A stretch of DNA of 64,000 nucleotides from Arenicola marina. Its lineage: Eukaryota > Annelida > Polychaeta > Arenicolidae. Both the position numbers and the translations under genes were made by a program. The DNA is taken from the NCBI GenBank assembly GCA_964019135.1, contig OZ025263.1, positions 19,073,123-19,137,122 on the forward strand, given 5' to 3'. The notes below the pieces were generated by a model, which saw only the letters and a list, made by a program, of their open reading frames with translations, was not told where the DNA came from and searched no databases. Shown here piece by piece: positions 1-64,000 of the stretch (its first letter is position 1; the number at the start of each line of letters is the position of its first letter).

Positions 1-381
1 GGGTAGGGGTAGAGTCTTTAGAGTGGCCAAAGTTTAGGTACAGATTGTGATAGTGGTCACTGTGCATCTTCTGTTCTACCAGCCTGATAAACCTGTATAA
101 CAGCAAGTTATGAATAACAAAGATACTTCCACATTTTCACATCCAGTGAGATTATGTACCATGCGGTTTCCTCATAGTCAGGTATATGTGACTCGAAACT
201 GTAACAGGTATATATCCTGTAAACTGCTGTTTCGAAGCTGCATATATATATCAGACTGTCCAGTACATGCTGATGAAATAAGTAGGTCAAAAGTTGGAAT
301 ACCATTTTAGAACAAGTATTGTAGTAAATTAACTTGGGTGTGTCTATGGGTCTCATATACCTCATATTTACCAGAAAATCT
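1..381. other. No gene seen; AT-rich flank
   Basis: No coding exon is recognisable. A stretch near 205-260 resembles the terminal sequence of the MITE-like element that follows, so it may be a further fragment of that family. Confidence 0.4.
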
Positions 382-1298
382 GTATACCGTAAACTGCCTA
401 TTTGAAGACAGAGCTTATATTAGAAGTTGGAGGTTCTACTTTCAGGGTTTGAGTCGCAAATCAGGGTGCGGCATTTTGCCGATTTCCAGTGAGCGTGCCG
501 AGACGAGCCAGGGGGGCGGCGGGGAAATAATATGAAAATTACCAGTGTTGCCAAAATAACGTATTGCATCATAACATCATACAAGTCAACAAGTCGGAAG
601 ATAATTCAACTTAAAAGCTGCGTCATAAGATGTTCTTTTCCCAGGCGTTGGGTTACTGTGACAATGAGCTACTTATAGTTGTGTTATTTATTATTACTGC
701 CATGCGACTCCACCTAACCTATTGTAGACCAATGATCAAAGGCCAGGTTCCAGGTGGTGTAAATTGATATGGCTGCCGCCGACTTCACACCAAATGCACT
801 AAGTTAATTGTGCCAGACAGAAACTTGATACTGGGTAGGTATGACAGTGATTCATAAACATGCAGTAAGAGCCAGGAGAGCCAGCCACTGGTGTGACACT
901 TGATAAAGAGCTGCGATCGGAGAGGGAGAGGTGAATGTTGTTAGTAGTCGCGACTGCTTGTGTAAACAATTAATTGGCTTGGTAGGGGCCAGGACAGCCA
1001 GCCACTGGTGTGACACTTGATAAGAGGTTTGATCGGAGAGGGAGAGCTGAATGTTGTTAGTGGTCACGACTGCTTGTATAAACAAGTAATTGGTTTGGTT
1101 GGTGGGATGGGATTAAGCAGGGATACAGGCAGGTAGGGGGGGGAAGGGGGTCAAAAGGCCAAAGTCTGGGTGTGGCTTATAATATATAGTTTTCCGGAAA
1201 CGGTTCTGGGTGACTGCCAACCTGGTTTTGCGGCCAAAGTTGGAGTGCAGCTTCTAATATATATGCGGCTTCAAATAGGCAGTTTACGGTATATATAA
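382..1298. mobile_element. MITE-like element, copy 1
   Basis: The left end (about 382-435) reappears inverted at about 1238-1298, sharing the core GTAAACTGCCTATTTGAAG, so the element is bounded by imperfect inverted repeats of about 55 bp. Inside are two direct copies of a unit of about 117 bp (866-982 and 983-1098) that share the motif CCAGCCACTGGTGTGACAC. There is no coding capacity. A diverged second copy lies in SELENOO intron 3 (about 8270-8845). Interpretation: a non-autonomous DNA transposon family; the superfamily is not identified. Confidence 0.6.
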
Positions 1299-3282
1299 CT
1301 AAACATGCTAAACAAGGTGAAATTACACTTTCATGTTGTTCATCTGGCCATTTGTATTTTGTCATTCTTCATCAATGGTTTTTGGCGGATGGCATTTTTG
1401 CTTATCCAAAGAAAATAAGCTCACCATCAAAATAGTTTTTCCATGGAGAGACATATAATAATCAGACCAGTGATCAGTGTGCACTGAGCAAATAGATGAT
1501 AAATATAATATGCAGACCTCTTGGATTTGTTATAAAATAGATTTCAAGGTAACTGTGACATATAAAGGCATCTATCTGATAAATGTTTAGACACAAATTC
1601 ACATGAATAAAATAATGAACGTGCTTAAAGTCAGTCATAAATGCCATAGACTCACGTTTTGGCCTGTATCTTCCGCGATTATGCTGCAATCGCTCTAAAA
1701 ATTACTGACATGAAAAAGCAATACTAGACTTTTTTAATGATACCAAAACTTATGTTTGTACTGCGATGTTATCCTTTTTTACTTTTTCTACAGCATTTAT
1801 GACTTCAACTTTAATGCACAATCACTGGTCCACCTTCTATAACCAACAGCTCAGGATAGTTGAATTACATGCATAGTCGGATAGGTCAGTATACTTAATA
1901 TATGCCAGAACAGGCAGGTGAAAATTTGGACTGCTATCTCTTATTATTCAGGACTGTTCAGCAGTTAAGCTGAATAAACAAACTGCAGGCACAGATCAAT
2001 GCAAATAATAACTGCATGGTAGCTTTCGTTTCTTAGCCTTAATAATATAACATCACTCATGTAGTACTATAATTTACCAGAGCTAGCCGGTGAGTAATGA
2101 AGTGGCCTGTCGTAATACTATAATTGGCGCTTACTTAACTAAACATAATGTTGCAAAATCATTAAAATCCTAACACACTCATAGTAAATAAATTGTTTCT
2201 TAGTTGTATCAATATTGTTATTTCTCCATACAATTGGATATGTAAAATTTTAGGCGGGGGGGGAGGCAGGTCATGTCGGATACTCCTTATTTTATGCTTC
2301 ATTTCTATTTAATTTTACATATTAAAAATATATAAAAAATATCTGTGTCAGGTTCAGTGAGTTGCAATTGCACTAATATCATCATTTCTTTACTAAAATC
2401 TGTGATTGCTTATACTAAGCAGGTTCTTTTGTAGGCTGACACGGTTCAGAAGAGTTGGCGTAAAAAATTCAGACACGATTTCGAGGGTGACGTGTCCTGC
2501 AAGATCGTATTCTATTCAGGTATTTCCACGACTTTCCGGAATGCCAGTGCATGTGGTAGGATGGCAGGAAAGACATAGAGGGCAGAATTGAACCATTTGA
2601 CATTTATTTTGCAACCTGTAGGCTATTTTGTATAAGTGTCCGACATTGCCCCACTGTCCACATATTCGACGGATGTACCCTAGATTATGGGCCTATAGAT
2701 TACTAAATAATTTGTCCCCGTTTTCCCCATAAATGTTTGAGCCGTACAGTTCAGGATGTAATAGCATGGACATGTGGTGTTGTTGTGCAAAACCAACACT
2801 GTAACATGGGCCTAGCTGCAGTACTGAACAAATTAACTGATTAAAGGGCACCTAGCAGACGCTTATTTACAATATGAATGTCAAGGTCATGCGGCATTCT
2901 GATTTTGTCACTTGTCAGTCACGTAACACTATAGTCAACTTACTGGTTGAATACTACGAATGGGCACCAAACGAGGAGACATCAGGTTTCTACAGTAACT
3001 AGAAAAACATGTTTGAAAGTGTCTCTGACTGTGATGTAAACATGTTGCGTTAAAATTAGGTAAAAGCAGTCGAAATCCACGTGAGGCCATTCGCCCGGAA
3101 GCCATCCTTGAACAAGTAGAGTTATACGTACACATACGTGGTTTCGTAATAAGCTTGTAAGTGATCAAAGATTGTGATAGACCTAAAGAAGTAGGCAATT
3201 AGGCCTATATTCCTATTTGCAATAAGTCGACACTAATTTTTGAGATTTGTGGCTGGCACAATAGTATACACTGGGTTTCTAA
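1299..3282. other. Intergenic, no gene recognised
   Basis: Only short shadow reading frames are present. A segment near 2090-2120 (core AAGTGGCCTGTCGTAA) recurs at about 28165-28185, so a dispersed repeat fragment lies here. Nothing else is supported. Confidence 0.5.
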
Positions 3283-3360
3283 ACTTTTCGCCCGCAGGCT
3301 TTTTTCGCCTTCGGCTTTTTCGCCCCCACCGAAGAGTGTTAACAACCAAGTCGTACCCAG
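3283..3360 (+). repeat. Left terminal inverted repeat of MULE element
   Basis: This segment reads as the reverse complement of 6554-6641 with scattered differences. Shared blocks include ACTTTTCGCCC at the outer end, TTTTCGCCCCCACC, and AGTG-TAACAACCAAG followed by CGTACCCA. I could not find a convincing target-site duplication outside the two ends. Confidence 0.75.
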
Positions 3361-3451
3361 TTCAGGCTTTTTCGCCCTCGAAAGCTGGCGCCGGCCGGGG
3401 TAGCGCGTAGTGGAGAGGGGCTGCAGGGTGGCCCGGTGGGGGCCTGGCGCA

Positions 3452-4674
3452 TTAGGGAGTAGGGGCGGGAGTGGGGGCTTCACACAGCCCCTTTGTGCAG
3501 AGGGGCTTGCGTAGTAGAGAGTGGCAGTGGGGTGGCTCCGGCTGGGGGCTTGTGTATAGCGCATGACGGCTGCATGGGGTCGCACAGCTTCGAGCATGCC
3601 CGAAGAAGGGAGCTGTACCAGTCCCACAGCTCGTGCAGCTTCCCTTAATTTCAAGCGTCCGGTATTGTTTTCTCTGATACCGGCGAAGCTTTTTCTCGGA
3701 TACCAGCTTTGCGTTAAGAGCAACAGTGCGGGCCTCGGGTAACACATAGAGAAGGGAAGGGTGTCTTCGCTGAGCACGAACGTTGAGGCGCCGGTACCAC
3801 CCCTCATTAACGTCGTTGTTCGTCCGGACGGTCTCGCCGAAGACGCTCCACTTCACCGGTGTCAAATGCGAAAAGTACCACAGCAGGCTGGCGATTTCTT
3901 CCTGGTCCGGGGAATTGTCTTGGAGCTCTTAGAAGGCAGGGTCGACGTGCTCCTCTGGCAGGAAAGGCAGCGCTAGGAGATGTTGAAGGAGTGGGTCTCC
4001 TCTACAACGGGATGGCTTGTTTCAGGATCATCGAGGCGGGTACTTTCAGCAGTTGGAAGGGTAGCATGCCCATCACTCCCAAGGCGGCACTCTTGGCACG
4101 TCACCGGCATATTCGAGGGAAATGTCACATCTAGCCGCCTGTCTGTATGCCGTAAGCGAATTTCCCGTGACGCATGTCCTGGGTTGAGTTGCGGAGCACG
4201 CTCGACCGCCGCGAACATTTTTGGTCACTCGGAGCTCGCTATGCAACGACATTGGTCACATCGAACTATTTCCATTTGTTGCGGGGATATCTATTAAATA
4301 AATGTCCTCACTTTGGAAATAGCAGCACAATCTAAATAGTGTAAATATTGATAAATAAAAGATAACTATGAAGCATCGATATTTACGGGTTATCCCCACT
4401 TATTTGGGAAGAATCGTCGTCCAGAGTTTAATATTATCATGCGGGGCTGCTCTTGATCGCGGCGAACCATACCTCACTTCCGGTTCAAAATTGTACGCGT
4501 CCTTGACCAATCCGCCAAGTTCAAATCCTTATTAGTCGTTGCCGATGGCGTGCGCACGCGGTCGACACCCATAAGCAACGCACCCCTGTGCTGCCACCGG
4601 GAACAGCCATCGCAAAATATGCCATGTTGCCTTGCTCGTACCGGCTGTCGACATTCAATACATGCATCTGCCAT
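3452..4674 (-). pseudogene. MULE transposase fragments
   Basis: Reading the minus strand from 4674, the frame opens MADACIECRQPVRARQ and continues with a GIFCDGCSRWQHR block, a CxxC...CxxC finger of the type found at the start of invertebrate MULE proteins. Further along, 4218-3973 is open and carries a CQEC motif. After a stop near 3935, the C-terminal region reads LLWYFSHLTPVKWSVFGE, then VRTNNDV and GWYRRLN, which I recognise as the conserved C-terminal part of MULE-domain proteins. A frameshift follows near 3745. The central catalytic part is missing or unrecognisable, so this is a broken copy and no active transposase is expected. Confidence 0.7.
4186..4578. repeat. MULE internal repeat, copy A
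   Basis: Begins with GGTTGAGTTGCGGAGCACG and runs to the junction with the Cys-rich finger frame. It is about 95% similar to copies B and C by eye. It contains CAATCTAAATAGTGTAAAT and the GGTTATCCCCACTTATTT block. Confidence 0.8.
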
Positions 4675-5592
4675 TTCGTCTCAATTTAAGTCTAGACTTC
4701 AGGAAATGTGGCTGCGCAATGAAGGTTTCACCGTTCTGGCCGGACTGTATTCGCATAGCGGGTGAAATGACGCACGCTGTACGTGTGTGTAGTAGTAGTA
4801 GAGTTCACTTAATGACAATTATAAACTTCTGTCATTGTTTTGGGTGTTATACCTACTGTTAATGATATATATTTTAGGTATGTTTTTCATCGTCATAGGT
4901 GTTAACTCGTTTCACAGCCTGCGTTGATCACAAGAATCACCGTTATTGACAATGTATGTTTTTTTATTGTCATAGGTCGTTAACTCGGACGGTGGGCCAT
5001 CTTCCAGGGCAAGTATGTGGGGGTGGAGGAATTTTATTTTATCAAGCGGTTTAAAAATCTTGCTATGACAATATAGAATAAAAGATTAGGAAGAAAATGT
5101 TTTTTCTAACAAGCTCTATCAACGCCCTATACGTACGCATTGAGATCGGTGATCGGTTCTAATACTATATCTCCCCCTGCAAAAACATTTACTACAGGTT
5201 GACCGATACCAGTATATGAGGCCTGAGTGCAATAATTGGAACAGCCGGCAACATAATTTTCATACAGTCTCATGAAGTGACATGAAACTATACTCCAGTT
5301 TGCAACGTTAACCTCCCACCGTTCCCGTTCTGAATGTCATTTACGCTGTTAGACGTAAATAGTATACATCGTCACACTACTTTATTTATGTAAAACACAC
5401 TCCTCCGTCAAAATAGTTTGATTTCTAGAGTTTACATAATTATCAGTCATCGATAACGGCCGATTACTGCATGATTTCGTAAAACAGTGCAAAAGATCTC
5501 CCCAGCATGCAACGTGATGTCAAGGTTTTTTTGGACAAGAAGGCAAGATGGTGACCAGCTCAGGGAAAATTAATACTCAACCTCCCGGCCAG
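4579..5592. other. MULE interior without recognisable gene
   Basis: Apart from the finger-coding piece up to 4674, the stretch between internal repeat copies A and B has no recognisable coding sequence. A short diverged direct repeat (TTTTTCATCGTCATAGGTG-like, near 4880 and 4960) is the only structure seen. Confidence 0.4.
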
Positions 5593-5995
5593 GGTTGAGT
5601 TGCGGAGCACGCTCGACCGCCGCGAACATTTTTGGTCACTCGGAGCTCGCTATGCAACGACCTTGGTCACATCGAACTATTTCCATTTGTTGCGGGGATA
5701 TCTACTAAATAAATGTCCTTACTTTGGAAATAGCAGCACAATCTAAATAGTGTAAATAGTGATAAATAAAAGATAACTATAAAGCATCGATATTCACGGG
5801 TTATCCCCACTTATTTGAAAAGACTTTTCGTCCAGAGTTTAATATTATCATGCGGGGCTGCTCTTGATCGCGGCGAACCATAACACACATCCGGTTCAAA
5901 ATTGCACGCGTCCTTGACCAATCCGCCAAGTTCAAATCCTTATTAGTCGTTGGCGATGGAGTGCGCACGCGGTCGACACCCATATGCAACGCACC
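5593..5995. repeat. MULE internal repeat, copy B
   Basis: Nearly identical to copy C; the two differ by a handful of bases. They are separated by about 80 bp of C-rich sequence containing a short direct repeat of CGCGACCTCGCCCTA. Confidence 0.85.
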
Positions 5996-6075
5996 CCAGG
6001 CCCACCCCGCTGGGGCCACCCCTCAGACCCAGCGGCCTCGCCCTACGCGACCTCGCCCTACGCGACCTCGCGCCC

Positions 6076-6485
6076 CGGGTTGAGTTGCGGAGCACGCTTG
6101 ACCGCCGCGAACATTTTTGGTCACTCGGAGCTCGCTATGCAACGACCTTGGTCACATCGAACTATTTCCATTTGTTGCGGGGATATCTACTAAATAAATG
6201 TCCTTACTTTGGAAATAGCAGCACAATCTAAATAGTGTAAATAGTGATAAATAAAAGATAACTATAAAGCATCGATATTTACGGGTTATCCCCACTTATT
6301 TGAAAAGACTTTTCGTCCAGAGTTTAATATTATCATGCGGGGCTGCTCTTGATCGCGGCGAACCATAACACACATCCGGTTCAAAATTGCACGCGTCCTT
6401 GACCAATCCGCCAAGTTCAAATCCTTATTAGTCGTTGGCGATGGAGTGCGCACGCGGTCGACACCCATATGCAACGCACCCCAGG
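6076..6485. repeat. MULE internal repeat, copy C
   Basis: Tandem partner of copy B. The minus-strand frame LNLADWSRTRAILNR is preserved identically in both copies, which points to a recent duplication inside the element. Confidence 0.85.
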
Positions 6486-6553
6486 CCCACCCCGCCGGGG
6501 CCACCCCTTAGACAGCGGGCTCTCGCTACGAAGGGGGGGTGGGACAGCCTAGC

Positions 6554-6641
6554 TTGGGTACGGCTTGGTTGTTAGCACTCTCTGGTGGGGGCGAAAAGGC
6601 GAAGGGCGAAAAAGGCCACTGCAAGCACAAGGGCGAAAAGT
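6554..6641 (-). repeat. Right terminal inverted repeat of MULE element
   Basis: Inverted partner of 3283-3360. It ends with GGGCGAAAAGT, the complement of the outer end of the left repeat. Confidence 0.75.
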
Positions 6642-6826
6642 CCAGTTACCAGACACGGTCATAGGTCAAGGCCGAAAGCCGACCGCGGTTTGTCAACAGA
6701 CAACTTCACCTGTTCACATCGCCCAACCAACTCACGACGTTTCTTCTGATTAGCAGATTAGGCGTAGTCTAGTGTCTCCCGAATTGTGCAAACATTTTAT
6801 CGGTTTTCGTATGCTATGGTCTGTGC

Positions 6827-20178
<13,352 letters not shown>

Positions 20179-20394
20179 ACCGCTGTACTTCCGGATACGG
20201 GAAGGCCACAACCAACTCCATTATATATCAACCGTCAGTAAACCAAGATAAGGTTGTTGTGGCTCCCGGGAAAGTTAAGCAGTCACCAAGTTTTAAACCC
20301 CTGCTTCGTGGCTAGGTTGCTAGGACTACGGTTGCCACGGTTACCGGATTACGGATTTGTTTTTGCGTGACACCTTGGCAACCATTGTCCTCTG

Positions 20395-20462
20395 CGCCTG
20401 TAATGACGGCGTCAGTGTGAAGCTCAGCAATGTGAGTGGGCTGTCGCTTGAGAACGCCGCTA
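20395..20462 (+). promoter_or_regulatory. SELENOO: SECIS element in SELENOO 3' UTR
   Basis: Core AUGA at 20403-20406 faces UGA at 20449-20451, the non-Watson-Crick quartet. Helix II pairs GGCG-CAG (20408-20415) with CUG-CGCU (20441-20448) around one U-U mismatch. The unpaired AA lies at 20420-20421, 13 nt after AUGA, as the SECIS consensus requires. A small apical stem GCUCA/UGAGU follows the AA, so it fits form 2. It sits about 235 nt after the UGA codon. Folded by hand only. Confidence 0.8.
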
Positions 20463-21738
20463 AACTGGGGGTTATTTGTGTCACTAAAATGTCACCTAAA
20501 ATCTTCGACAAAAAGCTATATGGACTGTAACCGTTTCTGTGTCAGCACCTTGTCGCTACAGTATCGTGGACGTCGCTTCTTCATTACGTATTATATTAGT
20601 GTCTGTAATTGAAACGACGTGCTGTGTACGTCACCTCACTCAGCAGCGCTTGTTAAAATTAACAACGAGTCGAGCATATCAATGTTATACGTATATATGT
20701 AATTCGTAATAAGACTTACATTTTGAAAATATGGACATATGTATTTGAAATCTAAGCTTCCATATTTAAGATAATGGGAATGCATTTATTTATTTGGCGT
20801 CAAAGAGTCTATATCTCACTGATAGTTCAACGGTTGGCGCTGCCAAAACATAGATAAGTCTTATATATATATATTTTTTTTAATAAATATATAACTATAT
20901 TTATATAACTATATTGCAGACATGACAATGGTATATAAACTTATATATATTTAACTAATGGTACTTTCACGGTGTCAGAGGGTTTGGTTAGTTCTGGAAT
21001 CACGATCACAGCTTACGTTTTCTTCTTGCTTTCAATTTGTTTGTTTACAGTCAAATATGAGGAATTGACCCGTCTCTAAGTTAACAGATGGGATGATGTG
21101 GTCATGCTAAGAAACCTTTCCATGGTCCTTGTGTTAGTGTAGTCGCAGGGGTTGCGATGTTTCTTTTACAGAGATTGATTTCTATTGCGTTTTTGCGCGA
21201 CTTGCGCAATATATTTCCACTTAGTGTATCCATAGCTGTAATATCGCGCCGAAATCGCGCGTAACCTCCGCTGGATAATATCGAAGATTTCCTATATGCC
21301 GTCAGCAGTGTGATAAAGCCACCCGTTTGAGGCATAATGCGCCAGTCTAGCCCACTGTTTTCTAAGTGCAGCTTAGTTCCTGTTTTGTATTTGAAATGTG
21401 TGACAATGTATATATTGTGTATCTACCTCACGTATATCTATGCTAATAAAATAAAGCTGTCCGTCTGTCTGTCTGTCTGTCCCACCTATGCACCCGCTGC
21501 ATGCACCATCACATTGGCACCAGCAGTCGCCTTGAACATGTTGAATGTGTCAACATTGTCGCTGGGTGCTTATCGCTTTTGCCGCATAGTCACCAATACC
21601 TGGTTGGGTGCCAACACTTATAACATTAGTTCCAACGCCTTATCACCGAATTCAACACCATATCATATATCTGTGGCAAGGTAGTCATACTGGTAGCAAT
21701 GCCCAAACCGTCATCAAAGCAACAACCTCTCACACCCG
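20463..21738. other. SELENOO 3' flank, no further gene
   Basis: Probable end of the 3' UTR and AT-rich intergenic DNA. AATAAA strings occur at about 20882 and 21447. A (GTCT)n microsatellite follows the latter at about 21461-21481, the usual look of a retroelement 3' tail. No coding sequence is recognised. Confidence 0.45.
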
Positions 21739-22537
21739 CTAGACATCAGTTACCGCAGTATTCAACTTTACAGTTAAGGGGACTACATGCGGAAACAGCG
21801 CTAGACATCAGTTACCGCAGTATTCAACTTTACAGTTAAGTGGACTACATGCGGAAACAGCGCTAGGCATCGGATACCGCAGTATTCAACTTTACAGTGA
21901 GCGCACTACATGCGGAAACATCGGTTACCGCAGTATTAAACTTTACAGTTAAGGGGACTACATGCGGAAACAGCGCTAGACATCAGCTACCCCAGTAATC
22001 AACTTTACAGGTAAGCGCACTACATGCGGAAACAGCGGTAGACATCGGTTACCGCAGTATTAAACTTTACAGTTAAGGGGACTACATGGGGAAACAGCGC
22101 TAGGCATCGGATACCGCAGTATTCAACTTTACAGTTAAGTGGACTACATGCGGAAACAGCGCTAGGCATCGGATACCGCAGTAATCAACTTTACAGGTAA
22201 GCGCACTACATGCGGAAACAGCGGTAGACATCGGTTACCGCAGTATTAAACTTTACAGTTAAGCGGACTACAGGCGGAAACAGCGCTAGGCATCAGTTAC
22301 CGCAGTATTCAACTTTACAGTTAAGGGGACTACATGCGGAAACAGCGCTAGACATCAGCTACCGCAGTAATCAACTTTACAGTTAAGCGCACTACATGCG
22401 GAAACAGCGGTAGACATCGGTTACCGCAGTAGTAAACTTTACAGTTAAGGGGACTACATGCGGAAACAGCGTTAGACATCGGTTATCGCAGTATTCAACT
22501 TCACAGTTAAGCGGACTACATGCGGAAACAGCGCTAG
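21739..22537 (+). repeat. 62-bp minisatellite
   Basis: About 13 copies of a unit of about 62 bp with core TACCGCAGTATTCAACTTTA and ACTACATGCGGAAACAGCG. Copies differ by several substitutions (GGGG versus GCGC before ACTACATG), so it is older than the intron 5 and intron 9 arrays. Confidence 0.9.
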
Positions 22538-23344
22538 TAAAATATGCATACATTGGTAAACCATGTAAAGTTTAATAGCCACAAATTCCCACAGTAATTA
22601 AGCTACATGCAGGTAATGACATTGAAAAATATGTCGAACAACCCCGTATTGTGCATTGTATATGCATTGACTGGTGACCTGACATTCATTTCGAGTGTAA
22701 CTAAAAATCTTCAAATCCAAATGAATTTCTTTATTCCACTTCTTTAAGCCAGACTAAGTTGTTTCGGTAACTATCGATGCCCCTTAGCATCGGTGTACAT
22801 GAGGATGGATCCAACATATTCTGTCTGGAAATAAGACCCCAAAGCAAATTGCAACTTTAATTACAGTAGCAAACGGGGGTTGTTAGGTCCCCGGCGGAAG
22901 TTTAACTCCCGACCTCCCGATTTTGAGTTGCCCTTCGTTACTTTTAATGTATCCCTGCATTTACTTGAATATTTGGTTTATCGGTCACATCATTCTGCTC
23001 TTCCGTGATTTTATCACCGTCTTCTCCCGAAGGTACTGCAGTAATTGTCCGATAATGCATTTAAATATACTTCCAGTGGAGGACAACAGAAACGCATCGT
23101 TGGTCTGGCGATTTACATTTAAGATAAACTGAATCTACCAGATGAGGTCTTCACTTACCACCTTATCGTACACTCATTAACTGCTTCATTTTGTTTTGTC
23201 TGCAAAATGTATTCAGTTTTTTAGTACGAGAGCACGATTTTAAAGAAATCGAGGACACATTTTTTTAAGGCAACCGGCAAAGGAAGCTTATTTTTTTTAA
23301 CTAAGCGGGACTGGGTGAAATGACCATATACATTCCACCCACCG
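22538..23344. other. Intergenic, no gene recognised
   Basis: No coding exon, transposon protein or RNA gene is recognisable. Confidence 0.45.
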
Positions 23345-23410
23345 TACTTTCCAGCAGAAGCCGCCGTGGTCGAGAGGTAACTCACTCGACTTTAAACCAA
23401 TCCTGCCCCT
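23345..23410 (+). mobile_element. tRNA-derived SINE head fragment, family B
   Basis: AGCCGCCGTGGTCGAGAGG matches the head (read on the minus strand) of the SINE at 42625-42795. Confidence 0.45.
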
Positions 23411-23514
23411 GTCTTTGGTCATATTTCGTCCAGTGGCCGTCCTTGGTCTCACTGATCATTCACCAGCGTTCACCAGCGAGGTGCTCGTTCACTCAGACCA
23501 AGAGACACCAGACT

Positions 23515-24215
23515 GGTCCAATCCCTCCCACCCCGACTTGGAACACTCCCACCGACACCGACCCGCGGACCACCCCATTCCTCCCCGACCCGGACCACTC
23601 AGACTCGGACTATTTCCATCTTGCGACCTGGAACACAGACACCGACCCACGGACCACCCCATTCCTCCCCGACCCGAACCACTCCCACAGACCCCGACCC
23701 CAACCCGGACTACTCCCACAGACCCCGACCTCCTCCCGGACTGCTCCCACCCCGACCCGGGCCACTCCCTCCTACCTCGACCAGGACCACTTCCATCCAC
23801 CCAGACCCGGACGGCTCCTACCCATCCCGACCGAGAACACCCACTCCCATCCCGACCGGGAGCACTCTCACATACGCACACACGGACCCCTTCCACCCAC
23901 CCCGACCTGGACCAGTCCTACCCTACTGCGACCCGGATTACTCCCACCCACCTCGACCAGGACCACTCCACCCCATCTCGACCCGGACCACTTCCACCCA
24001 CCCCAAGTCGGACAGCTCCCACCCACCCAACCCCCGAACGACTCCTACCCATCTCGACCGGGACCACTCACTCCCATCCCGGCCGGGACCCCTCTCACAT
24101 ACGCCGACCCGGACCACTCCCACCCACCTAGACTCGGACCACTCCCTCCCACCCAACCTAGACCACTCCCTCGCACTTCGACCCGGTCCACTCCCACACA
24201 CCCCGACCCGATTTA
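23515..24215 (+). repeat. C-rich degenerate minisatellite
   Basis: About 27 degenerate copies of a 24-27 bp unit like CCACTCCCACCCACCCCGAC plus CCGGA. The plus strand has almost no G outside CGA/CGG. The open frames of 200-300 codons across it (Pro/Thr/His-rich) are repeat artefacts. Confidence 0.9.
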
Positions 24216-24824
24216 CTTCTACCTACATATTTTCTAGGGCCACTACCTATTATCTAGGGGGCCCTATATAGTTTTCTGGGGCATCCTACTTGTTATCTAG
24301 GGGGTTGGACTTCATATCCGTGGAACCCTACTTATTATCTTATCTTATACTTATTATCTTTCATCTGTTCATCGTTTCAGATACCAATTATCCGTCTAGT
24401 TAATCTGGTAATGGCACAATTCTTTCTGCAAGTCACCAGCACCCGGGCCACTCCTCGGTCACCAGTTTCACAGTGGATCTGCTCCTGGATAGTACTTAAA
24501 GAGGGTGTCCAACGTAATCTAATCGCAATCTGCGCCGAAAGTTTACATCTTAAAATTAAATTGGTGAGTGTTAACGCTTCGTTTCGGCCGACTGGTTATA
24601 ATTGCGTTATCATTTGAGCTGAGGCCGCCGATCCATAGGCACAGGGAACATTAACGTCGGCAATATTTTTATATCGCAACAAATCACCAAGGTGGATATT
24701 ATGAAAGCCATACCTCAATGCACCAGAAATAGTGTCTTGTGTCGGCAGGAACTATTCTTCTTCCGGTTGGTGTCGTCGGTCTCCGGGGAACTCTTCTTCT
24801 TCCGGCTAGTGTCTTGTGTCCGCG
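24216..24824. other. Spacer between C-rich and G-rich arrays
   Basis: No gene recognised. Around 24240-24320 a weak repeat of TATCTAGGG-like strings is present. Confidence 0.4.
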
Positions 24825-26410
24825 GGAGGCGCCAGGAGAGTCTGGTGGGCGTTAGGACTGGGGGCGGGGCGGGGGGGTGGGGGGGGGGGGGCAGGTGCCA
24901 GGATAGTCTGGTGGGCGTTAGGACGGGGGAGGGGGGCAGGTGCCAGGAGAGTATGGTGGGCGTTAGGAGGAGGGGAGGGGGCAGGTGCCAGGAGAGTCTG
25001 GTGGGCGTTAGGACGGGGGGAGAGGGCAGGTGCCAGGATAGTCTGGTGGGCGTTAGGACGGGGGAGGGGGGCAGGTGCCAGGAGAGTATGGTGGGCGTTA
25101 GGAGGAGGGGAGGGGGCAGGTGCCAGGAGAGTCTGGTGGGCGTTAGGACGGGGGGAGAGGGCAGGTGCCAGGAGAGTCTGGTGGGCGTTAGGAGGAGGGG
25201 AGGGGGCAGGTGCCAGGAGAGTCTGGTGGGCGTTAGGACGGGGGGAGAGGGCAGGTGCCAGGAGAGTCTGGTGGGCGTTAGGACGGGGGGAGGGGGGCAG
25301 GCGCCAGGATAGTCTGGTGGGCGTTAGAACGGGAGGAGAGGGGCAGGTGCCAGGAGAGTCTGGTGGGCGTTAGGACGGGGGGAGGGGGGCAGGGGCCAGG
25401 ATAGTCTGGTGGGCGTTAGGACGGGGGGAGGGGCAGGCGCCAGGATAGTCTGGTGGGCGTTAGGACGGGGGGAGGGGGGCAGGGGCTAGGATAGCCTGGG
25501 GGGCGCTAGGACGGGGGAGTGGAGGGGCCGGGGCGGGCGCCAGGATAGTCTGGTGGGCGTTAGGACGGGGGGAGAGGGGCAGGTGCCAGAAAAGTATGGT
25601 GGGCGTTAAGACGGGGGGAGGGGGCAGGTGCCAGGAGAGTCTGGTGGGTGTTAGGACGGGGGGAGGGGGGCAGGGGCCAGGAGAGTCTGGTGGGCGTTAG
25701 GACAGGGGGAGGGGCAGGCGCCAGGATAGTCTGATGGGCGTTAGGACGGGGGGAGGGGGGCAGGGGCTAGGATAGCCTGGGGGCGCTAGGATGGGGGGAA
25801 GGGGGGGGGCAGGTGCCAGGAGAGTCTGGTGGGTGTTAGGACGGGGGAAGGGGGGGGGGGCAGGGGCCAGGATAGTTTGGTGGGCGTTAGGACGGGGAGA
25901 GGGGGGGGGGGCAGGGGCCAGGAGAGTCCGGATGGCGTTAGGACGGGGGGAGGGGGGCAAGGGCCAGGAGGGCATGAGTCTGGTGGGCGTTAGGACGGGG
26001 GAGGGGGGGGGGCAGGCGCCAGGATAGACTTGTGGGCGTTAGGACGGGGGGATGGGGGAGGGCGGGGCAGGCGCTAGGATAGTCTGGTGGGCGTTAGGAC
26101 GGGTGGAGAGGGGTACGTGCCGGGATAGTCTGGTGGGCGTTAGGACGCGGGGAGAGGGGTAGGTGCCAGGAGAGTCTGGTGGGCGTTAGGACGCGGGGAG
26201 TGGAGGGGCCGGGGCAGGCGCCAGGATAGTCTGGTGGGCTTTAGGACGAGGGGAGGGGGGGCAGGCGCCAGGATAGTCTGGTGGGCTTTAGGACGAGGGG
26301 AGGGGGGGCAGGCGCCAGGATAGTCTGGTGGGCGTTAGGACGGGAGGAGTGGGGGGGGGCAGGGGCCAGGAGAGTCTGGTGGGCGTTAGGACGGGGGGAG
26401 GGGGGCAAAT
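24825..26410 (+). repeat. G-rich ~44-bp minisatellite
   Basis: About 36 copies of a unit with core CCAGGAGAGTCTGGTGGGCG, then TTAGGACGGGGGGAGGGGGGC. Almost every copy has several runs of four or more G on the plus strand, so G-quadruplex and R-loop formation is plausible. Unit length varies mainly through G-run length. Its long Gly/Arg-rich reading frames are artefacts. Confidence 0.95.
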
Positions 26411-26885
26411 CAACTCCCGAACTTGTCCCTTCTTCTTTCCTGTCCTGGCGGATGCTTACGACCCAATCTCACGCATGCGCCCCCTGCCGAGTATCCGTTC
26501 TACTTCTTACCATGCCGCTAGTTCCCCTATTCAAATTCGCGATCCATATTAACGCAAATGAAATGGGAATAACATCTGCCATTGGTGAAATATCGCCATA
26601 TAAGTAGACCGACTTGAATTTATGAAGGATGCCGGTCCCTTCTTACGACTCCCTTTGTAATTGAGCCGGGCCAGCTTCGTATGTCTTATGCAGTTAACTG
26701 GTATTGCTGCGGCAAAAGCAGGGTAACAGGTTAATGGCCACTACTAGGGCAGTCATGCCGATCTCGTCCCCTTCTCTTACCTGATTCAGATTGTCGTCCC
26801 GGCGTCCGACGTGTCATATCGTCTTCTCGCTGTATAACGAGCGATCACAACAGCGAACGTTGCATGATGTGGTCTCGCAAAGAAG

Positions 26886-27118
26886 ACTGGGGGTCATCGA
26901 AAGAGACAGAGAGCGAGAGAGGGAGAGAGAGAGAGGTGGAGATATATATATAGAGAGAGGTGGATAGAAAGATAGGTGAAGAGATGAAGAGTGAGCGGAG
27001 GTTAGGAGCTGTTAGGGAGCGTGAGGGCGAGATGGGAACAAGGGAGAGAGAGAGGGGCCGGTGAAGATAGATGATGAGACCAAGAGACAGTACGAGAGAG
27101 AGAGAGAGAGAGAGAGTG
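26886..27118 (+). repeat. GA-rich simple sequence
   Basis: Polypurine tract with (GA)n runs, interrupted by short ATATATATA stretches. Confidence 0.85.
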
Positions 27119-27299
27119 GCAGACAGATAAAACTAAATCGTGAAAAGATAGCTGCGGCCGTTGGTGAACCGACCGATAAGTAAGTGGAGTTCATAAGTCG
27201 ACACCACAGGTTGCTCGCCCCCAGCCAGAGGTCCGTGGCGATAACAGGCGTCGCTCGCGCAATGACCCGTTGCATTAGACCACAGCCCTTCTGGGTCAC

Positions 27300-27600
27300 C
27301 GATGTGTGTTGGTAATGGTCTTCTGGAAACATGAGCTCTAGGACTACATTCAACATTCTTAGACAGACCACTGGATCATTGAATAAGGCAAGTTTGGCCT
27401 ATAGTACGGAGGGGTGCTGGTATGCAAGCATGAGCCCTGGGAGTGCACTCAAAAAATACTCACACAGGCCTCTGGGTCGTTGTATAAGGTAAGCATGGTG
27501 TTGTACGGATGGGTGCTGGTATGCAAGCATCAGCCCTGGGACAGCACTCAGAATACTCAGACAGGCCTCTGGGTCGTTTTATAAGGTAAGTTTGGCCTTG
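27300..27600 (+). repeat. ~99-bp tandem repeat with donor-like junction
   Basis: Three diverged copies of a unit of about 99 bp. Marker strings GGTGCTGGTATGCAAGCAT and GGCCTCTGGGTCGTT each appear in the last two copies. The copies contain AATAAG/GCAAGT, TATAAG/GTAAGC and TATAAG/GTAAGT in turn, that is, donor-like sequences at the same place in each unit. No exon is proven here. Confidence 0.6.
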
Positions 27601-30600
27601 TATTACCAGAGCTGGCCTAAAGGCCAGAGCGGACAGCTTGCTGAAAGCCAGCGATCGTGAGAGTTGGCATAAAATTTACAAAAAGCTTAATTAAAAATAT
27701 TTGTCCAATAGTCCCAGTGACTCTTGTAAAATACTCAGCGCTCATTTTTGTCAGAGCACCTTGTCGCAAGGACTGTTTTCGGCTGCCATTGCCGTTGTTC
27801 TCTGAAGTCAAAAGTGGCACATGTTGGTGGCCCCACTCCATGTATCACATGCGGTCTTCAATTGCCCGCTTTCAGGCCCACGAAAAAAATCCCTTTTGAC
27901 CAACCGTTGAAAACAATCATGGCGCCCAAGCGGCCCGCGTAGACGTTGGGCTCTCGTTATGAAGCCCAGCGATTCGCACATAAGACATTTACTTACAGAA
28001 AAGCAAGCTACAAATGAAAAGTCTAATGATTTGTGGTTATGTAGGTTTTAAAGAAATGTGAAAACAGCAAAGATGTTATTGAGAAATTGCAACTTTTTAT
28101 GCCATCAGGAGCGTTTCACCGGCAAAAAGGCTGGTGTCTGCTGCCACTTTAGTGCGAACCTGTGAGTGATGAAGTGGCCTGTCGTAAGGCCTTGTACGGA
28201 GGGATTTACCTTACCGCCAACCAACTTTGGCCGCCAATCGCAAAATGTGTGCACTTAGGGAAAGTGGGGCAAAATGGGGACCCTAAGCTTTTAGGGTAAT
28301 CAGTAACCCAGTAGCAATATCGAGTTACCACGTTTTTCAGTGCTTTTTTCTGGCAATCCATCCATGATGCTCAGTCCCATCAGTCGATCAGACTTATACT
28401 AATAAGTTATAGCTGGCTGTAACGTCTGAATATTCAGACTAGGTAGGAGTAGGTACAGAACTACATTTACGTAACTCAGGCTCAGCAGATCGTGCCAGGC
28501 GTACACGAACAGATCAAAGAAACAAGTGTCTTGATAAGTTTTACCTTTTTATTAGTAGGCGGTCTCTGTCTCTGCACGCAACACGCGCCCGACACCACTC
28601 TCTGCCTTCGACTCACTCCGCTAGGGCTCCATTATTTCTCTGTTGTCGCCTACGTCCTCAATGCATTTTCACACTCGCTCGCCAGGGCGGCGCCGCGCAA
28701 ATGGATAGGAAAATCGCGTCGCGCATTTCTACAAATTGGTGCTGGGTCCCCGCCTAAGCCTCATAACACATGAAATCAGGTGATGAAAAGAAAGAGTTCT
28801 GTCACAATTTTAACTTTTTCGAAAGGGTACGGGATGTGTTTTACTGTATTAAAATACAAAGCTCGTCATTTTTATGTTTTATTCTTGAAAATTGTAATGT
28901 TTCAAGAAATTACAGCTAATTTGACCGTTTTTCAAGAATCTTGAAATTTGCCCCCGGCTGACAGCAGCGGTAAAAGCTAGCTTGCGTAGCGCCACCGTGC
29001 GGGGAGCTTGACCCGACACCAGACGAGATATATGTGATTTAGCCAGCCAAAGCTTCTCTGATGAACATATGTGGGCTAATTCGAGATTTAAATGTCTGGT
29101 ATTTCTCCGAAGCGCAAATAGCTCGCTTGCGTTCCGTTAAAACTAAAAATAATAAGTATAATTTCTTCGTCAATACTGTTATTAAGAAAAAAAAAGACAC
29201 ACGTGCGATCAGCATTAATATTTAATACTTTGCATATATTTAAATCATTACCGTAGGACATTTTAGGAAACGATGCAATTAATTCAAATTAATGTTTAGT
29301 TGCATGGGTATCACAGGAAAAGCTTCTTCGTGAAATGTTCTTTGCGTACATCGTGATATATTAGGATACCGTATGGTTGAAAGTGTGACATTGTATCAAT
29401 GTTCACATCGGTCGGTGCTCAGGGCTGTTAACGATAGTTGAAATTTGGACATAGAAATTGTGATGATCAACGTTATGCACGTGCGCTGACGTTTCCACCC
29501 GATTTTCAACATTGAATCAATGTTGTCATGCTATCTGGGACGCTCTATTGAAATATTAAACATTGTCATCTGACAATGGATAAAATCTTACAAAATCAGA
29601 ATAACAATAAAATTAAGTCTTCTTTGCCCCGTTTTACCCCATAGATTTGGCAATTTGTGGTCATTTGGTCATTGTTTGGGGTGAATCACTTTATGCAGGT
29701 CTAGTCGCTAGTTTCGCTTGCTGAATAAAATGCTTTCCTCGTCCTTGGGACTTCAATATAAATCAAGGCAAGCTGGGAAATTATATAAAAACAGAGAAGA
29801 GTAACAATCTTGCTACATACTCGCACGTTGTGTCTTACCGGTTTCCCGCTTCTTATTGCGCGTGCCAACTGACGTACGCTGCTGGCATAGAAGTCTTGTG
29901 TTAGACGGAAGCACGTAACTATGGAGATATTACCCCACGCCGCTATGCCCCGCGTCCCCATTTTGCCCCACTTCCCCCTTTAAGAGATTTTCCCTTTTTA
30001 ACGAATTTGTAGTTACCATCGGCGTCGGACGGAGAGGTATCTACCCGGATCTTCAGTGGAAGGTTCTACAGTACGGATTCCACTGGACAAACGGCGGAGA
30101 TAAAAGGTGAAGCCGTACAATAAACATTGGTCACTTTACGTAACGGCAGCGAGGCTTGACGTTTGGTTGGTGGATCGCAGATGAAGATAATTGAAAAGCA
30201 AGCTGGAAAAGATAAGGCGTAAGGTGTAAGCCAATCGCGGATCCAAGGTAGCTTACGTAGCTGAATGCACATGTAAAGCCAGTTAGTGAAAACTATAAAT
30301 AAATACCGCATGGTTTTGTGAAACCAATCTGCATTTAGAATTTTAGAAACCGTATATAAACCCAACTTAGCCAGAGCAACTTAGCCGAGCTTTTGCCGGC
30401 CATGGGCCTGTATTCTAAAGCCCAACTTAGCCGAGTTTTGCAGGCGAACATTGTTTGTATAGTTTATTGTCTAAGCACGCATTATTGTTTAACTGATCAT
30501 TCCGCATTTTGGGTACTTTTTGTTCGCATCTGACGCCACTTTACAAATACCGCCCAGCTGAACCGTTTGTATGATCGTATCGTAGCCTATGTATGCATTA

Positions 30601-31431
30601 TATTTCCCGGAATAAGATCCGACCTCCCAACGCTTGGACTGTGGTGTATACGCTATTCAAATCCGTTATAGGTGCGGCAGAAACAACCGCCACGACGTCA
30701 GCGGCTATATGACGCCACCACTATGGGCGATTAGGACTTTGAACAGCTCCAGGGGCCGCATACATAATCGCCAGTTAGGCTATGCAAATAGACTTAGCAC
30801 TACGCGGAAATGTGTCGAGCGGTTATCGGGTTCAAAATACATATAAGTATTCACCCAAGATGTGGATTTTCTTATTTAAGAAAGTGCTAAACTTGTATTG
30901 CATATCATTTATTTGACCATCAACACAACAAAACGAACTGATGATGCTACGACGCAAAAGACGCTTTTCAGGCATAGGCTTTGTGTGGTGTATGAATACG
31001 GCCCAGGGCCCGTTCGGGGGGGGCGGGGGGGGGTCACCCTGTGGCCTAGTAAGTAGAGGTCGGCCATTGTGTGATCCTCTAGGACAGCAGGAGCGGCCGG
31101 TGTTACATATGTGCAAATGATAGTGCAAAATAAAGACCCCATGTGTTTCTTTGCAAAAGTAGCTGGGTGTGCTCGAAGTCAAGGCTGGTCTCTGCCTTGA
31201 CCCTCCCGTTTGTCGTGTTGTGAGCTAGGCGGGGGGGGGGGGGGGGGGGTTAAAAGCGGAATACTTCAATATTCTAGGGCTACAACATGTACACATGTTT
31301 AAGTGCGTTTGATATTTGTCATCCTACAAAACACCATACCGTGTCACGCATGTTATAAGCCGTCTTCATATGTCGTGAATGTCATCAATTTGCATTATTT
31401 TGATTGTCATTTACATTGTCAACTATTGCAG
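27601..31431. other. Intergenic / probable 5' region of the decarboxylase gene
   Basis: No coding exon recognised. Small dispersed-repeat fragments occur (AAGTGGCCTGTCGTAA near 28170). There is a poly-G run at about 31230-31249. Because the first coding exon at 31434 is preceded by an acceptor, a non-coding 5' exon should lie somewhere upstream in this stretch or before it. Confidence 0.4.
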
Positions 31432-31433
31432 AT

Positions 31434-34400
31434 ATGGAGAACACGAGAGATAGCCTATTGAGGAAGTCATGTGACCTGTTGGTGGACCAGACGTTCGTCA
31501 AAGGCGAGCAGCGGTCAACAAAGGTCATGGATTTCAAGCGTCCAGAGGAGTTGAAGGTCAGTGGTCACGCCAGGCTCGATTAGCTATTTTTTTTCCTTTA
31601 TTCCCAATTCTTCGGCCATTCCGCAACTCTTGACGAATTTGGAAGTCTATATCTAAAAGCGCAATTTAGCCCAAATGGGACCCCTAGGATCTGGATGCTG
31701 GATGAGTACAATATAATAACTGCTGTTCAACGCGGGCTGTTATCCGAGATAGAGGGCGCCATTTCGAGTGAATACGTCTAAATCCCGACTTTCTACGTGC
31801 GCTTGGTCAGGGCGCGCCAGGCTAAAAGCATGCCGAATGGCGGCCATCGCAACCCGAAGGAGTGCCGGTCCATATCGCCGTTGACTCATAATGAGAGCGC
31901 CAGCAGGGATGTACCTCTTGCGGCTGCTCTAGCCGCCAAACTAAGCGTCCTGGGGCAATTCTATAGCCATCTCGTTTACACTTTTCTTCGGCTTCATGCC
32001 AAATCTGGGCTCCCTAGCTCAAATATTAACCGTGTTTTGGCCCACCCAAAATTCAAAAGTCACTTGACGCGAGGTTGACGTACGCTATATTTTGATTGCC
32101 TGATTACTCGAAAAACGTTCAGTATGCGAATGACGCGTTTTCGCTTCTTTCTAAAGAATACTCTCAAACAAACAACGGATCTCTAGACCTAATACTTACG
32201 CCGCTAATATTGGGTCTAGAGCCAGACTCGTGTGAAGTACCATGGCCGAGGCCGGGGCCAGACACGTGTGAAGCATCAGGGCCGAGGCCGATGCCAGGCT
32301 CGTGGGAAGCATCAGGACCGAGGCTAGACTCATGTGAAACATCAGGACCGAGGCCGGGGCCAGACTCGTGTGAAACATTAGGACCGAGGACGGGGCCAGA
32401 CTCGTGTAAAGCATCAGGACCGAGACCGGGGCCAGACTCGTGTGAAGCATCAGGGCCGAGACCGGGGCCAGACTCGTGTGAAGCATCAGGGCCGAGGCTA
32501 GACTCATGTGAAACATTAGGACCGAGACCGGGGCCAGACTCGTGTGCAGCATCAGGGCCGAGACCAGACTCGTGTGAAACATTAGGACCGAAACCGGGGC
32601 CAGACTCGTGTGAAGCATCAGGGTCGAGGCCGAGGCTAGACTCATGTGAAACATCAGGACCGAGACCGGGGCCAGACTCGTGTGAAGCGTCAGGGCCGAG
32701 ACCAGACTCATGTGAAACATTAGGACCGAGACCTCGGCCAGACTCGTGTGAGCCTACCTTCTACCGCCCCTCCCCCCTCCTACGGTACGGCGTGATGGGG
32801 AGGTAAAAGCGAGGCCTCGCCCCTCCCTCCTCCCACGGTACGGCTTGATGAAGAGGTAGAAGCGAGGCCTCGCCCCTCCCCCCTCCCACGGTACTGCGTG
32901 ATTGGGAGGTAGAAGCGAGACCTCGCCCCTCCCCCCTCCCACGGTTCGGCGTGATGGGGAGGTAGAAGCGAGGCCCCGCCCCTCCCCCCTCCCACGGTTC
33001 GGCGTGATGGGGAGGTAGAAGCGAGGCCCCGCCCCTCCCCCCTCCCACGGTACTGCGTGATTGGGAGGTAGAAGCAAGGCCTCGCCCCTCCCCCCTCCCA
33101 CGGTTCGGCGTGATGGGGAGGTAGAAGCGAGGCCCCGCCCCTCCCCCCTCCCACGGTACGGCGTGATGGGGAGGTAGAAGCGAGGCCCCGCCCCTCCCCC
33201 CTTGCACGGTACGGCGTGAGGCGGAGGTAGAAGCGGGGCCTCGCCCCTCTCATGGTACGGCGTGATGGGGAGGTAGAAGCGAGGCCCCGTTTTCCTGTAC
33301 TTTATGCAATGAGTAAAACTAAATATGACGATTGATTGCTGCCGAAAGTTAAAGCGCTGTTTACCCTAGATATATAATATACTGCAGGAACTGATGGATT
33401 TCTCCATCGGCGAAGCTGGCGTTGGTGAGAAAGAAGTACTGGGACTACTTCAGCAGACAGTGGATTACAGTTTGCAGTCCGCATCCCCTCGGTTCTTCAA
33501 CCAGCTATATGCAGGCCGAAATGTTTATGGACTAGCCGCAGCACTGCTTGTCGAGGGTCTCAACACCAACGTGTAAGTCACTCAAGGTCAAGTGAAGCAA
33601 CACCGGTCAAACTAGACAACAACAAACAGTATGTACTGCTGGTTATGCCAGATATTTAAAATTGCACAGCGGCGAAATTCATCAAAAAGCATTGACAAGG
33701 CAAAAGTCTCCCACAGGCTGTCCGAACATTTACGGTCCCTCAGTACTGAATGGGTTTAGATCCCGGACCCGGTGTCACAGCTGGCCAAAGCCACAGCTAT
33801 AATAGATTTTGTGCACTGTATAATCATATACTGGGCGTCTAGGCAATGGGTACATATTGCAACATTGTGTGGCATCCAGCCATGCGTGCGAGACTGCGCT
33901 TGTCAGAAAATTCTGTCAGTGCATACATCTTTTTGTTTTCATTATTTCCGTAGCCATACTTACGAGACTGCGCCCGTTTTCTCTATGGCTGAGATGGAAG
34001 TTTTGAAGGCCGTTTGCAATAGGATCGGCTACCAGGACGGGGAAGGCATCTTCATGTCCGGTGCGTCATCATATATACGCTCATATGTTAATAAACTCAT
34101 GTGTTATATATCGTCATATATTCGTTAATATGTGAAAAATCGCCGATGTACATTCCTGTTGAAGTTTACAGATGTAAGTTCATATGGCAAAAGTAACATA
34201 TGTACGCTCATGTTGAATGTCACGGATGTACGTTCCTGTTGAAGTTCACAGATGTACGTTCCTGTTGAAGGTCAGAGATGTACGTTCATATGTCAAAGAT
34301 CACAGATGTACGTTCGTGTTGCAGGTCACAGATGTACGTTCATATGTCAAAGGTCACAGATGTGCGTTCATGTTGAAGGTCACAGATGTACGTTCATGTT

Positions 34401-37400
34401 GAAGGTCACATATGTACGTTCATATGTCAAAGGTCACAGATGGACGTTCATGTTGAAGGTTACAGATGTACGTTCATATGCCAAAGGTCACAGATATACG
34501 TTCATGTTGAAGGTCATATGTCAAAGGTCAAGATATAGGTTCATGTTGAAGGTCACCGATGTACGTTCATATGTCAAAGGTCACAGATGTACGTTCATGT
34601 TGAAGGTCACAGATGTACGTTCATGTTGAAGGTCACAGATGTACTTTCATATTGCAGGTCACAGATTACGTTAATATGACAAAGGTCACAGATGTACGTT
34701 AATATTTCAAAGGTCACAGATGTACGTTAATATTTCAAAGGTCACAGATGTAGTTCACATGTCAAAGGTCACATGTGTACCTTTATATATCACATGCTAT
34801 TTTATAAGTTCATTTGTCAAAGGTTATATATACGTTCATAGGTCAAAAGGTCACAAACTAGTTCCTTCATATCTTGTGCACATGAAGCGATTTGTTACTT
34901 TAAATAAGATGCTATGAATTAATTTGACTTGGTGTTCTATGTTGAACCGAAGAGTTCATGAATGCAGGTCTTAACCGTCCCGGCGTTGCTGTTTTCGACG
35001 CTCTCTTTGACGAAACCCTGATAGTGCAATGACTAATGCTAATTAACAATAAAATTAAGTATACGATATATATAAAACTACGATAAGTAATACGTATATA
35101 ATATTTACCCACGCAGAATTTCCTCTTGGTCACAGATGGGGTCTTTCTGAAAAATGACATCACTATAAAGATATGTCAGATATTCACCAGCGCCGAACTA
35201 CGTTCTTGGTTGCAGGAGGTTCACTGTGCAACATGATGGGGTTCCATATGGCCCGCTACAGACACGACAACCTGGCCAACAAGACTGGGATGTTCGGCTC
35301 GCCCAGACTTGTCATCTTCGCCGCCGCCAACGTCAGTCAAACCCACGGGGTTATGTCCTCCTTGCACCCTATTCTACCAACTGTACCCAAACGTGAGGGG
35401 TGCAGGTGGGGTATTTTCTCTTTTTAGTCTGCATATGAGCGATTGAGCGTATTACGATGACCAACTTGCCTTTTAAATGGGGATAGCTTCATCATCCGGT
35501 TGACTTCATTAGTCCGTAATAGTACGACAATGCAATTTTAATGAGCTTGTATATATAATGAGCTGCACTATATAATTTAACCATAGCACTGGATCCTGCA
35601 CTTATTGACCCAGTCGTTCATCAAATGTTTGAATGACGAATGTCGCCATTAAGCAATATCCCATGTTGCTTAATGAACTTAGTCCCCAAATTAGGGCAGC
35701 GATGAAGGTGCGTTTAGCGATACGGTCGTTGCTGCAGCTTATTGCAACTCCACATCAAAATATCGCTGAAATGTTAAAAATATATACAATAGATAACTCT
35801 AGACTATGACGGGATCTAACTGGCTTTCATGTGTCGCAGGCTCACTATTCAGTGAGGAAAGGGACCAGTTTTCTTGGTTTCGGCACGGACAGCATTGTAC
35901 CTGTAGCGGAAGACGACAGGGGCAGAATGATACCCGCAGAGCTCTCCAAGGCAGTTCAACAGGTCAAAGACAAGGTCAGATGGCTCCAAATACGCATTAG
36001 ATTCGTTAATTAGTTTTCTTTTTCCTGTGATCTTTCCGCATGGGTTGACTAATTTGACGTGTGTTTTAGCCGTGTATACAGTAACTTAAATATATATACG
36101 GTCTCTTGAATGGGATTACGCTTGCGTGAATTCGTATGGTGGGGTGAAAATTCAACGACCTTCAACCAGTTGTCAATGAGAATGAACTTGCTGGTGATGC
36201 AAATGTAGATTACTTCATGATTGATACCCATACGTCAATCGAATTATGGAGCACACATTGACTTGTTTTATTTTTTTGCACCCTGTATGAATCCAAAACG
36301 AATCTTGTTTTTTAGATGTTATCTTCTCGGTTACACTTTTTCTGTTACTACAGTTATATTGTGTTTTTGCGGAAAATTCGGTTATAGTGCTGAAAATAAG
36401 AATGGTGTATGTTGGTGAAATTAACTACATGCACGATGCGGCACCGGTGTTAGGTTTGCGAATCTAGCTTTTCTTTCTACGCCAGCCCAAAGCTATCGAA
36501 TATCTTAACATATAACTATGTTTGTATGCACCAAAAACCTTCAGCATATGAGAGCACGCTAAGTGTCACTAATCCACCATAAACTTATGGCTAACAATGA
36601 ACCCAATCAATATAAGTAGTTTCAATACACGATGATACAGACCCAACAGATATTCTAGCTGCTGAAGAAACCTTTTTACTCACAACTATATTTACAAAGG
36701 CCTGAAATGGAAGGAAACTATCCGGTAGGCTAATGGACAAATTCCTGGATGAAGCTATCATTAAATTGAGCCCATAATCGACACACCTTTGTGACCCAGA
36801 ATTAACATAAAAATAATGTACTGAAGCCCTAGCTCAAATGAAAAACAACAAGGCCCCCGGAAGTGGGATATTTCCACCGAATTGTATAAATTCTTCTGTC
36901 GGGATATACAGTATAAAATAAACCTCTGACCAAAGAACAGAGATGCGGTGTCTTGACGCTTTTTCCGAGCACTAACAACGCCCTTTGCTACTTGGCATCG
37001 TGGAGACCGCGAAGCCTATTGAATACTGACTACAAAATGTTAACAAAAGCACAATAGGATGCATGATGTCGTCAAAGACCTAGTTAATATGGACCAATGC
37101 GGATACAGCAGAGATCGCTATATCGGAGGAAATGTTAGAACTATCGCAGATACTTCTGAATACTGTAATATGCACAACACTCTAGGTTTTATAGCATGCC
37201 TTGATTTCGAAAAAGCGTTTGATACCGTTTCCTGGCAGTACTTACACAAGGTACTAAAACATACGAAATTTGGCTCATACTATAGACACTGGATTGACAT
37301 GATATATACCGACATCACCAGCTCTTGCATGAACAAAGGTCACTCAACCCTATTACGCCAAGCATCAGACATCGGATACGCGCCTTACTTTTTGTTGTCG

Positions 37401-40400
37401 TAGTAGAAACACTTGCAACAAGGATTTGCAGCGACCCCAGCGTTCGTGAGATAAACGTGGATAATCCATATCTAAGGCACTTAGTATATTAGACCAGTTC
37501 GCGTTATGCTCAGGGTTAAAGCTCAACAAAAACATTCGTAGTTTCTTTACCTCGTAACTGCAGATTAGACACTATACATAGCATAGAGGTTAAAGGATCG
37601 ACTTTCAAAACCCTGTGTATTTTCTTTGATAGAAAACAAACGGCTAGATGCCACAAAATCTGGAAGACAGATTATCTAAGTTTAAAGCTGTACTCACCAC
37701 CTGGTCGGCTCGCCGGCTATCCCCAAAATGTAAAATAACCATATTGAAAAGTCTAGCACTCCCGCTGTTGACATATGCTCCCGCTGTCATTCACGTTCCC
37801 GAGAGCTCTATCAAATATGTCAAAAGCGAAATAGCAGCTTTCCCGTGGAATGGCAAACGACCCAAAGTGCGATATTCTACTGTGATATCAGACATGCCAA
37901 ATGGGGGTCTGAAAATGCTGTTTCACCGCAATTATTGCTAGCCAAAAGGCACTATGGAGTAAGCGAGTTATATCGGGTAACGATCTATAAAAGGAAACAA
38001 AGCAAGTTAGCCCCCAGCTTAATTGGTCTTACAAGACAAGAAATTTGAAGTAAACCCAAAGGCTATTTTACCAACAAGTCCTAAAAACTGGTATGATGTT
38101 TCTCGGTAGAGCCCGAGGGGGCAAGCATGGCGATTGGAGATTAGAGTTCCAAACAATACAACTGACTTACAAGTATTGGGCAGATCATGGTATCACACAC
38201 ATACATTGCTTGATTCGGTGCTTTCTGGAAAAAAGTTCTTTTGGAAGAAAAATACCAAATTCAAATCGACGCGCTGAAACTAAACAGCCTCATGCATGAT
38301 ATTGCCAAACAATGGCGTACGTCACAGCGACTGGAGCTACACACAACGCGCATATACTACAACGAGGAAAAGCCACACATCAGAATTAACTGATAATTTT
38401 TTTATGTAGATGAAATAAAGAATCATCAAATATATCACATTCCCCACCCACTGCTATCGCCACATGCCTAGAATAGCTCCCATTTCTAGCGGAAAACATC
38501 TTCAGAACGTTCTTTTCAATAGCTAATACTGCAACACGCAACACTCAGATATTTCCAGTACATTTCCAATACAAAATCCTCCATTAAGACCTTCAACGGG
38601 TGATGTTGTACGAGCAGCGATCAATAGGATCATTATTTGTTGCACTTAAAGCTGCCATGTCCAATTGCTGTATGCTGTAAAGAGGGGTGGATATTCCTAT
38701 GTTTCCATGTCAAACGTAAGCCGTTATGTACCAACGCCCCTCCCCCTCTTCTCCCCTCCCCCACCAACATAATTCTCCATTTCATGAATTTAAATTATTT
38801 GGAAACAAAGCTAATCGATGACATTTTGAAATAAAAAAATTCTCATACAAAACGCGGAATATCGCATTCGAAAAGAACGATCCTGAGGAACCGGGTCTGA
38901 CACATTAATGACGAGGCACGTTTCCGTGACAACGCACCCTCTCTCCCATTGAGTAGACAAAGCCCGTGCCCAGGAGCCGTGAAGCATGCATTGACCCCGT
39001 CCACTTATTATCGTGACACAGGGAGACATCCCGCTGTGTGCCCTCGCCACCTCCGGTACGACGGTCCTGGGTTCCTTCGACCCTCTGGAGGCCTTGGCGG
39101 ACATCTGTGAAACACACGGCATCTGGCTGCACGTGGACGTGAGTTACCATGCCAACAACCACCTTGAAATATTGATATAATAATCAATTGTTATATATAT
39201 TATATAGTGATAATATATGACAATATTTGTTTTAATGTTAGACGATTTTGGTCACGCACCTGATTGGCGGGTACATCTATCCTTCCGACAGATCAGAACG
39301 TATTTAAACGCCGCATTTACCACAAAGATTAGGTTATTATCCTCCAAACCTATCCGTCTTCAGAGGACAATCTGACCGAATACAGTGATCTGTTGCATTG
39401 CATCTGCAACAGAGCATAATTTTTAAGATTTTAAATATTTGAGCAGTTGATTGGGGACTTATATGAGAGTGAAATGCGCCTGTCCTGCGGTTAGTCTTTG
39501 TATGTATCTCTCAGGAAGTCAGGAATTTATTAATAGTATATATATATATATCGAAAGTTTCACAATTGTATTACGATTCCTCCTGCAGGCCTGTTGGGGC
39601 GGGGGGGTCCTGTTCTCTGACACACACAGACGCCTCCTTCAAGGTATCGAAAGGTCAGTCCCATCGTGCCCTGCATCGCGGCTGTTGACTGCAGTTACGC
39701 TTCCTTAATGGCTCAATGACTCCCCTTGCACGTGCTACGTTAGTTTACACGTCCATTACTCCGCTTTAATAACAATAATAGCGTTTATTTGCTATAAGTG
39801 TTGTGTCTCCCGTATATAAACAGACGTGCACATCACAACTAGCAGCAGAAGCCCCAGCGTATATGCTAACACACTGTGTAATATAACTATGCAGGGACCC
39901 CCACACACCCTTAACAATATTGTTATGAATTTTATTATTGCTATTCCTATAATTATTACTATGATACTGGCGATACCGGAAAAACATCAGTCGATCATGT
40001 GCACTTAATTTAGCAGAATTGCAATGTCATATTGGTGACTATTCTTTACCGCCGTCTAATAACGATTAGCTCCATGCATTTAAACATTACTTATGTGCAA
40101 TCAGGCAATTGTATCTGTATTTTCATAAGGGTAGATATTGCATCGATAGATGTGAATATATATACGGTTGTGGGCATTTTAGGACGGATTCCGTGTCGAT
40201 CTCCTTCCACAAGTTGGTGGGTGCACCCTTACAATGTGCTGCCGTGATGACAAGGCATCGTGTAAGTGTCGTAATGCGCTACTATAGGGAGGGGGCGGGG
40301 GCAGCCCGAATGGCTTAGTGGCTAATGCGCTCGGTTTTGTCGTGTGAACTCTGCCAGGCCAGCCATCGTGCCCGAGATCTGGGGTTCGCTGTGCCCCATT

Positions 40401-43400
40401 GTACGAAAGACTACGTGCGCGCAGAATAAATATCTTTGTCAAGGGTATGGTTTACCCATGGGATGTGATGCTTCTCCACCCTTGATCCTCCCCACTGAGG
40501 CGATATGGACTGTTCATACGTAGAAGCATCCTCGAGCAACCACCCATAACTACATGTGCTTTTACAGAAACGACTATCCGCTATGCACTATTAAAAGTCA
40601 TCAGATATTCTGGCAACCTTTCTGTTAATAGGAAAACGCTTATTATTAGATTACGAACGATATTACTACGATTATTGATATATATAGGCCTATATGGATA
40701 TATCAGTCCAACTCCTTGCAACAATAGGTCAATGCTACTTAAAAACTGTTAGCATCTCTGTCCCTTTGTCTTGTTTGTGCTTGATATCTATGATTTGTGG
40801 CACTCACCATGTGAACACTGAAAATGGATCTGTGACATAATCCTTTCTTCATCTTCTGTTGCAGACACTATTAAAGGAATGCAACTCCACAAATGCATCT
40901 TACCTTTTTCAAACCGATAAACAATATTACGAGCCAGCTTATGACCTAGGTAATGGCCTGCTTTTGAAAGAATTGACTAACATATGCTTATAACTTATTT
41001 GTCAAATTATCGATCATGGTGTACCAGTTTCTCCATATATATATGATAGTAAATTATTTGTGTGACGTTATTATCATATAATGATGAACAATATTTCACG
41101 GAGCCATATAAATATGTCCAAAGTTGGATTATAGCATTCAATGTGACCTTACATGACGTGACGCTGGCCTCTGTCATAATTGTATTTGTCCAACAGCTTC
41201 TTTGATACAAATGAAAGTGCACGCAAGTGCCTAAAACACAGCACTGACCAGTCTTACTTGCTATATAATGCAATTTTAGGGAACCTTACCATCCAATGCG
41301 GACGAAAGGCCGACGGTTACAAGTTCTGGATGCTGTGGAAAGCGCTTGGCCACAAAGGGATCAACGACTTGGTTGACAAGTTCTTTGATCAAGCCAGGTA
41401 GACACCTCTGTCAGCTATTACACTAGCTATATTCAATATTCTATGGACAATTATTTCAATCCATAATCATGAGTCAATTATTCACGAACTCATAAGCAAG
41501 CGGAGAAGCACTGGCAGATCACGAATCCGCTATGGTTGATATATATCGATGAATATTTCGAAATCTGGTAATGTATACACTGTAAAAAGACCAGGGTCGG
41601 TATTTATAATTATATAAGACAATCTACGGTCTGAAAGTTGCTCTTTAAACCAAATGTAAATAAACGAAGCGGTGGGATCACATGAACTATACATTTCGAT
41701 TAGTCTTAGGATAACTGATTAAGGTCAAAGTACCTACCATGGGAAAGGCCACATTTTCAGCTTAATTGAGCGGGAATTAAACGCACAATCATACGGTCAG
41801 AGGTCCGCCGCTCTACCAACTGACCTATCAGGGTAGCTGTCTCAAGACGCATGCTTGTGAACTCATGCTTGTGAACCTCTTCCCGCCAAATTTGTGCGGT
41901 CCCGCTCATCTAATGTTTACCTTTTGTGGAAATTATTTAAGAGGTTAGAAAAAGAAATGTCGGCAAAATTATCCATACCGCCTCAACACACCATACATTT
42001 TGATATATATATATATATACCACATGCAAACAAATTCGAACATATTACAGTGCATACAATTAACGCAAAAGTAGGCTTAAGGTAATTGTGATGACATATG
42101 TCGTACCCTGTCAGGTACTTTACGGAGAAGCTGAAGGCGACAGATGGCTTCAGACTGGTGTTACCGGAGGTAAGAACAGTCCCATATTTTACTTCATCAA
42201 ATTGGTAACGGACTGGGTGATACACAACTGTCCATCTGTCCACTCACTCAAGACTGAAGTTATTTGTAGCCGTTGTCAACATGAGGGCCTCGGGCTTGTT
42301 GTTTTTATAAAAAAAAACTAAACTTTAATCGCATTTTGAGCGCACGCTTCGCCAAGTGACTCTAGTGTGATCGTGGTGACGGGTGTCCAACGATGCATGT
42401 TCCGACTGCTGGTGAAGCGTGCTGTAGGCGTCACCATGACCAGACATGCGCGCTGCAACTTCCGTTCATAGACTAAATAGTCCACAACCGAAGTCGCTCG
42501 TAGCCCCGACTAGTCTCCGATGGATATAAAGTAGGTTAGTGTTTTAGGTGACACATGTGAAGATATAGGCTAAATGGACCCATGGGATTCCCCGAGTATA
42601 GAAATGAAGTAGGTGGATGGATGGATTGGTGTTTAGGCCACTTTTGTACACGCATAGGCTAGGGCAAGGAACCCGTGGGACAGTGATATGAAAGGATAAC
42701 ACGGTCCCGGACACAGATCGAGTTTGAACCCGCAACCTAGTGGTCTGCAATAGAGAACGCTAACTCTCGACCACGGCGGCTCCTTAAATGAAACGGGATG
42801 GGGTAAAACATGCCCTAGATGCAGGGTACAAACAAATGAACAGCTGTAAGTTGACAGCTCAGCCCGCCTACCGATTAAGCTAGAGGAATTCATAGACACG
42901 TCACTGTGAAGTCGAGATGCTGCAAGTCCCTTTCCGTTGTTGCAGTTTGAATATGTGAACATCAGCTTCTGGTACATCCCACCCAGTATGCGAGGTCAAC
43001 CGGAAACCGCCGAATGGTGGCAGCGAGTAGGCAAGGTAAGAGTGGTCTGCTATACCACCGGAAACAGCCGAATGGTGGCAGCGAGTAGGCAAGGTAAGAG
43101 TGGTCTTATATACCACCGGAAACAGCCGAATGATGGCCGCTGGCTAGCAAGGTAAGAGTGGTCTGATATACCACCGGCAACAGCCGAATGGTGGCAGCTG
43201 GCTAGCAAGGTAAGAGTGGTTTGATATACCACCGAAAACAGCCGAATGGTGGTAGCGAGTAGGCAAGGTAAGAGTGGTCTGATATACCATCGCAAACAGC
43301 GGAATGGTGGCAGCTGGCTGACAAGGTAAGAGTGGTCTGATATACCATCGGAAACAGCCGAATGGAGGCAGCTGGCTAGCAAGGTAAGTGTGGTCTGATA

Positions 43401-46400
43401 TAAAAGTAAGAGTGGTCTGATGTACCACCGGAAACAGCCGCATGGCGGCAGCTGGCTGACAAGGTAAGAGTGGTCTGATATACCACCGGAAACAGCCGCA
43501 TGATGGCAGCTAGCTAGCAAGGTAAGAGTGGTCTGGTATACCACCGGCAACAGCCGAATGGTGGCAGCTGGCTAGCAAGGTAAGAGTGGTTTGATATACC
43601 ACCGAAAACAGCCGAATTGTGGCAGCTGGCTAGCAAGGTAAGAGTGGTCTGATGTACCACCGACAACAGCCGAATGGTGGCAGCTGGCTGACAAGGTAAG
43701 AGTGGTCTGATATACCACGGGCAACAGCCGAATGGTGGCAGCGAGTAGGCAAGGTAAGAGTGGTCTGATATACCATCGCAAACAGCCGAATGGTGGCATC
43801 TGGCTGACAAGGTAAGAGTGGTCTGATATACCACCGAAAACAGCCGAATGGTGGCAGCGAGTAGGCAAGGCAAGAGTGGTCTGATATACCATCGCAAACA
43901 GCCGAATGGCGGCAGCTGGCTGACAAGGTAAGAGTGGTCTGATATACCATCGGAAACAGCCGAATGGGGGCAGCTGGCTAGCAAGGTAAGAGTGGTCTGA
44001 TATACCACCGGCAACAGCCGAATGGTGGCAGCTGGCTAGCAAGGTAAGAGTGGTTTGATATACCACCGAAAACAGCCGAATGCTGGCACCGAGTAGGCAA
44101 GGTAAGAGTGGTCTGATATACCATCGAAAACTGCCGAATGGTGGCAGCTGGCTAGCAAGGTAAGAGTGGTCTGATATACCACCGAAAACAGTCGAATGGT
44201 GGCAGCGAGTAGGCAAGGTAAGAGTGGTTTGATATACCACCGAAAACAGCCGAATGGTGGCAGCGAGTAGGCAAGGTAAGAGTGGTCTGCTATACCATCA
44301 AAAACAGCCGAATGGTGGCAGCTGGCTAGCAAGGTAAGAGTGGTCTGATATACCACCGAAAACAGTCGAATGGTGGCAGCTGGCTGACAAGGTAAGAGTG
44401 GTCTGATATACCACGGGAAACAGCCGGATGATGGCAGCTGGCTAGCAAGGTAAGAGTGGTTTGATATACCACCGGAAACAGCCGAATGATGGCAGCTGGC
44501 TGACAAGGTAAGAGTGGTCTGATATACCACCGGCAACAGCCGAATGGTGGCAGCGAGTAGGCAAAGTAACAGAGGTCTGATATACCATCGGAAACAGCCG
44601 AATGGAGGCAGCTCGCTAGCAAGGTAAGTGTGGTCTGATATAAAAGTAAGAGTGGTCTGATATACCACCGGAAACAGCCGCATGGCGGCAGCTGGCTGAC
44701 AAGGTAAGAGTGATCTTATATACCACCGGAAACAGCCGAATGATGGCAGCTAGCTAGCAAGGTAAGAGTGGTCTGATATACCACCGGCAACAGCCGAATG
44801 GTGGCAGCTGGCTAGCAAGGTAAGAATGGTTTGATATACCACCGAAAACAGCCGAATGGTGGCAGCGAGTAGGCAAGGTAAGAGTGGTCTGATATACCAT
44901 CGCAAACAGCCGAATAGTAGCAGCTGGCTAGCAAGGTAAGAGTGGTCTGATATACCACCGAAAACAGCCGAATGGTGGCTGCGAGTAGGCAAGGTAAGAG
45001 TGGTCTGATATACCATCGGAAACACCCGAATGGTGGCAGCTGGCTAGCAAGGTGAGAGTGGTCTGATATACCACCGGCAACAGCCGAATGGTGGCAGCGA
45101 GTAGGCAAGGTAAGAGTGGTCTGATATACCATCGGAAACAGCAGAATGGCGGCAGCTGGCTGACACGGTAAGAGTGGTCTGATATACCACCGGCAACAGC
45201 CGAATGGTGGCAGCGACTAGGCAAAGTAACAGTGGTCTGATATACCATCGGAAACAGTCGAATGGAGGCAGCTCGCTAGCAAGGTAAGTGTGGTCTGATA
45301 TAAAAGTAAGAGTGGTCTGATATACCACCGGAAACAGCCGCATGGCGGCAGCTGGCTGACAAGGTAAGAGTGGTCTGATATACCACCGGAAACAGCCGAA
45401 TGGTGGCAGCTAGCTAGCAAGGTAAGAGTGGTCTGATATACCACCGGCAACAGCCGAATGGTGGCAGCTGGCTAGCAAGGTAAGAGTGGTTTGATATACC
45501 ACCGAAAACAGCCGAATGGTGGCAGCGAGTAGGCAAGGTAAGAGTGGTCTGATATACCATCGGAAACAGCCGAATGGTGGCAGCTGGCTAGCAAGGTAAG
45601 AGTGGTCTGATATACCACCGGCAACAGCCGAATGGTGGCAGCGAGTAGGCAAGGTAAGAGTGGTCTGATATACCATCGGAAACAGCCGAATGGTGGCAGC
45701 TGGCTAGCAAGGTAAGAGTGGTCTGATATACCACCGGCAACAGCCGAATGGTGGCAGCGAGTAGGCAAGGTAAGAGTGGTCTGATATACCACCGGAAACA
45801 GCCGAATGGCGGCGGCTGGCTGACAAGGTAAGAGTGGTCTGATATACCACTGAAAACAACCGAATGGCGGTAGCGAGTAGGTAAGGTAAGAGTGGTCTGA
45901 TATACCATCGGAAACAGCCGAATGGTGGCAGCTGGCTGACAAGGTAAGAGTGGTCTGATATACCACCGAAAACAGCCGAATGGTGGCAGCGAGTAGGCAA
46001 GGTAAGAGTGGTCTGATATACCATCGGAAACAGCCGAATGGTGGCACCTGGCTAGCAAGGTAAGAGTGGTTTGATATACCACCGGCAACAGCCGAATGGT
46101 GGCAGCTGGCTAGCAAGGTAAGAGTGCTCTGATATACCACCGGAAACAGCCGAATGGTGGCAGCGGGCAGGCAGGGTTCGACATTGACGCTTGTCCGCTT
46201 GGCCGGGACAAGCGATTTTGACTGTCGGACAAGTAAACACTTCCCTGTAGTTGTCCGACGGGACAAGTGCTTGCCGGACAAGTACAAAGTATTCAAAACT
46301 TTCGTAACCAGCGTTCGTTTTGTTGGCTTTCGTTGGTTCATTTGTTAATCCGTATGTGCAATCATTGCAACCGAATGCATGCATTTACCAATAGATCGTC

Positions 46401-47092
46401 GACAACGATTGTGACACTTATTGGTCCATCGTGTTTGTGGTACAATGTGAACGTGATTGGTGTGGTGCAATGTGAATGTGATTGGTGTGGTGCAATGTGA
46501 ACGTGATTGGTGTGGTACAATGTGAATGTGATTGATGTGGTGCAATGTGAATGTGATTGGTGTGGTACAATGTGAATGTGATTGGTGTGGTGCAATGTGA
46601 ATGTGATTGGTGTGGTGCAATGTGAATGTGATTGATGTGGTGCAATGTGAATGTGATTGGTGTGGTGCAATGTGAATGTGATTGATGTGGTGCAATGTGA
46701 ATGTGATTGGTGTGGTGCAATGCGAATGTGATTGGTGTGGTGCAATGTGAATGTGATTGGTGTGGTGCGGTGTTAATGTGATTGGTGTGGTGCAGTGTTA
46801 ATGTGATTGGTGTGGTGCAGTGTGAATGTGATTGGTGTGGTGCGGTGTGCACCTTGAGTCATGAATCGTATGGTACTATATTAGTATTTATTGTGCCCGT
46901 CATACTCGCCAGGTCGCGCCACGTATCAAGGAGCGCATGGTGACCAAAGGGTCTCTGGCTGTCGGCTACCAGCCTCAGGAGTCCATGGGTCTCGTCAACT
47001 TCTTCAGGATCATCATCGACAATCCTAACGCCACACAGATGGACCTGGACTTCGCCATCGAGGAAATCCATGAGCTGGGCAAAGACCTTTAG
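31434..47092 (+). CDS. CSAD: Cysteine sulfinate / acidic amino acid decarboxylase (CSAD/GADL1 type), 13 coding exons
   Basis: PLP-dependent group II decarboxylase, expected to make hypotaurine or beta-alanine from cysteine sulfinate or aspartate. Exons: 31434-31556, 33388-33572, 33954-34060, 35216-35331, 35840-35974, 39022-39138, 39589-39653, 40183-40261, 40865-40949, 41280-41397, 42115-42169, 42946-43035, 46913-47092. All phases agree; the product is 484 aa (human CSAD 493). Landmarks: PRFFNQLYAG (~70-80), ETAPVF, NMMGFHMARY, AHYS with the PLP-stacking His179, LATSGTTVLGSFDPLEALAD, WLHVD with Asp261, and DSVSISFHK with Schiff-base Lys293. The C-terminal part has NISFWYIPPSMRG and VNFFRIIIDNP. 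The usual N-P-H-K is F-H-K after Ser, and D-A-A-W is D-A-C-W; both are odd but keep Asp and Lys. CSAD versus GADL1 cannot be separated by eye. Exon 12 ends inside a minisatellite. Confidence 0.9.
32205..32755 (+). repeat. 30/36-bp minisatellite in CSAD intron 1
   Basis: About 16 copies of a unit of the form GGGCCGAGACCGGGGCCAGA plus CTCGTGTGAAGCATCA. Short units lack CCGGGGCC. It directly abuts the 53-bp array that follows. Confidence 0.9.
32756..33290 (+). repeat. 53-bp minisatellite in CSAD intron 1
   Basis: About 10 copies of a 53-bp unit with core GGGGAGGTAGAAGCGAGGCC and CGCCCCTCCCCCCTCCCACG. It ends about 100 bp before the exon 2 acceptor. Minus-strand open frames across it are artefacts. 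Confidence 0.92.
34140..34870 (+). repeat. ~29-bp minisatellite in CSAD intron 3
   Basis: About 24 copies, increasingly diverged toward the 3' end, of a unit like GTCACAGATGTACGTTCATA plus TGTCAAAG, with an alternate TGTTGAAG form. It starts about 80 bp after the exon 3 donor. Confidence 0.88.
36600..38420 (+). mobile_element. Dead L1-like LINE in CSAD intron 5
   Basis: Plus-strand reverse-transcriptase remains. A KAPGS motif (K-N-N-K-A-P-G-S) lies near 36850. LLNTDYKMLTK lies near 37020. ACLDFEKAFDTVSW (RT catalytic Asp in the F-D motif) lies near 37200. A C-terminal region with LALPLLTYAPAV and a PWNGKRPKVRYSTVISD block lies at 37740-37890. Frameshifts and stops are scattered, and the YxDD region is not recovered. 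It resembles L1/Tx1-type elements. Confidence 0.7.
38421..39021. other. CSAD intron 5 remainder
   Basis: No feature recognised apart from pyrimidine-rich sequence near 38735-38765, upstream of the exon 6 acceptor at 39021. Confidence 0.4.
40296..40442 (+). mobile_element. tRNA-like SINE in CSAD intron 8
   Basis: The head GCCCGAATGGCTTAGTGGCT resembles a tRNA A box. Further on, GGGGTTCGCTGTGCCCC sits at the B-box position. The tail ends GCGCAGAATAAATATCTTTG. The family differs from the other SINEs in the window. Confidence 0.5.
41740..41860 (-). mobile_element. Diverged tRNA-like fragment, CSAD intron 10
   Basis: The reverse complement contains GATAGGTCAGTTGGTAGAGC (a typical tRNA D-arm/A box) followed by GGCGGACC; the B-box region is decayed. 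The acceptor stem does not close, so it is not called as a tRNA gene. Confidence 0.45.
42625..42795 (-). mobile_element. tRNA-derived SINE, family B (CSAD intron 11)
   Basis: Read on the minus strand: head GAGCCGCCGTGGTCGAGAG, B box GCGGGTTCAAACTCG, and 3' end ACAAAAGTGGCCTAAACACC. A truncated second copy of the 3' half lies next to it at about 42538-42600. Related copies in the same orientation begin near 53604, 54777 and 60473. Confidence 0.6.
43000..46172 (+). repeat. 58-bp minisatellite containing the exon 12 coding end and splice donor
   Basis: About 54 copies of a 58-bp unit: 22 bases of intron starting GTAAGAGTGGTCTGATATAC, then 36 bases that copy the end of CSAD exon 12 (CCGGAAAC-GCCGAATGG, TGGCAGCGAGTAGGCAAG), followed by the next donor. 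Subtypes end GCGAGTAGGCAAG, GCTGGCTAGCAAG or GCTGGCTGACAAG. Nearly every unit keeps AAG/GTAAGAG, a strong 5' splice site. A marker variant (TATAAAAGTAAGAG) recurs at about 43400, 44640 and 45300, which shows block duplication. The minus-strand open frames of 100-290 codons are artefacts. Confidence 0.97.
46439..46857 (+). repeat. 25-bp minisatellite in CSAD intron 12
   Basis: About 17 copies of a 25-bp unit, GTGATTGGTGTGGTGCAATG plus TGAAT. It ends about 55 bp before the acceptor of the last exon. Minus-strand His-rich frames are artefacts. Confidence 0.93.
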
Positions 47093-47724
47093 CGGACCAA
47101 AAGGCATATAGTTCGCGGTCACACACGGCGGCGTACATTTTGCTAATGGGTGGTGGAGCGAGAGTGGGTGCATTGCCATCCCAACTGTACCATTGATTAA
47201 TCTTAACATATTTGTTTCAAACTGGAACACTGGTGGAGCCTCTGCAAGGTAACACATGTTGCTGAAACTCATTTTGAAGGAAGACGTGCATGCTCGCTAG
47301 CTTGTGGCTGTGTGTGCAACTGGGTTTAAGATATTCGACTGTAATATAATAATATTAATCACATGGAAACCTGCACGGATATGTTGTTTGTGTTTTCCGC
47401 AGTGAGTTGTCTGACATTTGAACTACAGCTTTGGAGTCATCTTGTTGTCTAAACTATGAGTTTGAAGTGAAATGAAAGAAATATAATATGATACGGATTT
47501 GGAAAAAAAATTGCTGCCTATCAAGTTAAAAAAAAGTCGGGACGATATTTCTAAATTGAGACCCTATAGCAATGCATTAGTAAGTATAAAGGCTAACATT
47601 GTTCGTATATACAACAGTAATCCGATAGGTTTTAATAATATGTACAACTGTTATATATTGATTTTCTACACTACAATCATTGATCCAATCGAATGTAGTC
47701 GTGCAAAGTATTTGACTTATCAGT
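47093..47724. other. CSAD 3' UTR and flank
   Basis: Non-coding sequence after the TAG of the decarboxylase. No canonical AATAAA was found close by; the transcript end is not located. Confidence 0.4.
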
Positions 47725-48194
47725 TTAGTTTATTGTTCTAACTAGACTGGTGGCTTCAATCCTCTAGTTTATAAGTCTACCTAGACTGGTGGTTTCAATC
47801 CTCTGGTTTATCTTACTAACTGGACTGATAGCTTCAATCCTCTAGCTTATTGTTCTACCTAGACTGGTGGTAAATTTCAATCTTCTGGTTTATCTTACTA
47901 ACTAGACCGGTGGCTTTAATCCTCTTGTTTATCGTGCTACTTAGACTGGTGGCTTCAATCCTCTATTTTATGGTTTTAACTAGACTAGTGGCTTCAATCC
48001 TCTAGTTTATCGCACTATCTAGACTGGTGACTTCAATCCTCTAGTTTATCGTTCTGACTACACTTGTGACTTCAATCCTCTAGTTTATCGTTCTAACTAC
48101 ACTGGCGGCTTCAATCCTCTAGTTTATCGCACTATCTAGACTGGTGGCTTTAATCCTCTAGTTTATCGTTCTAACTAGACTGGTGGCTTCAACA
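47725..48194 (+). repeat. 38-bp minisatellite
   Basis: About 12 diverged copies of a 38-bp unit with core CTAGACTGGTGGCTTCAATC and CTCTAGTTTATCGTTCTAA. Confidence 0.9.
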
Positions 48195-49100
48195 AAGGAT
48201 GGAAAGCCAATTGAGCTTTATCGTTTTATACAATATAAACGACGCTCGACGCTGATTGGTTGACAATTCCCAAACCTTGAAGTTGATTGAAACTTTTGAA
48301 CATGCGCTAAGCTTACAATGCGTGGAAAACCGGCCCTCCAACTGCAGAGTTGGTCGAAAACTTGATTTCTTGCAAAGAACTTTACAACGTATTGCATCGT
48401 GTGACAATGTCATTACGGGGATTGCCAAGTTGAAGGGCATGGCCATCGTGATCCGGAGGCAGAAACTATGGCAAGCCGAAACGTTATCTATATATACATG
48501 TATTACGAACTTCTGACAATACTATTACCGCGGGACGTATTCGTAAGAAGGTATTACACAAATTCCGACTTTCATTTGCTTGGTTTTTCTAATATAAATG
48601 TAAAATATAGTGTTAGTTGTATATTCAGGACGCTTTACCACTGTCGGTCATATCGCGTAAATGGGAGGGCCATTAAACTACTACCTTAAGCTCCCCTCGA
48701 CCGACACGGCAGACTCGCGGCTATGTTTGGAGCAAACAACAAAACACCTGGTAAGGGTGAAAATGGGGTTTATTAATAAAGGTAATGGCCAGCCGGCAGC
48801 GGTACGCGCGTGCGCAACCTGAACATTGGCATCGCGCAGAGAGCTGAGACCTAACGCGTGTGTTAGCACCCAAGGTGGGGCAGCAGTCACCACCCACACG
48901 CGTAATACAAAGTGATGTGCGAGTAAAAAGAAACTTAGACCAGAAGGCAAATCGGAACCCGAAACAGGCAAGGCACGGTACATAATTCATATTCTGTCGA
49001 CATTACATGAACATAGTGAGGTAAAAGTACTTGTATGCATGAAAAAACACACAGGAAAACAAAAAACCAGGCGAAATCAACCAGAAGCTGTATCTTAATG
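48195..49100. other. Intergenic, no gene recognised
   Basis: Two overlapping 85-codon frames at 48189-48516 match no family known to me; nothing else is seen. Confidence 0.4.
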
Positions 49101-49560
49101 TAGTAACCATAGCACTAATCCATAATATTCAAGTCGATTGCAATTTGTCTATGATGGGATTCCACTTATCAATCAAACATTGCTTACATCTTTCTAACTT
49201 ATCTTGTACAACTGTTTCTTCTAGCAAATGGTTGTATTTGAGTTTTAACAAATGTATCACATTTGGAATGGAGTTTTTCCATTTACAAGCATAGATGTAA
49301 TTCTTAACAATAATAAATATCTGATTGACCAGAATCTTGTTTTGTCCGTTTTCTAACCCTAGCATAGCTGATTTAAAATTCAAATTATCACTTATTACAT
49401 GCACATTATTTCTACCGTCTAGCGCTGTAGATAAGCTGGTCCAAAGTCGCTGTGCAACATCACATTCCCAGAACAGATGTTCTATCGTTTCATTAACCTT
49501 ATGGCAAAAGTAAAAATTTTCAGTGTCTACCAGTTTACATAGAAAAAAAATGCATTAAAC
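49101..49560 (-). mobile_element. LINE 3' fragment (L1-like), copy 1
   Basis: Minus-strand C-terminal coding piece including KYNHLLEETVVQDKLERCK and KWNPIIDKL, typical of the extreme C-terminus of L1/Tx1-like ORF2 proteins. Continuing upstream (about 49420-49500), the minus strand gives a Cys/His-type segment reading YFCHKVNETIEHLFWECDV. A second fragment of the same family lies at 58240-58415. Confidence 0.65.
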
Positions 49561-49739
49561 TTGTGACTGACAGCTATTTGGGTCACAGGTAAACGGCTTA
49601 AGTTTGCGTTCGCCGATGGTGCGGGCTGCGGCAGGTTGTAGTTATTTCAGGACCAGTGTCAAGTCTGGTGAGGACAGGAGAGTGGGGTACCGGGGGAGTG
49701 GGGGGCAGGAGAATCATTTTTCCTTTTTTTAAAGAAATC

Positions 49740-51870
49740 TTTTTATTCTCCGAAAAGCGGCATATAACACATTGACAATATCGTCACATCTAAGTATCAG
49801 CGATGACATCATATATTGGGTCCCAGTTGGCTTTAAAACTCTCCCTCGCTCTTCCCGGTTTTTCTGCCACTCTGCTCTCTAGCTCAAAATAGTATTTTAT
49901 AAGCCGAATTATAGCCGTTACGTTCGGGGTATCTCCTTTCCACTTACAAAGATATATATGATATTTGGTAACAATAAAAATAAGATTAATCATTTTTTTT
50001 ATGTGGTGAAGCTGCCCAGAGTATAGCAGATGTGAAGGTTATATATTTACTAAAGTTGGATCGGCTTGACTCCTCTAACCATGCGCCTATGTTTTTCCAT
50101 ATCTGCTTTACTATGACTCAATCCTAAAACATATATTCTATTGCTTCGTCATTCTGGTTACACAAGGCGCATCTGTTTGATTCAGCCAATTTTCCCTAAA
50201 ACAACTAAAGTAGGAGTTGGTAACCATATTTCTACACACAAAATTATACTGGAAACTCCGCAGTCGTTCGTCCAGGGTGGAGCTCAAGGGTAACTTATGA
50301 ATTATTCGCCATTGGTATGCATCAATATCTTGGTTAACCTTCTCTTCCCATTTCGATTCACTTGTCTTGGCAAAAGTGCACGTTTTCACGATTAGCTTAT
50401 AGACAACATTACAAATTCTCCCATTCTGCCTTAAAAACATGTATTCTCTTTATATTAGGTTGATTTTTCCGCTGATCTTGGCATTGTGCTCTCAATTATC
50501 TGGGCAAGGTATGCATTAAACTATCCTCGAAGTTCATAATAACATTAGGCCTTTTACAAAACTCGCTCCATCCATAGGGAGAACCGTTTTCACTTAGCAT
50601 ATCGTTATAGAAAATCACCCCTTTCTTCCTAACTTCAGCTTTTCGTCGAGTCAGATTTTCGTTTTTTCAGAAGTAAGAATTCCAAATTGGCGCATCAAAA
50701 GGATGCTCCCCACGTATTATATTTTCGAAATGAATCCATTTTCTTAAAACCTCTGACCAAAAAGGGCTTGCTTTCGCTTCCAACAGATGCAGCCATTGCT
50801 TGTCGACCTCCCAACATAAGGTTTTGTCTTCGCAAATAGTTTCAGTGAAGAGGTTCTGCGAGGCTCCTTCTGTGGCAACTAGTCTTTTATCCAAGTAATC
50901 TTTAACGCCTTTATAAAGGATGTTATGTGGATCAGGTTAAGCCCCCGTCCTCTACCTGTTGTACCATGCGTTTCAGTGCAATCTTATATCGTTTTTTCTT
51001 CCCTAAAGAGGACCGTACAATACCCTCAAGACGATTAACAAATGATTTTTCTGGTAGGGGCGGAACAGATAAAACGTGCATCAACTTCGTTATAGCTAAA
51101 GTTGTCAAAACTGATACCCTGCATCTTAACGACAACTTTACGTCGCCCATAAACTGTTAACATATTTTCAACTTCTACCCCGATCAAAATTTAATTTAGG
51201 TACTTTAGTCAGATCAATGTCAAATGGTATCCCTAGCAGTACTAGCAAAACTTGTGACCCAACAAAGTTCTAGATCTGCGCATATCTTATCTTTATATTT
51301 TGGCCTTCTTCCCAGCCACACTGCCTTCGTTTTGTCGACATTTATCTTCAAACCTGAACATTTGTTTAACGCCTCTAATATCCGCATAGCAGCTCTCAAA
51401 GAACCTTCACTGCCTTCCAAGAACAGAAAAGTCTCGTCGGCATGTTCATCGAGTTTGTACAAATGCTGGAAAAATCAATACCTCTGATATTACTGTCTTT
51501 CTTAATTACCATAGAGAGTGGCTCAACGGCCAAGACAAATACGGTGACAAGGGGTCCCCTTGTCTGCACCCTCTCCACTTTAAAGAAGTCTGACAAGTCG
51601 CTATTGTTAATGACACGGCTAGCTATTAGATTCAAAAGATAAAATATTACAATATGTCCTAAACGACTCACCAAAACCGTATTCATTTAGTACTCGTGTT
51701 GTATATGACCAGTTCACCGTATCGAAGGCCTTTTCGAAATCTATTAACAGTAGCAATGAGGTCTTATTTTGTTCTTTTAAATAATGCATAACATCTTAGA
51801 CTAGCCTCGTTTTTTCGTCAATAAAACGACCGCTTTAGAATCCTATACTCTGCGTTAAGATTAAATATTA
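49740..51870 (-). mobile_element. Dead L1-like LINE, minus strand
   Basis: From high to low coordinates the minus strand reads LLLLIDFEKAFDTVNWSYTT (about 51760), then the RT active-site region as H-A-D-E-T-F-L-F-L-E-G (about 51440; the usual Y-A-D-D is changed), then SGLKINVDKTKAVWLGRRP. Next come QWRIIHKLPLSSTLDERLR and RSFQYNFVCRN near 50250-50330, and a C-terminal piece at 49790-49993. Frame breaks separate these, so it is inactive. Confidence 0.7.
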
Positions 51871-51950
51871 TATGGGTTATATGGGTGTTATATGGAATAT
51901 ATGGGTCATATTGGGGTTATATGGGTTATAGGGGTTATATGGGGCGGCAA
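51868..51950 (+). repeat. Short ATATGGGTT-type tandem repeat
   Basis: About eight copies of a 9-11 bp unit (GTTATATGG). Confidence 0.75.
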
Positions 51951-53307
51951 TTGTTTCTATATTCCCGTTGTTTGTCCTGTTTTGGGGGAGGCGTACCTAA
52001 TACAATGCTGGGTTTGGGAGGGTTCCGCTTTTTTCACCCCCCACGAATCGTTCGGAAAGGGTATTTCACCTCGATGGCGTTTACATCGTGTTAACCGATG
52101 CTAGGAATCGAGGCCGGAGTGCAAACAATGGAACAGCGTACAATGTTATTTGCATACATGAAGCATGATGTCAAATAACTAATAGTGGTATCGGGGGGGC
52201 ATATCTGTCGCTCAATGTCTTAGTTTGATTGCATGTCTAGATGCGCGAGGGTTTATTTACTGTAGCACATTTTACTAAATACATACACCAACCCCCACCG
52301 CGCGCCCATTGCAACACGGCGCGCTGCTATTGTATCTCATCAGACTGTGTAATAACAAGTGCCCCTGAGAGGGGCGAGGGGGGGGGGGGTAGCCATGCCG
52401 CATGTCGATTTTAAGAAAAGGTTCATGTCGCGCGTCGCTAAGTGTAAAGTTGTGTCGGTACTGTCGCTAAATGGTACCACGCATGAAATACGTATTCAGG
52501 GGATACGAGTGATAATTCAGCCAAATATTGTAATAAACTTTTACGCGAGACTTCAGGAACATAGGTAGCGCGAGTGCCACGGAAAGTCGGAGATATTGCA
52601 CTGGAAAGGTAGTAATTTATTCTGTAATTATGCAATTGGTTACATTGGTTACAATTGGTTTAATTTATGCTTATAAACGCACGAACCACTTACTAATCCT
52701 TATGCAAGACAATTGTACGTATACATTCATAAGTAACTATATTATTGAGACAGCCAAACTGGTGCGAAAATAACACACAACAGAAACCTTCAAGACAGGA
52801 TGTATTAACATGAAATATACATTATCCTGATGCGAACCGCTTGGGCCTATGCTGGACGCCCGTCGTCATTTACTATATATAGAGGCGTATTGAACGGAAA
52901 CCTGGTCTGCAGTGTTACAAAACGTATAGTAAAGGCAAAACCTTGATTTTGTGCTATAGTTAATTGTATTTGGTCTGCAAGACAACATTGATCAAATATT
53001 TGTCAAGAAACGCTTGCGCTCAGATACAACCCAGGCGCGGTGATTCAAAACACAGCTAGAACAGGGCAACGAAAACGAACAGACGACTTATTATTTTTTT
53101 CTATATACAAATGACGAGATTGTGTGGTGGAAACTGGTGAACGGTTATATGCTTCATATGCTTCAACACTACCTTCATTAATCAGTAACAGAAAAGACCT
53201 TTTATCCTCGGTAGGTCATATCTCGACACTGATAGTCTTGTCTACGATTAACCTAATAATCTTTACAAAGAAAGACACAGAACCTTCATCCACCCTAAAT
53301 ATATACA
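51951..53307. other. Intergenic, no gene recognised
   Basis: No recognisable exons, element proteins or RNA genes. A poly-G run lies at about 52378-52390. Confidence 0.45.
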
Positions 53308-53400
53308 TTTCCACAGGTGGGTTCAAACCGGCCGCTTGGGCTGGCGTATCGGAGCACACTCGACAGTAGCCGAAGGCGCTATACACTAGGCCACGGGATT
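53308..53400 (-). mobile_element. tRNA-like SINE fragment, minus strand
   Basis: The reverse complement has GTGGCCTAGTGTATAGCGCC (A box) and GGTTTGAACCCACC (B box). It matches the fragment at 19340-19440. Confidence 0.55.
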
Positions 53401-53662
53401 ACCACATGTGGGTCTTGCATATCAATCTATGAAAGGAGTTACAACTGGTCAGCGCGAACATCAACTGAACCGAATAGAAAGAAGCCCCATATTGTTCATA
53501 ACATAACTGTCCAGTCCTCTTTTGGTAGTGTGTATCACTGATCCATACTACATATAATGCGTATCCGTAACCCGACATCATACAATATACAATAACCAGT
53601 TAGTAGTTTAGGCCGCTTTTGTGGAAGGCTGAATTGGACCCATAGACATCGCGGGACAACGG

Positions 53663-53978
53663 ACGCCATGGGGCGGGATTAAACAGGCCCCAGATATACG
53701 CCATGGGGCGGGATTAAACAGGCCCCAGATATACGCCATGGGGCGGGATTAAACAGGCCCCAGATGTACGCCATAGGGCGGGATTAAACAGGCCCCAGAT
53801 GTACGCCATGGGGCGGGATTAAACAGGCCCCAGATGTACGCCATGGGGCGGGATTAAACAGGCCCCAGATGTACGCCATGGGGCGGGATTAAACAGGCCC
53901 CAGATGTACGCCATGGGGCGGGATTAAACAGGCCCCAGATGTACGCCATGGGGCGGGATTAAACAGGCACCAGATGTA
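53663..53978 (+). repeat. 35-bp minisatellite inside a SINE-like copy
   Basis: Nine copies of a 35-bp unit, ACGCCATGGGGCGGGATTAA plus ACAGGCCCCAGATGT, nearly perfect. It starts about 55 bp after TTTAGGCCGCTTTTGTGG, which is the (reverse-read) end of SINE family B, so the array appears to have grown within that SINE. Confidence 0.93.
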
Positions 53979-54490
53979 GTTGTAGATATCCGGTGTAAAT
54001 TTTCTTCAATTGATTATTAAAGAGAATAAAGACCTGGGCTCTTATGCCTGTAAATACGATATACAAGATGGTCAGAGCTAGAAAATCAACGGTCCCTGAC
54101 AGAAAAAAAACCAATCGGGCTAGAATGTGAAGAAATTTAGGAGACAGATGAGAGAAATTAAAGGATGAAGGTCTAAACGTAAAAAGATTCTGGTAGGGAT
54201 AGGCTGGTTGCAGTTGATTCTGCAGGTCCCTTCAATGGGCAGTTCCTTCTTATCCTTTTCCATAACGGCCGCCATGTATAGCTACACACAATTCTTTCCA
54301 ACACTACCCTTTCACTCCCATGAGGCTACCTTACGAGGAAGGGGTCCAAGTCTGAAATAAAATAACAATAAATGACAGATATATTAGAATGTGAATGACA
54401 TAATATGATAACTGACAATATGCATCTGTGTTTTTTTACAACAAATAAATGTATGTTCATTGATGATGATCTTATTATTACTAACAACCA

Positions 54491-57400
54491 TTACATACAG
54501 CGAGGCAGCACCCAGGATTCCCGAAGGCCACCATTATAGTGCTGGGGGTTTCTACCTACCCAGGATGAGGACTTTGGTGGGGCTGCCGTATCATCGAATG
54601 GGCCCGAGGGACCCTGGTGGTCAGAGTAACGATGGGATACGCGAAGGTCAGGGTCATAAGTCAACGACGGACTCTGTAAAAACAGCACAATCATTACTGA
54701 CGAGATCTGGCGATGAATCACAAGCAATACATGTACATAAAAATAACTTGCATCCCAGAGAAAGGAAATGAACGGGCGTTTTAGGCCACATTCGTGCGCA
54801 CAATGGCTAAACTGAGCCCAGTAACCTCCCGGGACGAGGAAGGACGAGCGGATGAACAGTCCTCCACATATCGTTCCCAATTCAAATCCGGATTCGTATG
54901 CGAGACCTATTGATCTGCGATAACCAATACACCAGGGAGACCTCCTCCATAATGATTGAGATGCAATCCCATTTGCACGGGATGGGTTACGTTTTTCCCT
55001 TTTCACTCATTGGTTACTTTGCTGCCCCTATGTGGTCAATTATTCCACTTTCCAAATGGCTGCCATGACCACTAACCCGAGAGGATGCCCTCGCAGGCTC
55101 CGAGGCTAGAGACCGTCCCTCATCGTGGTAAAGGACTTGGCCCGTGACGAGGCCACCGAACATGGGGTCAGGTGCGGTGGGACGGAAGCGATGGGCCGCG
55201 AAGTCTCGCATGACAGACCAGTTCTGGAAAACGCGAATGTTGGGTCGCTTTTAAGGCCATTCAAGAATCCTTGGATAACGATATGAGACGCCAGACAGCC
55301 GCAATGTCAGGTTTGAGGATCGAACACGGGCTGTGGGTGACCAGTGGAAATACGGAGGCGGCTTCTGAGGGACAACGCGATGCTCGGCAACCTTCCCTGA
55401 CCGCACTGAGAGGTCACGACTCCATCACAGAAGAAATCGACGAAAAGACGTTACGAGTGCACGATTATGCACGCAAAAGAACAATGAAATGAAATGTTGC
55501 TTTATGTCCGTGTTGAGCACACGGGGACTCATTTATTCCAAGGAACTTCTGGGGAGTGAATGACTCGGATGAAATATATCCCAGATAACATCACCACACC
55601 GGGTTCGAACCAGACGTTCTTGTATATTACGTCGTGCCATTTAAACTCTGTATATAATACATTTCTTAAGGAAACATATCGTACAAAACGCCCGGGACAT
55701 TGCTACGGAACAATCTGAAATTGCTTATTCAGAGTGACTTCAACAAATATAAGGTGGACGGCTGCCTTTGAACCTCATTGTACTCACGATTGGGGTATGA
55801 TCGTCAACAGCCCTACTGATGTTGACAATTTTCTCTCTGGAGGGCACGTAGTCGTAGGCCGTCTTCTCTAGGGGCTCATGTTCCTTCAGACTACTCCCGC
55901 CGTCCATCCACAACCGAGTCAAAGGACCACTGAAATAAATGAAGGAAATGGCGGTTTACAGAAATGTCGACATGTTGACCGCCCATAAAACTAAAGTTTG
56001 TGTCAGCATACAATATGCGTTTAAGTCAACTGAACGTCCTTGTGCCCCCTATATCTGTACACGTAAATGGTTTCCGCACAATTCAAGAGTTGGTGCTAGC
56101 ACAACAGATGTACTTTGCACTGCTTTGATAATTTGAACTTTAGAATCATGATCCAAAATTGACTTTGAAGAATTAACCAGATTTTACTGTGTAAACGGCA
56201 GCTGAGATATAATTAGGCTACTTGTGGGGAAAGAATGCAGGAATGTACATTACAGAAGACGGACAAGCATAACACCTTACCCAGCCCAAGTTGGCTTAAC
56301 AGTTATTTCAAATTTGATAATATATAAAGCGAAAGAAAGAAACTAGAAAACTAGTAGGCCGGCCGCCAGAGTAATCTGGAGCCGACAATGCGTGCTAAAG
56401 CGTGTCTAAACGGCGGTCTTGCACATGGCGGGGGGGGGGGGGGGGGGGGGCAAGGAGTATTTGCGATTCATCGGGATTGGGCTTTTCATTTAACCGTGAA
56501 CTGGGAATGAGGAACATTATTCTTCGTGAATTGGGAATGGGGTATTAGCCGACCGCCGTGATCAAGGATTTTCATTAATCATGAACCGGGAATTTTAATA
56601 TTAAAACGGTGAAACGCCGATTCTGTCGTAGTCGGGTTTAGGCGGTTTATAAGGTAGGAATATATATAGTATAGTATATATAACATAATATATAAAATGT
56701 ATTTTTTATATTATGTATAGAATATAATACAGTATATGTAATATAGTATATATATTATCTCAGTGAAAGTTCTGTTGTCTAAATATGATTTTAATGATGT
56801 ATGGATTGACCAATCAGTTTATGACGAAAGTGTATTTATTGCTGAGCTAAACCAGAGATTAGAAAACTGTTTTATTGAAGAATGGCATATGAAGGTTAGA
56901 GATCAAAGTCGCCTTAGTGTGTTTTGTACATTTAAGGACCAACTCTTCTTTGAAGTATATTTACTGAGAGTAAATGTTGCCAAACTTAGAAAGTCTCTTT
57001 CGCGTTTTAGATGTTCAGCTCATAATCTCTCTATTGAATTAGGTCGCCGTGATGGAACATTACTTGAAAACAGAATTTGTAAACACTGTGCTGTAAGAAA
57101 TGTCCTTGTTATAGAAGATGAATACCACGTGTTATTGTGTTGCCCGAAGTTTATGGATATCAGACATTTATATATAGACAACGCTTTTTGGAATCCCCCA
57201 ACATACGAGAACTTTATTATGTTGATGTCAAGTGTAGATATGTTTACCCTAAGAAAATTAGCGATGTTTGTGCACACTCTAGAAAAACGTGTCAGCGCGC
57301 AGCTGTAATTTCAAAACACGGAAAATGTTATTATTTGTTGACAAATGTATATACGTTCATTGTTATGTCCCATGGGCCTGAAGGCCTTTTGACAAAATAA

Positions 57401-60400
57401 ACTACCTACCTACCTACCTATTATAGTATATATCAGTGGCGGATCCAGGAGGGGCACAGTGCATGGGCACGTGCACCTCTCTCGTTGGAAAATAGGCGAA
57501 AGAAAGGCACGTGCCACTTCTTTCTCTGAAGAAGGGGGCACAGTATTTCTGCACAACCTCACCAGCACCTCCACCTCACCCCTCCCCCCCACCCCCCTCC
57601 CCCGCCCCGCAAGTTTTTCGGTGGATCTGCCTTGGATAGTACTTAAATAAATGGATCCGCCACTGTATATAATATGCGTAATAACGTGACTGTGTTTCTC
57701 GCGGTTACCCGAAGAAGGCACGGCTGTCCCAGGACGTCGTGTCAGTGCTCGCGTCCGTGTCGGAACGAGCTCCAGCCAATCGCCGCTTCGCTAACCGACG
57801 AGCCACGAGGAAGAGGACAATCGTTGTCATGACTACTATGACGCCCATGATCACAGCGACCACCCATAGCGGGAAATCTGAAGGCCAAATGATGATGAAA
57901 CCAGTGTTATTCTGGTGACCAAGATGAACGTAATAACAAAATACTTTTTACGAACAAAATGCACGATATTGCACGGCGTTCCTGGAATAAAGTAAACGAT
58001 CTTTTTACCCCAATTATTTAAGGGCACTCCGCAGCAAAGCGTACATACCATCGTAAGTTGCCGTAGGACTTGATTCTAAAACATAAAAAGGGAACTTTGA
58101 TGAAAACAATATTATATAGATCTATTATTAATATGCAGTTGATTAGAAAAGTACATTTTACTTTTACCGAACCGCAGTAAGCATGAGTTAACAATACCAA
58201 ATTGTTTTTTACGAAACAGGCAAGGCGCGGTGCTATCATTCTGACTTATCTTGCACAACTTTTCCTTCTAGCAAATGGTAGTATTTTATATGTTTTAGTA
58301 AATATATCACATCTGGAATGGAGTTTTTCCATTTACACGCATAAATATAATTCTTAACAATAATATATATCTGGTTGACCAGTATCTTGTTTTGTCCGTT
58401 TTCTACCTGTAGAAAATACTACTAATACTATACTATATTATATATATTATATATCCTATAAACAGCCAAACAATACCAAACCTTAGGTTTACTTGAATTT
58501 CCTCGCTTATACACGCAAACGACCTAGATTATGCGTCAGGTAAAAATCTATTAAATATCATCAATCAAATAACCCAAAATTATCCACGATGCAAGCCTTA
58601 AAGCACACAATTGCATCCGTAATGAACTTAGCAATGACCTCTTCTTCTCAACTTTACTGTTTTCTCACTCGCTTTAAAATAAAAAATAATAATATGATAC
58701 CCAAAGCATGTTGCGAAGAAGAAATATGTACATATACTGCACCCCGCTTAATGAATAAATCTGTTTGTTACACAGGAAAACGCGTTTCGTGACATTGACC
58801 TTGCGGTGACATTGACCTTGGATACATGACCTTGATCAATATCGTCACCTGCGCCCAAATACTAAATGTTATGTCGTACGCAACGGGTCGTTTGTCTCGT
58901 TCCCTTCATGAAAAAATTGAGGTCAATTTCTCGCCAAGATGCTAATATCGTTCAATGTTAAAGTGGTATTTTTAACACAATTTTGCCACGGGATACAAGG
59001 TACCAATAGGACCAATACGTTAAATAATTTTTAGTGTGATGAAATGAAGAATGTGAACGGGATAACGATTTTCTCGATTTTTGGATCCTATCTTTCACGG
59101 GTTAAGTGGGGGCCGGCGCGATAGCTCAGTGGACTAGAAAGCGCGCCTGAGAGCTTAGCGGCACGTGGATTGGTGGTTCGAGCCCTGCTGTGGCCTATCT
59201 GTGCGGTCGCAGGATAAAGATCCCATGTCTTTCTTGGAAAAGAGTAGGGGGTTATCCCCGGAGACATGGCTTCACTCTCCCTTCCTTCTGCCATTGACAC
59301 GATATGACCAAAAGCGTCTTGAATAACCAACCAACCAATCACGGGTTAAGCGAATTTAAAATTCCTTTAACCTTGACCTTTGAGTTACGCGGCTCATCTA
59401 CGAACTCGATCTGTCGATGGTCCATTCCAATGTTTTTGTAAAAGGAGAGGTCGATATCTTAAGGCATTCGACAGATAATGCTTACAGTTACAGACAGACA
59501 GATAGACCGAATACACTGATATCTGATGCTACTGATGCTAGAGAAAAACAACTAGATCTTTAGTCGGGCACCTAATTGCATTCAGCATTATTCATGTTGC
59601 TCTAATTCGAATTTCCAGCAGCCATGCTAAAAGCTTGTTTCTGTTTTCTGGTAAGGGATGAAGAGATTATAAGACATCAATCACCGATTATGCTGGACTT
59701 TACAAGAGCAGTGAAGTCGTTAACTGTCAGCCGGTGTCACCTAACCCTCTGTCTGCGCACAGTGATTACCACCGTCGTCAGGGTTTGAATCGTTGCACCA
59801 TGTTTTGCAACACCCATTCCGATGTACAGTATCTTCCGATCAAGCGGATTTCGATTAAACGACATGAATAAAATGGGCGTGCATAGTAAAAGGCTTTTGG
59901 TTCGGACAGTTCTTTCGATTAAACGAAGTAATGATACCCCCCCCCCCCCCCCAACCCCCATACGTACGTGTGACCTCAATGCTCCGGGCCTCAATGGGAA
60001 GTTGCAGCACTCCTCCTGTGGCGTTGGACAGCGCCATCTGGATGAGAGTTTCGCTGGTCTCATTGGCCAGCTCCAAAGTGAAGGTCACCTTGACATTCAT
60101 CTGTTCGCTAGCCTGCCTAACCTGCCGACCTGGTCTGTCGGAGTATAAGTGAAAAGAGTGCTTTTGTTCAAATCCCATAATTAATTTTATTTCAATTCTA
60201 AAAACGTTGTAAATCACAAAATCATAATGTTTTAATCAAATCAAAAGATCAGGAAATCGATTACATAAAGGACGCGTTAAGTATCTGATAACAACGGAGG
60301 ATCAATCTCAACATTTAAGAAACGACAGACACCAACCGGGGGACTAACACAAAGCTGAAGTGAGTGAACTCGACGAGGATTCCCTCAAAGTCTGCATGAC

Positions 60401-63400
60401 AGCCGAACACGTTCCACATCTGGAGACAGAGAACAGACATCTCGAATATATACGGAAAATCCAAAAGACATCTTTTAGGCCACTTTTGTGAAGGTCACAT
60501 TAGGCAACGAAACCTTCCAGGACAATGAAATGGGGTTGGATGGAAATTGCCCCAGAGGCAGGAAGCATGGCTCTGCCTGTCCTGCTGCCCAACACAGGCA
60601 GGAAGCATGGCTCAACCTGCCCTGCTGTCCAACAGAGGCAGGAAGCATGGCTCAGCCCGCCCTGCTCCCCAACAGAGGCAGGACGCATGGCTTAGCCTGC
60701 CTTGCAGCCCAACTGAGCTACGGGGGTTTTCTTTTTCATTATGGCAAAATGACAATTTCGCCTATGCACAACGGGGTTAAAAAAACAATAATTTGAAATT
60801 AAATTGTTTCAAAATGCCACAGGCGACTTATCGAATCGCGGACGTTGGCTTCCAGGTCGGCCATGGAATTACCGAAGTCAGCATTCGGCAGCAGTGTAAA
60901 CTTCACGGTATATACATAGGGATGTGTGCTGTTCACGAAATCAACCGGGCATACTAAAACAAATAGAACGAGCAATACTGGAATAAATATATAGAAGTAC
61001 TCGGTTAGATATAATAAATAATTGGCTTGGTAGATAGAAACACACAAGAAATGTCACCCAATCCTCCACGTCGCTTTGTCCGGTTGGACCACGTGACTCA
61101 CAGAGGTTACAGCGCGCTCCAAGCCACAGGCCGACGCATGCGCACAAGTAGCGGCCGTTGTCGGGGGTCGTACAGATCCCGGTGTTCAGACACGGGTCAC
61201 TAGCGCAATCGTCAGCGTCTGAAAAATTAATGGATAGCGAGGACATGCTTGAGCAGTTGCTATTGTAAGGTACGTTAACAGCTGTTGGCATCATGTAACG
61301 CCAACATAAGTATCGAAATAGATGCGATCACGTTAGTTAAATGGCCCTTATCTCTAAACTATCATGTAATGTAACCTCTTATAACAATCCACGGTTTAAA
61401 GGCATGCGCCATGGTGTGACCCGCGAAGCTTCCTGTGAGTCACGTGGCCACCATGTCAGCGACTCTGTCATAATGGTGGTCTCCTCGACCAGGGTTTATA
61501 AAGTTTTGCTGTATGCTATATTGTATTGTATTGATTAATGGTCGAAATAAATTATGATTCTCCATTCTCCAAAGCTCTAGTGCTTCACTTCATTAGTGAA
61601 ATACGTCTAAACTAGAAATTTACTATTAACTTTGTGTTGTCAAATTTACTATACACAATGTATCTGATCTGAAGTAAGTAAGAGGTAAGGTAAGGTAAAT
61701 TAAGGTACGGTAAGATAAGGTAAGGTGCATAACGTGATACACTGAGTAACAGATGAACAGATCGACAATGCTTATTGCAGTAAAATGCTCAAACTACTCA
61801 CACGGTGGCGTCACTGACATCGTCCGTTCCATGGTCAGGGTGGGCGTTCTTAGACTGGAAGGTCGTTCAAGGTCAGTGTTCTTTAATGATGTATCTGAGG
61901 TGTGATGTATTGCTTCATGGCTTTCGGTGCTGACAATGTTAGTCGACACCGCAGCTGTGACACCGAAGGTGGGATCAGTGTCACCCTTAGTGCTGACAAT
62001 GTCAGTCGACGCCGGAGCTGTGACACCGAAGGTGGGATCAGTGTCACCCTTAGTGCTGACAATGTCAGTCGACGCCGGAGCTGTGACACCAAACGTTGGA
62101 TCAGTGTCACCCTTATTGCTGACAATGTCAGTCGACGCCGGAGCTGTGACACCGAAGGTGGGATCAGTGTCACCCTTAGTGCTGACAATGTCAGTCGACG
62201 CCGGAGCTGTGACACCGGAAGTGGGATTAGTGTCACCCTTAGTGCTGACAATGTCAGTCGACGCCGGAGCTGTGACACCGAAGGTGGGATCAGTGTCACC
62301 CTTAGTGCTGACAATGTCAGTCGACGCCGGAGCTGTGACACCAAAGGTGGGATCAGTGTCACCCTTAGTGCTGACAATGTCTGTCGACGCCGGAGCTGTG
62401 ACACCGAAGGTGGGATCAGTGTCACCCTTAGTGCTGACAATGTCAGTCGACGCCGGAGCTGTGACACCGAAGGTAGGATTAGTGTCACCCTTAGTTCTGA
62501 CAATGTCAGTCGACGCCGGAGCTGTAACACCGAAGGTGGGATCAGTGTCACCCTTAGTGCTGACAATGTCAGTCGACGCCGGAGCTGTGACACCAAAGGT
62601 GGGATCAGTGTCATCCTTAGTGCTGACAATGTCAGTCGACGCCGGAGCTGTGACACCGAAGGTGGGATTAGTGTCACCCTTAGTGCTGACAATGTCAGTC
62701 GACGCCGGAGCTGTGACACCGAAGGTGGGATCAGTGTCACCCTTAGTGCTGACAATGTCAGTCGACGCCGGAGCTGTGACACCGAAGGTGGGATTAGTGT
62801 CATCCTTTGTGCTGACAATGTCAGTCGACGCCGGAGCTGTGACACCGAAGGTGGGATCAGTGTCTCCCTTAGTGCTGACAATGTCAGTCGACGCCGGAGC
62901 TGTGACACCGAAGGTGGGATCAGTGTCACCCTTAGTGCTGACAATGTCAGTCGACGCCGGAGCTGTGACACCGAAGGTGGGATTAGTGTCATCCTTTGTG
63001 CTGACAATGTCAGTCGACGCCGGAGCTGTGACACCGAAGGTAGGATCAGTGTCACCCTTAGTGCTGACAATGTCAGTCGACGCCGGGGCTGTGACACCGA
63101 AGGTGGGATCAGTGTCACCCTTAGTGCTGACAATGTCAGTCGACGCCGGAGCTGTGACACCGAAGGTGGGATCAGTGTCACCCTTAGTGCTGACAATGTC
63201 AGTCGACACCGGAGCTGTGACACCGAAGGTGGGATCAGTGTCACCCTTAGTGCTGACAATGTTAGTGGACGCCGGAGCTGTGACACCAAAGGTGGGATCA
63301 GTGTCACCCTTAGTGCTGACAATGTCAGTCGACGCCGGAGCTGTGACACCCAAGGTGGGATCAGTGTCACCCTTAGTGCTGACAATGTCAGTCGACGCCG

Positions 63401-64000
63401 GAGCTGTGACACCCAAGGTGGGATCAGTGTCACCCTTAGTGCTGACAATGTCAGTCGACGCCGGAGCTGTGACACCGGAAGTGGGATTAGTGTCACCCTT
63501 AGTGCTGACAATGTCAGTCGACGCCGGAGCTGTGACACCGAAGGTGGGATCAGTGTCACCCTTAGTGCTGACAATGTCAGTCGACGCCGGAGCTGTGACA
63601 CCGAAGGTGGGATCAGTGTCACCCTTAGTGCTGACAATGTCAGTCGACGCCGGAGCTGTGACACCCAAGGTGGGATCAGTGTCACCCTTAGTGCTGACAA
63701 TGTCAGTCGACGCCGGAGCTGTGACACCGGAAGTGGGATTAGTGTCACCCTTAGTGCTGACAATGTCAGTCGACGCCGGAGCTGTGACACCGAAGGTGGG
63801 ATCAGTGTCACCCTTAGTGCTGAAAATGTCAGTCGACGCCGGAGCTGTGACACCGAAGGTAGGATCAGTGTCACCCTTAGTGCTGACAATGTCAGTCGAC
63901 GCCGGAGCTGTGACACTAAAGGTGGGATCAGTGTCATCCTTTGTGCTGACAATGTCAGTCGACGCCGGAGCTGTGACACCGAAGGTAGGATTAGTGTCAC
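54491..64000 (-). CDS. Mucin-like transmembrane protein with EGF and SEA-like regions (3' part)
   Basis: Not recognised as a named gene. Exons from 5' to 3' on the minus strand: off-window to 61802; 61102-61218; ~60821-60953; 60351-60419; 59968-60134; 57709-57877; 55788-55929; 55077-55223; 54491-54673 (TAA). The first holds a Ser/Thr/Pro repeat of 21 residues, GVTAPASTDIVSTKGDTDPT plus F. The second is a phase 1-1 EGF module with six Cys (CASDPC, GICTTP, YLCACVG, ARC). Exons 3-5 look SEA-like (YVYTVKFTLLPNADF, then VKVTFTLELANETSE). Exon 6 carries one helix, WVVAVIMGVIVVMTTIVLFL, and a basic stop-transfer ARRLAKRR. The last three exons encode a tail of about 160 residues with YDYVPSREK. The frame through exons 3-4 is uncertain; the 5' end is outside the window. 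Confidence 0.75.
54777..54965 (-). mobile_element. tRNA-derived SINE, family B copy
   Basis: The reverse complement begins with a tRNA-like region (GGTGTATTGGTTATCGC, then GGATTTGAATTGGG) and ends GTGCGCACGAATGTGGCC plus TAAAAC, the family B 3' end. It lies in the last intron of the mucin-like gene. Confidence 0.5.
56430..56452 (+). repeat. Poly-G run
   Basis: About 22 G in a row in an intron of the mucin-like gene. Confidence 0.9.
56742..57420 (+). mobile_element. 5'-truncated LINE with (CTAC)n-type tail
   Basis: An open frame at 56763-57308 (181 codons) with KLRKSLSRFRCSAHNLSIE, then ENRICKHCAVRNVLVI, EDEYHVLLCCPKFMD and HTLEKRV. This is the Cys/His C-terminal region of an invertebrate LINE ORF2. 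It ends with GGGCCTGAAGGCCTTTTGAC, AAATAAA and an (ACCT)n tail. TATAGTATATAT occurs on both sides (about 56742 and 57423), a possible target-site duplication. Reads as the sense strand opposite to the host gene. Confidence 0.75.
57434..57665. mobile_element. hAT-like MITE
   Basis: A 232-bp element with perfect 14-bp terminal inverted repeats: CAGTGGCGGATCCA at the left and TGGATCCGCCACTG at the right. CAGTGGCGGATCC ends are typical of hAT-type elements. There is no coding capacity. It sits 43 bp from the 3' end of the transmembrane exon of the mucin-like gene. Confidence 0.8.
58240..58415 (-). mobile_element. LINE 3' fragment, copy 2
   Basis: Aligns with 49190-49360 over about 170 bp, including TGGAATGGAGTTTTTCCATT and ATCTTGTTTTGTCCGTTTTC. 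Confidence 0.7.
59107..59339 (+). mobile_element. Full-length tRNA-derived SINE with target-site duplication
   Basis: Flanked by an 11-bp direct repeat, CACGGGTTAAG, at 59096-59106 and 59340-59350. The head has an A box (GATAGCTCAGTGGACTAG) and B box (GGTTCGAGCCC). The body contains GGTCGCAGGATAAAGATC, and the tail is (AACC)n. Same family as 19066-19210. Confidence 0.85.
59938..59952 (+). repeat. Poly-C run beside a splice donor
   Basis: About 14 C just downstream (in minus-strand terms) of the donor of the exon ending at 59968, so the intron of the mucin-like gene begins close to a poly-G run. Confidence 0.8.
60473..60722 (-). mobile_element. SINE family B copy with internal 42-bp tandem repeat
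   Basis: Opens (plus view) with TTTAGGCCACTTTTGTGAAG, the family B 3' end. Between about 60555 and 60715 it holds about four copies of a 38-42 bp unit like GAGGCAGGAAGCATGGCTCA. It ends with CCCAACTGAGCTACGGGGG, the complement of a tRNA D-arm. Confidence 0.6.
61672..61730 (+). repeat. (GGTAA)n-like simple repeat
   Basis: Imperfect run of GGTAA/GGTACGG/GGTAAGATAA units in the intron downstream of the mucin repeat exon. Confidence 0.75.
61915..64000 (-). repeat. 63-bp coding minisatellite of the mucin-like gene
   Basis: About 33 copies of a 63-bp unit (21 codons, Ser/Thr/Pro-rich) running off the right edge. Minus-strand markers are GTCACAGCTCCGGCGTCGAC and TGACATTGTCAGCACTAAGG. Variation is mostly single substitutions (GAT/AAT, TTC/TTG/TCC), and no copy breaks the frame. 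A second frame is also open, only because the unit length is a multiple of three and lacks stops. Confidence 0.95.

Follow-up and report, generated by a model that had tools for sequence, protein, structure and literature searches.

In the window, by which we mean the whole stretch of 64,000 nucleotides analysed here, intron 12 of a CSAD/GADL1-like gene contains a 58-bp tandem array that repeats the end of exon 12 together with its splice donor. Judged from its sequence, this array is a boundary-spanning minisatellite of the amphioxus "mirage" kind that would work like the human ABCA7 intron-18 VNTR. We consider it probable that a minisatellite has grown here neutrally and is tolerated since the first donor is the one chosen under exon definition, and that the products of the decoy donors would lack the proper C-terminus and mostly be targets of NMD. 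The gene (31434..47092; this and all features below lie on the + strand) encodes a taurine-pathway enzyme and was assigned from its exon model, its relatives and PDB matches (GADL1, 6enz, E 2e-151; CSAD, 2jis, E 3.1e-148). The homology-based model, which comprises coding exons only with a putative start codon at 31434, has 13 coding exons that translate to 484 aa without a stop. Coding exon 12 (42946..43035, 90 nt, with the final 37 nt inside the array) is followed by the authentic donor GTAAGA (43036..43041, AAG|GTAAGAG), placed by exon model and homology, and exon 13, the last coding exon, occupies 46913..47092 behind the acceptor CGCCAG|GTCGCG. In the alignment of the best 120 of 495 relatives, no row had inserted residues at the point where the last codon of exon 12 meets the first codon of exon 13; the first donor, at 43036, is thus demanded by protein homology across the junction. 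The stop-free model and the relatives' alignment agree with the sequence-only reading that the gene is CSAD-like and that exon 12 belongs to it and ends at 43035.

Tandem-repeat detection placed the array at 42999..46177, and each unit consists of the 36-nt exon-12 end, the donor and the rest of a 22-nt intronic part, which matches the earlier description of a 58-bp unit copying 36 coding bases plus the donor between 43000 and 46172. The estimate of about 54 copies was close, as the intron holds 53 exon-end copies, 52 in full units and a last one at approximately 46140..46175 that has lost its donor (GGCAGGGTTCG; read in the sequence, the end of paralogue c2 being nearly identical). Past the real donor there are 55 decoy donor-like sites, 52 of them in full units and the other three in 22-bp stubs that have a donor but no exon copy (the first at 43406..43427, the second and third with donors at 44646 and 45306). 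Including the real one, 56 sites follow each other at spacings of 58 bp (52 times) and 22 bp (three times). A separate, unrelated 25-bp array was detected as a tandem repeat in the same intron (46436..46843). The claim that the units encode the exon-12 peptide or variants of it holds loosely: they do encode variants of the exon-12 end, but just one of 52 reads exactly PETAEWWQRVGK in the exon frame, in which 35 different peptides occur and the commonest is PATAEWWQLASK (6/52). It is hardly conceivable that these variants serve as alternative exon ends or as a repeat domain, since the array reading frame meets a stop at 43153 when read on from exon 12, eight of the 52 copies contain stops, and none of the 120 aligned relatives (best 120 of 495) has residues there.

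Over the 56 donor-like sites, the 9-mers are AAGGTAAGA (45), AAGGTAAGT (3), AAAGTAAGA (3), AAAGTAACA (2) and, once each, AAGGCAAGA, AAGGTGAGA and ACGGTAAGA. Because 44 of the 55 decoys share the 9-mer of the real donor, AAG|GTAAGA, this donor cannot be told apart by its surrounding bases. Scoring the donor strength of all copies, a check suggested by the sequence-only reading, did not single it out either: its U1 duplex energy of -9.5 is shared with 44 decoys, and among the other decoys four are lower (-12.5 for three of them and -9.6 for the fourth) and seven weaker. The GT is kept in 51 of the 52 full units. Outside both this array and that of the SELENOO gene described below, U1 duplexes as strong were found at three GT sites in 18,208 positions of the introns of the two genes, which excludes a chance origin of the donor copies.

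We propose that the donor is picked by position and not by sequence, because with long flanking introns exon definition would join the acceptor of exon 12 to whichever donor is made first. This proposal draws on minigenes in human cells, which, under exon definition and with two identical donors that were both strong, used the upstream one exclusively (PMC9225289). Minigenes with larger exons, as described in the same study, skipped the exon once both donors were weakened, and the preference for the intron-proximal donor attributed there to Reed and Maniatis counts against a first-donor model (PMC9225289). The minigene data and those on ABCA7 are human; for exon 12 of the CSAD-like gene, first-donor use is what we infer. 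Alternatively, RNA structure might mask the decoys and leave the real donor open. Of the 56 donors, the real one is indeed the most open when folding windows are short, and every unit can, by eye, make a short GTGGT/ACCAC hairpin right after its donor. However, its openness rank drops to 11 and 24 of 56 in wider windows, the decoy median at the middle setting (0.21) exceeds all other donors of both genes (highest 0.15), and a four-unit fold reached a z of -1.70, with 10 of 200 shuffles folding as well. Visual inspection of the column counts for the CSAD units showed no compensatory changes in the unit hairpin, and we regard such masking as very improbable.

Nor do we favour the idea that the units are dual-specific AG|GT sites at which the intron is removed stepwise, each step restoring AAG|GTAAGA, so that the decoys would be harmless stepping stones. 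AG|GT is present in most units, and AGGT in the tandem repeats of UBC can act as donor and acceptor (PMC10809524). In UBC as described, however, the intron lies within the repeats and one motif serves both ends, whereas the exon-13 acceptor (before 46913) lies outside the CSAD array, which ends at 46177. The pyrimidine content before the unit AAG (median 0.41, range 0.29-0.47) compares with 0.41-0.88 in 24 real acceptors, so that only the weakest real acceptors overlap the units, and this route seems very improbable.

Under the preferred reading of neutral growth with first-donor choice, errors would still have a price. The expectation that the 58-bp spacing would usually shift the frame was right but understated: although the frame is kept by 18 decoys, each of the 55 is predicted to lose the normal C-terminus. 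Since every decoy has this cost and homology demands 43036, the further expectation that the first donor would have to be chosen accurately gains support. In 52 of the 55 decoy transcripts, the stop lies at least 55 nt before the junction, and in one it lies at 54 nt. By this computed geometry, 52 should be NMD targets, so errors would cost part of the output, mostly without protein build-up. Decoys 1 and 2 escape the NMD geometry and would yield proteins with a wrong C-terminus.

Such losses could also be functional if the donor array were a splicing rheostat, in which copy number sets transcript loss, by decoy use and NMD or by skipping, and thereby tunes enzyme dose. The predicted defects of the products of all 55 decoys would fit this idea, as would the exon-19 skipping and reduced expression that accompany longer ABCA7 VNTRs (PMC5954066), although unit retention in ABCA7 was reported to be constant across VNTR lengths (PMC5954066). 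In the window copy (c1), 47 of 52 full units have an intact AAGGTAAG, versus 52 of 94 in the dead paralogue c3, but this contrast may stem from few variants multiplied by duplication. Singletons in donor columns were depleted neither in c1 (4 seen versus 5.0 expected, of 29) nor in c3 (4 versus 3.4). Being near expectation in c1, they provide no indication that the decoys are under selection, and the drift of the exon copies into the many peptides and stops described above supports neutrality. We therefore consider a rheostat unlikely.

On the neutral reading, the array would have originated when a 58-bp segment spanning the exon-12 end (36-37 nt), the donor and 22 nt of intron was duplicated in tandem. 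Exchanges involving single or multiple units may have extended it into the intron, as blocks and stubs recurring at 660 bp and a strong lag at 1900 bp suggest, and it would have remained selectively near-neutral. The unit adjoining the rest of exon 12 would stay the true exon end. Two further, neighbouring CSAD loci in this genome, c2 and c3, have the same array with 11 and 104 decoys, compared with 55 in c1, so that array length is unstable among close paralogues with 95-99% similarity in the introns compared. The real exon reads ACCGCC in all three loci versus none of 157 full units (155 have an A there, one a T and one a G), indicating that the edge unit lies outside unit exchange. Paralogue c3 is dead. 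In c2, the G run of exon 7 has 5 additional G, and the c1/c2 comparison with exon 7 excluded yielded 13 nonsynonymous changes against 2 synonymous ones, no sign of coding constraint since this duplication; c2 is doubtful and may be dying or mis-assembled. Consequently, only the window copy shows a long array compatible with an intact gene. Long arrays are difficult to assemble and the exact copy number may be off, but the diverse units (mean identity 0.88), the three loci of differing length and the similar arrays in unrelated genes make it extremely unlikely that the array itself is an assembly artefact.

The same architecture had been claimed for SELENOO intron 9 at a distance of about 25 kb, and the two arrays are 25.7 kb apart. 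SELENOO coding exon 9 (13345..13545, homology model) likewise has a donor array at its end (13538..17287, tandem-repeat detection), with 96 copies of 39 bp and 96 donor-like sites starting at 13546, of which 95 are decoys, but only 8 exon bases are copied. In addition, a 40-bp array of 5.8 copies (17866..18097) repeats the acceptor and first bases of exon 10, which starts at 18084; three copies lie within 6 mismatches, and four decoy AGs were seen by eye. Donor arrays begin at exon ends in ALDH1L-like, TTLL-like and BLTP1-like genes too, and perhaps in an EGF-like gene. Genome-wide, three tandem copies of AGGTAAGT gave 7690 matches versus 3073 for the backwards motif, with matches in the same array not being independent. 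Donor motifs were found in the units of 5 of 39 arrays versus 1.07 expected; the CSAD paralogues account for three of these five, which leaves three independent cases. In the CSAD and SELENOO genes, three of ten long arrays cross a boundary (the short arrays 35539-35576 and 41850-41876 were excluded from this test), and random placement gave no consistent sign of array targeting to splice sites (P 0.044 or 0.14 under two settings of permitted overlap, 0.086 with collapsed seeds).

The architecture shared by CSAD and SELENOO is not unique, since amphioxus mirages and the ABCA7 VNTR are precedents. Mirages were described in Adh3, troponin C and the globins BflGb6 and BflGb9, with similar repeats in PGBD5 (PMC3087553, PMC3902484). 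As described there, they share with the CSAD array the minisatellite-type tandem duplication over an exon/intron boundary, the many units with splice signals, the edge units that escape homogenisation and the unstable length. They differ in scale, with 3-6 units in BflGb6 versus 55 (CSAD) and 95 (SELENOO) decoys in the window and 104 in a paralogue, and their splicing is supported by RT-PCR, whereas the present arrays are known from sequence. In ABCA7, the first GT of a VNTR of 12-427 units is the exon-18 donor, each unit offers another donor, use of the next one shifts the frame, and one-unit retention amounts to 2 +/- 1% (PMC5954066). The ABCA7 unit has 25 bp and begins at the GT, whereas the CSAD unit includes 36-37 exon bases, and effects on splicing and expression were measured in ABCA7 (PMC5954066). 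Mirages as described are borne by cephalochordates, whereas the present host is a lophotrochozoan, annelid-like in two protein trees, a difference of host and not of structure. In trees built on chosen rows (58 and 51 of the 120 relatives listed per search), SELENOO groups with Capitella, apart from three Branchiostoma rows, and CSAD groups with Paralvinella, with Ridgeia, another annelid, placed elsewhere. Among the matches listed, molluscs score best of all named relatives (CSAD 52%, SELENOO 59%), which, like the position of Ridgeia, counts against an annelid host. An amphioxus host, which the literature had suggested, was rejected because SELENOO is 58-60% identical to the three Branchiostoma proteins listed and groups with Capitella.

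Boundary minisatellites are already known, and what is new is the host lineage and the scale: beyond amphioxus and a single human disease locus, they now extend to a distant lineage of animals. Tentatively, and with considerable doubt, exon-end-plus-donor arrays could be a standing feature of this genome in hundreds of introns, where copy number would alter gene output, longer arrays leading to more skipping or decoy use, and repeat instability would translate into heritable splicing variation across many genes. The choice of the spliceosome among equal donors is usually tested with a few engineered sites. Here, dozens of near-identical cut sites lie in one intron, with just one giving the right protein, and three related loci, one of them clearly intact, form a natural dose series of 12, 56 and 105 donors. 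Together with several unrelated genes of like design, this series would make a first-donor-wins rule under exon definition, and its cost, measurable, and the occurrence of boundary minisatellites in a distant lineage bears on intron lengthening and the origin of new introns.

CSAD intron 12 carries a boundary array. The CSAD/GADL1-like gene (31434-47092, plus strand; window G000:C18:19073123-19137122 (+), from a genome of 867 Mb in 762 contigs) was modelled with 13 coding exons encoding 484 aa, GT-AG borders at 12 of 12 introns and no internal stops. Pfam Pyridoxal_deC hits it in two frames, and CSAD and GADL1 structures align with model residues 6 or 7 to 484. The end of coding exon 12 (42946-43035, +) and its donor recur, as the sequence-only reading had described, in a 58-bp tandem array with 52 full units (42999-46177, +). 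Including the authentic donor at 43036, the array holds 56 donor-like sites and hence 55 decoys. Of these, 52 belong to the full units and the other three to 22-bp stubs (donor copies without an exon copy); the final exon copy has no donor. Exon 13 starts at 46913 (+), downstream of an unrelated 25-bp array. A further array in CSAD intron 3 (34123-34792) begins approximately 60 nt past the donor, resembles the intervening sequence by eye and is possibly a donor-near array that falls short of the boundary.

Homology requires the predicted use of the first donor, 43036: in an alignment of the model with 120 relatives, listed from 495 found, no row had inserted residues at the exon 12/13 junction. 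Read-through beyond 43036 reaches a stop at 43153. The predicted product of decoy 1 has a frame-shifted tail ending at codon 483, that of decoy 2 stops at codon 474, and the remaining 53 all terminate at codon 465, at least 54 nt upstream of the exon junction (at least 55 nt in 52). The expectation that decoy use would usually shift the frame held for 37 of the 55; the other 18 keep the frame, yet none of the 55 gives the normal protein, because all stop at one of these three codons. On the predicted products and the alignment of relatives, accurate choice of the first donor should indeed matter, as had been proposed.

Nothing nearby distinguishes the authentic donor from the decoys. Its 9-mer AAG|GTAAGA also occurs in 44/55 decoys, and its U1 duplex energy of -9.5 is shared by 44 decoys; four decoys have lower values (-12.5 in three, -9.6 in the fourth), and seven pair more weakly. 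The authentic unit and the first decoy unit are 95% identical, and the AAGs of the array units are poor acceptors, judged by pyrimidine content. RNA structure concealing the decoys was considered as an alternative: the predicted openness of the authentic donor ranked 1, 11 and 24 of 56 at three folding-window sizes, and at the middle size the decoy median (0.21) exceeded the openness of every other donor of CSAD and SELENOO, so that concealment is not supported.

Neutrality of the CSAD array is the best supported reading. Singleton changes among the array units did not avoid the donor columns (4 of 29, vs 5.0 expected), and the exon copies encode 35 peptides, with stops in 8/52. Some relatives (Haliotis, Ridgeia, Lingula) have QKVGK or QKLGK, resembling QRVGK of the exon, in columns that vary widely; the QLASK/QLADK units were perhaps derived within the array. 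Blocks repeated at 660 bp and a top-scoring lag of 1900 bp form a pattern as in growth by unequal exchange.

Of 57 genomic matches listed for an exact 26-mer of the unit, 13 lie in the window and 8 and 36 at two sites on the same contig, 39-75 kb past the window end; none lies elsewhere. Both sites are CSAD paralogues (c2 and c3; L012-L016, C18 19175664-19212463). The inverted c2 (minus strand) has 13/13 exons, an exon 7 G run with five extra G, and 11 decoys. In the pseudogene c3, exons 5-8 and 10-12 were identified, with a stop in exon 12 and 104 decoys; exon 13 was searched for at this locus and not found, and by eye the array abuts sequence that sits past exon 13 in the window copy. The window copy is the only clearly intact one. 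Introns are 95-99% identical to those of the window copy (four compared in c2, three in c3), and ACCGCC stands at the authentic exon end in 3/3 loci vs 0/157 full units. Together with the common array and the differing decoy counts, this indicates that the array probably predates the duplications, that its length has changed freely since, and that the first unit remains outside exchange.

The second gene said to carry a donor array, SELENOO, does so at exon 9, where a 39-bp array has 95 decoys (spacing 39 in 89, 40 in six). With decoys 1 and 2 the frame stays open and 13 or 26 aa would be inserted; the other 93 lead to an early stop, 92 at one codon. At the opposite end of intron 9, a 40-bp array of approximately six units (17866-18097) copies the exon-10 acceptor and first exon bases, so that this intron has boundary arrays at both ends. 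The SELENOO end (20155-20178) reads ...LRVT-TGA-TCC-TCG-TAG, which is where SELENOO proteins have their selenocysteine; no Rfam match to a SECIS element was listed at E up to 1 in window 20000-64000.

Tandem copies occur at 3/48 CSAD and SELENOO splice boundaries (CSAD exon-12 donor, SELENOO exon-9 donor and exon-10 acceptor), and 164 kb contain 39 arrays (period at least 15, at least three copies) totalling 45.6 kb. A 63-bp array (21-bp sub-period, approximately 7.6 kb) runs from 61927 to 64000 and on into the adjoining stretch L009; along its window part, several frames are open on either strand. LINE reverse-transcriptase-like remnants were seen by eye at 49000-51800 (-) and 56800-57300 (+). 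Approximately 98 kb past the window end, a 51-bp array (L018 8538-9856, minus strand) may begin at an EGF-like exon (ECLDGYTLTANGACEY|GTGAGTG): its first copy matches cEGF at E 2.4e-4 and 21.3 bits, below the curated cut-off of 26.6, and further EGF matches lie within the same 10 kb. Three AGGTAAGT in series gave 7690 hits genome-wide vs 3073 for the reversed motif, counted as single hits rather than loci. The first eight distinct arrays of this list (contig C1, 0-19.7 Mb) were all taken as a sample. In three of them (L020, L024, L026), the first copy is a recognisable exon end, ALDH1L-like, TTLL-like and BLTP1-like; the match of the ALDH1L-like exon to 10-formyltetrahydrofolate dehydrogenase (E 4.6e-25) extends as far as the residue directly preceding the donor. 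In L023, an open stretch resembles an exon but has no Pfam match, and four of the eight showed no recognisable or exon-like start; among these four, L021 shows nothing because the fetched stretch lies wholly within repeats. If this density held, extrapolation from the one contig would give approximately 350 such arrays genome-wide (95% range approximately 150-700 from eight counts), covering one motif and spacing only. The one-contig sample suggests that boundary arrays may be a genome-wide habit.

Both trees point to an annelid-like host, SELENOO grouping with Capitella and an unnamed sequence and CSAD with Paralvinella (SH-aLRT 97 each); by score alone, the nearest named relatives among the matches listed are molluscs for both. 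The CSAD array has the same structural features as the amphioxus mirages, boundary-spanning minisatellites described as tandem exon/intron-boundary duplications in Adh3, troponin C and globins; comparable repeats are described for PGBD5 (PMC3087553, PMC3902484). In human ABCA7 intron 18, the first GT of a 25-bp VNTR is described as the exon-18 donor, with one-unit retention of 2 +/- 1%, and longer VNTRs go together with exon-19 skipping and reduced expression (PMC5954066); by analogy, the CSAD array would work likewise. In minigenes that combine long introns with a pair of identical strong donors, exclusive use of the upstream donor is described (PMC9225289). Searches of an open-access library gave no report of boundary arrays from annelids or molluscs, which is weak evidence of absence. 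Compared with the known systems, what is new is the lineage, together with the unusual length and number of the arrays.
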